Source: an uncultured Ulvibacter sp. (lineage in GTDB: Bacteria > Bacteroidota > Bacteroidia > Flavobacteriales > Flavobacteriaceae). From it: DNA of 64,000 nt. How positions within the stretch are numbered: the stretch's first letter is position 1; each line of letters opens with the position of its first letter. Below, piece by piece: positions 1 through 64,000 of this stretch. The notes beneath the pieces are model-generated. The model did not search any database. It was not told where the DNA came from and worked only from the letters and a program-made list of their open reading frames with translations. The DNA lies in contig CALIAF010000031.1 of NCBI GenBank assembly GCA_938041335.1, positions 124,001-188,000 on the forward strand, read 5' to 3'. Made by a program: the position numbers and the translations under genes.

Positions 1-476
1 GAATTACCTACCAATTAGACCTAGAAAAAGTCTGGATTGATGTAGAGGCGATTGAAAAATATATTGCTCTAGGTAACGAAGCACTAGCAGATGAAGAGGA
101 CTTGGCTATAAAAGCGTACAAAGCTGCCATAGATTTATATCAAGGTATGTATTTACCAAATAGAATCTTTGAAGACTGGTCATCAGAAGAACGCGAGAAA
201 ATCCAAATATTAATCCTTGGCGCATACGTTACACTTGCTGAACTAATAGTTGGAGAAAACCCAATGGAAAGTGTCCGTCTGGCACAACATGCTATTGCAA
301 TAGACGCCACCTGGGAAGATGCCTATCGCATACAAATGAAGGCGTACATAGCAAAAGGCAACCGGCCGCACGCAATAAAGGCCTACCAAAAATGTGCTGA
401 TGTTTTGGAAGAAGAATATGGCATTGATCCATTGCCTGAAACAAAAGCGTTGTTGAAGGAGATTGAAAATAGGTGA
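1..476 (+). CDS. C-terminal part of a BTAD-domain transcriptional regulator (5' truncated by window)
   Basis: The frame is open from base 3 to the TGA at 474-476, so the gene begins before the window and only about 157 residues are visible. They form helical TPR-like repeats typical of the bacterial transcriptional activator domain (BTAD) found at the C-terminus of SARP/AfsR-type regulators: a YQGMYLP segment, an EEREKI helix, then AYRIQMKAYIAKGNRPHAIK and the ending EEYGIDPLPETKALL. In this family the BTAD follows an OmpR-like winged helix, which would lie upstream. The TTG at 102 is internal, not the start. What it regulates is unknown; it lies just upstream of the phasin-like genes. Confidence 0.8.
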   Translation, partial: ITYQLDLEKVWIDVEAIEKYIALGNEALADEEDLAIKAYKAAIDLYQGMYLPNRIFEDWSSEEREKIQILILGAYVTLAELIVGENPMESVRLAQHAIAIDATWEDAYRIQMKAYIAKGNRPHAIKAYQKCADVLEEEYGIDPLPETKALLKEIENR

Positions 477-500
477 ATAGTGAACAGTGATCAGTGAATA
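473..500 (+). repeat. Four tandem heptamers GTGANNA over a stop codon
   Basis: Four consecutive 7-bp units (GTGAATA, GTGAACA, GTGATCA, GTGAATA) begin one base before the stop codon of the BTAD gene; the TGA stop lies inside unit 1. Short heptamer repeats of this kind can vary in copy number by replication slippage. Function unknown. Confidence 0.7.
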
Positions 501-708
501 GTTTGTCGTAAAAGTTGTACACCTCATTTTGGGGTTGGGAATTAATTTCCATATTCCATTTCTACTTCAAAAATCTTCAGCCTTCAATTTCCAATCATTA
601 TTTTTTTTCCAATCAAACGGCTCAGTTAAAAATTTTTATAAAATTTTAGCGCAGCTAAACCCTTGTTAACACTGCTTTTAGTAAAATTTATTTCGAAATC
701 ATTCTTTT
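501..708. other. AT-rich intergenic stretch without a recognised feature
   Basis: The gene-free gap runs from 477 to 859. Its first 28 bases hold the heptamer repeat and its last 150 bases hold two promoter-like elements. The middle part listed here is AT-rich, with no open frame, RNA gene or convincing terminator that I can see. Confidence 0.6.
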
Positions 709-748
709 TTGCAACTCGGCTGTAACTAGCCAATCGTACGTTTGCAGC
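709..748 (+). promoter_or_regulatory. 40-bp promoter element, copy A
   Basis: First of three 40-bp elements with identical spacing. Two 11-bp direct-repeat units, TTGCAACTnnn and CTGTAACTnnn, are followed by TACGTTTG at 737-744, which fits the TAnnTTTG -7 box of Bacteroidota. No TTG lies at the normal -33 distance (TTG at 709 is 25 bp upstream). That arrangement suggests an activator-dependent promoter. Copy A has no gene of its own directly downstream; copy B follows 37 bp later, so A and B may be tandem promoters for the gene at 860. Confidence 0.65.
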
Positions 749-785
749 GTAAATATTTAGAGAACCATTTATTGGAGACTTTTAT

Positions 786-825
786 TTGCAACTGAGCTGT
801 AACTTGACATAAGTATGTTTGCAGC
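786..825 (+). promoter_or_regulatory. 40-bp promoter element, copy B
   Basis: Second copy: TTGCAACTGAG + CTGTAACTTGA direct repeats, then TATGTTTG at 814-821 as the -7 box. It sits 35 bp before the ATG of the first phasin-like gene, a distance that suits its promoter. Confidence 0.7.
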
Positions 826-859
826 ATCAAATTAAAATAACAATAATAACATATATATT

Positions 860-1120
860 ATGGCAACTAAGAAAAGTAAAAAAGCAAAAGCAACGATCAT
901 TGAAACTACTACTAATAAAGTATTAGGTTTTGCAACAATGGCAAATGAATTTGTTTTAGCTAAAACAGAAAAAGCAGTAATGACATCTTTTGCAATGACA
1001 GAAAAGTGTATTGGTTTTTCGGGTAAACTAATGAAGAAAGGGCTACAGGTTTCTGCATCACAACAAGATATGGTGTTTGATGTACTTGGCAGCATCAAGA
1101 AAAAAGTAGTAAAAAAATAA
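860..1120 (+). CDS. Small phasin-like helical protein (paralogue 1)
   Basis: An 86-residue protein with a Lys-rich start (MATKKSKKAKAT), one amphipathic helical domain, and a Lys-rich end. No signal peptide or membrane span is visible. The segment ANEFVLAKTEKAV...GLQVSASQQDMVFDVLGSIKKK closely parallels the protein encoded at 2137 (ANEYALDTTETVV...GLKLASAQQDLVFDLLTSVKKQ), and more loosely the N-terminus of the 1218 protein. Short helical proteins of this look are usually annotated as phasin-family or phasin-like proteins, which coat storage granules. The assignment here rests on general resemblance plus the neutral-lipid genes downstream. Promoter elements A and B precede it. Confidence 0.55.
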   Translation: MATKKSKKAKATIIETTTNKVLGFATMANEFVLAKTEKAVMTSFAMTEKCIGFSGKLMKKGLQVSASQQDMVFDVLGSIKKKVVKK

Positions 1121-1142
1121 GGATAACACCTTGAAAATAAGG

Positions 1143-1182
1143 TTGCAACTCATCTGTAACTAGCAGATAGTATGTTTGCACC
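1143..1182 (+). promoter_or_regulatory. 40-bp promoter element, copy C
   Basis: Third copy: TTGCAACTCAT + CTGTAACTAGC direct repeats, then TATGTTTG at 1171-1178. It lies between the first and second phasin-like genes, 35 bp before the ATG at 1218, so the second gene has its own copy of the same control element. Confidence 0.7.
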
Positions 1183-1217
1183 AACAAAAGTAAATAAAAA
1201 TCTTAAAGACATATATT

Positions 1218-2096
1218 ATGACAACTAAAGTAAAAAAGACAGTAACTAAAGTAAATAAAGGATTGATAAATGCATCTATGGCAGCAATCAATACAACAGT
1301 AGCAAACGGCGAAAAATGGCAAAAACTTTCTAAAAAGTTAATCAAGAAGTCTGAGCCAGTGCGCACAAAGCAAATGAATATGGTTCTAGAAACTGCAACA
1401 GCAGTAAAAGAGCAAGCTACAACTGGAGCAGAAAGAATGATGGATCTAGTAGGTTATGATGCATCTGTTGTAGACAAAGCAATGAGCTTTGTAACTAAAA
1501 ATCCATTAAGCAAAAAGGTGATGGATGTTGCTGAGGATGTTACAGAAATGGTAACTAAAAATCCAATGGTGAAGAAAGTAGAAAAAACTACTGACGGAAT
1601 CAAAAAAATGAGCATCGCAAAATACAACGACGTTAAAGAAGACGTTCTTGAGCAAGCGACTAAAATCCTTAAAAAAGGAGAAGAGTTTGTAGAAGATGCA
1701 AAGGAGCCAAAAAAAGTAGCTAAGAAAACAGCAAAGAAAACTACTAAGAAAGTAACAGCGAAGGTTGCTCCTAAAGTAAAGGCAGCTAAAAAGACAGTAG
1801 CTAAAAAAGCAACTGCAGCAAAGAATACTACTGCTAAAAAAACGGCAGCAGTAAAGAAAACAGTAACAAAAGTGGTAGCAAAAAAGACAACTGCGACTAA
1901 AACTGCTGCGAAGAAAGCAACTACCACAGCTAAAAAAGCAGTAAAGACAATCAAAACCGACGGAGCAGAAAAAGTAGCAGCAGCAAAGAAAGTAGCTACT
2001 AAGAAAGTTGCAACAGTTGAAAAAGCAGCAAAAGACATCAAAACTAATGTGACAAATAAAGTTGCAGACGTGAAGAAAGAAGAAGCTAAAGCGTAA
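1218..2096 (+). CDS. Phasin-like protein with histone-H1-like Lys/Ala tail (paralogue 2)
   Basis: 292 residues in two parts. Residues 1 to about 160 are amphipathic helices resembling the neighbouring small paralogues (GEKWQKLSKKLIKKSE, MNMVLETATAVKEQ), with an internal TKNP-centred repeat (FVTKNPLSKKV and MVTKNPMVKKV). Residues from about 165 onward are almost only Lys, Ala, Thr and Val in AKKTxxKK repeats, like bacterial histone-H1-type DNA-binding tails. The layout resembles PhaM of polyhydroxybutyrate producers, a phasin-like protein whose Lys/Ala/Pro-rich tail ties granules to the nucleoid; that parallel is from knowledge, and the function here is inference. A long open frame on the opposite strand is a compositional shadow. 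Confidence 0.6.
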   Translation: MTTKVKKTVTKVNKGLINASMAAINTTVANGEKWQKLSKKLIKKSEPVRTKQMNMVLETATAVKEQATTGAERMMDLVGYDASVVDKAMSFVTKNPLSKKVMDVAEDVTEMVTKNPMVKKVEKTTDGIKKMSIAKYNDVKEDVLEQATKILKKGEEFVEDAKEPKKVAKKTAKKTTKKVTAKVAPKVKAAKKTVAKKATAAKNTTAKKTAAVKKTVTKVVAKKTTATKTAAKKATTTAKKAVKTIKTDGAEKVAAAKKVATKKVATVEKAAKDIKTNVTNKVADVKKEEAKA

Positions 2097-2136
2097 TGAC
2101 TAATCGCTTTTTTATAAAAGCATTAAAGATATTAAG

Positions 2137-2424
2137 ATGAAAAAAAACATAAAAAAAACTGCACCTAAAGAGATGATCTCTAAAGTGGTGAAGACTACAA
2201 AAAAAGCGGTTGTAAATGCAAATGAGTATGCGCTAGACACAACAGAGACTGTTGTGACAGAAGGAATAGCAATCACTTCACAATGGCAAACAGTAACGGA
2301 AAAAGCGATTAAAGGTGGTCTTAAGTTAGCATCTGCGCAACAAGATTTAGTATTTGATTTGCTAACATCTGTAAAGAAACAATACAAAGACGGTAAGAAA
2401 AAGTTTACCAAGCTTGTGGCATAG
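2137..2424 (+). CDS. Small phasin-like helical protein (paralogue 3)
   Basis: 95 residues, 40 bp after the H1-tailed gene and with no 40-bp promoter element of its own, so probably co-transcribed with it. The core is homologous to the 860 product (GLKLASAQQDLVFDLLTSVKKQ against GLQVSASQQDMVFDVLGSIKKK) and both ends are Lys-rich. No transmembrane segment or catalytic motif is visible. It probably has the same type of role as its two paralogues. The trio ends at a clear terminator, which separates it from the lipid operon. Confidence 0.55.
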   Translation: MKKNIKKTAPKEMISKVVKTTKKAVVNANEYALDTTETVVTEGIAITSQWQTVTEKAIKGGLKLASAQQDLVFDLLTSVKKQYKDGKKKFTKLVA

Positions 2425-2452
2425 TAAGTTTTAAGTTTAAGTTTAGAAAATG

Positions 2453-2488
2453 AACGGGCTGTATCGAGAGATATGGCTCGTTTTTTTT
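2453..2488 (+). terminator. Rho-independent terminator of the phasin-like genes
   Basis: A 13-bp stem (AACGGGCTGTATC pairing with GATATGGCTCGTT, three G-U pairs) with a GAGA tetraloop, followed directly by a T-run. Confidence 0.85.
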
Positions 2489-2536
2489 ATTAAATAATCT
2501 CTTGAGATTACCATGTTTAATGTTTAAATTTACGTG

Positions 2537-2550
2537 TTATGCATGCATAA
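2537..2550. promoter_or_regulatory. Perfect 14-bp palindrome upstream of TetR gene
   Basis: TTATGCATGCATAA is a perfect palindrome 133 bp before the TetR-type gene. It is a candidate operator; no direct evidence. Confidence 0.4.
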
Positions 2551-2591
2551 TACTCCAATTTGGTTTATAGATAAAACGAATGTGATTTTTG

Positions 2592-2606
2592 GAATGTTAA
2601 ACATTC
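2592..2606. promoter_or_regulatory. Candidate TetR operator, GAATGTT-A-AACATTC
   Basis: A perfect 7+1+7 inverted repeat 77 bp before the TetR-type start codon. TetR-family regulators normally bind such sites near their own promoter, so autoregulation of the lipid operon is a reasonable inference. Confidence 0.5.
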
Positions 2607-2682
2607 ATTAATTGTGCGGTTTCGATTCCTTTTAAGAGTGCAAATGGACTATTAATTACGTATTTTTACAAGAGATTCAATA

Positions 2683-3336
2683 ATGGCAAAAAAGAAAAAA
2701 ATTACGGCTTCGAGTCTCATCGATTTATATATGGGTGAGGTGGTTAGATTGCAGGGAAAACCTGTGGATGTTGCCTCTTTTGGAGCAGTATATGATTTTG
2801 AAGAAGATGATTTTTACTCACATTTTGAAAGTTTTGCAGCAATAGATCAGGCTATTTTTAAAATCCTTTTTGATACCTCCGTCGATACATTAGGAGAAAG
2901 TCCAGATTATGTTTCGTTTAGCAGAAAGGATAAGCTGTTAAGTTTATTTTACACCTTTTTTGAAAATCTAACACTTAATAGAGATTTTGTTTTGGTAGTA
3001 ATTGATACTTACGGAAATCAACTCAAGGCATTGTCTGTTTTTTCAGATATGAAAATTAGCTTTTCTAACTTTATGAAAGTACTTGATTTTAATACCTTAA
3101 ATTTAAGTATTGAAAAGGTAGAAAGCCTTCAGAAAACATCTATTACAGAAGGCGCTTGGATCCAGTTGTTACTTACTATTAAATTCTGGATGACAGATGA
3201 GTCAATAGACCTCCAGAAGACCGATATATTTATTGAAAAATCATTAAATACAAGCATAGAATTACTCAATACACAATCTTTCCATAACATCTTAGATTTG
3301 GGTAAATTTTTGTATGCTGAAAAATTTAAATCGTAA
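2683..3336 (+). CDS. TetR-family-like transcriptional regulator
   Basis: 217 residues. The N-terminus reads like a TetR helix-turn-helix domain: ITASSLIDLYMGEVVRL as helix 1, then a VYDFEEDDFYSHFESFAAID stretch that matches the usual YxHFxSxxxL recognition-helix region. The remaining 150 residues are all-helical, as expected of a ligand-binding and dimerisation domain; the ligand is unknown. It is the first gene of the lipid operon: 8 bp separate its stop from the next start, and two palindromes lie upstream. A fatty-acyl-CoA-like ligand would fit the context but is only a guess. Confidence 0.7.
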   Translation: MAKKKKITASSLIDLYMGEVVRLQGKPVDVASFGAVYDFEEDDFYSHFESFAAIDQAIFKILFDTSVDTLGESPDYVSFSRKDKLLSLFYTFFENLTLNRDFVLVVIDTYGNQLKALSVFSDMKISFSNFMKVLDFNTLNLSIEKVESLQKTSITEGAWIQLLLTIKFWMTDESIDLQKTDIFIEKSLNTSIELLNTQSFHNILDLGKFLYAEKFKS

Positions 3337-3344
3337 AATACGCA

Positions 3345-4670
3345 TTGAAAACCGCAAAAAACATCCCATTATCAAAGCTAAGTCGTGCTTCTAAGCTTGT
3401 ATCTACTGGAGCAAAAGTAGGTGTTAACTATTTAAAGTATTATGGGGATAAATTGGTGAATTCTGAAGAGGATGCAAAAGAACGTCTTAATGAGAACAAC
3501 GCCACAGATATTTATGATAGCCTAAAAACTTTAAAAGGGAGCGCGCTAAAAATGGCTCAAATGATGAGCATGGAGAAGAATATTATGCCCAAGGCATTCG
3601 TTGAAAAGTTCTCTTTATCTCAATTTTCTGTACCACCATTGTCCGCTCCGTTAGTTCTAAAAACATTTAAAAAATCTTTCGGAAAATTTCCAGATCAGTT
3701 ATTTGATTCCTTTAATACAGAAGCCGTGAATGCGGCAAGTATTGGACAAGTACACCGCGCAGAAAAAGAAGGTAAAATACTTGCGGTAAAAATCCAATAT
3801 CCGGGAGTAGCAGATAGCGTGCAGAGTGATTTAGCGATGGTAAAGCCCATTGCGATGAAGATGTTCAATATTAAAGGGGAACATTCTGAACAGTTTTTTA
3901 AAGAAATAGAAGGGAAGCTTTTAGAAGAAACGGACTATGTGTTAGAGCTGGCCCAAAGTCAAGAAGTAGTGCAAGGATGCGAGCATATTCTACACATAAA
4001 TTTTCCGAAGTATTACCCAGAATACTCCTCAAAACAGATCCTTACCATGGACTGGATGACTGGGATTCATCTTTCAGAATTCACCCAGATAAATACAGAT
4101 CAAGCAGCGTCAGACAAGTTAGGGCAGGCTTTGTGGGATTTTTACATGTATCAAATGCACGTATTGCGAAAGGTACATGCAGATCCGCATCCAGGTAATT
4201 TTTTAGTTTCTGAAGAGAAAGAATTAATTGCATTGGACTTTGGTTGTATGAAAGAGATTCCGCTAGAGTTTTACGAGCCTTACTACCAGCTTTTTAGTCA
4301 AGAAGTGATTACTGACGAAGCTTCTTTTGAGAAAAACTTATTAGCATTAGAAGTATTGCGTGATGATGATACAGAAGAAGATTTAATCTTTTTTAAGAAT
4401 ATGTTTAGAGAGGTTTTAGATTTATTCACAACGCCTTTTCAGCACGATACTTTTGATTTTAGTAATGCTACTTTTTTTGATGAAATATCAAAGTTAGGAG
4501 AGCGCTACATGAAAAATACAAACATTAGAAAACTAAACGGAAATAGAGGGTCACGACATATTGTTTATATGAATCGCACGTTTTTTGGTCTTTTTAGCTT
4601 GATGTTTGAATTGAAGGCAGATAACGTAAAGATTGATAATTATAAGAAGTATATTAAACAGATTAATTAG
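3345..4670 (+). CDS. ABC1/UbiB (AarF) family atypical kinase
   Basis: 441 residues with the ABC1-kinase marks: N-terminal KGSALKMAQ at 64-72 (the KxGQ region, here with Ala in place of Gly), Ala-loop NAASIGQVHRA at about 129-139, the nucleotide-binding lysine K149 in AVKIQYPGV, catalytic loop HADPHPGN at 278-285 and LDFG at 297-300. Members include UbiB/ADCK proteins linked to quinone and lipid metabolism. The start is TTG at 3345, 8 bp after the TetR stop; no ATG in frame fits as well. Position directly before the neutral-lipid acyltransferase suggests a role in lipid storage rather than quinone synthesis, which is inference. Confidence 0.85.
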   Translation: MKTAKNIPLSKLSRASKLVSTGAKVGVNYLKYYGDKLVNSEEDAKERLNENNATDIYDSLKTLKGSALKMAQMMSMEKNIMPKAFVEKFSLSQFSVPPLSAPLVLKTFKKSFGKFPDQLFDSFNTEAVNAASIGQVHRAEKEGKILAVKIQYPGVADSVQSDLAMVKPIAMKMFNIKGEHSEQFFKEIEGKLLEETDYVLELAQSQEVVQGCEHILHINFPKYYPEYSSKQILTMDWMTGIHLSEFTQINTDQAASDKLGQALWDFYMYQMHVLRKVHADPHPGNFLVSEEKELIALDFGCMKEIPLEFYEPYYQLFSQEVITDEASFEKNLLALEVLRDDDTEEDLIFFKNMFREVLDLFTTPFQHDTFDFSNATFFDEISKLGERYMKNTNIRKLNGNRGSRHIVYMNRTFFGLFSLMFELKADNVKIDNYKKYIKQIN

Positions 4671-4719
4671 CGATTGAGAGGTTTCCTTTTTCAAGGAAAT
4701 AGACAAATTATATTATTAT

Positions 4720-6561
4720 ATGGCAACAAAAATGGATTTAAAAGACATCATGCAAGATGCTTTTGATGGAAACATAAAACAGATATCAGGTTCTGATGCG
4801 GCATTTTTATATGCAGAGTCACCTACAAGCCCGATGCATATTGCAACATTAAACATTGTAGAGGGATCTTTAAAGTTTGAAGATTTCCGAAGTATTGTGC
4901 AGTCAAAAATGCATATGATCCCTAAGTTTAGACAGCGTTTAATGAACGTACCCATGAACCTCGATTATCCATACTGGGTGAATGATCCTAATTTTGATAT
5001 TGACTTGCATCTCACGCGTATTAAGTTACCAGATCCTGCAAACTGGAAAACGCTACGTAAAATGACATCTACAATTTTTAGTGCGCCATTAGATTTACGT
5101 CGTCCATTGTGGTCTGTTCATTTTATTGAAGGGATTGATGAGATTGCACAAGTGCCTAAAGGCTCTGTGGCTATATTGAGTAAGGTGCACCACGTGATGA
5201 TTGATGGGAGTTCTGGGGTAAGTCTTATGGGTGTTTTATTTGATAAAGAAGAAGGTGTGAAGGCTGATAAAATGAAAAAGCCGGTGAAGTATGAGCCAGA
5301 TCCTTTACCAGATGATTTGAGTTTATTGCTTAAAAGCGGATATGGATTTATAAAGAACCCTCTTAAAATACCGAAGACCATTGCAGAAACGGCTTATGCT
5401 TTTATGAAAAATAAAGCATCAAAGACTTTAAGCATTCAGAAAGAATTTACCACTGCTCGGTATCCCGTACCAATTACTATTTTTAACGGCTCTATATCTG
5501 CGAGACGTACCTGGGGTACAGCCATTTTATCATTTGATAGAGTAAATTCTTTACGCAAAAAAAGTGGCGGAAGTGTCAATGATATTATTGTCGCCATTTG
5601 TGCAGGAGCCATTAGAAAATATTTATTAGAAAAAGAGAAGTTGCCTTTACAGCCTTTAGTTGCAAACGTTCCTATTTCTATTAGAAGTGAGAACGATACA
5701 TCTACGGGAAACAAGATTGCAAATATGATGATCCAACTGGCAACTCATATTGAAGACCCATTAGAACGTCTAGAATATATAATGGAGCAGACCATGCTTG
5801 GTAAATCAAGACATAAGACTATGGGTGCAAAGACGTTGAGTAAAATGGCAGATGCTGTGCCTTTTGGCTTGGCAAATCTTGCTGCAGGATTATACAGTAA
5901 GTATAATATCAAAGACTTACACAGACCTCCCTTTAATGTAACGATTACAAATGTTCCTGGGCCAAGAAGCCTTTTGTATCTTAATGGTCATAAGGTTGTT
6001 TCTATGTTTGGACTGACACCTGTTGTTGATGGATTTGGGTTAATTATTGCAGCTTTTAGTTACAATGGACAGCTTACGATAACCGCTACAAGTGATGCGA
6101 AGACGATGCCAGATGCAGATAAATTTGCGCGTTACTTAAGAGATGCCGCAAATGAACTAGAGTTACTTGTTAAGGAAACTAAAAAAAGCCAAAATACAGT
6201 TGTACGTCCCTCTAGTGTGAAAAGTAAGAGTACCGTGTTTTTTAATACGCTGAAACGTCATCTAAAAAAAGAACCAGACTTAATCACTAAATTTAAAGGT
6301 CAATACCACATAGAGCTGGATATGGGAGATACCGCAGAGTGTTGGGTGATAGATTTAACAGGTAAAGAAGCAGTTGTCAAAAAGACAAAAGATCTTGATC
6401 CTGATACGATGATTGCAATAGAAGATGCAAATTTATATGCCATGTATAAGGGCAAATTATTATTTGATGAGTTAAAAGTGCAACGTCGCATTATACTGAC
6501 AGGTACGGTAGCAAACAAAAATAAATTCACTAAGTTAATCAAAGCTTTTTTAGATAGATAA
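4720..6561 (+). CDS. Wax ester synthase/diacylglycerol O-acyltransferase (WS/DGAT) fused to an SCP2 domain
   Basis: 613 residues. Residues 1-485 are a WS/DGAT: active-site HHVMIDG at 157-163 (HHxxxDG), PLW at 129-131, an ND motif at N287-D288 and NVPGPR at 411-416. Such enzymes transfer acyl groups from acyl-CoA to diacylglycerol or fatty alcohol, giving triacylglycerol or wax ester. Typical members end near 450-480 residues. Here a further domain (about 527-613) follows a basic linker; its pattern (CWVIDLTGKEAVVKK, DANLYAMYKGKL, then a final amphipathic helix) is that of an SCP2 sterol-carrier fold that binds acyl chains. The gap to the upstream gene is 49 bp with a small inverted repeat (4682-4699); the stop overlaps the next start by one base (TAATG). 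Confidence 0.9.
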   Translation: MATKMDLKDIMQDAFDGNIKQISGSDAAFLYAESPTSPMHIATLNIVEGSLKFEDFRSIVQSKMHMIPKFRQRLMNVPMNLDYPYWVNDPNFDIDLHLTRIKLPDPANWKTLRKMTSTIFSAPLDLRRPLWSVHFIEGIDEIAQVPKGSVAILSKVHHVMIDGSSGVSLMGVLFDKEEGVKADKMKKPVKYEPDPLPDDLSLLLKSGYGFIKNPLKIPKTIAETAYAFMKNKASKTLSIQKEFTTARYPVPITIFNGSISARRTWGTAILSFDRVNSLRKKSGGSVNDIIVAICAGAIRKYLLEKEKLPLQPLVANVPISIRSENDTSTGNKIANMMIQLATHIEDPLERLEYIMEQTMLGKSRHKTMGAKTLSKMADAVPFGLANLAAGLYSKYNIKDLHRPPFNVTITNVPGPRSLLYLNGHKVVSMFGLTPVVDGFGLIIAAFSYNGQLTITATSDAKTMPDADKFARYLRDAANELELLVKETKKSQNTVVRPSSVKSKSTVFFNTLKRHLKKEPDLITKFKGQYHIELDMGDTAECWVIDLTGKEAVVKKTKDLDPDTMIAIEDANLYAMYKGKLLFDELKVQRRIILTGTVANKNKFTKLIKAFLDR

Positions 6562-7496
6562 TGCAGTATAAAACACATACGTTTACAGCAAGTGATGGGG
6601 AGCAGATCTGTTATTATAAGTGGGATAAAGAAGAAAATGTATCTTTAAGAGGTGCCGTTCAGATTGCTCACGGGATAGGAGAACATGCGGCTAGGTATGA
6701 CGCTATTGCGCAACGTTTAGTGGAAGCTGGTTTTGTAGTTTACGCAAATGATCACAGAGCTCATGGCAAGACAGCAGAAATTAAAAGGTTATACGGTCAT
6801 TATGATGGAGATGACTATTTTGAGGATGCTGTAGATGATATGCACAGCTTAAGAGTGTTAATGCAAAAAGAAAACCCAGCTAGTAAATTTATACTTTTTG
6901 GTCACAGTATGGGTTCGCTTTTAAGTAGAAAATACGCTACGATGTATGGTGATGATATAGATGGGCTCATACTTTCTGGAACAGCAAGTTTTATTAAGGG
7001 TTTAGGGCATTTTGGTCTTGTGGCAACAAAACTTGTTACCTCTGTAAAAGGCAGGGTGAAAGGAAACGAAGCACTCAGGGCTATGTTTTTTGATGAGTTT
7101 AATAAAAAGTTTAAACCAAATCGCACAAAACTTGATTGGCTAAGCAGAGATGAAGAAGCGGTAGATCTTTTTGAGGCGGATCCCTATAGAATAGAAAATT
7201 TCTCATTAGGTGTTTTTGCAGATATTATTTCTAATTCGAGAACGATTAATAAGGAAGAGGCGTTTAAAACAGTACCCAATAAAATTCCAATTCTCATTTT
7301 TTCTGGTGATAAAGACCCAGTGGGAGAAATGGGTAAAGGAGTAAAAAAAGTAGTAAAAAAATTTAAAAAACATGGCAATAAAGAATTGACATTCCATCTT
7401 TATAAAAATGGACGTCACGAAATGCTAAATGAAATAAATAGCCAAGAAGTAGAAAAAGATATTATAGACTGGCTAGATATGCATATCCCCAAATAA
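6561..7496 (+). CDS. Alpha/beta hydrolase, monoacylglycerol-lipase-like
   Basis: 311 residues. HGIGEHAARYDAIAQRL and YANDHRAHGKT near the N-terminus are the signature of the monoacylglycerol lipase/lysophospholipase group (Hydrolase_4). The nucleophile elbow GHSMGS places Ser at 116; D252 in SGDKDPVG and H286 in GRHEML complete the likely triad. No signal peptide, so cytoplasmic. The start codon overlaps the WS/DGAT stop, so the two are probably translationally coupled. A role in neutral-lipid turnover or acyl recycling fits. Confidence 0.85.
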   Translation: MQYKTHTFTASDGEQICYYKWDKEENVSLRGAVQIAHGIGEHAARYDAIAQRLVEAGFVVYANDHRAHGKTAEIKRLYGHYDGDDYFEDAVDDMHSLRVLMQKENPASKFILFGHSMGSLLSRKYATMYGDDIDGLILSGTASFIKGLGHFGLVATKLVTSVKGRVKGNEALRAMFFDEFNKKFKPNRTKLDWLSRDEEAVDLFEADPYRIENFSLGVFADIISNSRTINKEEAFKTVPNKIPILIFSGDKDPVGEMGKGVKKVVKKFKKHGNKELTFHLYKNGRHEMLNEINSQEVEKDIIDWLDMHIPK

Positions 7497-7498
7497 TA

Positions 7499-8662
7499 AT
7501 GAACGAGAAATTACATTTATATAAAACCTTTTCACAATTTGCAACCACCTTAGGTCTCCTTAATGGCCTTAAAGAGAAGGATGCAAAAACCTTACTCGTA
7601 GAAAACTTTAATATACACCCAGAAAGTGAACTGATTATACCATATATCAATAAGATGGAGTTGGCTAAGGACGAGGATATCAAGTTCCTTTTTAATGAAA
7701 CTATTCGAATCTGTGATGAATTGGGACCTAGTCGAGAGTATATTACCTTATTAATGATAATACAAAGTATAGGTGATGTTGTAGCAAATCCAGATAATCT
7801 GAAGGAGAATCATATTACACAATCGGTAATTGAAAAATTTAAGTTAGAGATTGCACATATCAACCAGAAAATACCAAAACCACCTTTATTTAATATGCTT
7901 TTAGAAACTCGCTCTATCATAGAATGGGCTTCTATTTATGCTATTTATCCATTTATACCGAAAAGAATAAAAGGAGACGGTAGGCCTGTTTTATTAGTTC
8001 CGCCTTATTTAGGTGATGACTATTCTACTTCTTTTGTGCGTAGATATTTAACATCATTGGGTTTTAAAACGTATAAATGGGAAATGGGTTTTAATATGGT
8101 AAAGTCACATTATATTCCTAGGTTAGAAGAAAAGCTGGATGATATTTATCAAAAGCACGGGGAGAAAGTAAGCATCGTAGGATGGAGTGGTGGTGGTATC
8201 TTTGCTAAAATAATGGCAAACCGTCATCCTAATCAAGTAGAGCAAATAATTACTATTGCGTCGCCAATATGGGGCGTGATGGAAATGAAAACTCCAGTGT
8301 ATGGCATTTTAGAGTTCTTTAGAGGAAAATCTTTAAAGGAACGTAACAAACGCTTTTTAGCAGAATTAGAGCCTATTCCGGATGTTCCAGTGACTTGTTT
8401 ATATACTAAGACAGATGGTCTCGTGCCTTGGAAACACTGTATGGAAGCAGAAAGCTATAGAGGAAATATAAAAAACATTGAAGTCTTTGGCAGTCATTCT
8501 GGGCTAGGTGCAAATGCGAGTGTATTAATGATGACGGCAAATGCTTTGATAGCAAATATAAAAGGTCAAACCATTAATGACACAACATCAAATATTGAAC
8601 GCGTATTATACCCTAACTATTGGAGAAACAAGAAGCTAAATTTATTTGCTAAAAACTCTTAA
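7499..8662 (+). CDS. Alpha/beta hydrolase with helical N-terminal region
   Basis: 387 residues. An all-helical N-terminal 150 residues is followed by an alpha/beta hydrolase core with RPVLLVPPYLGDDY (oxyanion strand) and the elbow GWSGGG, nucleophile Ser230. A likely Asp lies in TKTDGLVPW and the His in FGSHSGLG. The core resembles PhaC/PhaB-type polyester enzymes in layout, but the nucleophile is Ser, not the Cys of polyhydroxyalkanoate synthases, so a lipase/esterase is more likely. It starts 2 bp after the previous stop. Substrate unknown. Confidence 0.75.
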   Translation: MNEKLHLYKTFSQFATTLGLLNGLKEKDAKTLLVENFNIHPESELIIPYINKMELAKDEDIKFLFNETIRICDELGPSREYITLLMIIQSIGDVVANPDNLKENHITQSVIEKFKLEIAHINQKIPKPPLFNMLLETRSIIEWASIYAIYPFIPKRIKGDGRPVLLVPPYLGDDYSTSFVRRYLTSLGFKTYKWEMGFNMVKSHYIPRLEEKLDDIYQKHGEKVSIVGWSGGGIFAKIMANRHPNQVEQIITIASPIWGVMEMKTPVYGILEFFRGKSLKERNKRFLAELEPIPDVPVTCLYTKTDGLVPWKHCMEAESYRGNIKNIEVFGSHSGLGANASVLMMTANALIANIKGQTINDTTSNIERVLYPNYWRNKKLNLFAKNS

Positions 8663-8677
8663 GAGAGACATTATCAT

Positions 8678-11600
8678 ATGGAAGAAATAATCAATAACAT
8701 AGCATTTCAGAAGACGCTCAAACGCATCGCTACAGAACAAAAAATGGACCTAGGCAAGGTGAAAAAGGAAGCTGCTAGTTGTATTAAAGAACTATATGCA
8801 GCGCAGCACCCTATAGCAAAAATGATAAGTGTTCGTGGTTTTGATTACATCTTGTCAAGGGCATATAGTGATAAAATAGACGTTGACCCCGACGGATTAA
8901 CAAGGTTGATGAAAATCATGCGTAAGCACTCTGTCGCCTTTATAATGACACACAAAACCTATTTGGACACCTTGGTCTTAATGTCAACTCTAGCGCGATA
9001 CGGAATGCCAGTACCGTATTCTTTTGGCGGTGATAATCTGGCATTTCCGGGTTTAAAACAGTTAGGTCAAAATGCAGGGCTAATATTTATTAGGCGTAGT
9101 TTTAAAGACGACATTATCTACAAAGCGGCATTACGTCATTACATTGCTACCATAATTGATAAAGGGGAACATCTTACTTGGAACATAGAAGGAACTCGAT
9201 CTCGAACGGGAAAAATATTGCGCCCACAAATGGGGATTTTAAAATACATTCATGAAGCAGAGCAACAAAGTACCAAGAATATAAAATATGTTCCGGTATC
9301 TATTGCCTATGATTTGATTCCAGATGTGAAGCAAATGACAGAGGAAGGAAAAGGACTTACTAAAAAATCTGAGAATGTAAAAGAAGGAATAGATTATGTG
9401 CGAAAGTTGGGTAACGATTTTGGCCGTGCCGCAATTCGTTTTGGGAATCCTGTAGAATTTGATGGGAGTCATCAAGCGGTGATTCCTCATATGGAAGAAG
9501 ACCAATACAAGGATAAAAACAGCTTACCTCGTTTTGCCTTTGAGCTGATCAACAGAGCGACAGCTATCACGCCAGTTTCTACGGTATCACTAATATGCAA
9601 TGTGTTACTTAATGATTTTGCTTTGACAAAAAAGGAGCTAGAATTTAAGGTGAGTAAATTAATGGCTCATATAGGCACAAAACGAGAGGATGTACTCGTA
9701 GATCGGGGTAACCCTATTGCAAATACGATACAGAAATCACTTAATTTATTGCAGAGTGCGGGTATTGTACAGAAAAGTAGAGCAGGCCAGCGTGCTCAAT
9801 ATAGTTTAGTTTCTACAGAGTATTTACCGGCTACGTATTATGCAAATATGGCTGCTGGTCATTTATACCATTCTGCATTTATTGAAATGGCATTGGTGAA
9901 AATTAAAGACGATACATCTAAAGATCGTATTGTGAAATTTTGGGAAGAGATTATGCGATTGCGCGATCTTTTTAAGTTTGAATTTTTCTATACTAATAAA
10001 CCACAGTTTAGTAAAGAGATAGAGACAGAATTAGAACGATTTGACAAGAACTGGCGCGCTATTATTACAAATCCAAATAAGGATGTCTCCGAAATATTAA
10101 AGAACCAAAACCTCTTCGTTTCTCGTTCCTTATTACTCACTTATCTAGAGGCAGATAAAGTAGTTTGTCATACATTAAACAACTGGGACCAAGACGATGC
10201 TTTTAGAGAAAGAGAATTTTTAGAACTCTGCATGTTTAAAGGGAAAGAGCTGCACTGGCAAACGCGAATTACACGTTTAGACAGCGTGTCAAAACCTTTT
10301 TTAAGCAATGCATTACGATTTGCAGAAAACGCAAAACTTACACCCATTGACCGAAAGATAAATTTTAAGGGCTTAGAAAATTGGATGACACAGTTGGATG
10401 ATCTTTCTCAAAGATTGGCGTATTTAAAAGAAATTGAAGTTGCTCCTAGTCTTAAGATGATTAAGAAGCAAAAAGCAACAGATTTGGTGCCAGACTCAAA
10501 GAATAAACTAGTTCCAGAAAAAGTAGAAGATGCAGAAGAAGGAAGTCATATCACAGCTTACTTTGATATGGACAAAACGTTAATTAATGATTTTTCTGCT
10601 AAGAAATTTATGACCACAAGGTTATTTAGCGGTAAAACAACAGTCAAAGAATATCTGACACAGTTTATGACGGCGCTTGTGTTTGCTTTAGGGAATCGTG
10701 ATTTTGAGATTTTAACAAAAATTGCAACCTTAGGTGTAAAAGGGATTGCAGAAAAAGCATTTATAGACTTGGGTCAGTCTGTTTTTGATGACCATCTTGC
10801 TGCAACCATTTATCCTGAATCAAGAGAACTCATTAAGGCACATAGAGCTGAGGGACATCGTGTGGTTATCATATCTGCGGCAACTTCTTACCAGATAGCA
10901 CCTATTGCAAAAGAATTAGGCATCAAGGATGTGTATAGTACCAATATGGAAGTACGCAATGGTAAGTTTACGGGTAGTATTTCTGAAATGTGCTGGGGCG
11001 AAGGAAAGGCTAGAGCAGCCAGGAAAGATGCTAAAAAACATAAAACCGATCTATCTAAGAGTTACTTTTATTCTGACAGCTTTGATGATTTCCCACTTTT
11101 TGAATTAGTAGGAAAACCAGTTGCTACAAATCCTGATTCTAGATTATCGCAAGTCGCATTTGAAAACAATTGGCCCATCTTACGGTTTGAAGAGCCGGTA
11201 ACTAAACCAGCTGTAAATGGATTAAGAACAGGACTAGCCGTGGCAAGCATTTATCCATCTGCTATAAAAGGTGCACTCACTGGATTAATGACGATGTCTA
11301 AGCAGCAAGCGGCAAATGCAACATTTGCAAGCATTGGAGATTTAGGGACTAAACTCGCAGGCTTACAGATATCTGTAAAGGGCAGACACAACTTAGAAGA
11401 ATTTAGACCTGCCGTTTTTTGTTTTAATCATCAGAGTGCGGCAGACTTCTTTATTATAATGAAGATACTTCGTAACGATATAACAGGTGTGGCAAAAAAG
11501 GAACTAGAACGAACACCTATAGGTCCAATATTTAAAGCTTTGGGGGCTATTTATGTAGATCGTAGCAACAAAGAAAAAGCTATTGAAGCGATGGAACCAG

Positions 11601-11908
11601 CAGTAGAGGCTTTACGCAGTGGTATTTCCGTAGCAATCGCACCAGAAGGAACACGCAGCGGAAGCATTGAATTGGGTCGTTTTAAGAAAGGAGCTTTTCA
11701 TCTGGCAATGCAAGCGGGAGTGCCTATTATTCCTATTGTTATTAAAAATGCCTATCAGGCAATGCCTAAAGGAACTAAAGTACTGCGCCCTACGCATATT
11801 GAGGTTGTGGTCCTAGATCCCGTGGATACCTCTTTATGGAAATTAAAAAATTTAAATACACATATTGAAAATGTACGCGATATGTATGTAAAAGAATTGA
11901 CAAATTAA
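8678..11908 (+). CDS. Trifunctional fusion: glycerol-3-phosphate acyltransferase - HAD phosphatase - lysophosphatidate acyltransferase
   Basis: 1076 residues, three enzyme modules in one chain. (1) About 60-600, PlsB-like: HKTYLD at 92-97 (HX4D), EGTRSR at 171-176, then YVPVSIAYD and a long helical C-terminal part. (2) About 620-850, HAD-IB hydrolase of the phosphoserine-phosphatase type: DMDKT at 630-634, IISAATSY, and SDSFDD with D800. (3) About 890-1076, PlsC: NHQSAAD (H918 to D923), FKALGAIYVDR, EGTRS at 990-994, VPIIPIVI. HAD-PlsC fusions are known in actinobacteria; adding an N-terminal GPAT gives glycerol-3-phosphate to lysophosphatidate to phosphatidate and, if the HAD part acts on phosphatidate, diacylglycerol. 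That last step is inference. No membrane-spanning helix is obvious. It is 15 bp from the previous gene. Confidence 0.85.
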   Translation: MEEIINNIAFQKTLKRIATEQKMDLGKVKKEAASCIKELYAAQHPIAKMISVRGFDYILSRAYSDKIDVDPDGLTRLMKIMRKHSVAFIMTHKTYLDTLVLMSTLARYGMPVPYSFGGDNLAFPGLKQLGQNAGLIFIRRSFKDDIIYKAALRHYIATIIDKGEHLTWNIEGTRSRTGKILRPQMGILKYIHEAEQQSTKNIKYVPVSIAYDLIPDVKQMTEEGKGLTKKSENVKEGIDYVRKLGNDFGRAAIRFGNPVEFDGSHQAVIPHMEEDQYKDKNSLPRFAFELINRATAITPVSTVSLICNVLLNDFALTKKELEFKVSKLMAHIGTKREDVLVDRGNPIANTIQKSLNLLQSAGIVQKSRAGQRAQYSLVSTEYLPATYYANMAAGHLYHSAFIEMALVKIKDDTSKDRIVKFWEEIMRLRDLFKFEFFYTNKPQFSKEIETELERFDKNWRAIITNPNKDVSEILKNQNLFVSRSLLLTYLEADKVVCHTLNNWDQDDAFREREFLELCMFKGKELHWQTRITRLDSVSKPFLSNALRFAENAKLTPIDRKINFKGLENWMTQLDDLSQRLAYLKEIEVAPSLKMIKKQKATDLVPDSKNKLVPEKVEDAEEGSHITAYFDMDKTLINDFSAKKFMTTRLFSGKTTVKEYLTQFMTALVFALGNRDFEILTKIATLGVKGIAEKAFIDLGQSVFDDHLAATIYPESRELIKAHRAEGHRVVIISAATSYQIAPIAKELGIKDVYSTNMEVRNGKFTGSISEMCWGEGKARAARKDAKKHKTDLSKSYFYSDSFDDFPLFELVGKPVATNPDSRLSQVAFENNWPILRFEEPVTKPAVNGLRTGLAVASIYPSAIKGALTGLMTMSKQQAANATFASIGDLGTKLAGLQISVKGRHNLEEFRPAVFCFNHQSAADFFIIMKILRNDITGVAKKELERTPIGPIFKALGAIYVDRSNKEKAIEAMEPAVEALRSGISVAIAPEGTRSGSIELGRFKKGAFHLAMQAGVPIIPIVIKNAYQAMPKGTKVLRPTHIEVVVLDPVDTSLWKLKNLNTHIENVRDMYVKELTN

Positions 11909-11943
11909 ACAGAAATTTAACCAACCAATACTAGAGTTTTGAA

Positions 11944-12000
11944 ATGCCCAATACCAATTTATGAACCAACCGAAGATGCATATTTGGGCATATCATCTTC
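11944..12000 (+). promoter_or_regulatory. Interlocking inverted repeats in the gpsA leader (possible pseudoknot)
   Basis: ATGCCCAA (11944-11951) pairs with TTGGGCAT (11984-11991). GAAGATG (11972-11978), inside that loop, pairs with CATCTTC (11994-12000), outside it. The two stems cross, as in an H-type pseudoknot, or are alternatives. They lie 25 bp before gpsA. No terminator-like T-run follows. Confidence 0.35.
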
Positions 12001-12024
12001 ACGTTTATCAAATAATTTGAACAG

Positions 12025-13026
12025 ATGAAATTAAATGTAGGACTTTTAGGAGGTGGCTCGTGGGGAACCACAGTTGCTTCAATTACCGCAAAGAATACCG
12101 AAACCACCTTGTGGGCCCGTAATAAGGAAACGGTAAACGAGATTAATGAACACAATACAAACTCAAAGTATTTACCGGGTGCAAAGCTCAATAAAAACTT
12201 AAAGGCATCTACTTCTATCCAAGAAGTGGTTGAAAATGCAGATGTGTTGATTATGGGAGTGCCGTCTCAACATTTTAGGCAAGTATTGCGGGATGCAAGA
12301 CCTTTTATAAGACCGTGGATTCCTATTGTAAGCCTGGCAAAAGGACTAGAACTAGGAACAAAAATGAGAATGACTCAGATCATTGAAGAAGAACTTCCGG
12401 GACATCCCGCTGGTGTTTTAACCGGACCCAATCTTGCTAAAGAAATTCATAATGGTCAAGCTGCCGCTGCTGTAATTGCGATGGTAGATAAAACCATAGG
12501 TAAAAAGTTGCAGGGTATCTTTAATTCTGGACTCTTTAGAGTGTATACCAATACAGATGTCATAGGATGTGAGTTAGGTGGTGCATTAAAAAATATTATG
12601 GCAATCGCAACAGGAATGGGAGATGGAGCAAATGCAGGTGATAATACAAGAGCCGCATTAATTACAAGAGGCTTATCTGAACTTACTAGATTAGGGACAG
12701 CCATGGGAGGGAAGCAACGAACATTTGCAGGTCTTGCTGGTATGGGAGATTTAGTGGCTACTTGTTCTAGTTCAAAATCTAGAAACCATCATGTAGGATT
12801 CCAGATAGGAAGAGGTAAAAGCTTAGATCAGATTATTGAAGAAATGAATGAAGTAGCAGAAGGGGTCAAGACGGCCAAGGCAGTGATGGAGTTAGCAGAA
12901 GATTATAATGTAGATATGCCCATATCACGCGAGGTGTATAAGGTGTTATATGAAGGTAATACAGTGTTAGATGCTTTTAAAGGACTAGTGAAATTGGAGA
13001 GTGGGAGTGAGCAGGAGCCGGGGTAA
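12025..13026 (+). CDS. gpsA: Glycerol-3-phosphate dehydrogenase [NAD(P)+]
   Basis: 333 residues. GLLGGGSWGTT is the nucleotide-binding loop; SLAKGLELGTKMRM, LTGPNLAKEI, the catalytic-lysine region ELGGALKNIMAIATGM, and GLAGMGDLVATCSSSKSRN are family signatures. It reduces dihydroxyacetone phosphate to sn-glycerol 3-phosphate, the substrate of the acyltransferase fusion upstream. The motif wording (SLAKGLELGT, DLVATCSSSKSRN) reads more like actinobacterial and proteobacterial GpsA than like the usual flavobacterial housekeeping form (IGGGSWATAI), which suggests a dedicated or acquired copy; this is from memory, not alignment. It closes the lipid operon. Confidence 0.92.
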   Translation: MKLNVGLLGGGSWGTTVASITAKNTETTLWARNKETVNEINEHNTNSKYLPGAKLNKNLKASTSIQEVVENADVLIMGVPSQHFRQVLRDARPFIRPWIPIVSLAKGLELGTKMRMTQIIEEELPGHPAGVLTGPNLAKEIHNGQAAAAVIAMVDKTIGKKLQGIFNSGLFRVYTNTDVIGCELGGALKNIMAIATGMGDGANAGDNTRAALITRGLSELTRLGTAMGGKQRTFAGLAGMGDLVATCSSSKSRNHHVGFQIGRGKSLDQIIEEMNEVAEGVKTAKAVMELAEDYNVDMPISREVYKVLYEGNTVLDAFKGLVKLESGSEQEPG

Positions 13027-13147
13027 AAGCTTAAAACTTAGTGGTAGATATTTAAAGTTTAATTATTATCGCTTTTTTGTTTCATACTTTAAAAAGACTA
13101 ATTATATTTGCAGCCGCATTCAGGTATATAGCTTGGATAGATACTTT

Positions 13148-13232
13148 GGAGAGTTGGCAGAGTGGTCGAATGCGGCAGTCTTGAAAACTGTTGAGGGTCA
13201 CACCTCCAGGGGTTCGAATCCCTTACTCTCCG
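13148..13232 (+). tRNA. tRNA-Ser (anticodon TGA)
   Basis: An 85-nt class II tRNA: 7-bp acceptor stem (GGAGAGT with ACTCTCC) plus discriminator G, anticodon loop CTTGAAA giving TGA, a long variable arm, and T-loop GGTTCGAATCC. The CCA is not encoded. A hairpin terminator follows. Confidence 0.95.
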
Positions 13233-13242
13233 CTTAGAGCAA

Positions 13243-13274
13243 AGCTCGATTTCTTTTTAGAAATCGGGCTTTTT
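13243..13274 (+). terminator. Terminator of tRNA-Ser
   Basis: AGCTCGATTTC pairs with GAAATCGGGCT around a TTTTTA loop, followed by a short T-run. It is 10 nt from the tRNA 3' end. Confidence 0.8.
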
Positions 13275-13301
13275 GCATTTCAAGAAATGTCAAGAGCACA
13301 G

Positions 13302-13505
13302 CTCTTGTAAATGCATTGAAATGCAAAAAGCCCGCATATCGCGATAGCGATATTGTGCTTTATTGTAAGGTGTGGAGCCTTAGGGATCTGTAATCCCAAT
13401 GACGGTGCCTCTTGTAAATGCATTGAAATGCAAAAAGCCCGCATATCGCGATAGCGATATTGTGCTTTATTTTAAGGTGTGGAGCGTTAGGGATCTGTAA
13501 TCCCA
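13302..13505. repeat. Two direct copies of a 97-bp palindrome-rich repeat
   Basis: Copies at 13302-13398 and 13409-13505 (period 107 bp) differ at only about two positions. Each holds ATATCGC-GATA-GCGATAT and GGGAT-CTGTA-ATCCC hairpins. Each also has TGAAATGCAAAAAGCCC, the exact inverse of 13266-13282 in the tRNA terminator flank. This looks like a REP/BIME-type or small non-autonomous element; no coding potential. It fills most of the 385-bp gap between the tRNA and the metal island. Confidence 0.75.
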
Positions 13506-13525
13506 TTTTATTTAGCAAAAGGTTT

Positions 13526-13571
13526 CAAAAAAAAAGTCCCGTTATCTTAATGATAGCGGGACTTTTTTTTT
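13526..13571. terminator. Bidirectional terminator between convergent units
   Basis: AGTCCCGTTATC (13535-13546) pairs with GATAGCGGGACT (13552-13563), flanked by an A-run and a T-run, so it can stop transcription from both the tRNA side and the metal-resistance operon. Confidence 0.85.
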
Positions 13572-13617
13572 GGAGCTGACAGAATAGTTGACAATTCTGT
13601 TAATATTAACGGTATAT

Positions 13618-15369
13618 TTATTCAATCACCTGCTTCACACTACCACATTTTAACATCGCATCGCCAAAGTACGGATTCAATACTTTTTCTTCTTTGCTTA
13701 ACCAATATGCGCCGCTATCATTATCTGCCATAGGGCAAAATTGACTGTACACTTTTTCGTTTATTCCAAAGGTTTCAATGGCGCTTGTTAAATGTATTGA
13801 TAAATGCTTAAAGTGGCTTCTTTGTTCTTTTATGTCTGCTATTTTTGAAATAGAACCAACGGAAGATTTAATTTCCTTTTCTAAAGCCATCCAATCCGTA
13901 TGTGCTTTTTCATCTTTTAGTAGTTTCATATCAACATTAGTTAAACTACTTAATATGTTTTTTGCTTCTTTAGTTACACCATTTAAATCATCTTTAACTA
14001 AAGCATCTTTTAGTTTAATATAGTCATTGAAAACCATTTTTAACTGTTCTTGAAATATGGCAGATACTTTTAGTCGCTCATTTTTTGTGGTATTGGACAT
14101 TTCCATTCCAATGTGTCCTTCGTGTCCTGTCATTGTTTTTCCACCTTCTTTATTCATCATAGACTTTTTGCCTTGTAATTGTGCCGAAGCATCAACAGTA
14201 AATGTACCATTGATTACAATCTCGTCCCCACTTTTAAGTCCATCAATAACTTCGTATTGTTCTCCTAATTGATTTCCTATTGTTATTTCTTTCATTTCAA
14301 AAATGGGTTCATCAGGATTTGTTTTTTGATAAACAACAGAGCGTTCTCCTGTCCACAATATGGCAGTTGCAGGTATCATTAAACTTGATTCTTTATTTGA
14401 CGAAGTGTTTACAATATTGCCTTCAACAAACATTCCTGTTTTAAATTCTCGATTGTTATTATTTAATACTACTCGAAGTTTAACTGTTCTTGTAGCTGAA
14501 TTAAATGTAGGGTCTATAAAATCTACTTTCTTTTTAAATTCTTTATTTGGATAGGCAGCAGCAGTAACCGTAATATCTTGCCCTTTTTTAAATAATTCTA
14601 TCTGATTTTCATAAACATCAAACAATGCCCAAACAGTACTTAAGTTTGTGATTTTCAATAAGGCTTGCCCTTGTTTCACATAGTCGCCCTGCTCCACTAA
14701 CTTTTCGGATACTGTTCCAGAAACTGTAGCATATATTGGAAAATTTTGTTTCACTTTTCCAGATGCTTCAATTTGGTCAATTTGGCTATCAGAAATTTTC
14801 CAAAGTTTTAATTTATTACGGACCGCCTTATATAATGCAGGCTGTGCTTCTTTAAATGACGAAGCAGTAATTAACTCTTGTTGCGCAGAAAATAGTTCAG
14901 GTGAATAAATGGTGGCTAATAATTGCCCTTTTCTTATTTCTTCGCCTGTTGAACTAATATTTAATCGTTCTATTCTACCTGAAAAATAACTTGCTTGCAC
15001 AACGTTAGCTTCTTCGTTTTCTGCAATCTTTCCAGACAATTTAATAGTGGCATCTTTACTGGTGCTACTACCAACAGTGGAGGTTTGAATGTTAGCCAAT
15101 GCCATTGCGTTTTTAGTAAGCTTAAATTCGTTGGCATTTAATCCTTCTGCGCTCGTTTCAGCAGGAATTAAATCCATTCCACAAATAGGGCAATCGCCTG
15201 CTTCGGGTTGCATTATTTGAGGATGCATAGAACAGGTCCATTTTTGATTAGCTTCTATGGTTTCAGAATGATTATGAGTAGCCTCTTTCTCATTAGTATT
15301 TCCAAATATGCCCCAACCTATTAATAATCCAACAGTTAATATTCCGGTATAAGTTAAAATCTTTTTCAT
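13618..15369 (-). CDS. cusB: CusB-like periplasmic adaptor of a heavy-metal RND efflux pump
   Basis: About 583 residues from the ATG at 15369 (a TTG nine bases upstream is less likely). An N-terminal membrane anchor (TYTGILTVGLLIGWGIF) is followed by a metal-binding domain with CSMHPQIMQPEAGDCPICGM, the barrel/lipoyl/coiled-coil adaptor fold (SGRIERL, GQLLATIYSPEL, EQGDYVKQGQAL), and a C-terminal DUF3347-like domain ending QFCPMA...NPYFGDAMLKCG. It links the CusA-like pump to the CusC-like channel and captures copper or silver in the periplasm. It is the last gene of the minus-strand island, 10 bp after the DUF2911 gene. Confidence 0.9.
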   Translation of the reverse strand: MKKILTYTGILTVGLLIGWGIFGNTNEKEATHNHSETIEANQKWTCSMHPQIMQPEAGDCPICGMDLIPAETSAEGLNANEFKLTKNAMALANIQTSTVGSSTSKDATIKLSGKIAENEEANVVQASYFSGRIERLNISSTGEEIRKGQLLATIYSPELFSAQQELITASSFKEAQPALYKAVRNKLKLWKISDSQIDQIEASGKVKQNFPIYATVSGTVSEKLVEQGDYVKQGQALLKITNLSTVWALFDVYENQIELFKKGQDITVTAAAYPNKEFKKKVDFIDPTFNSATRTVKLRVVLNNNNREFKTGMFVEGNIVNTSSNKESSLMIPATAILWTGERSVVYQKTNPDEPIFEMKEITIGNQLGEQYEVIDGLKSGDEIVINGTFTVDASAQLQGKKSMMNKEGGKTMTGHEGHIGMEMSNTTKNERLKVSAIFQEQLKMVFNDYIKLKDALVKDDLNGVTKEAKNILSSLTNVDMKLLKDEKAHTDWMALEKEIKSSVGSISKIADIKEQRSHFKHLSIHLTSAIETFGINEKVYSQFCPMADNDSGAYWLSKEEKVLNPYFGDAMLKCGSVKQVIE

Positions 15370-15379
15370 CTCAAACAAT

Positions 15380-15967
15380 TTATTGATTCATCATAAAAGG
15401 AAAGCTAATAGTTACCTTTTCCCAAGCCATAGAAATAGTGCCTTCCGTTTCACTAATCTTATTTATTTTATATTCTAAATGCTCCGTAATTTCATTAATA
15501 GTTGGAGTCACTTTAAAACGTATTATATCATCTTTTTCATCATACTCATCTTTTCCGTGTTGTTCCCAATTTCTATTAATCATTATAGTCCAATCTTCTT
15601 TTGATGGAATTGTAAAAAATCCATATTTCCCTTTTGGTAGTATCTCACCATTTATGATTAAGTCCTTATTAGTTTCTATCCAAGTAGCATTATGCGCTCC
15701 TGCTTGCCATACATTGTCATAGCCAACTAATCCGCCAAAAATAATTCGACCTCTAACTCCTGGGGAAGAATAATCAATATGAATATGAGCATCTCCAATC
15801 ATTTTCATTGTTGATGTATGCGGGCTAAGTATTTTCTTCTTTGGCGCTTCATCCATGTCTGATGTTGTAATTTGATTTTCAGATTCGCTTTTTTCTGTTT
15901 GCTTTGTGTCATTTTTACAACTTAAAAATCCAGCTGTTAACACAAGTACTATTATTAAATTTCTCAT
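15380..15967 (-). CDS. DUF2911 lipoprotein
   Basis: 195 residues. The N-terminus MRNLIIVLVLTAGFLSCK is a lipoprotein signal with the lipobox ending in Cys. The mature part shows the DUF2911 wording: LSPHTSTMKMIGDAHIHIDY, SSPGVRGRIIFGGLVGYD, VWQAGAHNATWI and GKYGFFTIPSKEDWTI. Function is not established. Its place inside an efflux operon, 9 bp from the HMA-MauE gene, suggests a role in periplasmic metal handling. Confidence 0.8.
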   Translation of the reverse strand: MRNLIIVLVLTAGFLSCKNDTKQTEKSESENQITTSDMDEAPKKKILSPHTSTMKMIGDAHIHIDYSSPGVRGRIIFGGLVGYDNVWQAGAHNATWIETNKDLIINGEILPKGKYGFFTIPSKEDWTIMINRNWEQHGKDEYDEKDDIIRFKVTPTINEITEHLEYKINKISETEGTISMAWEKVTISFPFMMNQ

Positions 15968-15976
15968 AGTTTATTT

Positions 15977-16714
15977 TTAATTAATACCGATTAGCATTAG
16001 TGTCGCCATTACAATCATTATAACGTTTTCTATAAACGTTGCTTCTGTCATAGGTAGTTTTAAAGCAGTGCCTAAACAGGCGCATTGTATAGCCTTTTTA
16101 TCTAATAATGTTTTTGTTACTCCAATAGTGGTTATCCCTAAAACGACAACCGTAATGATTAGTGCTATATTTACTTCAAATCGCATTAAAAGCATTAAAC
16201 CTAAAGCAGTTTCTATAAAAGGGTAAACCCAACCATAGGAAGGAATTTGTTTCGCTAATGGGTCGTACATTTTAAAAGACGCTGTAAACCCTTTTAAATC
16301 TAACATTTTAAAGAAGCTAAATACGATGTAGAATAAGCCCATGAAGTCTAACATGGCTTCGCTCCAATTCCAATTTTTAAAATGTAATAATACACTTGCA
16401 ACTGTGATATAAAACAGAATAAGTATCAATGGCTTTAGTTGTTGAAACTTGCTTTTTTCTTCTTCTATTTCAAAACTTGAATTTTGTGCAGAAGTGAAAA
16501 CGTTTTTATGCTCCTTCATTGAAATTGTATATTTAGAAGGCAATGCTTTTTGTAATGTTTCTATTTCAATATGACTATTCATAGCAACTATAGCTTCTTC
16601 CTTTTCAAGATTAACAATAACGTTAGTTACATCATCTAAATCATTTAAACTCTTTTCGACTGATGCTTTGCAACTGCCACAAGTCATTCCAGATATTTTA
16701 TAAATATGTTTCAT
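15977..16714 (-). CDS. HMA metal-binding domain fused to a MauE/DoxX-like membrane protein
   Basis: 245 residues. Residues 1-70 are a heavy-metal-associated domain with the ligand motif GMTCGSC. After a linker there are four to five hydrophobic segments (LILILFYITVASVLL, ALIITVVVLGITTIGV and others) as in MauE/DoxX-type four-helix proteins, including a CAC motif (IQCACLGTALKLP) that may also bind metal or act in redox. It probably passes copper-like ions at the inner membrane. It belongs to the same operon as the efflux genes. Confidence 0.8.
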   Translation of the reverse strand: MKHIYKISGMTCGSCKASVEKSLNDLDDVTNVIVNLEKEEAIVAMNSHIEIETLQKALPSKYTISMKEHKNVFTSAQNSSFEIEEEKSKFQQLKPLILILFYITVASVLLHFKNWNWSEAMLDFMGLFYIVFSFFKMLDLKGFTASFKMYDPLAKQIPSYGWVYPFIETALGLMLLMRFEVNIALIITVVVLGITTIGVTKTLLDKKAIQCACLGTALKLPMTEATFIENVIMIVMATLMLIGIN

Positions 16715-16798
16715 TTTTATAATTTTAAATTCAATAAGCGTGTTAACTATAAATAGTATGTGGCAACATCAGATACATATTACCACATACTGTAGTGA

Positions 16799-17050
16799 TT
16801 AATGCTCGTGTTTGTTTGCGTCGAAGTCTGCATTTTTTACATAAGCCATTCCGCATGTTGGGCATTCGCCTTCTGCATCACTTCCGCTACCTTCACAGTG
16901 CATTGGACATATATATGCAGAGTCGTACTCTTTCTTTTCAACTTGCTCTGTCTTGGTTGTGGCATCGTCTTTTTTAGCATCTTTACATGATACTACAGTT
17001 AGCATTAATCCTAATACTACTATTCCGAAAATTGTTTTTACTGTCTTCAT
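16799..17050 (-). CDS. Small heavy-metal-binding lipoprotein
   Basis: 83 residues: lipoprotein signal (TIFGIVVLGLMLTVVSC), a charged linker, then the metal-binding module YICPMHCEGSG...GECPTCGM with four Cys, and a His-containing tail (NKHEH). The module resembles that in the CusB-like adaptor encoded further along, so it may be a soluble metal chaperone for the pump. Confidence 0.8.
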   Translation of the reverse strand: MKTVKTIFGIVVLGLMLTVVSCKDAKKDDATTKTEQVEKKEYDSAYICPMHCEGSGSDAEGECPTCGMAYVKNADFDANKHEH

Positions 17051-17094
17051 TTTAATTGATTTTATAGTTAATAATAATTGAGTTTTAATTTTTG

Positions 17095-17814
17095 TTATTT
17101 AGGCAAACTAAGAACTACCGTATTTAGCTCCAAATCGTCAATGTGAGCCGCAACAGAATTATCTGTCGTTTTGAAATGCATGTGTATGTTGGTAGAATGA
17201 TGAGTGAAAACCGCCTTGTGTTTGGTAGAATAAAAACCTACTATTTCTATATCTTCCTTAGTTATTCGGTCATTTAAACCAGACTCTTTATGCTTTTTAT
17301 GGGTATGAAGAGTATCTCCATCGACCCAATCAATCACATGCCAATCTAAATATTCAGGAACACCTTTCAATAAAAACGGAAATGGTTTTTCTATATTAAT
17401 ACCTTGTGCTCTGGCAGTTTCAAAAATGATCATCTCTAAATTTTCTTTTGATCCTATGTTTTCAATTCTAAATTCATTCCATGCTTCAACTTCAGCATAA
17501 ACCAATAATGATGCGTTTAAGTTGTATGAATTATTAACTTGCAGACTACTATCGATTACACGACTATTGCTTGGTTTACTGTTGAATATTTGAATTTCTC
17601 CTTTTAATTTTTCCATAGCTCCCAGCGCATATAGGTTTTTCTTATTTGATAGACTATCCAAACTAATTGCGGATTGAATATCACCAGACATTATTGTTTT
17701 CAATGCACCAGCATGTTTTACTTCAATCTTGTGATCTTCCTTTACTTTAGATTCGCAAGAAGCAATTAGAATTGTAACAAAAACAAATACTATTTTATAT
17801 ATTGATTTAAACAT
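17095..17814 (-). CDS. Lipoprotein of the acetolactate decarboxylase (AlsD/BudA) family
   Basis: 239 residues with a lipoprotein signal (FVFVTILIASC). The body follows the alpha-acetolactate decarboxylase pattern: AGALKTIMSGD, ALGAMEKLKGEIQIF (family form GTFexLdGE), FPFLLKGVPEYLDWHV, and IHMHFKTTDNSVAAHIDD. The last carries HxH-x10-H with the spacing of the zinc ligands in known AlsD (YHLHF...GGH). Known enzymes are cytosolic and make acetoin; this one is predicted to be exported and lipid-anchored and sits in a metal-efflux operon, so its role is unclear. It may bind metal rather than decarboxylate. Confidence 0.6.
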   Translation of the reverse strand: MFKSIYKIVFVFVTILIASCESKVKEDHKIEVKHAGALKTIMSGDIQSAISLDSLSNKKNLYALGAMEKLKGEIQIFNSKPSNSRVIDSSLQVNNSYNLNASLLVYAEVEAWNEFRIENIGSKENLEMIIFETARAQGINIEKPFPFLLKGVPEYLDWHVIDWVDGDTLHTHKKHKESGLNDRITKEDIEIVGFYSTKHKAVFTHHSTNIHMHFKTTDNSVAAHIDDLELNTVVLSLPK

Positions 17815-17817
17815 GAT

Positions 17818-19035
17818 TTAATTAGTCAAATAATTAATAATTGTTCTCTGTAAATAGTACGTTTTAATAGATTCTATTTTATTGATTTGAAATTTTAATT
17901 GCAACTCTTGAATATCTAAAACATCATTAAAATCAATCGTTCCTGTCTCGTAATTTTTCACTAAAATAGTCTCAGCGTCTTTTGCTTGCTTTAAGTTTTT
18001 CACCTGTGTGTTATAACTTATTCTTGCCGAATTACTCTTTTTAGATGCTTTGTCAAGCACCGTTTCTAATCGGTTTAATTTGTTTTGCTTTTGAAAGTTT
18101 ATCTCTTTTTGAAGTAATTCGTTTTGTTTTGTTTTCGATTTGTATTTATTATTGAAAATCGGAATGGAAACACTAACCATTGGCATTATAATATCTTTCC
18201 CATTATCACTAAAATTCATATTTGGGCGTTCAGAAACTGCAATATAATCTAATCCAAATCCAAACATAGGATTGGCTTCTTTTTGATTTAATAATTCAGA
18301 TTTTTCGACAGATTCATAGAGTTTGTCATATTTCAATAATTCAGGATGAACCGCTAATTTTTCCGAAGTAAAAAGTACACCTTCAGAAGGTATTATAAAT
18401 TCATTGTCAATTGATACTGATATGCTTTTATCTCTGTTTAATAACTTATTCAGGACCGTTTGTTCGGCTAAAAAATCTTGTTCCAAAACTTGTTTGAGTT
18501 GCTCTAATTCGTTTTGTCGCATTTGTAAACGCAAAACATCTACTGCCGATGCTTTACCAACCTCGACGGAGGTTAAGGCTAAAATTTCGTAGGTTTTAAG
18601 CAATGTTATGTTTTCATATAAAACAGTTTTTTTCTCGTTCAACGCATATAAATTATAGTAGGATTGTGATATGGATGCTATCAATTTTCGTTTTACAATA
18701 ACAACATCTTCATAAACCGCATCTGCCAAAGAAGTTGCATAGTTTTCTCTTGCCGTGATTGAACCAAAAAATGGTAGCATCTGTTGAGCAGAAACTTTAA
18801 AACGTTGTGCTCCTGTTCGTGTTTCAGGTTCACTAATAAAGTATCCAGCACCTATTTGAGTATTAGGAAGTGTATTTGCTTCGTTTACTTTTTCCTTTGC
18901 CAATTGATGTTTTAATTCAAAGATTTCAATCTCCGGATTGCTCGCTAATCCTTCTTCAATTAGTATTTCTAATTGCTGGGCGTTTGAGATATTAAAAATC
19001 AAAACACCAAATAATATAAAAAATAATTGCTTCAT
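17818..19035 (-). CDS. cusC: CusC/TolC-family outer-membrane efflux protein
   Basis: About 405 residues starting at MKQLFFILFGVLIF, ATG at 19035, one base after the cusA stop; a longer frame upstream overlaps cusA and is not used. A signal peptide ends near SNAQ. The mature part is the duplicated helical TolC-type channel (LAKEKVNEANTLPN, SVEVGKASAVDVLRLQMRQ, ILVKNYETGTIDFNDVLDIQ). It forms the outer-membrane duct of the tripartite pump. Confidence 0.88.
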   Translation of the reverse strand: MKQLFFILFGVLIFNISNAQQLEILIEEGLASNPEIEIFELKHQLAKEKVNEANTLPNTQIGAGYFISEPETRTGAQRFKVSAQQMLPFFGSITARENYATSLADAVYEDVVIVKRKLIASISQSYYNLYALNEKKTVLYENITLLKTYEILALTSVEVGKASAVDVLRLQMRQNELEQLKQVLEQDFLAEQTVLNKLLNRDKSISVSIDNEFIIPSEGVLFTSEKLAVHPELLKYDKLYESVEKSELLNQKEANPMFGFGLDYIAVSERPNMNFSDNGKDIIMPMVSVSIPIFNNKYKSKTKQNELLQKEINFQKQNKLNRLETVLDKASKKSNSARISYNTQVKNLKQAKDAETILVKNYETGTIDFNDVLDIQELQLKFQINKIESIKTYYLQRTIINYLTN

Positions 19036-19036
19036 T

Positions 19037-22000
19037 TTAATTTTCTTTAAGTTGTATTTCTTGTTTCCAACAGTACAAAACGGGAACAACAAATAAGGTT
19101 ATTAAAGCGATTAGCATCCCGCCAAAACTTGGTATCGCCATTGGAATCATTATATCACTACCACGACCCGTTGATGTAAGAATAGGAAGTAGCGCCAAAA
19201 TGGTGGTAGCTGTTGTCATTAAGCAAGGGCGAATACGTTTTTCCCCTGCTTCAACAATAGATGCTCTAATGGCTGTTTTGGTTGTAGGTTTATTTCTGTC
19301 AAATGTTTGTGTTAGATAGGTTGCCATAACAACACCATCATCTGTAGCAATACCAAACAAGGCAATAAAACCAACCCAGACAGCAACACTTAAATTAATA
19401 GTGTGCATCTGAAATAACTCTCGTAGGTTTTCACCAAAGAAATTGATGTTTAAAAACCAATCTTGCCCATACAGCCAAATCATTATGAAGCCACCCGCAA
19501 ATGCCACCGCAATGCCGGTAAATACCATTAATGATGTTGCTACGGAACGGAATTGGAAGTACAGGATTAAGAAAATGATAAGTAATGCCAATGGTACTAC
19601 AACCGACAATGTTTTTTCGGCTCTAATTTGGTTCTCATATGTCCCTGTAAATTGATAGTTTATCCCTTTTGGAACAACTAGTTCTCCAGTAGCAATTTTT
19701 GATTGAATCAAGGCTTGTGCATTTTCAACAACGCCAACTTCTGCATAGTCATTCAACTTATCAAACAGTACATAGCCTATTAAAAAAGTATCTTCACTTT
19801 TAATGACTTGCGCACCTTGTTCGTATCTAATTGTTACTAATTCGCCTAATGGGATCGGACTGCCTTTTGAAACGGGTACATAAATGTTTTTTAAATCTGT
19901 TGGATTGGCTCTTAATTCTCTTGGATAGCGAACACGAACACCATAACGTTCTCGACCTTCTACTGTTTGTGTTATTTCCATACCACCAACGGCCACTTTT
20001 AAAACGTCTTGTACATCTTGTATGGAAATACCATAACGTGCAATTTTCTCTCTATCAATGTCTATAAGTAAATAGGGTTTACCTACAATTCTATCTGCAA
20101 AAACAGCTTCTGTTTTAACACCTTCAACTTGCTTTAAAATAGTTTCTAGTTGCAATCCAAAAGCTTCAATTTGTTTTAAATCTTGACCTTTAACCTTTAT
20201 CCCCATTGGCGCACGCATACCAGTTTGTAACATCACTAAACGTGTTTCAATAGGCTGTAATTTTGGTGCTGAGGTAACACCTGGCAATTTTGTTACCCGT
20301 ACAATTTCGTTCCAAATATCATCTGCAGATTTTATTTGAGGTCGCCAATTGCGATAGAATTCACCATCGCTGTCTTCAATAAGCTTGTCTGCAGTTATTT
20401 CGGGTGCTATAACAGCGCCTTCAGAATTATTTGGATTATCTATATATGCTCCGTTTTTTAATTCAAACAAGCCTTCGTTATCCGTTTTATAGCGTTGTCG
20501 TTCTCCGTCTTCATTCAACATATATTCAGATTTGTACTGAATTAAGTTTTCATACATTGACAAAGGCGCGGGGTCTAAAGACGACTCAACCCGACCAGCT
20601 TTACCAACTACGGTTTTAATTTCAGGAATAGTTGCCACAGCCATATCTAACTGTTGTAAAACTCGTTTGTTTTCTTCAACTCCTGAATGCGGCAAAGATG
20701 TTGGCATCAATAGAAATGAACCTTCGTTAAGTGAAGGCATAAATTCTTTACCGGTGTTTTTTAGTATTAAAAATCCACAAATAACTATTGCTGTTGGAAT
20801 TGATAAGAATAGTATTTTATTTGCTAAAGCCCAATTTAGAATTCGAGTGTAGTACTTTCTAAATAACGTAAAAACACCTAATAATCCAAAACAAATAATA
20901 GCGACAAAAATAAGATTCCAAAAAATGCTTTTATCCACGCCTAATGGTCTCCAGTACTCTGCCAATAGGTATATTATTGCTGAAACAGAAATTAAGATGT
21001 TATAATAATTTGCTTGTTTTTCTGTAATTTTTTGCTGTGATTTTAAGATAAATGTAATACCGAAAGCAATGAGTATAAGACCGAGCCAATACCCATAAAT
21101 TAGTGCTGTTATTCCCAGTAAAATTAGAATACTATTGATGATATGCCTTGAAGCTTTTTTGATGCTTCTTTTCTTAAATAAATATGCAGCAAAAGGCGGT
21201 ATTAAAAATAATGCAACAATAATAGAAGCTGTTAATGCAAAGGTTTTTGTGAACGCCAGTGGTCTAAACAATTTTCCTTCTGCTCCTATCATTGTGAATA
21301 CAGGAATAAAACTGATGATCGTTGTTAAAACAGCAGTGATAATTGCACCTGAAACTTCGGTTGTAGCATTATATACTACTTCGTTAACAGATAGTTTGTC
21401 TTTGTTTTCTTCTAAATGCCGTATAATATTTTCTGAAAGAATGACGCCTACATCAACCATAGTCCCAATAGCAATCGCAATCCCAGATAATGCCACAACG
21501 TTTGCATCTACACCAAAGAGTTTCATAGCGATGAACACCATTAAAACTGCTACAGGTAGTAAGCCTGAAATAAGGACAGAAGCACGGAGATTAAACATCA
21601 TAAGAAGTATGACTAAAATGGTAATTAATATTTCTAATGTCAATGCTTCTTTGAGTGTGCCTAAAGTTTCTTTAATAAGTTCTGACCTATCATAAAAAGG
21701 AACAATGGTAAGTTGTGATGTTGTACCATCTTGCAGTACTTTTGAAGGTAGACCTGCACTTAGTTCGTTAATTTTTGATTTCACATTGTTAATCACCTCT
21801 AATGGGTTTGCGCCATATCTTGCTACTACAACACCGCCAACAACTTCTGCACCTTCTTTGTCTAATATTCCTCGTCTTGCTTTTGGAGCAAGGGTCACTT
21901 TTGCAATATCTTTTATTTTAATTGATGTAAAGTCTTCTGAAGTAACAACCGCGTTTTCTATATCTGAAATGGATTTTACATAGCCTAATCCTCTTACTAA

Positions 22001-22741
22001 ATATTCGGCTTGATTTATCTCGATAGTTTGTGCTCCAATATCTTTGTTACTTTCTTTTACAGCTTTTACAATATGGTGCAAACCAATATTGTATTGTCGC
22101 ATTAATTCAGGATTTACATCCACTTGATATTCTTGCACATAACCACCTATTGAAGCGACTTCTGAAACTCCACTTGCGGCTGAAAGTGCGTATTTAACAT
22201 AGTAATCTTGTACGCTTCGTATTTCGTGCAAATCCCAACCGCCTGTAACATTACCTTGCTCATCACGCCCTTCTAAAGTGTACCAAAATATTTGACCTAA
22301 ACCTGTTGCATCAGAGCCTAACGATGGATTAACCTCATCAGGCAATAAATTGTTAGGTAAAGAATTTAGTTTTTCGAGTATTCTACTTCTGCTCCAATAA
22401 AAATCTACATCTTCATCAAAAATGATGTAGATACTTGAAAAGCCAAACATAGAAGAGCTACGAATCGTTTTAACCCCTGAAATACCAAGCAATGATGTTG
22501 TTAAAGGATAGGTAATTTGATCTTCAATATCTTGTGGCGAACGACCATCCCATTTAGTAAATATGATTTGTTGATTTTCGCCAATATCAGGAATGGCATC
22601 TACAGCAACGGGGTCGCTTGGTAAAAACCCTGTGTCCCAATTAAACGGTGCGTGTACGATTCCCCAGCCTATAAATAGTACTAGTAATAGGACTGCGACG
22701 AGCTTATTTTCTATTAAAAATTTGATGCTTTTATTTAGCAT
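19037..22741 (-). CDS. cusA: CusA/CzcA-family heavy-metal RND transporter
   Basis: About 1234 residues from MLNKSIKFLIENKLV (ATG at 22741; a further in-frame ATG at 22768 is less likely). RND hallmarks: PDIGENQQIIFTKWDGRSPQ, GIAIAIGTMVDVGVILSENI in TM4, LVMLQTGMRAPMGIKVKG, and GFIALFGIATDDGVVMATY near the end. It is longer than the usual roughly 1050 residues because of an extra block of membrane helices after YLFKKRSIKK, which I believe is common in Bacteroidota members. It is the proton-driven pump for Cu(I)/Ag(I) or similar ions. CusC follows after one base. Confidence 0.92.
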   Translation of the reverse strand: MLNKSIKFLIENKLVAVLLLVLFIGWGIVHAPFNWDTGFLPSDPVAVDAIPDIGENQQIIFTKWDGRSPQDIEDQITYPLTTSLLGISGVKTIRSSSMFGFSSIYIIFDEDVDFYWSRSRILEKLNSLPNNLLPDEVNPSLGSDATGLGQIFWYTLEGRDEQGNVTGGWDLHEIRSVQDYYVKYALSAASGVSEVASIGGYVQEYQVDVNPELMRQYNIGLHHIVKAVKESNKDIGAQTIEINQAEYLVRGLGYVKSISDIENAVVTSEDFTSIKIKDIAKVTLAPKARRGILDKEGAEVVGGVVVARYGANPLEVINNVKSKINELSAGLPSKVLQDGTTSQLTIVPFYDRSELIKETLGTLKEALTLEILITILVILLMMFNLRASVLISGLLPVAVLMVFIAMKLFGVDANVVALSGIAIAIGTMVDVGVILSENIIRHLEENKDKLSVNEVVYNATTEVSGAIITAVLTTIISFIPVFTMIGAEGKLFRPLAFTKTFALTASIIVALFLIPPFAAYLFKKRSIKKASRHIINSILILLGITALIYGYWLGLILIAFGITFILKSQQKITEKQANYYNILISVSAIIYLLAEYWRPLGVDKSIFWNLIFVAIICFGLLGVFTLFRKYYTRILNWALANKILFLSIPTAIVICGFLILKNTGKEFMPSLNEGSFLLMPTSLPHSGVEENKRVLQQLDMAVATIPEIKTVVGKAGRVESSLDPAPLSMYENLIQYKSEYMLNEDGERQRYKTDNEGLFELKNGAYIDNPNNSEGAVIAPEITADKLIEDSDGEFYRNWRPQIKSADDIWNEIVRVTKLPGVTSAPKLQPIETRLVMLQTGMRAPMGIKVKGQDLKQIEAFGLQLETILKQVEGVKTEAVFADRIVGKPYLLIDIDREKIARYGISIQDVQDVLKVAVGGMEITQTVEGRERYGVRVRYPRELRANPTDLKNIYVPVSKGSPIPLGELVTIRYEQGAQVIKSEDTFLIGYVLFDKLNDYAEVGVVENAQALIQSKIATGELVVPKGINYQFTGTYENQIRAEKTLSVVVPLALLIIFLILYFQFRSVATSLMVFTGIAVAFAGGFIMIWLYGQDWFLNINFFGENLRELFQMHTINLSVAVWVGFIALFGIATDDGVVMATYLTQTFDRNKPTTKTAIRASIVEAGEKRIRPCLMTTATTILALLPILTSTGRGSDIMIPMAIPSFGGMLIALITLFVVPVLYCWKQEIQLKEN

Positions 22742-22769
22742 TGATTTGTTTTTTAAACAGTTAGACATT

Positions 22770-22828
22770 GGTATTTAAGACAATACCGAATACAAGAAAT
22801 CATCCTTATAACATGGCAGTTATAGGAT
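22770..22828. promoter_or_regulatory. Two inverted repeats between HYC_CC_PP gene and cusA
   Basis: GGTATT-TAAGAC-AATACC (22770-22787) and ATCCTTATAAC-ATGGCA-GTTATAGGAT (22802-22828, one bulged base) lie in the leader of cusA. No T-run follows on the minus strand, so operators or mRNA hairpins are more likely than a terminator. Confidence 0.4.
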
Positions 22829-22850
22829 AATAGAGTCTATTTTTTAAAAA

Positions 22851-23267
22851 TCAAATTAAATATGTCTCGTCAAGTTTGTAGATACTCCTGACAATGAGAG
22901 GTGGTGGATATTCTGAGAATGAAATTGTATTTCTTTCTTCACCTTCAAAAAGATTGATGTAAGTGTCAATAAAAGAAGCAACAAATTGTTGTTGTTCAAA
23001 AGAAAGTGTATCAGAAGATAGTTGTAATTCATTTTGACCATCAACAATTACCTGTTTATCACTACAGCAATTCTTCTTTGTAATAGAACAATTTTTGGCT
23101 GATGGTTTTTGCATTTCCATGCCGCAAGTTTTTACTTTCTGGAATATCGAAGTATCTACTAATTTATCTCCACAATAGTGCATATCAATTGTAAACGACA
23201 TGGTAGAGAATAACACTACTAAAGCCATTGAAAAAGACATTATTTTATGGAAAGCCTGTTTCATCAA
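22851..23267 (-). CDS. HYC_CC_PP family protein
   Basis: 138 residues with an N-terminal signal (MSFSMALVVLFSTMSF) and the three short motifs that name the family: DMHYCGDKLVD, KNCCSDK and EYPPP, plus another CG pair. Such Cys/His-rich exported proteins often sit at the head of cus-type operons in Bacteroidota. It is probably a periplasmic metal-binding protein, and it is the first gene of this island. Confidence 0.85.
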   Translation of the reverse strand: MMKQAFHKIMSFSMALVVLFSTMSFTIDMHYCGDKLVDTSIFQKVKTCGMEMQKPSAKNCSITKKNCCSDKQVIVDGQNELQLSSDTLSFEQQQFVASFIDTYINLFEGEERNTISFSEYPPPLIVRSIYKLDETYLI

Positions 23268-23282
23268 GTAAGTAAAGATAAA

Positions 23283-23313
23283 TAAAAATAACTATAAGCG
23301 TTTTTATTAACAA
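23283..23313 (-). promoter_or_regulatory. Promoter of the metal-resistance operon
   Basis: On the minus strand TTG (23313-23311), a 20-bp spacer and TATTTTTA (23290-23283) match the Bacteroidota TTG-N19/20-TAnnTTTG pattern except for the last base. It sits 16 bp before the first gene. Confidence 0.5.
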
Positions 23314-23324
23314 AAGTTTAAAGT

Positions 23325-23560
23325 CTAACTTCGAACTAAATTAAGGTTCTCGTTCAAAATTGTCTGTAAGTGAGAAGGCGTTTTGTAAGCTGTAAGTAGT
23401 TCACCCGGATTAGGGTTAATCCAATCTGAGGGTTTAATATCATATTGCCATTCATTATATAATGATAAGAGCTTTGCAGGTGTATATTTAACCGTGTTTT
23501 TTTAGGTGTGATAAATCCAAATCTATCAAATATGCGTTCCCTTGCATTAGGGTTAATATG
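23325..23560 (-). pseudogene. Decayed C-terminal fragment of an unrecognised protein
   Basis: Minus-strand reading gives a plausible protein end (VKYTPAKLLSLYNEWQYDIK, then PSDWINPNP, ending HLQTILNENLNLVRS) joined through a frameshift at a 7-T run (23497-23503) to HINPNARERIFDRFGFITPK. No start codon is present. I cannot name the family. It marks old DNA turnover at the far edge of the metal island; the 440-bp gap holds this and the next fragment. Confidence 0.55.
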
Positions 23561-23572
23561 CTAGTTTCTAAA

Positions 23573-23656
23573 TTACCCAAAACAATCCTTGAGTTCGTTT
23601 TCTATATTTCTAAGTATTCTTCTAGTCTGATTTTGGTAAAAATCCTTACTCCTAGT
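23573..23656 (-). pseudogene. Second short gene remnant
   Basis: A minus-strand frame without a start ends at TAA (23575-23573) and reads DFYQNQTRRILRNIENELKD then CFG. It is helical and basic, and may belong to a neighbouring broken gene of the same lost element. Family unknown. Confidence 0.35.
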
Positions 23657-23707
23657 GTATGTTTTAATTTAAAAAGCCTCAAGAATCAATAAGTAGCTTT
23701 TAAATGA

Positions 23708-24595
23708 TTATTCATCATGCCCCTTCACAAACTTAAAGCGTTTATGGGTCCAGAAATAAAATTCTGGGGCTATCTCTATTTGTTTTTGCAATAACTGAGC
23801 AAATAAATCGGTCAATTCGTAGTCTTTATGTTCTCTAGGATTCTCTGTCATAACGGTAAATGTAGACTCATAATACCCTCTCTTAATTTTTTTAGTTCCT
23901 AAAAATAATACTGGAAGATTATGTTCTTTTGCAATGCTCTCTACTCCCGTAAAAAAAGGTGTTTTTACGCTAAAAAAGTTAGACCAGTGGCCTTTTTTAG
24001 GATTAGAAGGAGATTGATCCATAATGAAACCGAATAGCACGGCTTTCTCATTTTTCTGTTTTAATACTTCTGCAATTTTTACTTTTGCCTCTTTATTTAC
24101 TACTAATGTTGTTTTCCACTTACCGCGAATGTCTTGTATTAGTTTGTCAAAATATTTGTTCTTTACTTTTTTATAAATTCCGTACCCTTCGTTCTCTAAA
24201 TGTGTATGCATAGATAGCACCCATTCATAACTCGCATAATGACCAAGACATAATAACATATCTCTATTAGTATCTAAATACTGTTTCGCCACTTCTATGT
24301 TTGTAAACGTATATCGTTTTTGCATTTCGGTTTCTGAAATGGACAATGTTTTGATCATTTCGACAAAAATGTCACAGAAATGGTGGTAAAATTTACGCTC
24401 CGTAGTTTTTAGTTTTTCTTCGGAAATATCTGGGTAGGCAATGCTAATGTTTTTTCTCACTACCTCTTTTCTATACCCTATAATATGATATATTAGAATA
24501 TATACCACGTCAGATATTACGTATAATATCCTAAACGGAAACCGAGATAGCACCCAGATGAATGGGTAAACAGCGATAAAAATGAGTAGGTGCAT
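23708..24595 (-). CDS. LpxL/HtrB-type lipid A acyltransferase
   Basis: About 295 residues from the ATG at 24595. An N-terminal membrane helix (LLIFIAVYPFIWVLSRF) precedes NISIAYPDISEEK and the active-site HX4E motif in LGHYASYEW. FGFIMDQSPSNPKKGHW and the FFTGVESIAKEHNLPVL segment (family form tPFFtG) are typical of lysophospholipid/lauroyl acyltransferases that add a secondary acyl chain to lipid A. It acts at the inner membrane and stands alone. Confidence 0.88.
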   Translation of the reverse strand: MHLLIFIAVYPFIWVLSRFPFRILYVISDVVYILIYHIIGYRKEVVRKNISIAYPDISEEKLKTTERKFYHHFCDIFVEMIKTLSISETEMQKRYTFTNIEVAKQYLDTNRDMLLCLGHYASYEWVLSMHTHLENEGYGIYKKVKNKYFDKLIQDIRGKWKTTLVVNKEAKVKIAEVLKQKNEKAVLFGFIMDQSPSNPKKGHWSNFFSVKTPFFTGVESIAKEHNLPVLFLGTKKIKRGYYESTFTVMTENPREHKDYELTDLFAQLLQKQIEIAPEFYFWTHKRFKFVKGHDE

Positions 24596-24781
24596 ATATA
24601 TCAATTATCAGAAGCAACAAATATAGAAAACTCCTTAAAGTTTATGCTCTGAAAAATCTCATAAAAAAACAGTATTAGAATAGAAACGAGAAAGACTTCA
24701 AAAAATAATGTGAACTAGCTAAAAATTAGCTTTATTCCTTAAAAAGAATTATTTTCACGAGGCATTTTATACGTTTTTATT

Positions 24782-25303
24782 ATGATTAGATTCCTATTCT
24801 TATTGTCCTTTACCTTAGTGCTTTTTTCATGTATAGAACCCCGAAAATTAAGCTCAACAGACCAAGTAAATTGGGATAAGCGAGCTGTAACTACTCCTAT
24901 CTTAGATTCTTTAGAAACAGGGAGTACGTTTCTGTCTATTTATTCGCAAATCTATATGAGAAACGATCAGGATCAAGCAGGCTTAACAGCAACAGTAAGC
25001 TTGCATAACCCTAATATAAAAGATAAAATCTATATTGATAATGCGGTGTATTATAATACTCACGGGGAGCCAATTCGCACTTATTTTGACAAAGCGATTT
25101 TTATTAGACCTATTGAAACCGTTCAGATAGTGATAGATGGCGTTGATAATGAGGGTGGGACAGGAGCGAATTTTGTTTTTAATTGGAGAATAAAAACAAA
25201 AACGAGTGAACCCTTATTTGAAGCTGTAATGATTAGTACCTATGGACAGCAGGGAATTTCATTTGTAACTACAGGAAAACGGATTCAAACTTTTGATGAA
25301 TAA
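24782..25303 (+). CDS. DUF3124 lipoprotein
   Basis: 173 residues. A lipoprotein signal (FLFLLSFTLVLFSC) is followed by a beta-rich domain with SIYSQIYMRNDQDQAGLTAT, VSLHNPNIKDKIYIDNAVYY and GANFVFNW, the pattern of DUF3124. Function unknown; probably attached to the inner or outer membrane facing the periplasm. Confidence 0.75.
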   Translation: MIRFLFLLSFTLVLFSCIEPRKLSSTDQVNWDKRAVTTPILDSLETGSTFLSIYSQIYMRNDQDQAGLTATVSLHNPNIKDKIYIDNAVYYNTHGEPIRTYFDKAIFIRPIETVQIVIDGVDNEGGTGANFVFNWRIKTKTSEPLFEAVMISTYGQQGISFVTTGKRIQTFDE

Positions 25304-25338
25304 TCCTATTTTTAACAAACGTATTTCGAAAGGATTAT

Positions 25339-25378
25339 TTCCTAAAATTAGGAATTAGTCCTAAATCTACTATCTTTG
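25339..25378 (+). promoter_or_regulatory. Palindrome and -7 box of the exonuclease gene
   Basis: TTCCTAA-AA-TTAGGAA (25339-25354) is followed by another TCCTAAA half-site, then TATCTTTG (25371-25378), a TAnnTTTG -7 box. The start codon is only 4 bp after that box, so the mRNA would be leaderless or nearly so. No -33 TTG is visible. Confidence 0.5.
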
Positions 25379-25382
25379 ACCA

Positions 25383-26792
25383 GTGGATTTAAAAACAGCA
25401 AAATATACGGTTATTGATGTGGAGACAACAGGTGGTGTTGGGCAAGGTAGAATGACCGAAATCTGTATTATTACTATTGATAATATGGTGATTACAGATG
25501 TCTGGTCTTCATTAATAAATCCAGAATCTTACATACCCCGCAATATTACAGCGCTTACAGGTATCACAGATGAGATGGTGGCAGATGCTCCTCGATTTTG
25601 CGATATAGCTGCTATTATAGAAGAAAAAACACGCGATGCTATCTTTGTCGCTCATAATGTAAATTTTGATTTCGGATTTTTAAAAAAGGAGTTTGAATTA
25701 ATAGGCGCTACTTTTTTACGCAAGAAGCTTTGTACGGTGCGATTGTCGCGAAAACTTATTCCTGGGCTTCCTTCGTATAGCCTAAGTAAATTATGTAGAT
25801 CTGTTGGGATTTCCTTAGTAGGAGCGCACAGGGCAGAAGCTGACACTAGGGCCACAACAATATTGTTTTTAAGATTATTAAAGAAAGATGCAGATGCCAG
25901 TTTTGAGGTATTCTCAAAATTTTTAAACAAATCATCTCGAGAAGCAACTTTACCACCACATATTAATTCGGAAGATTTTAATACGTTACCAGAAGCCGCC
26001 GGAATGTATCTGTTTAAAGACAAAAAAGGCAAAATAATATATGTGGGAAAAGCAAAAAATATAAAGAAACGAGTGCTCTCTCATATCTATGCAAAAGTTC
26101 AGAAGTCAATAGACATGTGTGCAGAGACATATCATCTTGATTTTGTGGCAACAGGAAATGAATTATGCGCCTTATTGTTAGAGGCAGATTATATAAGACA
26201 ATTTTACCCAAAATATAACAAAGCCCAAAAGCGGCCTGTAAAAACCTATCAAGTGATATCATACAGAAACAGGATAGGAGTAGAGCAAATTGCTATTGGA
26301 GAAAGCCGAAATGCTACAAATTCTGTATATACTTTATATAATAAAATTTCGGGAATAGAACTTTTAATAAGCCTATGTAAAAAATATAATCTGTGTCCTA
26401 AGTTCTGTGCTTTACAGACCACAAATGAACCTTGTTCACATTATAAAATAACAGATTGTAGCGGAGTATGTTCTGGTCATGAAGCTCCCGATGATTACAA
26501 TAAAAGAGTATTTCAAGCCTTAGATGAACTACAAAATGCGAAAGACACCTTTATCATTAAACAAAAGGGAAGAACAGAAGATGAAATTGCCATTATTTTG
26601 TTAGAAAAAGGCGAATATCAAGGGTATGGGTTTATTGATAAAACAGAAGCCATCACGGACTTCAATGACTTCGGAAATATCATAACTCGCTATAAAAACT
26701 CCTATCACACCACTAAGATTGTAAATGTGTTTATGAAAAAGGAAACTTCTGAAAGATCTATTGTTAGATCTTTAAAAGAGGTTTATAATTAA
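25383..26792 (+). CDS. DEDDh exonuclease fused to GIY-YIG nuclease domain
   Basis: 469 residues from a GTG start. Residues 1-170 are a DnaQ-like 3'-5' exonuclease (DVETTG with D12 and E14, FVAHNVNFDFGFL, HRAEADTRAT). From about 195 comes a UvrC/Cho-like GIY-YIG domain (AAGMYLFKDKKGKIIYVGKA, NIKKRVLSHI) and a C-terminal part with Cys residues (LCPKFC, CSHYKITDCSGVCSGH). Such exonuclease-UvrC fusions are known and are presumed to work in DNA repair. Its last 262 bases recur downstream at 31072. Confidence 0.85.
   Translation: MDLKTAKYTVIDVETTGGVGQGRMTEICIITIDNMVITDVWSSLINPESYIPRNITALTGITDEMVADAPRFCDIAAIIEEKTRDAIFVAHNVNFDFGFLKKEFELIGATFLRKKLCTVRLSRKLIPGLPSYSLSKLCRSVGISLVGAHRAEADTRATTILFLRLLKKDADASFEVFSKFLNKSSREATLPPHINSEDFNTLPEAAGMYLFKDKKGKIIYVGKAKNIKKRVLSHIYAKVQKSIDMCAETYHLDFVATGNELCALLLEADYIRQFYPKYNKAQKRPVKTYQVISYRNRIGVEQIAIGESRNATNSVYTLYNKISGIELLISLCKKYNLCPKFCALQTTNEPCSHYKITDCSGVCSGHEAPDDYNKRVFQALDELQNAKDTFIIKQKGRTEDEIAIILLEKGEYQGYGFIDKTEAITDFNDFGNIITRYKNSYHTTKIVNVFMKKETSERSIVRSLKEVYN
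26491..26752 (+). repeat. Upstream copy of a duplicated 3' gene segment
   Basis: This 262-bp segment is nearly identical to 31072-31332 (one single-base deletion and about ten substitutions by eye). Homology stops exactly at the left edge of a perfect inverted repeat AAAGATCTA-TTGT-TAGATCTTT (26752-26773). Confidence 0.9.
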
Positions 26793-26828
26793 ATGCTAAG
26801 AGCACATATTTATCCTCCTATTATTCTA

Positions 26829-27308
26829 CTAAACTAAATCACCAAACATAGCGTGACATCCTATAAAGGCAATAACCGATAAAATAATACCAATTAAAAA
26901 TATATTAAACGATTTACGGAGTAGCTTAAATTTACGATCAATTGTTTTTCCTAAGTAGTAGGTGTCTTTTGCAATAGTCTTATAAAGTTCGTCACCTTCG
27001 TTCATTAAATTAGTGATATTTTCTACATATTCACTTTCTTCCATATCTTGAAAATTTCCGTAGAACATTAGATTATTAGTTTCACTTTTTCCGTGTACTA
27101 ATTCTGGTCGTGTTGCAAAAATGGCAAAAGCAATAGAGACTAAATTGGTAGCCAATATCATAATAACAGGATAGATAAGATGAGGGTCTGCGCTTAATTG
27201 ACTCATAACCGTTCCTAGTATTAATGATAGAATTAAGGCGTTAATTGAAATTAGAATATTTGATTTTGTATCAATCATAGTGTTTAAGGTATATTGGTTT
27301 TTAGACAA
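26829..27308 (-). CDS. Pycsar-effector-like membrane protein (DUF5706), possibly 5' truncated
   Basis: 159 residues. SNILISINALILSLILGTVM is the first membrane helix, followed by a second (YPVIMILATNLVSIAFAIFA), a cytosolic middle with FYGNFQDMEESEYVE, and a third helix (FNIFLIGIILSVIAFIG). This matches the C-terminal membrane part of Bacteroidota proteins annotated as Pycsar effectors, many of which carry an N-terminal HD domain that is missing here. The start is uncertain: TTG at 27308 or ATG at 27278, and the frame extends only seven codons further up without an ATG. No nucleotide cyclase lies nearby. It follows the giant gene by 82 bp. Confidence 0.65.
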   Translation of the reverse strand: MSKNQYTLNTMIDTKSNILISINALILSLILGTVMSQLSADPHLIYPVIMILATNLVSIAFAIFATRPELVHGKSETNNLMFYGNFQDMEESEYVENITNLMNEGDELYKTIAKDTYYLGKTIDRKFKLLRKSFNIFLIGIILSVIAFIGCHAMFGDLV

Positions 27309-27390
27309 TAACCTAAATAACGTTTCTACCCCTCTTTCAGACCTTGGAGCTACTTTTGCAAGTTTCTTTTTTAACTGTTTTAAAATCTAA

Positions 27391-30300
27391 TTAAAAGGCG
27401 AAACCAAATAATACGGAGATAATACCTCCATCATCACTCGCGTAATAACCCGCATTTAATGTGAATGTTTCTAAACCGCTAATCCAAAAAGACCCACCAA
27501 AATCATTATGCCATTTGTCTGAAGTATCATTTTCTAACCATACTCGTCCATAATCAAACCCACCGCTAATACCATAAGTGCCAGGAAGAATACCACTGCT
27601 GAAGTCACCAATTTTCCATCTAACATCTGAACTTTGAAATGCAGAATACTTACCTATAAAACGTTCTTTTCTATATCCTCTCAAGTTGCTAGCTCCTCCT
27701 AATTGGGCGCCGTGATAGAATTCAAATTCATCGCCTAAAATAGCTTGACCGCCTATTTTTGTGGCAAACACTAGGCTAGCGCTCTTGTTTAATCTATGTG
27801 TTATGGCTAAATGAGGTTGTACATAACCAAAAGAAATAGCTTCATTACCTCCAGCTACATTATCCTTAAATCCAGCGGTAATACCCATATCTAATCCCAT
27901 TGTTGGATAAGCAAGGCTATTTTTGTTTTTAAAACTATAGTTTACTTCAGCACCTGCATAGGTTTGTTGATCAAAAATGGTAGTAGTATCGGGTAGGGTA
28001 TCAATGAACCTTCCTGGCTCATCATTATCAACTTCAAAAGTCTCTATTATTGGCTTGAAATAAAATGAACCCCCATCTCTACCATTCCATATTAATGAAA
28101 CCGCAGCACTTAATTCTCTTATACTTACTCTATTAAAATCAAGTTCCATCACCTCAGAATCATATGCTGTCTCATTTCCGAAGCCAAAAAAGTTTTGAGC
28201 AAAATTTGGACTCGTGTATTTACCTTCTACTCCAAAATTCCATTTATGAAAAATGTTAGAAAATTCTCCTTTGTATGAGAGATCATAACCAGAATTACCC
28301 GTATAATACCCAGCGCTTATACTGTGCTTATAGGTAAACTTATTTCGTTGAAGGCCGTAGTATGTAAAATTATTAATAACTCCTACCTCTAAGCCATCAT
28401 CTGGGTTAAAACCTAGCAAAGGTAATATTTGATTAAAATTATGCTTGACCATTTTGTGATCGTAATTATTTATTTCATAATCATCAACTAACCATTTTCT
28501 AGACTTCTTGTTTACGATTGTATTTTTTTTGCTCTTATAATCATAGAGTTTTACTTTTTTAGTGTTTTTAAAGTCGTACGTATCGTTTTTCTTCCCACCA
28601 ACTATTCTGATTTTGATAAGGTCTTTTCCTTCTCCTTCTACAACAAAAGTATCTTCTCCATCCAAGCCATAAATCCATAACTCTTTGGTAATATCATGAG
28701 TAAATGTTCTATTCAAAATACCTAAATCTTTACGATCTATCTTTATTTTAGTCTCTCCATTAGGAAGGCGTGTTATGGTGAATTCATCAGATTTTTGAGT
28801 TCCAACAATAATTTTAAATTTATTTAAATATTCGTAATATGCTTCAGCTATATCCATTAAATTAGAGCGTCTTCCTTTTAACTTTTCTTTAATGTCACTA
28901 ATTAATTCTCCTCTTATTTCTGGAGGGAAAGACTCAAAAGCGTTATCAATATCTGCATCAGTCAAGTTATCTTGAATATGTTTAGCTTGCTTTTTCCACT
29001 CATCTATACCAGAAGAATTAATAAACATTAAATCTATATGATATGGAGAGTCCGCTAGCCATCTTACACTTCTAATCTCTTCATCATAAGTTTGCATTTT
29101 ACGTAAACTTGGAACCGCACGTGTTAAAAAAGAAATTAATGTACCATCATATCTTGGGAATGCTTGATCCCTATCTCTAGGAATGGGCTTGCAATATGAT
29201 GTTCCATCTTCATCTTCAAATAAAGCCCAACGCCATTGATCCATATGCCTGTCCCAATCTCCTAATAGCATATCAAAAATCCTTGCTCTTATATAAGAAG
29301 GTTCATCAACTACAGTTTTTCCAGATTTATGGATCTCTTGTATAACGTCTGCCGTACTAAGTATATCTTTAGGTTTTCCAAAACTTTCTAAACCAATCTG
29401 TGTGCCTCCTACATGTTCTTCTATCATATAAAGCTCATCCCCAAAATCTTTATTAAATTTTCCTAATGTTTTTTGCTTCGGAATATAATACAAAATTGGA
29501 TTTGTATGATTAATACCTACTGGGCTTGATAGACCACCAATGGCAAATGCGGCATAAGGATTTGATGTTGTGTAAAAATCTGATAAAAATTTATCTATGA
29601 CAGTATTATCAAGTTTGTCGTCTATAAAGGCATCAGGAAAGACATTTGCTTGGAGAAACTTAGTGGTGCTCTTTTTTATAGCACGCATTACAAATTGTTT
29701 CCCATTCTTATCCTCTAATCTCAGTGATTTTGATTGCTGACCTCCACCTCTTTTAACAGGAGAAAGTCCACCCATTAATGTGTCCAATAGAACAACGGGA
29801 ACATTTACATCAGTACCATAAGATGCTCTATAATGTTTACCCCATAGTGTTTCGTACATACCGCTTTTATCTATTTCTTCTTTTGTGTAAATAGAAGCAG
29901 ATTGTCTTTTAGGGTAACTGTCGTTAAAGGTATAAGTTACTGGTTCATTAGATTTATCACCTTGTATGATTTCAGTTTTAAAGATTTCAGTAGAGACACC
30001 ATCTTTTACGCTATAATACTTTACTACTGCAGATCCAGCAGTATCAACTTCTAATTTTGCATAACCGTTTTCGGCTGATCCAAAACCAGATTCACCAATA
30101 TTAGAAACGCTTCTAGTTTTTCCAATAGCTCCACTTATAATTTGTGGCACTCCATCATTTATGTATTGTAAGTTTTTATCTTTTCCCGATACAAAAATGA
30201 TATTATCAACAGATCGACCAATTGTTTTTAACCTGTTTCTTAGCTTTCTATATTCTTTATTACGAAAATCTTGTGCCTTAATCCCACCTACATTGCTCAG

Positions 30301-30924
30301 TAACCCTTGTTTTGTATTTGTTTCAATAGGGTGGTGCAAGGCCGCAATAACTATTTTGCCCTGGGCTTTCTTAATCCTACTTTCAAATTCTAAGAAAAAT
30401 AAAGTTCTATTTTGAATCTCACTATCTTCATTAATATAATTGTCCTCATTCCAATCTTCTAAAAACCATTGTGTATCTACGGTGATTAGAACTATGTTTT
30501 CTGACAGATCTTTATGTTTTATCGCCTCGCCTCCATCGGGATAAAATTTTGAATCACTATTTTTTTGAACATAGTTTTCAATAGATTGAACACCTTTATG
30601 CCCATCAAATTTCCATTCATTTGTTCCAGGTAATAAGTAAGTGTCACCCATAAAAGAAGATAACTTATCTAGTTGAGGCGCAAGGGTGTTTTTGAAATTT
30701 TTGTTTTGAACATTTTCATTCACTGAGTTGCCTAATAATAATAGTATTGAATTATCAGAGTTTTTAGAATCTTTTATAATTTCTGACATTACATCATTTT
30801 GATCTGACGAACCAGTATTACCAATTAAATAAAATGATTGATCAATTTCTTGTCCCAAAACTACGGAACTGGCAAACAAGAAAAAATAGATGCAATTTCT
30901 TTTAAAGCTTTTTAAAATATTCAT
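27391..30924 (-). CDS. Outer-membrane fusion: degenerate metallophosphoesterase, kinase-like middle, Omp85-type barrel
   Basis: About 1177 residues from MNILKSFKRNC (ATG 30924), with signal peptide ending near VLGQ. (1) Residues 25-330 are a calcineurin-like phosphoesterase fold, but the metal ligands look lost: IGNTGSSD for GDxG/H, LLLGNSV for GDNxY, LPGTNEW for GNHDW, VSGKDKNLQ for SGHxHNLQ; only ALHHP is kept. (2) A middle region has LLGDWDRHMDQWRWA and PIPRDRDQAF, like catalytic loops of HipA/Fam20-type kinases. (3) The last 400 residues are a beta-barrel of surface-antigen/Omp85 type (LGGASNLRGYRKERF, final FGFAF). Function unknown. Confidence 0.75.
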   Translation of the reverse strand: MNILKSFKRNCIYFFLFASSVVLGQEIDQSFYLIGNTGSSDQNDVMSEIIKDSKNSDNSILLLLGNSVNENVQNKNFKNTLAPQLDKLSSFMGDTYLLPGTNEWKFDGHKGVQSIENYVQKNSDSKFYPDGGEAIKHKDLSENIVLITVDTQWFLEDWNEDNYINEDSEIQNRTLFFLEFESRIKKAQGKIVIAALHHPIETNTKQGLLSNVGGIKAQDFRNKEYRKLRNRLKTIGRSVDNIIFVSGKDKNLQYINDGVPQIISGAIGKTRSVSNIGESGFGSAENGYAKLEVDTAGSAVVKYYSVKDGVSTEIFKTEIIQGDKSNEPVTYTFNDSYPKRQSASIYTKEEIDKSGMYETLWGKHYRASYGTDVNVPVVLLDTLMGGLSPVKRGGGQQSKSLRLEDKNGKQFVMRAIKKSTTKFLQANVFPDAFIDDKLDNTVIDKFLSDFYTTSNPYAAFAIGGLSSPVGINHTNPILYYIPKQKTLGKFNKDFGDELYMIEEHVGGTQIGLESFGKPKDILSTADVIQEIHKSGKTVVDEPSYIRARIFDMLLGDWDRHMDQWRWALFEDEDGTSYCKPIPRDRDQAFPRYDGTLISFLTRAVPSLRKMQTYDEEIRSVRWLADSPYHIDLMFINSSGIDEWKKQAKHIQDNLTDADIDNAFESFPPEIRGELISDIKEKLKGRRSNLMDIAEAYYEYLNKFKIIVGTQKSDEFTITRLPNGETKIKIDRKDLGILNRTFTHDITKELWIYGLDGEDTFVVEGEGKDLIKIRIVGGKKNDTYDFKNTKKVKLYDYKSKKNTIVNKKSRKWLVDDYEINNYDHKMVKHNFNQILPLLGFNPDDGLEVGVINNFTYYGLQRNKFTYKHSISAGYYTGNSGYDLSYKGEFSNIFHKWNFGVEGKYTSPNFAQNFFGFGNETAYDSEVMELDFNRVSIRELSAAVSLIWNGRDGGSFYFKPIIETFEVDNDEPGRFIDTLPDTTTIFDQQTYAGAEVNYSFKNKNSLAYPTMGLDMGITAGFKDNVAGGNEAISFGYVQPHLAITHRLNKSASLVFATKIGGQAILGDEFEFYHGAQLGGASNLRGYRKERFIGKYSAFQSSDVRWKIGDFSSGILPGTYGISGGFDYGRVWLENDTSDKWHNDFGGSFWISGLETFTLNAGYYASDDGGIISVLFGFAF

Positions 30925-31071
30925 TAGGTTTGGTTTTTGTTGGTGTTTTTTAATAAAAATAATTTCAATAAAATAAGGGATAAGAATATGAATAATGAAA
31001 GATAACACATTGGGACTTCATTAACTAGTTTTGGGCATTCTCCATTGCCCGAAACTTGCATGAAAGAGGCA

Positions 31072-31372
31072 ATGATTACAATAAAAGAGTATTTCAAGCC
31101 TTAGATAAACTACAAAATACGAAAGACACCTTTATCATTAAACAAAAGGGAAGAACAGAAGATGAAATTGCCATTATTTTGGTAGAGAATGGAGAATATC
31201 AAGGGTATGGTTTTATTGATAAAACAGAAGCCATCACGGACTTCAATGACTTCGGAAATATGATAACTCGCTATAAAACTCCTATCACACCACTAAGATT
31301 GTAAATGTGTTTATGAAAAAGGAAACTTCTGACAGCGCTATAATACGATTAAAAGTCGCAGAAAATATTTAG
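31072..31372 (+). pseudogene. Duplicated 3' fragment of the exonuclease/GIY-YIG gene
   Basis: Bases 31072-31332 repeat 26491-26752. A one-base deletion in the AAAAA run near 31278 shifts the frame (stop at 31302-31304 in the first frame), and the original frame then continues to the TAG at 31370-31372 with a different tail. No start or N-terminal domains are present, so it is not a gene. A small GGGCA/TGCCC hairpin (31033-31050) lies just before it. Confidence 0.85.
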
Positions 31373-31409
31373 ATTAACACTTTCTGTTCACTCATTATCA
31401 TTCCCATAT

Positions 31410-31799
31410 TTAATCAATAATAGCAATAGGTTTTTTATCATCACCTACCGCAACAAAAGTAAACAAGCCTGTGACTGCCTTACTACGATCATAACTGTAC
31501 ATATCTTCCATGAAAATATCTACCTGCACGACACAACTGGTGCGTCCTACTTTAGTCACTCGTGCTACTAATTCTACTATGGTGCCTTGTGGGATGGGAC
31601 ACGTAAAATCTATTTTATCTGTAGATACCGTCACTACTTTTTTTCTACTGAAACGTGTGGCGCAAATAAAACTAGCCTCATCCATCATATGCAGTGCAGT
31701 ACCGCCAAAAAGCGTATCATAATGATTAGTAGTGTTAGGAAACACTGCTTTGAAAATTCTGGTTTCGCTTCGTTTTTTAAGTAATTCTAGTTTTTCCAT
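31410..31799 (-). CDS. Acyl-CoA thioesterase (YciA-like hotdog)
   Basis: 129 residues forming one hotdog domain. NHYDTLFGGTALHMMDEASF contains the N...GG..L..D/E active-site pattern of YciA/BFIT-type acyl-CoA thioesterases, and VTVSTDKIDFTCPIPQGTIV is the usual second strand block. It hydrolyses acyl-CoA in the cytosol; chain-length preference cannot be read from sequence. It is divergent from the nitroreductase gene. Confidence 0.85.
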   Translation of the reverse strand: MEKLELLKKRSETRIFKAVFPNTTNHYDTLFGGTALHMMDEASFICATRFSRKKVVTVSTDKIDFTCPIPQGTIVELVARVTKVGRTSCVVQVDIFMEDMYSYDRSKAVTGLFTFVAVGDDKKPIAIID

Positions 31800-31841
31800 A
31801 GGAGCTGATTGTTAAATAAAGACTAACAATCAAAATCGTAA

Positions 31842-31871
31842 TTGTATGATGACTAATTAGCATTATTTTTG
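31842..31871 (+). promoter_or_regulatory. Promoter of the nitroreductase gene
   Basis: TTG (31842-31844), a 19-bp spacer and TATTTTTG (31864-31871) are a textbook Bacteroidota TTG-N19-TAnnTTTG promoter, 19 bp before the ATG. Confidence 0.75.
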
Positions 31872-31890
31872 CATTTCAAAGATACAGATT

Positions 31891-32526
31891 ATGGCTTCGG
31901 AAATTATAGAAAAATTACAATGGCGTTATGCAACAAAAAAGTTTGACGCTAATAAGAAATTGACCAATGAAAAATTAAGCGTTTTAAAGGAGGCTTTTAA
32001 TCTTACCGCAACTTCATATGGTTTACAACCCTTAAAAATGGTAATTGTTTCCGAAGCAAAAATGAAAGAAGCGTTAGTACCCTTGACAATGGATCAAGCA
32101 CAAGTAAAAGACTGTTCTAATGTATTGGTTTTGTGCATAGAAGCTGCAATGACAAGTGAATACATTAAAAAATACTTTAATAAAGTGGAAGACCTCAGAA
32201 AGACACCAAGAGAAATCTTAGCCCCTTTTGAGTCTTTTTTAACGACATCTTTCTCAGAAAAAACCGAGGAAGAAATTTCAAACTGGATGTCTAAGCAAGC
32301 TTATTTAGCAATGGGTAATCTACTTACTGTTTGTGCCTTAGAGAATATTGATGCCTGTCCTATAGAGGGTTTTGTACCCGCTAAATACGATGACTATCTG
32401 GGCCTTAAAAAATTAGGATTAAAGTCTGTGCTCGTCTTGGCCGTTGGTCATCGGGCAGAAGATGATCTATTTGCAGATATGAAGAAGGTGAGGCGCGGCA
32501 TTGATCAAGTTGTGATTGAGATGTAA
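31891..32526 (+). CDS. NfsB-like NAD(P)H-dependent nitroreductase
   Basis: 211 residues of the FMN-binding nitroreductase fold: QWRYATKKFDANKKL at the N-terminus (FMN phosphate contact), TATSYGLQPLKMVIV, AYLAMGNLLTVCALENIDAC, PIEGF, and the end VLAVGHRAEDD...KVRR. It reduces quinones or nitro compounds in the cytosol with NAD(P)H. Single-gene unit with its own promoter. Confidence 0.9.
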   Translation: MASEIIEKLQWRYATKKFDANKKLTNEKLSVLKEAFNLTATSYGLQPLKMVIVSEAKMKEALVPLTMDQAQVKDCSNVLVLCIEAAMTSEYIKKYFNKVEDLRKTPREILAPFESFLTTSFSEKTEEEISNWMSKQAYLAMGNLLTVCALENIDACPIEGFVPAKYDDYLGLKKLGLKSVLVLAVGHRAEDDLFADMKKVRRGIDQVVIEM

Positions 32527-32678
32527 TTAACATCTATTCATTTCTAATAGTGGTAAATAAAAATATATTTTTCTAATATATTTAACAGTTCCATTCTGTT
32601 AATTTTTTGATAATTGGAAAACAAAGTGTCTAGCTTTCGTTTATTTTTGTTAAACAAACATTATTATAATTTTCAATT

Positions 32679-33524
32679 ATGAAATCTTTTACCATCACAT
32701 TTTCTGCACTAATACTCGCATTTTTAATATTTGTATCCTTCAAACCTGCCGTGCAGGAATTTCAAGGGCAAGCTTTTTATTTTTCTAAATCCAAAATGGA
32801 CTTAGGTAGTTGGGGAGCAAGAATGAGTGAAGCACAAAAAAAACAAGTGCAAAGTAGACTTAAGAATAGGTTGCAAAAAACATATGTTTTGAGTTTTAAC
32901 AAAGAAGCATCAGTATTTAAAGAAGAAGACCAAATAGACGCCATAGCTGGAGCTACAGATAGCTGGGGAAATAATTTTTCTCGAGGAGATCAATATAAAA
33001 ATGTTAAAGAAAATAAGCTAGTACAAGACCAAGAGTTCTACGGTAAAAAGTTTTTAGTTAAAGATGAACTTCAAGCAATTGATTGGAAGATGGGCTCAGA
33101 ATCAAAACAAATAGGACAATATATGACTTTCAAGGCAACGGCCTCTATACCAACGTCTGAGTTGACTTGGTATGACTTTTCTTGGAGTGATATAAGTAGA
33201 CCGACAACAGAAGTGAAAACAGATTCTATCCCTGCTGAAGTTAAAGTGCCTGAGGTAAAAATGACCGAAGTTGAAGCGTGGTATACCCTTCAAATTCCAG
33301 TCCGTCACGGACCTGCAGAATATTGGGGTCTTCCAGGTCTTATTCTAGAAGTAAGTGCAGGTAATACTACCATGCTTTGTTCTAAAGTAATACTAAATCC
33401 TGAAGAGACACTTGAAATTGAGCCTTCAGATAAAGGAAAAGAAATTACTAAAAGTGAGTATCAGTCTACCATACAAATGAAAATGACCGAAATGAGGAAT
33501 AATCGAGGAAGAAGAAGAAACTAG
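32679..33524 (+). CDS. GLPGLI family secreted protein
   Basis: 281 residues with an N-terminal signal (SFTITFSALILAFLIFVSF). The family motif appears as EYWGLPGLILEVSAG, after a VRHGPA lead-in; the middle has QAIDWKMGSESKQIGQYMTF as usual in this family. The C-terminus is basic (MRNNRGRRRN). GLPGLI proteins are exported, of unknown function, and normally sit next to a TonB-receptor-like outer-membrane protein, as here (44 bp gap). Confidence 0.9.
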   Translation: MKSFTITFSALILAFLIFVSFKPAVQEFQGQAFYFSKSKMDLGSWGARMSEAQKKQVQSRLKNRLQKTYVLSFNKEASVFKEEDQIDAIAGATDSWGNNFSRGDQYKNVKENKLVQDQEFYGKKFLVKDELQAIDWKMGSESKQIGQYMTFKATASIPTSELTWYDFSWSDISRPTTEVKTDSIPAEVKVPEVKMTEVEAWYTLQIPVRHGPAEYWGLPGLILEVSAGNTTMLCSKVILNPEETLEIEPSDKGKEITKSEYQSTIQMKMTEMRNNRGRRRN

Positions 33525-33567
33525 CCTATCCATCAGATTTTTTTAATCGCTCCCTAAATTACTTTAA

Positions 33568-36282
33568 ATGAAACACCTAGGTTGTATTGTTCTCCTCTTT
33601 TTTGTGAGCTTTTCTTATGGGCAAGTGAAACTTCAAGGTATCGTTAGTGATAGCCTTAACGTCCCTTTAGAATTAGCAAACGTAGTGGCTATAAATAAGA
33701 CCACAAATGGCTTAGAGGCATATGGTGTTACTAATGAAAAAGGTAGCTATTCTCTGGATCTTGGAGAAAATGGAAGCTATAAAATACAGGTGAGCTATGT
33801 AGGGATGAAAACTTTTGAAGAACTCCTTGAATCTAAAGAAATTAATATCACTAAAAATTACACATTGTTTTTAGACAATGCTTTAGATGCCGTGGAGCTC
33901 ACCTATGAGATGCCCGTTGTTGTAAGAGGCGATACCATTGTTTATAACGCTGATTCCTTTAAAGACGGAACCGAAAGAAAGTTAGAAGATGTACTAGAAA
34001 ATTTGCCTGGTGTAGAAATTAACGAAGATGGACAGGTTGAAGTGGAGGGTAAGGTGGTAAATAAGTTGATGGTAAATGGAAAAGACTTTTTTGATGGAGA
34101 CACTAAATTAGCGACCAAAAACATTCCTTCAAATGCAGTTTCAAAAATTGAAGTACTCCGCAACTACTCGGAAGTGGGACAGATGAGTAGTGTAAGAAAC
34201 AACCAAGATAATGTTGCTATTAACATTAAACTTAAAGAAGGTAAAGAAAGTTTTTGGTTTGGCACAGTAACTGGAGGTGGAGGTTTTGCACCCGAAAATG
34301 AACTCTATTTATTACAACCTAAGCTATTCTATTATAACCCTAAGTATAGCCTAAACTTTATTGGAGATCTAAATAATACGGGAGAAGCTGCACTTACACG
34401 CCGAGACATTAGAGGTTTTGGCGGAGGTTTTAGAGCCCCTAGCAGCAGCAGTGGGACAAGTATTAATTTAGGGGATAACAGTCTTAATTTTCTGACATCT
34501 CAAGCTAATGCCCTAGAAATTGAAAACAAATTAGCTACTGGTAATTTTAGTTACTCTCCTAATGCTGCTTTAGATTTAAGTGGGTTTGCAATTTTTAATA
34601 GTAGTCGAATTCTTTCCAAAGAAATGAGATTTGTACAATACACAAATCCAGATTTGAATATACCAGATGAACTCACTGAGCAGTCAAGTACAGAACGTTC
34701 TAATCAGGGTTTGCTAAAACTGAGTGCATCTTATCAACCCAACCCAAATAATCAATTAGATTATGATGTGTTGAGTCGCGTGTCAAATGATTCGCAAGAC
34801 CAGAATATTTTTTCGTCTGTTATTGGTAACACAGCGCAGTTAGATGAAGTAACACCTTTTAGTATCAATCAAAATTTAAATTATTACTACACCTTAAACG
34901 AAACCAATATTTTTGCATTCGAAGCGCAGCATTTAATTAAGAATGAAGATCCATTCTATAATGCACTTTTGGACAATGACCCCTTAAGTGAAGATGCTTT
35001 TGATACCACAGCAGATGCACTTGGACTAGACACCTCGCTGAGCACCTATAATTTGGGTCAAAATAGAAGAATTAAGTCTAATCAGCTAGATGCAAAATTA
35101 GATTACTACAATATTCTTAATGCAAAAAGTAATGTGAATTTAACCCTTGGAACCATTTTAAGCAAACAAGAGTTTAATTCAAATATATTTCAGTTTTTAG
35201 ATAATGGGTCTCAATTTGAACCAACACCAACGTTTAATGATGGACGCGCAATCAATGACACAGAATATAATTTTAGTGACATTTACATGGGGGTTCATTA
35301 CAGATTTAAAAGTGGAAAATTCACAGTAACACCTGGTTTTTCTTTGCACGCTTACGGCAATAGAAATACCCAGTTTGGAGAAACGTACGAAAATAATTTT
35401 TTTAGAATACTACCCGATTTTGAAACACGTATTCAGTTTAAAAAAAGTGAAGCATTGACCCTGCGATATGATATGCGTAATCAATTTACAGACGTGACGC
35501 GTTTAGCGCAAGGTTTGGTTCTTAATGATTATAACAGTCTTCAATTTGGATCACCAGATCTTCAAAATGCTTTGTCAAACAATGTAAGTTTGTTTTACAG
35601 TAGTTTTAATCTCTTTAATTATACAAATGTTTTTGCCAGAGCTTCTTATTCAAGCAATATAGATCAAATAAGAGGTTTAACAAATTTTGAAAATGTAATA
35701 CAAACAAGTTCTTTTTTCAATTCTAATTTTGCCGATGAAAATGTAAATGTTTCGGGACGGGTGCAGCGTACCTTTGGTAAAATAAGGGCGAGTATAAATG
35801 CCGGTTTTAATTATAATAAAATCAATCAGTTTATTCAAGGAGAAAAGTCTCTCAACGAGGGGTATACCCAGACTTACACTCCAGGGATACGGACTAATTT
35901 TAAAATAGCACCTAATGTAAATTTTAGGTACCGTTACAGCATTACAAATAATAACCAAGGAAGCCGAAAGACAACTTTTGTGACTAATGCTCCATCTATA
36001 GAGTTTGATGCTTATATTAAGAAACGGATTACATTTCGTACCAATTACAGTTATACAAATCAAGATCTTGGTACAGGTGAATCACAGTCTTTTCAAAACT
36101 GGGATGCAACGCTTTCTTATAGAAAAGACAGAGATGCAAAATGGGAGTATGAAATAAAGGCAACCAATCTATTGAATATAGATTCTCAAGTAAGAAACAA
36201 TGCAAATAACGTTTCCGTTTTTACTTCCGAGACGTTCATACAACCGCGTTTTTTAACGCTCCGATTTACCTATACATTGTAA
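33568..36282 (+). CDS. TonB-receptor-like outer-membrane beta-barrel protein paired with GLPGLI protein
   Basis: 904 residues. The signal peptide (CIVLLFFVSFSYGQ) precedes a carboxypeptidase-regulatory-like beta sandwich (about 20-105), a plug-like domain (LEDVLENLPGVEINEDGQVE, LMVNGKDFFDGD, NIPSNAVSKIEVL) and a large barrel ending in RFLTLRFTYTL with a terminal aromatic-hydrophobic pattern. No TonB box can be made out with confidence. Likely transports or binds something with the GLPGLI partner. Confidence 0.88.
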   Translation: MKHLGCIVLLFFVSFSYGQVKLQGIVSDSLNVPLELANVVAINKTTNGLEAYGVTNEKGSYSLDLGENGSYKIQVSYVGMKTFEELLESKEINITKNYTLFLDNALDAVELTYEMPVVVRGDTIVYNADSFKDGTERKLEDVLENLPGVEINEDGQVEVEGKVVNKLMVNGKDFFDGDTKLATKNIPSNAVSKIEVLRNYSEVGQMSSVRNNQDNVAINIKLKEGKESFWFGTVTGGGGFAPENELYLLQPKLFYYNPKYSLNFIGDLNNTGEAALTRRDIRGFGGGFRAPSSSSGTSINLGDNSLNFLTSQANALEIENKLATGNFSYSPNAALDLSGFAIFNSSRILSKEMRFVQYTNPDLNIPDELTEQSSTERSNQGLLKLSASYQPNPNNQLDYDVLSRVSNDSQDQNIFSSVIGNTAQLDEVTPFSINQNLNYYYTLNETNIFAFEAQHLIKNEDPFYNALLDNDPLSEDAFDTTADALGLDTSLSTYNLGQNRRIKSNQLDAKLDYYNILNAKSNVNLTLGTILSKQEFNSNIFQFLDNGSQFEPTPTFNDGRAINDTEYNFSDIYMGVHYRFKSGKFTVTPGFSLHAYGNRNTQFGETYENNFFRILPDFETRIQFKKSEALTLRYDMRNQFTDVTRLAQGLVLNDYNSLQFGSPDLQNALSNNVSLFYSSFNLFNYTNVFARASYSSNIDQIRGLTNFENVIQTSSFFNSNFADENVNVSGRVQRTFGKIRASINAGFNYNKINQFIQGEKSLNEGYTQTYTPGIRTNFKIAPNVNFRYRYSITNNNQGSRKTTFVTNAPSIEFDAYIKKRITFRTNYSYTNQDLGTGESQSFQNWDATLSYRKDRDAKWEYEIKATNLLNIDSQVRNNANNVSVFTSETFIQPRFLTLRFTYTL

Positions 36283-36360
36283 AAAGTTTTTTTCTTCACA
36301 ATAGGTGATTACGCTTAACAAAGAAGTGATTAATATAGCTTTAGTGTTTTTAAATCAATC

Positions 36361-36822
36361 TTAAATGACCACCAATATTTTGGTATTTTTATTTTGAAAT
36401 GCTCTGAATTGGTTTTTTAGCTTTTCAGAAAAATTATTTCCTTCTATACAAATCATCCTTAGATGGGGTGCATTTCTTATCCAATTTAAAATTTCTATTC
36501 CACCTTTATCTCCAATTCCGCAGTGGACTAGGCCAATTTCTCTTATTGATTCCGGAAGACTATTAAATAATACCGTTGCACCTACATCTCCAAGTAAATG
36601 ATTGTAGCTAAAGCTTATAGATTTTAGATGCTGGGTTTCATTATCTTTTTCTAGTTTAAGAACCTTAGCGATAGTAATAATATTCTTCTGTTTTAAATTT
36701 AATGCTCTAAGATGTAGTGTATTTTTTTGAGCGCTATTATCGAGAAGGGCATTGGCTTTTTGTATTAATTCTGGGTGTTCAGTATCTTTTAAAATGGCTG
36801 CTATTTTTTCATTGAATACCAT
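36361..36822 (-). CDS. Leucine-rich-repeat (ribonuclease-inhibitor-like) protein
   Basis: 153 residues without signal peptide. A helical start is followed by repeats of the ribonuclease-inhibitor LRR type: LHLRALNLKQKNI, LKSISFSYNHLLGDVGA, IREIGLVHCGIGDKG and LRMICIEGNNFSEK. A cytosolic protein-interaction scaffold is likely; partner unknown. It lies 18 bp after the DUF3810 gene and may be co-transcribed with it. Confidence 0.7.
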   Translation of the reverse strand: MVFNEKIAAILKDTEHPELIQKANALLDNSAQKNTLHLRALNLKQKNIITIAKVLKLEKDNETQHLKSISFSYNHLLGDVGATVLFNSLPESIREIGLVHCGIGDKGGIEILNWIRNAPHLRMICIEGNNFSEKLKNQFRAFQNKNTKILVVI

Positions 36823-36840
36823 ATAAGTTTTAATTGTTTT

Positions 36841-37911
36841 TTAAAGCTCCTTATCTTCAAAATAATTAATCACTAGCGCCACCATATAGCTATAACTTTT
36901 AATCCCGCCACGTACATTATTTGCTTGTAGATAGCCATCATAAAAGTATTTAGAAAGATCTTCAAGCGGGTTTTCATAACTATTCCAAAAATCACGCATT
37001 TCTTTATAGCTGGCAAGAATACCGGGGTTAATGGTGCAAATTAATTCATGATATGTGTCCATGTCCCGTCTGGCAATTTCATTTACTAAATAGCGCAAAG
37101 CAAAAATATAGCCTGAGTACTGTATAAAAGCATCGTCATTATTTGTTGTGGCAAGGGTTGCGATAAAGTTGGCTTCGTTTTCTGCGGCATAACCTATCTG
37201 GTGCGCGATCTCGTGGCTGCTTACCACAGGAAACTTATAGGTTTTAATTAGATTATTCACCTGTGCCTCATTAGAAAATGGATTGAGATAGCCACTATAT
37301 CCCATAATAGTTAATCCTAAACTCCAGCCACTTTTTTTAAGACTTACAGGTGTATAAGTAAGCATTGGAAATTCTTCTTGTATGTTGTCATACCCATTTT
37401 TAGTACGATCAAAAATTTCTTTTTGCGAATAGGGAAGGTCAATCTTTACAGAATCTGAATAGCCAAGTTCGCGATGCATTTCGTTGGCTTTTTTCACAAA
37501 ACGTTCTGTCATTGTAATTAGCTCTGCAGTCGTATATTCATTTTCAATACCTATAGAAGTATGTAAAGGCATTCTGTAATAATTGAAACCCCAAAGCATA
37601 TGAAAAAGAAAATAAACAAGGCTCACACTTGCTGCAATGTCTAGCACAAACTTGAGCGGTTCTCGCCGTAATCGTCGTATGTTTTTATACATCCATCGCA
37701 ATGCATAAATGGTAACCAGTGTATAAAACACATCGCCCACAGAAAAAGGAACCCAACCAAAAAGAAATCTTGATGCTTTTGATATTACAGGATAAATACC
37801 CAGACTGTAATAGGTTTCTACAGTTTGAGGAAAGTGTTTTAATATTTGTAAAAAACCAATCTGAACAAAAAGTAAAATAGATAATATGAGCGCTGTTTTA
37901 TGTTTTTTCAT
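36841..37911 (-). CDS. DUF3810 membrane protein with HEXXH motif
   Basis: 356 residues. Two or three N-terminal membrane helices (ALILSILLFVQIGFLQIL, VSLVYFLFHMLWGFNYYR) precede a soluble part with VVSSHEIAHQIGYAAENEAN, an HExxH zinc-peptidase motif with a downstream Glu. That is characteristic of DUF3810, which is presumed but not proven to be a metallopeptidase. Divergent from pepD. Confidence 0.82.
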   Translation of the reverse strand: MKKHKTALILSILLFVQIGFLQILKHFPQTVETYYSLGIYPVISKASRFLFGWVPFSVGDVFYTLVTIYALRWMYKNIRRLRREPLKFVLDIAASVSLVYFLFHMLWGFNYYRMPLHTSIGIENEYTTAELITMTERFVKKANEMHRELGYSDSVKIDLPYSQKEIFDRTKNGYDNIQEEFPMLTYTPVSLKKSGWSLGLTIMGYSGYLNPFSNEAQVNNLIKTYKFPVVSSHEIAHQIGYAAENEANFIATLATTNNDDAFIQYSGYIFALRYLVNEIARRDMDTYHELICTINPGILASYKEMRDFWNSYENPLEDLSKYFYDGYLQANNVRGGIKSYSYMVALVINYFEDKEL

Positions 37912-38044
37912 TTTTCAATAATCATTATTCTAATGATTATACTTTTTCTCTTAGGATTCATTTGTAATAATTCTGATAAAAATACTAAACATGTTTAACT
38001 TTGTTCCATATAAAGGACGATATCAATAACATTAAAATAAACCA

Positions 38045-39505
38045 ATGAACGAAGCCATACGTAACCTCGAACCTAAAGAACTCTGGAATAAATTTGCAGA
38101 CCTTAATGCCGTACCACGACCTTCAAAGAAAGAGGAACGTGTAATACAGTTTATGATGGACTTCGGAAATAATCTGGGTTTAAAAACCATTAAAGATGAA
38201 GTAGGTAATGTGATTATTTGTAAACCAGCCACAGCAGGTCTTGAAAATAGGAAGAAAGTAGTGATGCAGTCGCATTTAGATATGGTGCACCAAAAGAATA
38301 ATGACACCGAATTTGATTTTGATACTCAAGGTATCGAGATGCATATAGATGGAGATTGGGTACGTGCAAAAGGGACAACGCTAGGTGCTGATAATGGGCT
38401 AGGAGTAGCCACCATAATGGCAATATTAGAAAGTAAAACAATAGAACACCCCGCACTAGAGGCATTATTCACTATTGACGAGGAAACTGGGATGACAGGG
38501 GCAATGGGTTTAAAAGGTGGTGTGCTTACTGGAGATATCTTACTCAATCTGGATACAGAAGAAGATGATGAGATAGGTGTAGGTTGTGCTGGTGGTGTTG
38601 ATGTCACTGCAACAAGAGATTATGAAGAAGTGGCGGCACCTAATGATGCGCAAACATATACTATTACTGTAAAAGGCTTACATGGTGGTCATAGTGGTAT
38701 GGACATTATTAAAGGTTTGGGTAATGCAAATAAAATGATGAATAGAGTTTTATATGCCTGTAAAGATGTCATTCATATTTCGGCATTAAAAGGAGGGAGT
38801 TTGCGTAACGCCATCCCCAGAGAAAGTGTTTGTCAGGTAGTTGTGTCAAACAACAATGCAGCTGCTTTTACTGCAGCTGTAAAAAGTATGGAGACTTTAA
38901 TCAAGCAAGAATACAACACGCTAGAGCCCAATCTAGAAGTTGAAATTGAAGATGCAGCAGCGGTAAATAAGATGATGAGCGCAGATGCTCAAACTGCTTT
39001 ACTCCAAATGATTTATGGAGCGCATAATGGAGTGTACCGCATGAGTCCTGCCATTGAAGATCTTGTAGAAACTTCAAATAATATTGCAAAAATTACAGTA
39101 GCTAATGGAAAACTAAGCATAGAATGTTTAACACGATCTTCTGTAGAATCTTCTAGAGATGATCTAGCAAATACGTTAACGGCAGTATTTTCTTTAGGTG
39201 GTTGTAATGTAACTACTTCTGGGAAGTATCCTGGTTGGGCACCAAATATGGACAGCCCAATCTTAAAGGTAATGGAAGCATTGTACACGAAGATAAATAA
39301 CGAGAAGCCACACGTTGCTGCATGTCATGCAGGATTAGAATGTGGTATTCTAGGACAGAACTATCCAGAGATGGATATGATATCTTTTGGTCCAACTATT
39401 AAAGGAGCACACTCGCCAGATGAGCGTGCTAGTATTTCTTCTGCACAGAAATATTGGCAATTTGTCATCGAAATATTAAAAAACATACCAGTCAAAGCGG
39501 CTTAA
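38045..39505 (+). CDS. pepD: Aminoacyl-histidine dipeptidase (cytosolic nonspecific dipeptidase)
   Basis: 486 residues of the M20 family PepD type. VVMQSHLDMVHQKN gives the first zinc His, TTLGADNGLGVA the bridging Asp, IDEETGMTGAMGL the catalytic Glu pair, and LHGGHSGMDI the dimerisation/His loop; CHAGLECG and GPTIKGAHSPDE complete the signature. It cleaves dipeptides such as Xaa-His in the cytosol. Single gene. Confidence 0.93.
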   Translation: MNEAIRNLEPKELWNKFADLNAVPRPSKKEERVIQFMMDFGNNLGLKTIKDEVGNVIICKPATAGLENRKKVVMQSHLDMVHQKNNDTEFDFDTQGIEMHIDGDWVRAKGTTLGADNGLGVATIMAILESKTIEHPALEALFTIDEETGMTGAMGLKGGVLTGDILLNLDTEEDDEIGVGCAGGVDVTATRDYEEVAAPNDAQTYTITVKGLHGGHSGMDIIKGLGNANKMMNRVLYACKDVIHISALKGGSLRNAIPRESVCQVVVSNNNAAAFTAAVKSMETLIKQEYNTLEPNLEVEIEDAAAVNKMMSADAQTALLQMIYGAHNGVYRMSPAIEDLVETSNNIAKITVANGKLSIECLTRSSVESSRDDLANTLTAVFSLGGCNVTTSGKYPGWAPNMDSPILKVMEALYTKINNEKPHVAACHAGLECGILGQNYPEMDMISFGPTIKGAHSPDERASISSAQKYWQFVIEILKNIPVKAA

Positions 39506-39604
39506 ATGATGCGATTATTTTTTGGCATAGATTATGCTAAAAGCATACTGGTTATTTATAACTTTAACACAAATTAATTTTTAACAAAAACAAACAACAA
39601 AACC

Positions 39605-40102
39605 ATGGGATTATTTACATTTATTAAAGACGCAGGAGCAAAAATTTTTGGCGGTAAAACATCATCAGAAAAAGCAGCAGAAGCAAGTGCAATCGAGGCA
39701 GCTAGAGAAGCGGCAGAAGATAGAGCAGCAGAACAACATTTATTTGATACTATTGGCTCATTAGGGTTTGAAGTAGAAAATTTATGCATCTCTATCGAGG
39801 ATGACAAAGCGACTATTTCTGGTAAAGCAGCAAACCAAGAGACTAAAGAAAAAGTGATGCTAGTAGTAGGAAATTCAAATGGTATTGCTTTAGTAGACGA
39901 TAATATGGAAGTAGAAATACAAGCGCCAGAGGCTACATACCATACCGTAGTAAGTGGAGATACTTTAGGTAAAATTGCAAAAGCAGTGTATGGTAATGCA
40001 ATGAAGTATCCAGTTATTTTTGAAGCAAACAGACCAATGCTAGAGCACCCAGATAAAATTTATGTAGGTCAGGTATTACGTATTCCAGCTTTAGATAGCT
40101 AG
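39605..40102 (+). CDS. BON-LysM protein (YgaU/Kbp-like)
   Basis: 165 residues. An Ala/Glu-rich helix leads into a BON domain (about 60-105: VENLCISIEDDKATISGKAA, EKVMLVVGNSNGIALVDD) and a LysM domain (about 116-163: YHTVVSGDTLGKIAKAVYGN, ANRPMLEHPDKIYVGQVLRI). No export signal, as in E. coli Kbp, a cytosolic potassium-binding protein. A bidirectional terminator follows. Confidence 0.88.
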   Translation: MGLFTFIKDAGAKIFGGKTSSEKAAEASAIEAAREAAEDRAAEQHLFDTIGSLGFEVENLCISIEDDKATISGKAANQETKEKVMLVVGNSNGIALVDDNMEVEIQAPEATYHTVVSGDTLGKIAKAVYGNAMKYPVIFEANRPMLEHPDKIYVGQVLRIPALDS

Positions 40103-40121
40103 GATAATGCGATTTCAAAAT

Positions 40122-40159
40122 AAAAAAAGTAGCAACGAATTTACGTTGCTACTTTTTTT
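40122..40159. terminator. Bidirectional terminator
   Basis: AGTAGCAACG pairs with CGTTGCTACT around AATTTA, flanked by a run of A and a run of T; it serves the LysM gene and the converging purB. Confidence 0.9.
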
Positions 40160-40175
40160 ATTTTTCAGCTATAAG

Positions 40176-41519
40176 CTAAATTCCTGTATAATTAGCTGGC
40201 GTCACCGCTCGCATTTCTGCTTTTACTGCTTCTGAAACATCAAGGGTTTCAATGAAGTTAGCAATAGAAGTCTGATTGATAGCTTCATTAGTTCTAGTAA
40301 GCCCTTTTAATGCTTCATAAGCGTTAGGATACCCCTCTCTTCTTAAAATGGTTTGTATCGCCTCTGCAACTACAGCCCAATTGTTTTCTAAGTCTTCTTT
40401 AAACTTGGATTCGTTTAATAATAATTTACTAAGTCCTTTTAAGGTAGATTGAAACGCAATTAAAGTATGACCAATAGGTACTCCAATATTTCGCAACACC
40501 GTGCTATCTGTTAGATCACGTTGTAATCTACTCACGGGTAGTTTTTCTGAAAGGTGCGTAAATATGGCATTGGCTATTCCTATGTTTCCTTCACTATTTT
40601 CAAAATCTATAGGATTTACTTTATGCGGCATCGCAGAAGACCCTACTTCGCCAGCCTTAATTTTTTGTTTGAAATACTCCATAGAAACATAGGTCCAGAT
40701 GTCTCTGTCAAGATCTAGGATAATAGTATTAATACGTTTTAGACAATCAAATAGGGCTGCCATATGATCGTAATGCTCAATCTGAGTAGTAGGGAAGGAG
40801 TGGTGTAAGCCTAAAGTTCCTTGTACAAATTCAGATCCAAAAGCCTTCCAGTCTATGGCTGGGTATGCGACCTTGTGTGCATTGAAGTTACCCGTAGCAC
40901 CGCCAAATTTCGCTGCACTCTTTATGTTATTCAATAAATCAAACTGCTCGTCAAGTCTGGTTACAAAAACTTGTATTTCTTTACCCAATCGCGTTGGCGA
41001 AGCTGGCTGTCCATGGGTGCGTGCTAGCATAGAAATAGCTGCCCAATCTTCGGCAAGGCTGCTTAGCTTTTCTTTGAGTTCAAAGTATAGCGGCACGTAT
41101 ACTTCGTTCATTGCTTCTTTGAGAGAAAGCGGTATCGCTGTGTTGTTAATGTCTTGAGATGTAAGTCCGAAATGGATAAATTCTTTGTATTTCTGAAGTG
41201 ATAATCCATCAAACTTTTCTTTGATAAAATATTCAACCGCTTTCACATCGTGATTGGTTACTTTTTCGATGTCCTTAATTTTTTGGGCATCATCACTGGT
41301 AAAATCGGTATATAATTTCCGAAGTGCAGGAAATAGCGATGTATCAAAATCACTTAACTGAGGTAATGGGATAAGAACCAAAGCAATAAAATATTCAACC
41401 TCTACTTGGACTCTATACTTAATAAGGGCTTCTTCAGAGAAGAATGGGATTAACGATGCAGTTTTAGATGCGTATCTTCCGTCAATGGGTGAGATTGCTT
41501 GTAATGCTTGATGGCTCAT
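40176..41519 (-). CDS. purB: Adenylosuccinate lyase
   Basis: 447 residues. The fumarase/ASL superfamily signature GSSAMPHKVNPIDFENSEGN, the catalytic-His region MLARTHGQPASPT, and the N-terminal AISPIDGRYASKT identify it. The long E. coli-type PurB form is present. It acts twice in purine synthesis (SAICAR to AICAR, adenylosuccinate to AMP). Single gene. Confidence 0.95.
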   Translation of the reverse strand: MSHQALQAISPIDGRYASKTASLIPFFSEEALIKYRVQVEVEYFIALVLIPLPQLSDFDTSLFPALRKLYTDFTSDDAQKIKDIEKVTNHDVKAVEYFIKEKFDGLSLQKYKEFIHFGLTSQDINNTAIPLSLKEAMNEVYVPLYFELKEKLSSLAEDWAAISMLARTHGQPASPTRLGKEIQVFVTRLDEQFDLLNNIKSAAKFGGATGNFNAHKVAYPAIDWKAFGSEFVQGTLGLHHSFPTTQIEHYDHMAALFDCLKRINTIILDLDRDIWTYVSMEYFKQKIKAGEVGSSAMPHKVNPIDFENSEGNIGIANAIFTHLSEKLPVSRLQRDLTDSTVLRNIGVPIGHTLIAFQSTLKGLSKLLLNESKFKEDLENNWAVVAEAIQTILRREGYPNAYEALKGLTRTNEAINQTSIANFIETLDVSEAVKAEMRAVTPANYTGI

Positions 41520-41750
41520 AATTGCTTAAAATTTGAAAGACGCAAAGATACGGAATACTCTTAAGTACTCGTGCAGGGTTTTATTGGAATTACTGAAACG
41601 GTTATTTATGAGGTGTTTTTTGCGGATGGTCGAAAAATCGGTCTATATCCGACCTGAGAAGAAATCTTATGCGAAAATTAACATTTAGATTTAATAATAA
41701 ATACTATATTTATGACGTTAAATAAAACAATAACCTAAATTATAATTACA

Positions 41751-42083
41751 ATGAGCGAAACAAGCGAAAAATTAGCAAAACTAAAAGCAACTTCATTAGC
41801 ACAATTAAAAGAATGTGGTGTAACTAAAGTGGATAATGATCAGTTAGATGATTATGTAAATAGATTACGTACTATGGTAGGTAATAGAGATGCACTTTTA
41901 GTATCTGGAACTGACAAAGCAGAATTAGAAACAGTTTACAGAAACTTCGTAGTAAAGAAGTTAGGAGTAGATAATAAGGATAAAGGAATGAAAGCTATAA
42001 ATGATGTAGCTAGTAAGATGTCTGGAATTAAGCAAAAAAGCCGTCCAGCATTTTATTACATGGTAGCACAAGAGCTTAAATAA
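41751..42083 (+). CDS. DUF2853 family protein
   Basis: 110 residues, soluble and helical: KLKATSLAQLKECGVTKVDN, DDYVNRLRTMVGNRDALLVS, RNFVVKKLGVDNKDKGM, KSRPAFYYMVAQ. These match DUF2853, a small family of unknown function. It stands alone with a terminator. Confidence 0.8.
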   Translation: MSETSEKLAKLKATSLAQLKECGVTKVDNDQLDDYVNRLRTMVGNRDALLVSGTDKAELETVYRNFVVKKLGVDNKDKGMKAINDVASKMSGIKQKSRPAFYYMVAQELK

Positions 42084-42109
42084 GCCGTTGCCATTTTAAA
42101 GTATTGAAA

Positions 42110-42134
42110 AAGCCCACTTGAAGTGGGCTTTTTT
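42110..42134 (+). terminator. Terminator of the DUF2853 gene
   Basis: AAGCCCACTT pairs with AAGTGGGCTT around one G, followed by a T-run. Confidence 0.88.
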
Positions 42135-42157
42135 AATGTTAAAAAATTGGTACTCTT

Positions 42158-43306
42158 TTAATACGTCGCGTAATCGGTGATCTCTAACCCGTAGCCTATC
42201 ATCCCAACACGTTTAGTTTGTTGCGTATTTGTCATTAGTTTAATTTTATGAATCCCAAGATCGTGCAATATTTGAGCTCCAATACCAAAGTCTTTGGTAT
42301 CCATTTTGATGCTTGGTGCTTTTGCTATCTGGTCATCTACTTGCACTTCACGTAAGGTCTTTAGCCTGTTTAATAAATTAAATGATTGTGCTTCTTGATT
42401 AATGAAAACCATTGCACCTTTCCCTTCTGTGTTAAGTGCGGCAAACATATCTTCCAGTTTTTTGTCCACACTATTTGTTAAGGTTCCAAGAATATCATTA
42501 TTTACTAAGGTAGAGTTCATGCGCACCATCACAGACTCTTCTGCATTCCATGTGCCTTTTGTCAGTGCAATGTGCACTTGATCATTAGTAGTCTGCTGAT
42601 AAGCTCTTAATCGATACGCACCAAAGTTTGTGTTTATGGTAAAGTCTTCTTTCTTCTCTATCAGCGAGTCGTGTTCCATTCTATAAGCGACTAAAGCTTC
42701 AATACTTACTAATTTTAGATCAAACTTTTTTGCTACTTCGGCTAACTGTGGCAAGCGTGCCATCGTACCATCTTCATTTAAAATTTCTACGAGTATTCCA
42801 GTAGGTTGTAACCCCGCTAATCGTGCAAAATCTATAGCAGCTTCTGTATGCCCAGTTCTGCGCAGCACACCGCCTTCTTTAGCGCGTAATGGGAATATAT
42901 GTCCTGGTCTTCCTAAATCATTAGGTTTGGTGTCTTGATCAACTAATGCTTTTATAGTTTTTGCTCTATCGTGCACAGAAATCCCTGTGGTACAGCCGTG
43001 ACCAATAAGATCTACAGAAACCGTAAACTGTGTATGGTGTAAAACGGTGTTGTTTTCTACCATCATGGTTAATTCTAGTTCTTTACAACGTTCTTCTGTT
43101 AATGGCGCACATATTAATCCACGACCGTGAGTGGCCATAAAGTTTATCATCTCTGGGGTTACCATTTCTGCGGCTGCGATAAAGTCGCCTTCATTCTCGC
43201 GATTTTCATCATCTACCACAATAATCACCTTGCCTTTTTTAATATCTGCAATGGCTTCTTCAATGGTATTTAGCTCAATTTGGGTACCGTTTACCGTCGT
43301 AATCAT
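42158..43306 (-). CDS. ribB: 3,4-dihydroxy-2-butanone-4-phosphate synthase with degenerate GTP cyclohydrolase II half
   Basis: 382 residues. Residues 1-205 are an intact RibB domain (VVDDENRENEGDFIAAAEMV, RGLICAPLT, GHTEAAIDFARLAGL) making the four-carbon riboflavin precursor. The second half has the RibA fold (YRLRAYQ, GIGAQILHDLGIHKIKLMTN, GYGLEI), but the three-Cys zinc site normally seen in SECLTGDxFGSxRCDCG reads RMNSTLVNNDILGTLTNSVD, and the RDYG active-site Arg is Lys (DTKDFG). The cyclohydrolase is therefore probably inactive; a separate ribA is expected elsewhere. Confidence 0.9.
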   Translation of the reverse strand: MITTVNGTQIELNTIEEAIADIKKGKVIIVVDDENRENEGDFIAAAEMVTPEMINFMATHGRGLICAPLTEERCKELELTMMVENNTVLHHTQFTVSVDLIGHGCTTGISVHDRAKTIKALVDQDTKPNDLGRPGHIFPLRAKEGGVLRRTGHTEAAIDFARLAGLQPTGILVEILNEDGTMARLPQLAEVAKKFDLKLVSIEALVAYRMEHDSLIEKKEDFTINTNFGAYRLRAYQQTTNDQVHIALTKGTWNAEESVMVRMNSTLVNNDILGTLTNSVDKKLEDMFAALNTEGKGAMVFINQEAQSFNLLNRLKTLREVQVDDQIAKAPSIKMDTKDFGIGAQILHDLGIHKIKLMTNTQQTKRVGMIGYGLEITDYATY

Positions 43307-43505
43307 AGTCTCGTTTTATGCGTGCAAAGATACGAGATTACATGTGGAAATTGAAGCGTATTTTAGTAGTTCTTATTTTTACTTCGGAAATATTAAAAGG
43401 CTTGTAAATTTGAAGTTTAAAAAAACATAAGGGAATAAAAATAATAGTACATAGACTCATTTGATCCTATTGATTCTAAAGATAGAAAAGGAATCAAAGT
43501 GCCAA

Positions 43506-45509
43506 CTATTCTAACATCTGTAGCTGTTCTTTCATTTTGTTCTTATAGTAAAAGTGAAATAACACATAAATAATAGGTCCTAAGAAAAGAATTAAAACGC
43601 CAATCCACGTATCAGACTTCTTCCCAATTTGTTTTTCAAATCGATTAAAATTGAGAATTGCTTTTACCATAAATATATAAAAGAGCAATAGCACAATTAA
43701 CCTGGATATCACAATAATGGTAGGTGAAATTTCCATGAAGTTCGTAGCAAAATGCGATAACTTTAGAGCGATGAATATTAAAAACGAAAGAACATAAAAT
43801 AATAATGAAACTCTAGAGTTTTTCAAAAAACTCAAATAAGATGATTCTGCTTCTTTATAATTATAGTTTTTATCTTCTTCTAATCCATCTAACTTAGATT
43901 GGTCAAAACCATTATCTTTTAATCTTGTGGCGGCAGCCCGCTGCATCTCTTCATTAAAGTGATGTGCTTCTGGGTTTTTTACAATTTCAATAAGTTCTGT
44001 AATATTTTTAGAAAGCACGATAGTTTTCTCTTGCTGCGTCAATAGGGCAGCGTGATCTCCAATCAATATGGCAGCATCTTTTTCTTTTTTTCCGAAGAGG
44101 CGCGCTATCCGTTGTCCAAACTGGTCAAAATCTACAATACCTTGATCTGTTGTAGCTCTATAGGTGAGCCAAATACTCAATGGAAGCATAATAAATGTGC
44201 TCAGCCACGTACCAATAAACGGATGGATAGATCCGTCTTCTGCACTATTTTTAGCAAAGATGCCTAAAAAGTGATAGGTTAGAAATAGCACAACCGCTAC
44301 AACCATTGGGAATCCCATCCCACCTTTACGAATAATGGCACCTAAAGGCGCTCCAATAAAGAACAAAATAATACAGGCGATGCCTAAAACAATTTTTTCA
44401 TGCAAGGCAATCTCATATTTATTGAGCCTTCTCACTTTTCTTTTAGAATCTGTCTTTTTACCTATAGCCGCTTGTATGGTTCCATTGGCATTATTAACAG
44501 CCATGGCTATGATATCTGCTCGTTGATGACCCGGAAAAACATCAAGAACAGAAGTAACCGTATCATTTACTGGAATACTTTTGGTCTTTTCGTCATTAAA
44601 CTTTACGCTTCCTGTGCGATAATACATGTTTTCTGCAAATCGCTCTACATCCTTGGAGTATGCATCAGATAAAGAATCTATAGAAGATGAAAGCTCCCCA
44701 ATATTATACATATTTTGATTACTAATATTATTCTCTTGGTCTACATCTTGATTATTAAGTGCGGTCAAGTCAATGTTTAAAGTATACTCCTCAAAATAGG
44801 TTTTAACAAAAGGTTCTCGTTGTTGTTTTTTGTAATCTTTCTCTACCAATTCTTGATAGTCATATCCATTTCTTAAAATGAGACTAAGGGTATTACTCCC
44901 TTCTTCACTGGTAAGTTCTCCTTTTTCTGCAATGGTTACCATAAGGTTACTAGAAGGGCGCTTCATGTTCTTTCGGTGAATGATAACCCCTTTTAAAAAT
45001 TCTCCATTTTCGCCAGACTTTTCATCTACCTTAATATTAATTTCTTCTCCTATCTGGTTAAACTGACCCTCTGCAATAACCATAGAAGGTTTAAACTGTT
45101 GAATATTTCGACGTAAGTTTTGCCATTTATACTCGGAGTATGGTATTACATTATTACTAAAGAAAAATGCCGTGATCCCTAGCAGAATAATAAAAACGGA
45201 GAGACTGCGCATAGCACGCTGTAATGAAATTCCAGTGGACTTCATGGCAGCAAACTCATAGCGCTCAGCAAAGCCACCAAATACCATTAAGGAGGTCACT
45301 AAAATACTTAGTGGTAATACGAGTGTAACAATACGTGGAGAGTAGAACCAAAGAAATTTTAAGATAATCCCAATGTCAAGATCCTTACCCGCTAGTTCAG
45401 AGATGTATAACCAAATACCTTGTAAGATAAATATGAACATTAAAATAATGAAGACGCTAAAAAACGTCTTCAAAAAGCTAACTAATATGTATCTATCCAG
45501 TATTTTCAA
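43506..45509 (-). CDS. LptF/LptG-family permease with long C-terminal extension
   Basis: 667 residues. The first 470 show the YjgP/YjgQ permease layout: MKILDRYILVSFLKTFFSVF, three N-terminal helices (LVLPLSILVTSLMVFGGFAE), a periplasmic beta-jellyroll, and three more helices (GIACIILFFIGAPLGAIIRK, GMGFPMVVAVVLFLTYHFLG). This is the lipopolysaccharide-export ABC permease. A 200-residue extension follows with a soluble part and four further helices. It lies 12 bp after the LolA-like gene and both concern outer-membrane assembly. Confidence 0.85.
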   Translation of the reverse strand: MKILDRYILVSFLKTFFSVFIILMFIFILQGIWLYISELAGKDLDIGIILKFLWFYSPRIVTLVLPLSILVTSLMVFGGFAERYEFAAMKSTGISLQRAMRSLSVFIILLGITAFFFSNNVIPYSEYKWQNLRRNIQQFKPSMVIAEGQFNQIGEEINIKVDEKSGENGEFLKGVIIHRKNMKRPSSNLMVTIAEKGELTSEEGSNTLSLILRNGYDYQELVEKDYKKQQREPFVKTYFEEYTLNIDLTALNNQDVDQENNISNQNMYNIGELSSSIDSLSDAYSKDVERFAENMYYRTGSVKFNDEKTKSIPVNDTVTSVLDVFPGHQRADIIAMAVNNANGTIQAAIGKKTDSKRKVRRLNKYEIALHEKIVLGIACIILFFIGAPLGAIIRKGGMGFPMVVAVVLFLTYHFLGIFAKNSAEDGSIHPFIGTWLSTFIMLPLSIWLTYRATTDQGIVDFDQFGQRIARLFGKKEKDAAILIGDHAALLTQQEKTIVLSKNITELIEIVKNPEAHHFNEEMQRAAATRLKDNGFDQSKLDGLEEDKNYNYKEAESSYLSFLKNSRVSLLFYVLSFLIFIALKLSHFATNFMEISPTIIVISRLIVLLLFYIFMVKAILNFNRFEKQIGKKSDTWIGVLILFLGPIIYVLFHFYYKNKMKEQLQMLE

Positions 45510-45521
45510 AAGAAAACGGGA

Positions 45522-46163
45522 CTAGTCTAATCTATTGATATAGTAGCCCTCTTTTGTATATTTTGCTTCGTCAAAGGTAAACATCGTTTTTGACAATGGT
45601 AGGTTGGTTTTAAAAGAGTTTACGGTCAAGGTGTATTTTGTCCCTTGTGTATCCGTCTGGATTAACCTATAAATGTGCTTGGTCTGCACATCAACTCCAA
45701 GAAGAATGTTTTTTATCTCTGCATTCGGGTCAATAGGAATGAGCTTTATATATTGAATTTTGCGTCCCTTAACATTTTGAAGAATGTCCTTTTTAAAAGT
45801 GAATCCCTCTTCGTAGAAGGTCAGCATACTGGAAGGAGTAATCTCTTTATCATCTTCTGGGTTATATGCGGAGATGGTCACTTCTTCATCTTCTGGAACG
45901 ATGGTGTAAATGTTTTTACCATCAAAGAGGCGTGATGTACCTAGCATATTAAGTACATATTTATCTCCAGCGAGTGTTACATTACCTTTGGTGTCTTGAT
46001 TAACACCCTCTTTCTCATTCGAAAGATTGTATTTAAATTCAATCTCAATATTATCATAAGATCTCACCTTCTGGGATACCTCATTTAACAATGATTTCAT
46101 ATCCTGTGCCTGTGCAAAGCTCACGCATAAAATGCTTACAAAAAGTACTATTAATTTTTTCAT
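45522..46163 (-). CDS. LolA-like outer-membrane lipoprotein carrier
   Basis: About 213 residues from MKKLIVLFVSILCVSFAQAQ (ATG 46163; the open frame continues upstream into the end of ftsK but the signal peptide fixes the start). The mature half-barrel fold has YDNIEIEFKYNLSNEKEG, GDKYVLNMLGTSRLFDGKNI, ITPSSMLTFYEEGF and LIPIDPNAEIKNILLGVD, as in LolA. It would shuttle lipoproteins across the periplasm. It sits between ftsK and the LptF-like gene, an arrangement common in Bacteroidota. Confidence 0.85.
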   Translation of the reverse strand: MKKLIVLFVSILCVSFAQAQDMKSLLNEVSQKVRSYDNIEIEFKYNLSNEKEGVNQDTKGNVTLAGDKYVLNMLGTSRLFDGKNIYTIVPEDEEVTISAYNPEDDKEITPSSMLTFYEEGFTFKKDILQNVKGRKIQYIKLIPIDPNAEIKNILLGVDVQTKHIYRLIQTDTQGTKYTLTVNSFKTNLPLSKTMFTFDEAKYTKEGYYINRLD

Positions 46164-46200
46164 CTTTATTAATGTTCTTAATTCTGAAATAGTAAAAATT

Positions 46201-48558
46201 TTATTCATTATCTAGATGCAGTCTTAGTGCTTCTAGGGTTGGGACTAACACTTGCCTCGCTTTACTACCTTCAAAAGGTCCTACAATACCACCAGCTTCT
46301 AATTGATCAATAATTCTTCCAGCTCTGTTGTATCCTAATTTAAGTTTACGTTGCAATAAAGAAGCACTTCCTTGCTGAGCTATCACTAGCACTTCTGCCG
46401 CTTCTTTATAGAGTTTGTCTCGTTCATTTATGTTATTATCAAGATGTGTGCCACCACCATCTTCACCTACGTATTCTGGTAATAAATATGCGTCAGGATA
46501 TGCTTTTTGTGCACCAATAAAGTCTGTTATGGCCTCTACTTCTGGGGTGTCTACAAATGCGCATTGCACTCTAGTAAGTTCGTTGCCAGAGGTATAAAGC
46601 ATATCTCCACGTCCTATTAATTGGTCTGCACCACCACTATCTAAAATGGTTCTAGAATCTATCTTACTCGTTACTCTAAATGCAATTCTCGCCGGGAAGT
46701 TCGCCTTTATGATACCCGTGATCACGTTTACAGAAGGTCTTTGAGTTGCTACTATTAAATGAATCCCAATGGCCCGTGCAAGCTGCGCCAGTCTGGCAAT
46801 TGGTGTTTCTACCTCTTTACCAGCGGTCATTATTAAATCTGCAAATTCGTCAATGACTAAAACAATATACGGCAGGTATTTATGTCCATTTTCTGGATTT
46901 AATTTGCGTTGTTTAAATTTAGTGTTGTATTCCTTAATGTTGCGCACCATGGCGTCTTTAAGTAAATCATACCGAGCGTCCATTTCAATACACAAGGAGT
47001 TAAGTGTATGAACCACTTTTGTAGTATCTGTAATGATGGCTTCTTCTGTGTCTGGTAATTTTGCGAGATAATGACGCTCTATTTTATTGAAAAGCGTTAA
47101 TTCTACTTTTTTAGGATCTACTAGAACAAACTTAACTTCTGCAGGATGTTTCTTATACAGCAGTGATGTCAGGATTGCATTAAGACCAACAGACTTTCCT
47201 TGTCCTGTAGCACCGGCCATTAAAAGGTGGGGCATTCTAGCAAGATCTACCACAAAAGTCTCGTTGCTAATGGTTTTACCTAGTGTAATGGGTAACTCCA
47301 TCTCTGCGTTTTGAAACTTCGGTGATGCCACCGCAGATCGCATAGATACAATTTTTGGGTCTTTATTAGGTACTTCAATACCAATGGTTCCACGACCCGG
47401 AATAGGAGCGATGATACGAATCCCTAATGCCGATAGTGACAGTGCAATGTCATCTTCAAGGTTCTTTATTTTTGAGATACGAACTCCAGCTTCTGGCACG
47501 ATTTCATATAAGGTAACGGTTGGTCCAACCGTAGCCTTTATATTTGCAATCCCAATTTTATAATTGTTTAAGGTTTCAACAATCCTATTTTTGTTTTCCT
47601 CTAATTCTTCTTGATTGATTGTAATTCCTTGTCCTTTCGTATAGTCTTTTAAGAGATCTATGGTAGGGAATTTAAAATTACTCAATTCTAATGTTGGGTC
47701 AAATTGCCCAAAATCTTCTACTAGTTTATTACTTAGTTTTTCTTCGACGGTTTCTTCTATTGGAGCTTCTACCTCCATAGCTACATCGTCTGTCTTAGTT
47801 TTAATTATAATTTTTTCAAGAGGTGGCTTAGGTGTCGTGACTTCTAAGGGTTGACTCACTGCAGTTTTAATAATGGGTTTTACCAGTGCATTTTCTTCTT
47901 TTATAGTCGCAGTTGTTGGTGTTGCGTTCCCCTCTTCATTATCATTAAAGTCTGAAACAATCTCGTCTTTTTTACTTTTAAAAGCTGCAGCTACTTTTTG
48001 CGGCGTTAGTTTTAATCTTAATACTAAATAAACAATCGCAAGAAACGTCATTACTAAGATGGCTCCAATAAGCCCTAAATAATCTTGCAGTAGATCATTT
48101 ATTTCAAAACCTATCACTCCAGAGAGTAATGAGTTCGTATTTGAAAAGAAACCAAAGAATACAGAAAGCCATATCATTAATAGCATTCCCCAGAACCAAA
48201 ATTTCTTTAAGCCTTTTTTCGCATAATCAAAAAAGTAATAGATACCTGTAAGTGTCACAAGAGATGCCAGAATAAATGCTGCCACTCCAAAACCTTTGTA
48301 TACAAAAAGGTCACCCAACCAACTACCCCCTTTACTGAGCCAGTTTTTTGTTATGGCCTCACGATCTCCAAGTACTGTAAGTTCACTTTGATCTGTCTGC
48401 CAAGAGAAAAAATAAGAAACAAATGAGAATAGAAGGATAAGACCAAGCAATAGTAAAAAACTCCCTAACAGTATTTTTTGCTGCTTAGAGAGTGCCATCG
48501 TAATAGGTTTACGAGGAGTTTTTGTCTTAGTTGTTGTTTTCTTTTTTGCTTTCGCCAT
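46201..48558 (-). CDS. ftsK: DNA translocase FtsK/SpoIIIE
   Basis: 785 residues. Four N-terminal membrane helices (GSFLLLLGLILLFSFVSYFF and others), a charged linker, then the motor: Walker A GATGQGKSVGLN, Walker B YIVLVIDEFADLIM, and ATQRPSVNVITGIIKANFPA. The C-terminal gamma winged helix (KLGYNRAGRIIDQLEAGGIV) recognises orienting DNA sequences. It pumps chromosome DNA at the division septum. First gene of the ftsK-lolA-lptF group. Confidence 0.95.
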   Translation of the reverse strand: MAKAKKKTTTKTKTPRKPITMALSKQQKILLGSFLLLLGLILLFSFVSYFFSWQTDQSELTVLGDREAITKNWLSKGGSWLGDLFVYKGFGVAAFILASLVTLTGIYYFFDYAKKGLKKFWFWGMLLMIWLSVFFGFFSNTNSLLSGVIGFEINDLLQDYLGLIGAILVMTFLAIVYLVLRLKLTPQKVAAAFKSKKDEIVSDFNDNEEGNATPTTATIKEENALVKPIIKTAVSQPLEVTTPKPPLEKIIIKTKTDDVAMEVEAPIEETVEEKLSNKLVEDFGQFDPTLELSNFKFPTIDLLKDYTKGQGITINQEELEENKNRIVETLNNYKIGIANIKATVGPTVTLYEIVPEAGVRISKIKNLEDDIALSLSALGIRIIAPIPGRGTIGIEVPNKDPKIVSMRSAVASPKFQNAEMELPITLGKTISNETFVVDLARMPHLLMAGATGQGKSVGLNAILTSLLYKKHPAEVKFVLVDPKKVELTLFNKIERHYLAKLPDTEEAIITDTTKVVHTLNSLCIEMDARYDLLKDAMVRNIKEYNTKFKQRKLNPENGHKYLPYIVLVIDEFADLIMTAGKEVETPIARLAQLARAIGIHLIVATQRPSVNVITGIIKANFPARIAFRVTSKIDSRTILDSGGADQLIGRGDMLYTSGNELTRVQCAFVDTPEVEAITDFIGAQKAYPDAYLLPEYVGEDGGGTHLDNNINERDKLYKEAAEVLVIAQQGSASLLQRKLKLGYNRAGRIIDQLEAGGIVGPFEGSKARQVLVPTLEALRLHLDNE

Positions 48559-48636
48559 TTAGCGTGATTTGTCTATTAACAAAAATACATATTTTGTAAA
48601 CGTTAAGATTGGGTTTAGATTTTAAAATTTCTACAA

Positions 48637-51132
48637 TTAATTAACTAAAAGTTTTTTTGAGAATACAATCTCATTCTCGTCAGAGAGCCCATCAATAATG
48701 TATAGGCCACGGGATAAGGCGTCAATTAATATTGTGGACTGTAAGTTTTCAAAATCTGCAGGTTGCTCTAGTATAATTTGGCCTAAAAGATTTACAATGC
48801 GAATGGAAGTTGCCGCACAATCACAATAGACGGTAGTTTCTATAGTTGCAGGATTAGGCACTATTAAAATTTCAGAAGGTCTAAGTACAACTCTTGGATT
48901 AACTTCTGCCCAAAACGATGCCCATGGGCGAGCTTGCTTAATGCTTAAATAGTTGTCACTCGTTATTTTATATTCGATATCCACAGCAAATGTATCATTA
49001 CCAACTGCATCATATAAAATAGCAAACTCATCGTGAATGGTAGTTAAGTATTCTCGAAGTTGGTTTCTGTAATTTTTATTTAATAAAAGTACGCCATTAG
49101 GTACTTGATTTGAATACCTGATTATGGTATAATCATTTTCTGATTGCTCCATCTTATTTAATAATAACTCTTCTGGAATGGATTGAGCTTCTGGATTAGT
49201 GATAAGGTCTTCTCCTGCTTGCGTATTAAGATAAAAAGTGTTCTCTGTATTGAAAATCGGGTCTGTACTAATACCTACTCCGTTCGCTTTTTCATCACTA
49301 AAATTGGGGTGACAGAGTATACCCATAGAAGCTTCAAAATGATTTACTCTATAATAATCTCGTGCGTCAAAGGCTCTAAAATTCCACATACTTGCATATA
49401 CTTGTTTTATGGACTTAGAGATATGTCCTTCATCGGGGTGTTGCGTTTTTGAGCTATATAAGCCTGCACCACTAAATCCAGGTAAATCTTCATTATTCGT
49501 GCTGGATCTGCACCTAATTGAAGTTCCTGGAGGAAAACTACCATGCATACTTTGAAGTCGATCAAGCATCCATTGCGGCATTTCTCCATTTTTAATATCA
49601 TCTCTTAATGTATCCAGCATGGCTAATCGGGTATCGAGATCGTTTATAAAATCTGGATTTTGAATCATCAAAGCTATCTGATTAAAAAACCCATTAAACT
49701 TCATGAACTCCTGATAAAAATAAAAGGGAATTCCATAGCCATTTGGGATCGTTTGGTCTGGAAAACCAAAAGTTCTCATCGTAGCTACGTTCGCGCACTT
49801 GGCGCCAAAGCCATCAGACATATCAAATGTGATATCATCTAAGGGTATGATGGATTCGTAAGATAAATTTAAAGGAGGATGTTGTTCTTCTTGCGGTCTT
49901 AGACTTTCATGCCAAGCATTTACCTCTTCTAGCGTTGCTTCTCTAATAAAATATTGTTCTTGCGTTACTTTATAATATACATAGCGATCCACGAGAAGCT
50001 GCAATTCTTCTATATCTAAAGGGTTTTTTATATAACTATTTGGAATATTATCTCGAATAGCCCGTAAATTAACGTGAGATAGCGGAGTTTGGGTAAATGA
50101 TGAGATGATACCACCTACTCGCGGTAAATTATTAGGGATGGCTTCATAAATCACAATATCTCGGGCTCCAGGCGTTTCTTCTAAGTCCATAACCCTTAAC
50201 AGACCAAAACCTTGCGATTCATGCAATGCTAAATATTCAAGGTCTGCATATATTTCGTTTTCCTGTAAAATTTTCACTCTAGAATTGTCAAAAGCCTCTT
50301 GCTCTTCATAATAGTCTTCTTCGCTATTTTCGGTTATTAAGTATGTAAGGTTGTTCTTTAGAAATGGCATATTAGCTGCAAGTACTTCATTAGTTCTTTG
50401 TATTACCTCAAAAGGCTTTCCTAAGCCTTGGCTATAAGCAAAACTAAAAACTCCAGTATTGCCATTTTCTGCAATTACATTGGGATAGTAAATGATCTCA
50501 CCATTAACGTGATCTTCTTGTGAAATATTTATACCTATTGCATCATAAAATTGCCAGTGCAATGGATGTGTGTTTGTATTAATAAAGTAGATTTTTGGCT
50601 TTTCTGAAAGAACATCTATAATACCAAACTTTACAAATTCTCTATTATCTAAAAAAGGCGCCCAAGGTATTTCTACACCTTCTACAGACATTTCATTATA
50701 GACTCCTAAGTTTGTAAGATTGGTCAATCCATTAATAATAGCCATCTCTGTGGCAGAATTAATGGGGCTTTGTAAAGGAGTGTTATTGAACTCTGAAATG
50801 TCATCCAAACCATCGATATCGGTATCATTTGGATTATTAATTGAATATTCTAATATTTTATAATGACTTTCTGGGTAGTTGTGAAGAGGCTCAGAAATGA
50901 TCGTTGTACCTTCTTGTCCTATAGTCATAGAAGTGCTTTCGGTGAAGTCTGCGCCAGGATTATGTCTCACCTTTAGTATGTAGTAATGATTTGGTGTAGA
51001 AGCAACCTCTATAGAGACTTGTTCAAATTCATTTATCGCAAAATTAAGAAAAGGTACTTCTTGACCAATTGCAATTGCGTTCAAACAAAGAAGAAGAATC
51101 GTTGCAATATATCTCAAGAGTAAAAGCTTCAT
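48637..51132 (-). CDS. Secreted PEP/pyruvate-dikinase-like protein with type IX sorting domain
   Basis: 831 residues. Signal peptide YIATILLLCLNAIAIGQ; then a beta-rich region with NDTDIDGLDDISEFN (calcium-type repeat); a phosphohistidine-like segment SSFTQTPLSHVNLRA with His353; a nucleotide-binding domain of the PPDK/PEP-synthase N-terminal type (SDGFGAKCANVATMRTFG, then RCRSSTNNEDLPGFSGAG at about 545); and a C-terminal type IX sorting domain starting ILIVPNPATIETTVY and ending VFSKKLLVN. The His-domain-before-ATP-domain order resembles glucan water dikinases. Export of such an ATP-dependent fold is odd; substrate unknown. Confidence 0.78.
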   Translation of the reverse strand: MKLLLLRYIATILLLCLNAIAIGQEVPFLNFAINEFEQVSIEVASTPNHYYILKVRHNPGADFTESTSMTIGQEGTTIISEPLHNYPESHYKILEYSINNPNDTDIDGLDDISEFNNTPLQSPINSATEMAIINGLTNLTNLGVYNEMSVEGVEIPWAPFLDNREFVKFGIIDVLSEKPKIYFINTNTHPLHWQFYDAIGINISQEDHVNGEIIYYPNVIAENGNTGVFSFAYSQGLGKPFEVIQRTNEVLAANMPFLKNNLTYLITENSEEDYYEEQEAFDNSRVKILQENEIYADLEYLALHESQGFGLLRVMDLEETPGARDIVIYEAIPNNLPRVGGIISSFTQTPLSHVNLRAIRDNIPNSYIKNPLDIEELQLLVDRYVYYKVTQEQYFIREATLEEVNAWHESLRPQEEQHPPLNLSYESIIPLDDITFDMSDGFGAKCANVATMRTFGFPDQTIPNGYGIPFYFYQEFMKFNGFFNQIALMIQNPDFINDLDTRLAMLDTLRDDIKNGEMPQWMLDRLQSMHGSFPPGTSIRCRSSTNNEDLPGFSGAGLYSSKTQHPDEGHISKSIKQVYASMWNFRAFDARDYYRVNHFEASMGILCHPNFSDEKANGVGISTDPIFNTENTFYLNTQAGEDLITNPEAQSIPEELLLNKMEQSENDYTIIRYSNQVPNGVLLLNKNYRNQLREYLTTIHDEFAILYDAVGNDTFAVDIEYKITSDNYLSIKQARPWASFWAEVNPRVVLRPSEILIVPNPATIETTVYCDCAATSIRIVNLLGQIILEQPADFENLQSTILIDALSRGLYIIDGLSDENEIVFSKKLLVN

Positions 51133-51213
51133 CTTTGATTTATTTATTACCTAAAGGTACCAAAAATAATATCGAGACAAAACGCTTTAGTAAAAGTCAA
51201 ATTTGCAACGAAA

Positions 51214-51771
51214 TCATTGCTTGGAGCTTTCTTCAATTCTCTCTTTTACAAAAGAAACAATCCTATCAAAAACTTCTTTGCCTACTTCGCTTTCGGCAAG
51301 AATATAACTACTATGTAAGCCTTCTGAAAAGTCTAAAAATAACTTGGAATCAATAAGTCGATATCCTTTAAATACAGTCCATTTTATAGTGGTTTCAATT
51401 CTATGGTCTTTGTAATAAAAGGCGTCTGGTTTAAATTCCCATACTATTGTTTCATTATCATTAATAAAACTATCAATTTCACTTAGTACTGCAGTGTCGT
51501 ACGTCTTCTTTTTCTTTTTGTACATGAAATAATAGTTGATAATAATGATCAAACTATAGAAGCAGATTCCCAGCATTGCATAGCCTAATGGGTTGTAGTC
51601 GTAAATAAACAAACCTGCTAAAACACCTGCGAGTAATGTGAAAATAAAATTGGTCTTTACCTTTTTAATGTTTGTTACCCATGCGGTATCCCAGTTTAGT
51701 GTCGTATGTTCTTTAAATAGCGCTTCGTCGAAATGAAACTGAAATTTCAAATTGTGATGAGCGTTTTCCAT
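51214..51771 (-). CDS. YcxB-like membrane protein
   Basis: 185 residues with two central membrane helices (FIFTLLAGVLAGLFIYDY and GYAMLGICFYSLIIIINYYF) and a C-terminal beta domain (IVWEFKPDAFYYKDHRIETT, GYRLIDSKLFLDF, YILAESEVG) as in the YcxB-like family. Function unknown. It begins immediately after the dgkA stop (no gap). Confidence 0.6.
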   Translation of the reverse strand: MENAHHNLKFQFHFDEALFKEHTTLNWDTAWVTNIKKVKTNFIFTLLAGVLAGLFIYDYNPLGYAMLGICFYSLIIIINYYFMYKKKKKTYDTAVLSEIDSFINDNETIVWEFKPDAFYYKDHRIETTIKWTVFKGYRLIDSKLFLDFSEGLHSSYILAESEVGKEVFDRIVSFVKERIEESSKQ

Positions 51772-52140
51772 TTAAATCCACCCAAATTTTGGAAAATAAA
51801 TAATACAGGCAACTATTACTGCTGCAATTGCTGCAAAGAATACTGCACCTGCCGCTACATCTTTTATGTAGCCTATTTTGTTGTGAAAATCCGGATGTAC
51901 AAAATTTGCTATTTCTTCTGCAGCAGTATTTAAGCCTTCTGCAGTCATCACAAGACCTATTGCAAAAATCTGGAACATCCATTCTGTGCTAGATATTTCA
52001 AAGTAGAAACCAGCAATTGTAATCACTATTGCAATAAAAAATTGAACTTGGATGCTCGCTTCATTTTTAAGAAGCAACAGCGCACCTTTAGTAGCATAAA
52101 AGCATCCTTTTAGTCTTTTACCCAGAAATGAATTCCACAT
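51772..52140 (-). CDS. dgkA: Diacylglycerol/undecaprenol kinase (DgkA type)
   Basis: 122 residues with three membrane helices. FYATKGALLLLKNEASIQVQ, the active-site stretch EGLNTAAEEIANFVHPDFHN and IKDVAAGAVF are the DgkA signature. In Gram-negative species it recycles diacylglycerol; undecaprenol is the substrate in some relatives. The start overlaps the tpx stop (TAATG). Confidence 0.92.
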   Translation of the reverse strand: MWNSFLGKRLKGCFYATKGALLLLKNEASIQVQFFIAIVITIAGFYFEISSTEWMFQIFAIGLVMTAEGLNTAAEEIANFVHPDFHNKIGYIKDVAAGAVFFAAIAAVIVACIIYFPKFGWI

Positions 52141-52640
52141 TATAATAGCGCCTTTAATGCAGATGAATAGTTAGGTTCTTGTCCTATTTCTGGCACTTGT
52201 TCTGTATACAATACCTTGTCATTTTCATCTAGAACAATTATAGCTCTTGAGTGTAAGCCATCAAATGCGCCTCCGTTAATAGTAACGCCGTAGTCTACAC
52301 CAAAACTACCATCTTTAAAGTCGCTAAGCATGCTTACGTTTTCTAAGCCTTCTGCGCCACAAAAACGGGCTTGAGCAAAGGGTAAATCTCTAGAAATACA
52401 AATAACTGCTGTGTTTTCTAATGCACTTGCTTCTTCGTTAAATTTTCTAGCAGAAGCAGCGCAAACACCTGTATCCACGCTAGGAAAGATGTTTAATATT
52501 TTACGTTGTCCTTTATAATCTGAAAGCCTCTTAGCGGTTAGATCATTTGCAGCGAGTATAAAGCTTGGTGCAGTGGTATGTGTTTGCGGAAGTTCGCCAA
52601 TAGTTTCTGTTGCGTTTCCTCCTAATGTGATATGAGCCAT
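52140..52640 (-). CDS. tpx: Thiol peroxidase
   Basis: About 166 residues from MAHITLGGN (ATG 52640; the open frame extends further upstream without a good start). FPSVDTGVCAASARKFNEEA carries the peroxidatic Cys, and FAQARFCGAEG the resolving Cys, as in 2-Cys Tpx. It reduces lipid and hydrogen peroxides using thioredoxin. Coupled to dgkA. Confidence 0.93.
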   Translation of the reverse strand: MAHITLGGNATETIGELPQTHTTAPSFILAANDLTAKRLSDYKGQRKILNIFPSVDTGVCAASARKFNEEASALENTAVICISRDLPFAQARFCGAEGLENVSMLSDFKDGSFGVDYGVTINGGAFDGLHSRAIIVLDENDKVLYTEQVPEIGQEPNYSSALKALL

Positions 52641-52853
52641 TGTTTTTTTGTTTAATATTTCCGAAGATAAAAATAAGGATACCGTAGCAATAATTTGATA
52701 AGAATCGAGCAAAAGAAAAGCACACGCTCAAAATAATATAATTGTACAATTTTTTATTTTTTTAATTATAATCATTACAATTAAAAAAAAAGCGATTACA
52801 TAAAGTAACCGCTCTTTCCAACTATTTATAATTAAATCTAATAATGAATTGTA

Positions 52854-54131
52854 TTAATCACATCTTGGTCCATATAAACCGCTATCTAGAACTCCTTGTT
52901 GGAATATAGTTATGGTTTCTCCATCGACAATAATGTCTAGAGGAAATTCTAACTCATAACCATCAGCTAAATATTCATCTACTTGTTCATTAGTAAGCAC
53001 TGATATAGTCGTTCCTTGGCCAGAAAGTGTTATAGGAAATACAAACTCGTAGCACAAAACATTATTGTTGCAATCTACGAAGTCTGCCTGAGTATAACCG
53101 TCGCATTCTGCAAGACAGGCGTTATCATATTCTATAACACCACCACTTGGATTTTCAACACATACAGGAACATATTCATCTGAACACCCACAGCCGTTTG
53201 CATCACAATCTACAAAGTCTGCCTGAGTATAACCGTCACATTCTGCGAGGCAGGCGTTATCATATTCTACAACATCACCACTTTGGTTTTCAACACATAC
53301 AGGAACATATTCATCTGAACACCCACAACCATTTGCATCACAATCTACAAAGTCTGCCTGAGTATAACCGTCACATTCTGCGAGACAGGCATTGTCATAT
53401 TCAATTGTATCACCATTTGGATTTGTAACGCATACAGGAACATATTCATCTGAACACTCACATCCATTTACCTCACACTCTACAAAGTCTGCCTGAGTAT
53501 AACCGTCACATTCTGCGAGACAGGCATTGTCATATTCTACTATAACACCATTAGGACTTGTTACACATACAGGTACATATTCATTTGTACAGTTACATCC
53601 ATTGTTTTCACAAGGAACATAGTTGTTAGGAGTGAAACCATCACAAAATGCGAAACAAGCATTTAAGTAAGTAATTATTGCTCCATTACTTTCTACACAG
53701 ACCGGGTCTGCTTCTAATGGGCAATCGCAATCATTAAATCTACTTGATTCAAGCAGACTCAGAAACTCTGTCTCATTATTAATTATTTCTATTATATCGT
53801 CTCCATTTGTTTTTATGCTAAATGGAAATGAAATTCCTTTCAAAAATAGTTGTGCAGTAGAACTTTCAATTACATTGGTGAATTCTTGAAAAGTGGTCAC
53901 TTTTACAATAGCATCATTATTATAAAATAGAGAAGTCGGAAACTCAAAAGTAAAGGCAAGACCTTTATTTAAATTTGGCTCATTTGCGTTAATATTAAAT
54001 TCAATTTGTTCTACAACTTTGATTAAAGATGCACTTTCGTTTGAATCGGTATTATCAACAAGGGTATCATCGTTTGTACACGATAAAAAGGTAAAAAAGC
54101 TTACCAAAACGAGGTATATTATTTTTTTCAT
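52854..54131 (-). CDS. Lipoprotein with five tandem Kazal-type inhibitor domains
   Basis: 425 residues. Lipoprotein signal YLVLVSFFTFLSC; then a 110-residue region of unknown fold, repeated in shorter form near the C-terminus (FVFPITLSGQGTTISVLTNE); between them five Kazal-like units of about 45 residues with the pattern CxC-x7-C...Y-x3-C-x3-C (such as CECSDEYVPVC, EYDNACLAECDGYTQADF). If the usual geometry holds (P1 two residues after the second Cys), the P1 residues are Leu, Asn, Asp, Asp, Asp. Kazal domains inhibit serine proteases in a substrate-like way. It is divergent from the sigma/FecR/receptor genes. Confidence 0.85.
   Translation of the reverse strand: MKKIIYLVLVSFFTFLSCTNDDTLVDNTDSNESASLIKVVEQIEFNINANEPNLNKGLAFTFEFPTSLFYNNDAIVKVTTFQEFTNVIESSTAQLFLKGISFPFSIKTNGDDIIEIINNETEFLSLLESSRFNDCDCPLEADPVCVESNGAIITYLNACFAFCDGFTPNNYVPCENNGCNCTNEYVPVCVTSPNGVIVEYDNACLAECDGYTQADFVECEVNGCECSDEYVPVCVTNPNGDTIEYDNACLAECDGYTQADFVDCDANGCGCSDEYVPVCVENQSGDVVEYDNACLAECDGYTQADFVDCDANGCGCSDEYVPVCVENPSGGVIEYDNACLAECDGYTQADFVDCNNNVLCYEFVFPITLSGQGTTISVLTNEQVDEYLADGYELEFPLDIIVDGETITIFQQGVLDSGLYGPRCD
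53075..53614 (-). repeat. Four 135-bp tandem coding repeats
   Basis: The CTAC(A/G)AAGTCTGCCTGAG block recurs at 53075, 53210, 53345 and 53480, an exact 135-bp (45-codon) period, with long stretches identical between units. The fifth, N-terminal-most Kazal unit is diverged. Confidence 0.9.
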
Positions 54132-54265
54132 AGTATTTTTTTTAAAATTAATATGGTTGTATTTTTTGATTAATCATAACTAAGACAACTGTAAACCAAA
54201 AAACCCTACAAAAAACCTAATTTATTTTTTACATAGATTTGAGGGGTAATTTATGAATTTTTTTA

Positions 54266-54778
54266 ATGGCAATAGGATTGAAAAATATATGTAATAAAGT
54301 AGTTTTTGAGAACATTTTCAATAAATACGGAAAGGATATAAAGCGTTTTGTCTTTTTTAAAACCCAAGATGCTGATCTGACAGACGATATTCTACAGGAA
54401 ACCTTTATTAAGCTTTGGGATCATTGTGGAAAGGTAGATTTTGCTAAAGTGAAGTCTTATTTATATATGGTAGCTAACAATACTTTTTTAAACCATATAA
54501 AGCATGAAAAAGTTGTACGAACACATCAGGCACAAACAGGTACATATGTATCTCATGAAACTCCCGAATTTGTTTTTATTGAAAAAGAATTTTTGAATAA
54601 AATAGAAACAACAATTGCCTCTTTACCAGATAAACAAAGGGAAGTATTTTTGTTAAACAGAATCGAAAAAATGAAGTATAAAGAAATTGCTGTCCAGCTT
54701 AATATTTCTGTTAAAACTGTTGAAAAAAGAATGCACGGCGCATTACTTGTAATGCGAAAGAAAATTGGAAATGTTTAA
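54266..54778 (+). CDS. ECF sigma factor (FecI-like)
   Basis: 170 residues. Region 2: FNKYGKDIKRFVFFKTQDAD and DDILQETFIKLWDH; region 4: ASLPDKQREVFLLNRIEKMK, YKEIAVQLNISVKTVEKRMH. The spacing to the FecR gene (54 bp) and the following TonB receptor make a cell-surface-signalling trio: receptor to anti-sigma to sigma. TAGATTTG at 54234-54241 could be its -7 box. Confidence 0.92.
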   Translation: MAIGLKNICNKVVFENIFNKYGKDIKRFVFFKTQDADLTDDILQETFIKLWDHCGKVDFAKVKSYLYMVANNTFLNHIKHEKVVRTHQAQTGTYVSHETPEFVFIEKEFLNKIETTIASLPDKQREVFLLNRIEKMKYKEIAVQLNISVKTVEKRMHGALLVMRKKIGNV

Positions 54779-54832
54779 TTTAGAAATTAGCGTAGGGTAT
54801 TTTACTTTTAAGTTGTCTTATATAATAGAAGC

Positions 54833-55756
54833 ATGAAACAAGAAGACGTACATACAAATAATGAGACTTTTTTAGCCCAATGGATAGAAGGTGATATATC
54901 TGATCAAGATTTTAAAAATTTGGTTAGTAAAGAGCATTACGCTTCATATTTAAAAATTAGAAAAGGTGTTGATGTTCTTGAATTCCTGCAGGCACCTTTA
55001 GATGATTCATTTAAGGCTATTAACCATAAATTAGTGCCGAAAAAGCCTACAGCAAAGCGAAGACTAATTTCAAGTAACATGATGAAAATCGCAGCCGTTA
55101 TTATAGTTTTGTTAAGTGTAGCCGGAGGTTTTTACTTTAATACAAACAATACTTCTGTTGGGTTCTCTCAACAAATGACAATTGCATTATTAGACGATTC
55201 TGAAGTGATTATCAATTCAAATTCTGATGTTAGTTATACGTATACAGATTGGTTGATGAATAGAGAATTAAATTTAAAAGGAGAGGCCTTTTTTAAAGTT
55301 AAAAAAGGAAAGAAGTTTACCGTAACAACCGAAAATGGAACAATTACGGTTCTCGGCACACAGTTTAATATTATTACTAACGACAATTATTTTGAAGTTG
55401 CCTGTTATGAAGGTAGCGTAAAAGTAATTTGTGATAAAAAAGAATATGTGCTAACTCCAAATTCTGTTTTTCGTAAGGCAAGTGGAAAGGACGAGAAGAT
55501 TCAGAATAATTTAGCCCCAGAACCTACGTGGATTTATGGTGAGAGTTCTTTTAAAAGTGTACCTCTTTATCAAGTTATTACTTCATTAAAAGACAAATAC
55601 AAAGTCGCATTTGATAGCTCTCAAATTGATACTTCCCTTATGTATACTGGTAGCTTTACTCATAAAGATGTATCAAAGGCCTTAGCAGCAGTTTTTAAGC
55701 CATTAGAAATTGAATATAAAAAAGAAGATAATGGGATGTATGTGTTGTCTTATTAA
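54833..55756 (+). CDS. FecR-family anti-sigma factor
   Basis: 307 residues. A cytosolic N-terminal part (FLAQWIEGDISDQDFKNLV), one membrane helix (MMKIAAVIIVLLSVAGGFYF), a periplasmic FecR domain (QMTIALLDDSEVIINSNSDV, LNLKGEAFFKVKKGKKFTV, GTQFNI) and a C-terminal DUF4974-like domain (SVPLYQVITSLKDKYKVAFD). It holds or activates the sigma factor in response to the receptor, from which it is separated by 3 bp. Confidence 0.92.
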   Translation: MKQEDVHTNNETFLAQWIEGDISDQDFKNLVSKEHYASYLKIRKGVDVLEFLQAPLDDSFKAINHKLVPKKPTAKRRLISSNMMKIAAVIIVLLSVAGGFYFNTNNTSVGFSQQMTIALLDDSEVIINSNSDVSYTYTDWLMNRELNLKGEAFFKVKKGKKFTVTTENGTITVLGTQFNIITNDNYFEVACYEGSVKVICDKKEYVLTPNSVFRKASGKDEKIQNNLAPEPTWIYGESSFKSVPLYQVITSLKDKYKVAFDSSQIDTSLMYTGSFTHKDVSKALAAVFKPLEIEYKKEDNGMYVLSY

Positions 55757-55759
55757 TTT

Positions 55760-58063
55760 ATGAAAAAATTTATCCTATTAATAGTTTACTTTTTTACTAT
55801 GGTAGTCTTTTCGCAAGAAGAGACTACTTTTTCATTTCTATATAATAATGTGCCGCTCTCAGCAGTTTTAACAGATTTAGAAGATAGTTATAAGGTTCGT
55901 TTTTCTTATAATGACGAAACTATTAAGCAAGTGAATATATCTTTAGATTTAAAGGATTCCGAGTTAAAAGCAGTATTAACTGAAATAACAAAACAGACGA
56001 AAATGGAGTTTAACTTCATTGATGAGCGTTACATATTTGTAGTTAAAGGAAGTCTTGAAAATAGACCAATAGAACAACTAGAGGGTGTATTAATTAAAGG
56101 GTATTTAACACAAGGAATTAACAAAGGACTAAATGGGGTTTTTGTAATTGAGCCTTCAAGATTAGGGCTATTACCTGGCCTTACCGAAGCAGATGTACTA
56201 GAAAGTATACAGCAATTACCGGGTGTTGTTAGCCCAAACGAAACTGCCTCAGGAATGATTGTACGTGGAGGAAATTATGATCAAAATAGTATTCTTTTTG
56301 ATGAAATTCCTATTTACCACAAAGGGCATCTTTTTGGTATGATTTCTCCTTTTAATCCAAACGCTGTAGCTAAAATTTCTTTTTATAATAAAGGGGCACA
56401 CCCACGTTATGGAGAACGTGTTTCTAGCATTGTGAAAATAGAAACAACGAACAAAATTTCGAATACTTCTAAATTTAGCGCGGGGTTTAATGGAATACGT
56501 GCAAATGCAGTCATTGAAGCGCCAATTATTAAGAATAAACTAGGAATTCAAACCTCGTTTAGCAGGAGCTTTAATGAGCTCTATCAATCTGTAACTTTTG
56601 ATCAACTCGCAGAAAAAGTCTTTCAAGATAGTAGGATATTAGACGCTAATACTAATGCAAACAGCTTTTATTTTTTTGATACAAATGTTAAAATTAATTA
56701 TTTGTTAAACGAAAAGAACAACTTAGCGATTAGCGCTTTTTACGTTGATAATAACTTAGATTATGAAGTGAAAAGCACTAATAGTAAGGCAAGTTTATTT
56801 GATAAGCTTAATAGTAATAATGAAGGGTATAGCTTTCAATGGAAAAGTGGTTGGAATAATAAATGGAAGTCTAATACAAAAGCCTATGTTTCCAAGTACA
56901 GGCTTAATTATAATTTTTTAGAATTTGATGCTGATTTGATTGTTTCAGATTTTAAAAAACAAAATATAGTTTTTGATTCTGGTCTATCTACTGAGTTTTT
57001 CTATGATATTACTACCAAGCAAAAAGCTTCCATAGGGTATAGTTATAATTTAAAAGATGTGAGTTATGCTTTTTTAGAATCTGCAGACCTTTCATTTATT
57101 TTAGATGCGGATAAAAGTAAATTGAAAACACACGCTCTTTTTGGGAATTATAGTTATTCTAATAAAAAAAAGATTGGTTATAGCCTTGGTTTTAGATCAA
57201 ATTATTTTCCTGAGTTGGAAAAAATCAAGATTGAACCACGCTTGATAGTATATAAAAGGCTCCTAAAAAACATAACATTACAAGCATCTGGCGAGCTTAA
57301 AAATCAAGTTATTTCGGAAATTGAAGAGTCTGTAGCGAGTGACTTTTCTTTAGAAAATAAACTATGGCGTTTGGTTGATAATATGGCATTTCCCATTATT
57401 AAAAGTAAACAAGCATCTATTGGATTTTTATATAGTAATAATGGATGGGCCATAGATGTAGATGGCTATTATAAAATGATAGACGGTCTTACTACATTAT
57501 CATTAGGGTTTTTAAATCCGCTGGATAATGAGTATCATATCGGAAATAAAAGAGTGAAAGGTGTTGATGTCTATGCAAAAAAAGAAATCAATAATGTAAA
57601 AGCTTGGCTAAGTTATACTTTGCAGAATACCGATAGTAAATTTAACGGTATCAATAATGGTGAGTCATTTACTTCGAGTACAAGTATTGAACAAACCCTA
57701 TCAACTTCATTAGCATATAAGTTAAAGCAATTTAATGTAGCTATTTCTTGGAATTGGCGAACCGGAAAGCCATATACTAAGGGCTTGTTTAATCCCGATA
57801 ACGGTATTTATTTTGATAAAATAAATACTGAAAATTTACCAAATTATCATCGTTTAGACTTATCGAGTACCTACAATTTTTTCTTTTCAAGTAGTAATAA
57901 ATTAAAAGGCACTATTGGGTTTTCTGTACGAAACTTATACAATCAAAAAAATCTATTAAGTAAGGAGTATGTTGGGAACAATGGCCTTAACGACCCAATA
58001 AAAGTAATAGATAAATACGCTTTAGGTATCACCCCAAATGTTTTAATGAAAGTTAGTTTTTAA
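55760..58063 (+). CDS. TonB-dependent receptor with N-terminal signalling (STN) domain
   Basis: 767 residues. Signal peptide FILLIVYFFTMVVFSQ; STN domain (about 20-90: NVPLSAVLTDLEDSYKVRFS); plug domain (LESIQQLPGVVSPNETASG, MIVRGGNYDQNSILFDEIPI) and a 22-strand-type barrel ending GITPNVLMKVSF. No SusD partner follows, so glycan import of the Sus type is not indicated; the ligand is unknown. Its end overlaps the converging nhaC gene by 11 bp. Confidence 0.9.
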   Translation: MKKFILLIVYFFTMVVFSQEETTFSFLYNNVPLSAVLTDLEDSYKVRFSYNDETIKQVNISLDLKDSELKAVLTEITKQTKMEFNFIDERYIFVVKGSLENRPIEQLEGVLIKGYLTQGINKGLNGVFVIEPSRLGLLPGLTEADVLESIQQLPGVVSPNETASGMIVRGGNYDQNSILFDEIPIYHKGHLFGMISPFNPNAVAKISFYNKGAHPRYGERVSSIVKIETTNKISNTSKFSAGFNGIRANAVIEAPIIKNKLGIQTSFSRSFNELYQSVTFDQLAEKVFQDSRILDANTNANSFYFFDTNVKINYLLNEKNNLAISAFYVDNNLDYEVKSTNSKASLFDKLNSNNEGYSFQWKSGWNNKWKSNTKAYVSKYRLNYNFLEFDADLIVSDFKKQNIVFDSGLSTEFFYDITTKQKASIGYSYNLKDVSYAFLESADLSFILDADKSKLKTHALFGNYSYSNKKKIGYSLGFRSNYFPELEKIKIEPRLIVYKRLLKNITLQASGELKNQVISEIEESVASDFSLENKLWRLVDNMAFPIIKSKQASIGFLYSNNGWAIDVDGYYKMIDGLTTLSLGFLNPLDNEYHIGNKRVKGVDVYAKKEINNVKAWLSYTLQNTDSKFNGINNGESFTSSTSIEQTLSTSLAYKLKQFNVAISWNWRTGKPYTKGLFNPDNGIYFDKINTENLPNYHRLDLSSTYNFFFSSSNKLKGTIGFSVRNLYNQKNLLSKEYVGNNGLNDPIKVIDKYALGITPNVLMKVSF

Positions 58064-59732
58064 TTTCAGAACTAGCTAGCAGCTTTATTTTTATTCTAAA
58101 TGCAGCAAAAATAAGGGTCATAAAAGGGCTTAACCAGTTAAATATAGCAAACATAAAGTACTCGCCAACACCAACGCCAAGAACGCCGCTTTGGTAAGCA
58201 CCGCAAGTGTTCCACGGGATTAAAACTGAAGTTACCGTACCAGAATCTTCTAAGGTTCTAGATAAATTCTCCGGTGCTAAGCCTTTATCCTCATAAGCTT
58301 GCTTAAACATTTTTCCAGGAATCACTAAAGCTAGATATTGATCGCTTGCTATAACATTAAGCCCAAAACAACTTACCACCGTTGTTGCAAATAAACCAAA
58401 AACAGATGAAGCCATTTTTAGTAGTGATTTTGTGATACGCGCCAGCGCACCTATACCGTCCATAATACCACCAAAAACCATTGCAGCCATGATTAAAAGA
58501 ATGGTCCATAGCATCCCCATAACTCCACCTGAGCCAAATAGTTTTTTTAGTCTTTTAATTGTAATAAGCTTATCTAGATTTTCTGCTTTGTTGATAATAA
58601 CAGTTTTATCTTGGTAGGATGAAGCAAAGAATTCGCTAAGATTTGATATTGTATAAACACCTTTCAAATCATCATCGGAAAATAGATTTTCTAGCCTTCC
58701 CTCGTCATTATTTATTTTATCAATATCATCTTGGGTAAATGCATTTTTGTATTCCGAGTTGTCTATTGTTACATTAGTATCCGTGAAAATGGAATTAATT
58801 ATAGTTTGTGTCGAACTATCTGTGATAGTGCTTAACAGTTTTGGTTGAAATATAAATGCAAATATAATGGCTAGTATTACACCAGAAGCTAAAGCAATAA
58901 GAGGTTTGGTTTTGAATAGTATTAAAACAATAACGGCCAGAGGAACAAGAAATAACCAAGGAGTGATCACGAAATAAGTATCGATAGTTTCGAGAATGAA
59001 TGTAGTGTCAGAATTTCCACTTGATTCAATATTAAAACTGATTATGGTAAATACAATCAACGTTATCACAATAGTTGGCACTGTTGTGAATGCCATATAT
59101 TTTATATGTGTAAATAAATCTGTTCCAGCCATTGCGGGTGCTAAGTTGGTTGTATCACTTAATGGAGACATTTTATCTCCAAAGTATGCTCCAGAGATCA
59201 CGGCTCCAGCAATCATACCTGGATTAATTCCTAATGCGGTCCCAATACCTATTAAAGCAATACCTACGGTTGCAGAGGTGGTCCAAGAACTACCCGTTGC
59301 GATAGAGATTATTGCTGCTATAATTACAGAGGCTGGTAAAAATATTTCTGCGCTTAATACTTGTAAGCCATAATATACCATAGCAGGTATAATGCCACTT
59401 ACAAGCCATGTACCTGCAAGCGCTCCTACTAGTAATAAAATCATAATAGGAACTAAAACACTTTTTAGATTTTCCCATATTTCTTTTATCATTACTTCTA
59501 TAGAGACCTTATTTAAAAGACCAACTATAGCAGCAATACCACCTCCAATTAATAAAATATATTGATTAGAATAATCTCCTAACCAAGCACCATCTTTTCC
59601 AAAAATGTTATACGCTAATAACGCCATAAGAATTAAAACAGGAATCATAGCTTCACCAAAGCTTAACTCCTTGTTGTCTTTTATTTTCTGGTCTTGAATG
59701 TCAATATCTGACAAATTATTGTCGTCTTGCAT
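58053..59732 (-). CDS. NhaC-family Na+/H+ antiporter
   Basis: 559 residues with about a dozen membrane helices. ATGSSWTTSATVGIALIGIG, GAVISGAYFGDKMSPLSDTT and GVMGMLWTILLIMAAMVFGG are typical NhaC wording. A soluble insert of roughly 100 residues (about 300-400: NSIFTDTNVTIDNSEYKNAF, DDIDKINNDEGRLENLF) interrupts the membrane part. It exports sodium against protons, which fits a marine host. Confidence 0.88.
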   Translation of the reverse strand: MQDDNNLSDIDIQDQKIKDNKELSFGEAMIPVLILMALLAYNIFGKDGAWLGDYSNQYILLIGGGIAAIVGLLNKVSIEVMIKEIWENLKSVLVPIMILLLVGALAGTWLVSGIIPAMVYYGLQVLSAEIFLPASVIIAAIISIATGSSWTTSATVGIALIGIGTALGINPGMIAGAVISGAYFGDKMSPLSDTTNLAPAMAGTDLFTHIKYMAFTTVPTIVITLIVFTIISFNIESSGNSDTTFILETIDTYFVITPWLFLVPLAVIVLILFKTKPLIALASGVILAIIFAFIFQPKLLSTITDSSTQTIINSIFTDTNVTIDNSEYKNAFTQDDIDKINNDEGRLENLFSDDDLKGVYTISNLSEFFASSYQDKTVIINKAENLDKLITIKRLKKLFGSGGVMGMLWTILLIMAAMVFGGIMDGIGALARITKSLLKMASSVFGLFATTVVSCFGLNVIASDQYLALVIPGKMFKQAYEDKGLAPENLSRTLEDSGTVTSVLIPWNTCGAYQSGVLGVGVGEYFMFAIFNWLSPFMTLIFAAFRIKIKLLASSEIKN

Positions 59733-59835
59733 GGGTGTGGTTTTTTAGATATGTAATGTTACGATTTTGCGAGGTAGTTTGCAAATCAAAAAAAGCCGCA
59801 CCATGTGCAGCTTTCGGTTTTAATTATTACAGGAA

Positions 59836-61047
59836 TTATAATACTCCTACTTCTATCATACATTCACGCATCATCGCATACGTACGTTCAATATCTGCGT
59901 CAAGCCCAATAGAAAAACGTATTAAGCCATCTGTCAATCCCATTTCTACTTGTTCATCTTCTGGTATTTCAGAAGAAGTAGAAGAACCCGGAGCGCTAAA
60001 TAATGTTTTGTAAAACCCTAGACTAACGGCAAGGTATCCTAGATTGCGTTCTTGCATCAATTCCATTAATTCATTTGCTTTATCAAGGCTACCGGCATCT
60101 ATGGTAAGCATGCCTCCAAAACCATATTGCTGGTTCATTTGCTTTTTCATGAGTTCATGACCCGGATGTGACGCTAACCCAGGGTACACAGTACGCAAGC
60201 CATTTGCCTCAAATTTTTGCGCTAAAAATAGACCGTTTTTACTATGCTGTTGCATGCGTATGTGCAGCGTACGTAGATTTTTTAAAATACTTGCTGCACG
60301 TAAACTATCCATGGAGGCTCCTAACAACATACACGCGCCATCATTAACATTACGTAATGTGTCTATCAATTCTTGACTTCCGCAAACCACACCACCCATG
60401 GTATCGCTGGCACCATTAATAAATTTAGTCAAACTATGCATCACCACATCTGCTCCTAACTTGGCTGGAGAAATAGATAAAGGGGAAAAGGTATTGTCAA
60501 CAAGTAGAGGGATGTCGTGTTTCTTTGCAATTTTTGCAAGTCCTTCTATATCTGCAATCTCTAATAATGGATTACTCACACACTCACAAAAGAGAACCTT
60601 GGTATCTGGCGTTATTGCTGCTTCTACAACATCTAGTTTTGTGATATCTACAAATGAGGTTTGTATATTTAAACGTGGGGCAAAGTTTTTTAAGAAGGCA
60701 TAAGTACCTCCATAAATTGTTCTACTAGACACTATGTGGTCGCCCGCTTCACAAAACTGTAAGAGGGTAGGAGTGATAGCACCCATACCGCTGGCAGCTA
60801 CATTAGCTGTTTCTGTTCCTTCCATTGCTGCTAGGGCTTCGCCCAAGTACAAATTTGACGGGGTAGAATGGCGTGAGTATAAATAACAACCATCTGCGTT
60901 TCCTTCAAAGGTATCAAACATTGTTTTTGCAGACAAGAATGTATAAGTAGAAGAGTCTGATATAGAAGGATTTACGCCTCCAAACTCACCAAAATATTGA
61001 AGATCTTGAATGTTATTTGCTGGTTTAAAGTTTTTTTTGTTAGCCAT
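59836..61047 (-). CDS. PLP-dependent Cys/Met metabolism enzyme (methionine gamma-lyase-like)
   Basis: 403 residues. CYLYSRHSTPSNLYLGEALA, ASGMGAITPTLLQFCEAGDH and the PLP-lysine region DVVMHSLTKFINGASDTMGG identify the trans-sulfuration enzyme group; YSRHSTPS is the phosphate-binding Tyr/Arg motif. Gamma-lyase and cystathionine enzymes cannot be separated by motif alone. The divergent Lrp-family gene favours amino-acid catabolism. Confidence 0.82.
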   Translation of the reverse strand: MANKKNFKPANNIQDLQYFGEFGGVNPSISDSSTYTFLSAKTMFDTFEGNADGCYLYSRHSTPSNLYLGEALAAMEGTETANVAASGMGAITPTLLQFCEAGDHIVSSRTIYGGTYAFLKNFAPRLNIQTSFVDITKLDVVEAAITPDTKVLFCECVSNPLLEIADIEGLAKIAKKHDIPLLVDNTFSPLSISPAKLGADVVMHSLTKFINGASDTMGGVVCGSQELIDTLRNVNDGACMLLGASMDSLRAASILKNLRTLHIRMQQHSKNGLFLAQKFEANGLRTVYPGLASHPGHELMKKQMNQQYGFGGMLTIDAGSLDKANELMELMQERNLGYLAVSLGFYKTLFSAPGSSTSSEIPEDEQVEMGLTDGLIRFSIGLDADIERTYAMMRECMIEVGVL

Positions 61048-61204
61048 GTTTATTTTGTTTATTTCGGTAAAAGTATGTTTTTATAGAATTTAAATCAATC
61101 ATGAATGATTTATTTAGTTAATAAATCGGACTAATGTATATAATATAGAATATTTGTTATTTTTGAAACAGGATTATGGGTATGAACCCGAAAATTTTTC
61201 AATT

Positions 61205-61663
61205 ATGAAATTAGATGCAATAGATAAACAACTACTTACTTTAGTTCAGCACGATAGTAAACAAACTAATAAGCAACTTTCACAGCAATTAAATCTTTCA
61301 GTGACGGCGGTTTTTGAGCGAATAAAAAAGCTAGAGCGTAGCGGTGTGATAAAAGAATATGTCGCGATTCTAGATAAAAAAATGGTAAATCTGGGCTTTA
61401 TTGTTTTTTGTCATGTAAAACTTACAAAACACGAGCAAAAGTCTATTGCTCATTTTGAGGCCGAGGTAACCCAATTGCCAGAAGTATTAGAATGCTTTCA
61501 CGTAAGTGGTGAGTATGACTATCTCCTAAAAGTGGCTGTGACAGATATGGCACATTTTAGAACCTTTATGGTGTCTAAGCTCACTTCATTAAAAGAAATA
61601 GGAAGTACCCAGAGTTCTTTTACTATTCAAGAAGTAAAGAATAACACTGCGGTGACTCTATAA
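61205..61663 (+). CDS. Lrp/AsnC-family transcriptional regulator
   Basis: About 152 residues from MKLDAIDKQLLTLVQ (ATG 61205; a longer frame from a TTG adds 17 unlikely residues). Helix-turn-helix TNKQLSQQLNLSVTAVFERI and a RAM domain (FHVSGEYDYLLKVAVTDMAH) are clear. It probably senses an amino acid and controls the divergent PLP enzyme. TATTTTTG at 61158-61165 may be its -7 box. Confidence 0.9.
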   Translation: MKLDAIDKQLLTLVQHDSKQTNKQLSQQLNLSVTAVFERIKKLERSGVIKEYVAILDKKMVNLGFIVFCHVKLTKHEQKSIAHFEAEVTQLPEVLECFHVSGEYDYLLKVAVTDMAHFRTFMVSKLTSLKEIGSTQSSFTIQEVKNNTAVTL

Positions 61664-61702
61664 ACTGTTGCCCATTATCTTTTAAACTTGTAAAGTCTAT
61701 TG

Positions 61703-61710
61703 TACCTTTG
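61703..61710 (+). promoter_or_regulatory. Likely -7 box of lpdA
   Basis: TACCTTTG fits TAnnTTTG; a TTT 19 bp upstream could be a weak -33 element. It is 69 bp before the ATG. Confidence 0.45.
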
Positions 61711-61779
61711 TAGCCGTACTTTTTACATGATTGTAAAAGGTATCAAACAAATAAAATTTCAACAATAAAAATTAAGATT

Positions 61780-63180
61780 ATGTCTACATATGACGTTGCA
61801 GTAATAGGTTCTGGTCCCGGAGGATATGTATCAGCTATTCGCTGTGCACAATTAGGTATGAAAACTGCCATTATTGAAAAATATAACACTTTAGGCGGTA
61901 CCTGTCTTAATGTAGGGTGTATACCAAGTAAAGCACTTTTAGATTCTTCGCATCATTATGAAGATGCCATCAAGCATTTTGAAGATCACGGAATTGAGAT
62001 TCCTGGAGAAGTAAAAATCAATTTTAAGAAAATGGTGGAGCGTAAAGCCTCTGTTGTAGATCAAACTACAAAGGGAATCGAGTTTTTAATGAGCAAAAAC
62101 AAAATTGATGTTTTTACCGGAATGGGCTCATTTAAGGATGCAACGCACATTGAGATAAAAGGAGATAAAACACAAACTATTGAGGCGAAAAACACCATTA
62201 TTGCTACTGGTAGTAAGCCATCTACCTTACCTTTTATCACATTAGATAAAGAAAGAGTAATTACTTCTACAGAGGCGTTAAAGCTCCCAGAAATCCCTAA
62301 ACACATGGTTGTGATAGGTGGTGGAGTAATTGGTCTAGAATTAGGTCAAGTGTACCGACGTCTAGGTGCAGAAGTTTCTGTAGTAGAATATATGGATCGT
62401 ATTATCCCTACAATGGATGGCGCTCAAAGTAAAGAATTAATGAAAGCGATGAAGAAACAAGGCGTGAAATTCTTTCTTTCTCATAAAGTTTCCGGAGTAT
62501 CTAGAAAAGGAGAAGAGGTAACCATCACAGCAACAGATAAAAAAGACAAAGAAGTAACCTTTACAGGAGATTACTGTTTGGTTTCTGTAGGTCGTAAACC
62601 TTACACAGATGGACTAGGTGCAGATAAGGCGGGAATTAAAATTACAGAACGCGGTCAAATAGAAGTAAATGATCATTTACAGACTAACATATCAAATATC
62701 TACGCCATAGGTGATGTAATTAAAGGAGCGATGTTAGCGCATAAAGCAAGTGAAGAAGGTACTCTTGTTGCCGAAATATTAGCGGGTCAAAAACCGCACA
62801 TAAATTATAACTTAATTCCGGGTGTGGTCTACACCTGGCCAGAAGTGGCGAGTGTTGGTAAAACAGAAGAGCAATTAAAAGAGGCTAAAGTGGAGTACAA
62901 ATCTGGGCAGTTCCCGATGCGGGCATTAGGTAGAAGTCGTGCTAGTGGTGATACTGACGGATTTGTAAAAATACTAAGTGATAAAACTACAGATGAGGTG
63001 CTTGGAGTTCATATGGTAGGGGCAAGAGTTGCAGATCTAATTGCAGAAGCTGTTACCGCAATGGAGTTTAGAGCCAGTGCAGAAGATATTGCTCGTATGA
63101 GTCACGCACACCCTACGTATGCAGAAGCAGTAAAAGAAGCAGCATTAGCAGCTACTGGAGACAGAGCCTTGCATATTTAA
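61780..63180 (+). CDS. lpdA: Dihydrolipoyl dehydrogenase
   Basis: 466 residues. FAD loop VIGSGPGGYVSAIR, redox disulfide GGTCLNVGCIPSKALL, NAD loop VVIGGGVIGLELGQVYRRLG, YAIGDV, and the C-terminal catalytic HAHPTYAEAVKEA. It is the E3 subunit of pyruvate and 2-oxoglutarate dehydrogenase and glycine cleavage. A stand-alone gene with a terminator downstream. Confidence 0.96.
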   Translation: MSTYDVAVIGSGPGGYVSAIRCAQLGMKTAIIEKYNTLGGTCLNVGCIPSKALLDSSHHYEDAIKHFEDHGIEIPGEVKINFKKMVERKASVVDQTTKGIEFLMSKNKIDVFTGMGSFKDATHIEIKGDKTQTIEAKNTIIATGSKPSTLPFITLDKERVITSTEALKLPEIPKHMVVIGGGVIGLELGQVYRRLGAEVSVVEYMDRIIPTMDGAQSKELMKAMKKQGVKFFLSHKVSGVSRKGEEVTITATDKKDKEVTFTGDYCLVSVGRKPYTDGLGADKAGIKITERGQIEVNDHLQTNISNIYAIGDVIKGAMLAHKASEEGTLVAEILAGQKPHINYNLIPGVVYTWPEVASVGKTEEQLKEAKVEYKSGQFPMRALGRSRASGDTDGFVKILSDKTTDEVLGVHMVGARVADLIAEAVTAMEFRASAEDIARMSHAHPTYAEAVKEAALAATGDRALHI

Positions 63181-63200
63181 AATTAAACAACAATTTTAAA

Positions 63201-63234
63201 AAACCATTTTGAATCTTTCAAAATGGTTTTTTTG
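63201..63234 (+). terminator. Terminator of lpdA
   Basis: AAACCATTTTGAA pairs with TTCAAAATGGTTT around TC, followed by a T-run. Confidence 0.85.
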
Positions 63235-63430
63235 TTTTCAATATCTTTGTTGGAAATCGAAATCGAAAAATTGAAATATCAGATTGAGCATTATTAGAAA
63301 AATCGATTTAGTATTTTGAAAATACCCAACGTAGTTGTTAGAAATCAATAAAACAAACCTAGGTTTAATATTAGTGGATGCTCTTAGATTAACATGATCC
63401 AAATATTAAAACTAAATCATAGAATTATTA

Positions 63431-64000
63431 ATGCGCCACATTAGAACTAAAAAAATTCAACTCAATGCTCCCCTAAAGACGCGTTTGTTACAATGGGCGC
63501 AACAGTTTGAAGAGGTAGTGTGGCTAGACTCTAATGATCATCTAGATGAAAACAGCTCGTACAAAGCCATACTCGCCGTAGATGCGTTTACGGCTATAAA
63601 AACAGATAGCCAGCAAGCTTTTGAGAAGCTGGAAGAATACCAGAAATTGGCCAGCGACTGGTTGTTCGGGTATTTATCTTATGACCTTAAAAATGATGTG
63701 GAGCGATTATCTTCGGCCAATTATGATGGCCTTGGATTTCCAGATTTATATTTTTTTCAGCCAAAGAAAGTGTTTCTTTTTTCTGAAAATGAAGTAACTT
63801 TTCAATACCTAAATATGGTAGATGATGAGGTAGAAAGCGACTGGGAAGCTATAATGCAAATGCCAGTGGGCGATGCCAGTGACGTTTCAGAAACCATTAA
63901 AATACGACTAAGAACTTCTAAAGACACCTATGCAGAAAAGGTGAGTAAGATGCTCGATCACATACATCGAGGTGATATTTATGAAGCAAATTTCTGTCAA
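63431..64000 (+). CDS. pabB: Aminodeoxychorismate synthase component I, N-terminal part (3' truncated by window)
   Basis: 190 codons from ATG at 63431 to the window end with no stop. The visible part shows the anthranilate synthase component I-like N-terminal domain (WLFGYLSYDLKNDVERL, FPDLYFFQPKKVFLF) and the start of the chorismate-binding domain (KVSKMLDHIHRGDIYEANFC, form of the GDIyqvN motif). The short N-terminus fits PabB rather than TrpE. It works with PabA in folate synthesis. Confidence 0.85.
   Translation, partial: MRHIRTKKIQLNAPLKTRLLQWAQQFEEVVWLDSNDHLDENSSYKAILAVDAFTAIKTDSQQAFEKLEEYQKLASDWLFGYLSYDLKNDVERLSSANYDGLGFPDLYFFQPKKVFLFSENEVTFQYLNMVDDEVESDWEAIMQMPVGDASDVSETIKIRLRTSKDTYAEKVSKMLDHIHRGDIYEANFCQ

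Follow-up and report, generated by a model that had tools for sequence, protein, structure and literature searches.

The 64,000-nucleotide stretch of DNA analysed here (the window), which derives from an uncultured Ulvibacter sp., encodes a gene unit that is likely a dedicated neutral-lipid droplet locus, comprising a synthesis arm, a coat arm, control by a SARP-type regulator, and lipid handling by a TetR-fold/ABC1 pair (Table 1). Here, we report its gene content and order, the co-occurrence of its genes, the distribution of its operator, and the domain matches and predicted folds of its proteins, and infer every biochemical step, the matching of regulator to operator, a COQ9-like role, a triacylglycerol product and the tethering of the droplet to DNA. 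A sequence-only reading of the window had described ten genes in one strand and order, with spacings of 8, 49, −1, 2, 15 and 116 bp, and the ten frames (all on the plus strand), their coordinates and their spacings were all confirmed.

Table 1. Features of the candidate lipid-droplet unit, in window coordinates
Feature	Position	Strand	Description
up2, 3′ part	1..476	+	SARP-type (winged helix + BTAD) regulator, 266 aa; 5′ part before the window
Operator/promoter-like site 1 of phaA	710..744	+	TGCAACT-N4-TGTAACT-N9-TACGTTTG
Operator/promoter-like site 2 of phaA	787..821	+	Same repeat pattern
phaA (our name)	860..1120	+	Small basic phasin-like protein, 86 aa
Operator/promoter-like site of phaB	1144..1178	+	Same repeat pattern
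phaB (our name)	1218..2096	+	Helical N-terminus and Lys/Ala-rich tail
phaC (our name; not PHA synthase)	2137..2424	+	Small basic phasin-like protein, 95 aa
Terminator-like hairpin	2452..2483	+	3′ of the coat genes
TetR-fold protein, possibly COQ9-like	2683..3336	+	TetR_C_23 match, predicted fold
ABC1/UbiB-like atypical kinase or ATPase	3345..4670	+	PF03109, 7e-55
WS/DGAT with C-terminal SCP2 domain	4720..6561	+	TIGR02946
Alpha/beta hydrolase 1 (abh1, Hydrolase_4 family)	6561..7496	+	PF12146, 6.9e-48
Alpha/beta hydrolase 2 (abh2)	7499..8662	+	Candidate triad S230-D306-H333
GPAT–HAD-IB–LPAAT three-domain fusion	8678..11908	+	PF19277, PF12710, PF01553 (two stretches)
gpsA, extra glycerol-3-phosphate dehydrogenase copy of the unit	12025..13026	+	NF009098

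The same reading took these genes for a single neutral-lipid unit combining glycerol-3-phosphate supply, acyl transfer, WS/DGAT, hydrolases and candidate coat proteins, and proposed checking whether their homologues lie together in relatives. They do: all ten genes are kept, with order and strand intact, in 24 of the 28 related loci, the remaining four being truncated by contig ends. The unit exceeds these ten genes and comprises about twelve: up2 (whole gene, G000:C31:123676-124473 plus stop) lies further upstream, as does up1, which encodes a basic helical protein and is located before the window. Both are present in all 26 unit loci with sufficient upstream sequence, and in none of 26 loci without WS/DGAT. 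One genome, G506, retains the enzymes, up1, up2, the coat genes and the operators in permuted order, without the TetR-fold/ABC1 pair and with a GlpK–GlpD fusion adjoining the WS/DGAT gene, an arrangement which argues that the synthesis genes and the coat genes form one whole whose theme is glycerolipid. Genome G009 retains, beyond abc1, only a decayed gpsA end. The unit has been cleanly lost in one close relative and is retained as a block across many genera; Dokdonia sinensis and Patiriisocius marinus are examples of cultured carriers. Some comparisons cover subsets of the loci: the distance correlations include 23 of the 28 (L015, L018, L020, L030 and L031 were left out), the ABC1 tree excludes L119-L121 (records identical to L029, L006 and L011, which are contigs of G005, G006 and G008), L116 (split frame) and the short L030, and the alignments comprise, for abh2, the window's own protein with 20 of 27 homologues and, for up1, 23 of 26 sequences.

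WS/DGAT domains (PF03007) occur in 21 of 395 genomes of the phylum, the source genome included. We surveyed 20 regions (9–20 kb) that came from 17 of the remaining 20 genomes (G091, G187 and G200 were left out) and found no further unit gene in them; with this lack of companions and with only 22–26% identity to the WS/DGAT of the unit, these enzymes were rejected as instances of it. As for an origin outside the phylum, the best matches in plasmid records reach 32% for the GPAT fusion and 34% for the WS/DGAT.

In the proposed pathway, GpsA (500.2 bits to NF009098, cut-off 436) would provide glycerol-3-phosphate. Carriers of the unit possess several gpsA copies (3, 3, 2 and 2 in G000, G005, G006 and G008, respectively), and six genus members without the unit have one each. 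The fusion protein, which meets the GPAT domain models PF19277 and PF01553 and scores below the PlsB-type GPAT equivalog cut-offs (NF002886, 433.4 versus 721 bits; TIGR03703, 163.7 versus 618.5 bits), would add two acyl groups, with its HAD domain probably taking off the phosphate. Judging from its family, the WS/DGAT (404.2 bits to TIGR02946, cut-off 309.95), whose HHxxxDG motif reads HHVMIDG at residues 157–163 and is invariant in four of four sequences, is predicted to transfer acyl groups to diacylglycerol or fatty alcohol, and would thereby yield, most probably, triacylglycerol as the storage lipid. Mobilising this lipid would fall to the two hydrolases; abh1 is a putative lipase, and abh2 has a candidate triad invariant in 21 of 21 aligned sequences. 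The abh1 gene is broken in locus L015.

The coat arm (phaA, phaB, phaC and perhaps up1) would consist of basic helical proteins covering the droplet. Conservation, dN/dS and a profile–profile match indicate that phaA, phaB and phaC are real genes: their frames recur in 26 of the 28 related loci (two loci end before this point), dN/dS relative to the nearest relative is 0.06–0.21, and phaC is related to the phaB N-terminus by profile–profile comparison. The three proteins of the window match no Pfam or NCBIfam model above curated cut-offs, phasin profiles included. Among the 27 phaB homologues, PF05597 matches three (best E 0.0026) and NCBIfam PhaH matches 19, alongside L21 and complex-I models, so that the PhaH match may reflect just a helix-hairpin-helix (HHH) domain. 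The phaB of the window lacks such a domain and ends in a tail with 43 lysines in 132 residues (pI 10.6); most of its homologues carry an HHH C-terminus in place of the tail (HHH_5 in 16 of 27). On sequence features, phaB has either the basic tail or, in the homologues, a putative DNA-binding domain, and could plausibly anchor the droplet to DNA in the manner of PhaF or MLDS; the HHH-type C-terminus finds its PDB matches in a subunit of complex I and a chain of a reaction centre, and hence this domain need not bind DNA.

Two other readings concern the cargo and the coat. Wax-ester storage, with the WS/DGAT esterifying fatty alcohols and with GPAT and GpsA merely serving membrane lipid, would suit an enzyme family whose very name covers both products, but we consider it unlikely, because all 24 complete loci possess the extra, dedicated gpsA and the GPAT–HAD–LPAAT fusion, which, like the GlpK–GlpD fusion of G506, point to glycerolipid, and because Pfam and NCBIfam identified none of the unit genes as a fatty-alcohol gene (PF07993, a probe for fatty-alcohol synthesis, matched in all 14 controls and is hence non-discriminating). 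PHA is an unlikely cargo as well, since PhaC_N (PF07167, a model that may miss certain PHA synthase classes) was found neither in the source genome nor in 19 relatives. Somewhat less improbable than wax ester is that the coat genes encode nucleoid or stress proteins (histone-H1-like or of the HHH type) with a loose tie to lipid storage, as the Lys/Ala tails, the HHH domains and the missing phasin matches of the window's proteins might suggest; yet phaA, phaB and phaC are not found in any of the 26 loci that carry TetR-ABC1 without WS/DGAT (a search of the loci themselves), and they still accompany the synthesis genes in the rearranged G506.

Upstream of the coat genes lies an 18-bp repeat, TGYAACT-N4-TGYAACT, 9 nt ahead of TAnnTTTG, and, going by its sequence, its geometry is that of a SARP operator, in which heptamers are separated by 4-nt spacers (PMC10972967, PMC5930380). 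The pattern had no match in 100 shuffles. In 26 loci it forms 51 sites, every one of them upstream of phaA (24 of 26) or phaB (25 of 26); the exceptions, where the operator is not exact, are L021 and L024 for phaA and L016 for phaB. Across 397 genomes of the family, 23 sites occur in 11 genomes, a set identical to the carriers of this WS/DGAT (n = 11), and the reversed pattern occurs in none. These 11 bearers overlap the 28 named loci (e.g. G617/L005, G689/L007, G747/L025, G745/L026 and G507/L016, with identical sites), and the survey of loci and that of genomes thus share data. The BTAD domain of up2 scores 66 bits to PF03704 (cut-off 22.1); its N-terminus has no Pfam match for a winged helix and its profile no match in a PDB sequence search, but the six PDB rows that rank highest for the AlphaFold model of a 90%-identical homologue (pLDDT 85.8) are AfsR (8k60/8hvr) and EmbR (2ff4/2fez), aligned over 254–265 columns. 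At 73% identity or more, up2 is found in four of 395 genomes of the order, and all four bear the operator. Co-occurrence and geometry suggest that up2 would bind the two heptamers, 11 bp apart just before the core promoter, and switch on phaA and phaB.

The sequence-only reading had instead placed all genes in a single operon under one repressor, the TetR-type regulator, a model we now regard as the least probable of those considered. In its favour, the protein has a TetR fold, and the predicted model retains an N-terminal helix-turn-helix layout; the gene also lies 8 bp from abc1. However, the sole Pfam match at E up to 0.01 is to the C-terminal TetR_C_23, the HTH model (TetR_N) is unmatched where the region reads FEEDDFYSHF, and the recognition-helix region is, by eye, mostly acidic or neutral. 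Furthermore, a terminator-like hairpin separates the coat from the synthesis genes and recurs in the same gap in 21 of 26 related loci (five of the 26 fell short of the terminator criterion) versus one of 520 shuffles, so that transcription probably proceeds in two or more units, and the locus has a SARP-type regulator with fitting sites. Finally, among 25 genomes with a TetR-like gene beside ABC1, in which other unit genes were not found, none has the operator.

For the TetR-fold protein, we favour a part in lipid handling together with its neighbour, which it adjoins in all 30 genomes that have it. The ABC1 protein scores 186.2 bits to PF03109 (cut-off 22.9), but stays below the UbiB equivalog cut-off (150.6 versus 487.55 bits). 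The pairing resembles that of lipid-binding COQ9 with COQ8 (UbiB/ABC1) in ubiquinone synthesis (PMC9774615), and the protein is possibly COQ9-like, although COQ9 is described as a partner of COQ7, and the unit contains no recognised ubiquinone gene. In structural comparison, the regulators 3c07 and 3ni7 rank on top (Z 17.9 and 16.6), and human COQ9 entries hold ranks 3–6 among the best 50 listed, with Z scores of 13.7–14.0 that lie under the two regulators and tie with other regulators; Z values below about 13 may be common for helical folds. Foldseek gave nothing at E 0.001, with COQ9 not among the 50 matches listed, and neither the Pfam COQ9 model nor a PDB sequence search with the TetR-like profile produced a match. 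With these caveats, the roles of the pair may be nearer to those of COQ9 and COQ8 than to those of a repressor with an adjoining gene, and the two may have been recruited for lipid handling from an older flavobacterial gene pair.

Parts of the unit have precedents. Its claimed novelty for Flavobacteriaceae is overstated for the core, because a flavobacterial WS/DGAT-SCP2 adjoining an acyltransferase/HAD gene, as well as Kennedy-pathway clusters of other phyla, were published in 2023 by Galvan et al. (PMC10351704). Those Bacteroidota loci share the architecture, the length (613 ± 15 aa), the flavobacterial genera and a nearby acyltransferase/hydrolase gene, but the available text does not name a coat gene, SARP regulator, operator or ABC1 for them, its main-text portion using "phasin" once (a Betaproteobacteria scaffold) and "ABC1" nowhere. 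The main text of PMC10699116 lacks ABC1, phasin, SARP and TetR, and PMC11495197 has no passage fitting the unit; the Bacteroidota literature found comprises gene surveys, with no study of this unit. An actinobacterial Kennedy-pathway cluster on an M. paragordonae plasmid gathers WS/DGAT, alpha/beta hydrolase, HAD-acyltransferase and GPAT-like genes in ~7.5 kb, but these are separate, on both strands and in another order, with 25–36% identity in pieces, and tblastn found no remaining unit genes on the plasmid. Droplet– or granule–DNA tethers are known from MLDS and PhaF (PMC5504291, PMC5658603). MLDS of Rhodococcus jostii RHA1, comparable to phaB in its features, is a droplet protein with a DNA-binding, lysine-rich C-terminus sharing an operon with its regulator; MLDSR, however, is of the XRE-type HTH and binds a palindrome, and the synthesis genes lie outside that operon as described there (PMC5504291). 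In Pseudomonas putida (PMC5658603), PhaF ties granules to the nucleoid through an amphipathic N-terminus and histone-like Lys/Ala repeats, and PhaI is a small relative of the phasin N-terminus, as phaC is to that of phaB; there, however, the granules are PHA, whereas here PhaC_N was not found and most phaB relatives carry the HHH domain. The Streptomyces activators AfsR and PimR share with up2 the fold and with its sites the heptamer repeats, the 4-nt spacer and the position beside the core promoter (PMC10972967, PMC5930380), but the unit differs in its TAnnTTTG element and in targeting storage-coat rather than antibiotic genes.

A broader and more tentative reading, to which we give less than even credence, sees in the unit a lipid-droplet organelle of flavobacteria, switched by a SARP activator whose operator stands, in the genomes scanned, at this locus alone, with a coat tethering droplets to the chromosome by exchangeable ends (a Lys/Ala tail or an HHH domain) and with a COQ9/COQ8-like pair recruited for neutral-lipid droplets. 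If this is true, the pair would be the bacterial counterpart of the ABC1 kinases found in plant plastoglobules. The operator makes the regulator's likely entire regulon readable from the genome. Genes for a TetR-fold protein and ABC1 are also commonly paired where the unit is missing, which provides a simple system in bacteria for ABC1/COQ8 action on lipids, and the unit itself supplies ready-made components for producing oil. Storage-lipid droplets are known chiefly from Actinobacteria and some Proteobacteria, and the unit predicts a fat-storing organelle where such droplets are little studied. Bacteroidota are prominent among marine heterotrophs, and the unit opens fat storage by marine flavobacteria to direct tests.

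The locus is a genuine conserved unit, built around enzymes of a type already known. An ORF check of the window agreed exactly with the sequence-only reading on the ten genes from phaA to gpsA and on their spacings, and domain scans confirmed its enzyme calls: ABC1 (abc1), a WS/DGAT with a C-terminal SCP2 domain (wsdgat), two alpha/beta hydrolases (abh1, abh2), a GPAT-HAD-LPAAT fusion (gpat) and GpsA. In the same scans, the three small basic ORFs phaA, phaB and phaC (names coined, like up1 and up2, for the present analysis; phaC here is not a PHA synthase) gave no domain match over the cut-off, and the ORF called TetR matched TetR_C_23 only. The unit extends beyond these genes: upstream of phaA are up2, a BTAD-domain protein of 266 aa inside whose gene the window begins, and up1, whose 204 aa look helical from the alignment pattern and include a basic tail. 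Both are present in all 26 unit loci reaching that far upstream and absent from all 26 neighbourhoods of TetR-ABC1 pairs without WS/DGAT.

A species-genome collection scan, its reach limited to close relatives by the use of two short peptide patterns, was made with the WS/DGAT alignment and gave 28 loci, all from Flavobacteriaceae by record title, some by way of their genus. The compact arrangement proposed for the window recurs there: the ten genes keep strand and order in 24 of the 28 loci (abh1 is broken in one of these, L015), and in the four cut by contig ends (L018, L020, L030, L031) the remaining genes are still in order. Across 23 loci, the twelve genes have correlated pairwise distances (0.70-0.96), as expected of a unit inherited together. 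Against the nearest relative, dN/dS is 0.03-0.21 for the ten genes, rough values with dS >1 in 8/10. A WS/DGAT of the unit kind occurs in 4 of 59 relatives, source genome counted.

Features following the unit in the window
Feature	Position	Strand	Remark
tRNA-Ser(tga)	13148-13233		directly 3' of gpsA
two near-identical tandem copies, about 107 bp	about 13300-13510		
metal-efflux-like cluster	13618-22768	-	

The tRNA-Ser(tga) also follows gpsA in L006 and L029 and lies beside a gpsA remnant in L118; a scan of the 26 remaining loci did not find it. Each tandem copy contains the palindrome ATATCGCGATAGCGATAT, at 13336 and 13443. The metal-efflux-like cluster comprises HMBD/HlyD membrane-fusion protein, DUF2911, HMA-MauE, OEP and AcrB-type pump genes, together with an alpha-acetolactate-decarboxylase-like gene.

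The six best PDB rows for an AlphaFold model of the closest up2 homologue (pLDDT 85.8) are AfsR transcription complexes and EmbR; by this modelling, up2 is a small SARP. The pattern TGYAACT-N4-TGYAACT-N9-TAnnTTTG, whose last part is the Bacteroidetes -7 element, has two copies ahead of phaA and one ahead of phaB, with 0 matches in 100 shuffles. All 51 repeat sites in 26 unit loci lie on the + strand, upstream of phaA (24/26) or phaB (25/26), and none occurs in 26 loci without WS/DGAT. Scanning 59 relatives gave 11 operator sites in four genomes, all at the unit; of 397 family genomes, 11 carry a total of 23 sites, which share a contig with the WS/DGAT and lie within about 11 kb of it. A separate WS/DGAT search of the 397 returned the same 11 genomes. 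Chance agreement of the two sets would have odds of 1.2e-21 for independent genomes, but these genomes are not independent. The consulted portions of PMC10972967 and PMC5930380 describe SARPs as bound near the -35 region at heptameric direct repeats with 4-nt spacers. Among 395 order genomes, four have up2 at >=73% identity (the source genome G000 as well as G005, G617 and G745), and all four carry the operator. A fifth match, in G501, has 25% identity and lies inside a 1,131-residue frame. No paper on SARP/BTAD in Bacteroidetes was found in the open PMC literature.

Among the coat proteins, the phaB N-terminus aligns with phaC (hhalign 95%). Most phaB homologues end in a helix-hairpin-helix (HHH_5 in 16/27; GIGPK/GVGPK in 19/26 relatives), and the window's phaB has a Lys/Ala tail in its place (43 K of 132 residues). 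Apolipoprotein matches 3/27 homologues, and Phasin, weakly, 3/27. The granule protein PhaF (PMC5658603) and the droplet protein MLDS (PMC5504291), in the sections consulted, bind DNA through a basic tail; the window's phaB shares such a tail. Since the PDB chains closest to the HHH end are a complex I subunit and a reaction-centre subunit, this end may bind protein rather than DNA. PhaC_N was not found in 20 genomes, source genome included. A terminator-like hairpin follows phaC in 21/26 loci (vs 1/520 shuffles), with 0/32 in other coat-gene gaps.

The unit gpsA comes on top of the usual one: genomes with the unit have 2-3 copies, six genus members without it one each. A variant unit in G506 (WS/DGAT at 60% identity) runs GlpK-GlpD fusion, wsdgat, abh1, abh2, gpat, gpsA, up1, up2, a 243-aa ORF, phaA, phaB, phaC; it keeps both operators, and TetR-ABC1 is absent from the 31 kb read around it. 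The 243-aa ORF (L214 9652-10383) has no Pfam match over the cut-off. Triacylglycerol is the favoured product, given that GlpK-GlpD adjoins the variant unit and that the unit has a gpsA of its own. Lipid droplets in gut bacteria are the subject of a letter (PMC10019568). Flavobacteriia WS/DGAT-SCP2 with an acyltransferase/hydrolase neighbour, and Gammaproteobacteria Kennedy-pathway clusters including gpsA, are already published, according to the parts of PMC10351704 consulted.

The TetR-like gene occurs in 30 of 59 relatives and adjoins ABC1 in all 30; in 25 of these, no further unit gene was found within the 6-17 kb examined. A 26th without WS/DGAT, G009, sister of the source genome in the ABC1 tree, has a gpsA remnant as its sole other unit trace. 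Immediately after its abc1 comes the end of a decayed gpsA, interrupted by an in-frame stop, and next the tRNA-Ser also seen in the window: the synthesis genes of the unit were lost in this draft genome (59% complete). ABC1 proteins of unit loci form one group (28 rows, support 100/99) separate from 24 others; G582 and G745 carry a second ABC1 at 67% identity, and G506 a single one, also 67%, on a different contig. Given this grouping and the pairs without other unit genes, an older TetR-ABC1 pair seems to have been recruited into the unit. Recurring genes next after solo pairs (L093-L096, L099-L102, L112, L113, L116) resemble, by eye, SDR, photolyase/cryptochrome and GTP cyclohydrolase families, which suggests an older light- or oxidative-stress setting.

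Whether the TetR-fold protein acts as a regulator or in a COQ9-like role was weighed on sequence and model. The protein is acidic (pI 4.8), with FEEDDFYSHF at the recognition-helix position of regulators, where homologues are, by eye, mostly acidic or neutral with few basic residues. Its model (pLDDT 85.3) retains the helix-turn-helix layout and best matches TetR regulators, at Z 17.9 and 16.6. Human COQ9 entries come next, at ranks 3-6, where other regulators score equally well; for COQ9, Z is 13.7-14.0 and the rmsd 4.0-4.7 over 174-185 residues. COQ8 is an ABC1 protein, and ABC1 kinases are reported on plastoglobules. COQ9 itself is a lipid-binding TetR-fold protein working with COQ7, as stated in the portion of PMC9774615 consulted. 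A COQ9-like role is a lead.

Our confidence in the overall reading is slightly lowered by the complex I and reaction-centre matches of the HHH end and by the helix-turn-helix layout kept in the TetR-like model. As far as searches of the open-licence PMC literature show, the novelty is one of combination: a coat arm that has a SARP-operator switch, together with a TetR-fold/ABC1 pair recruited to the unit.
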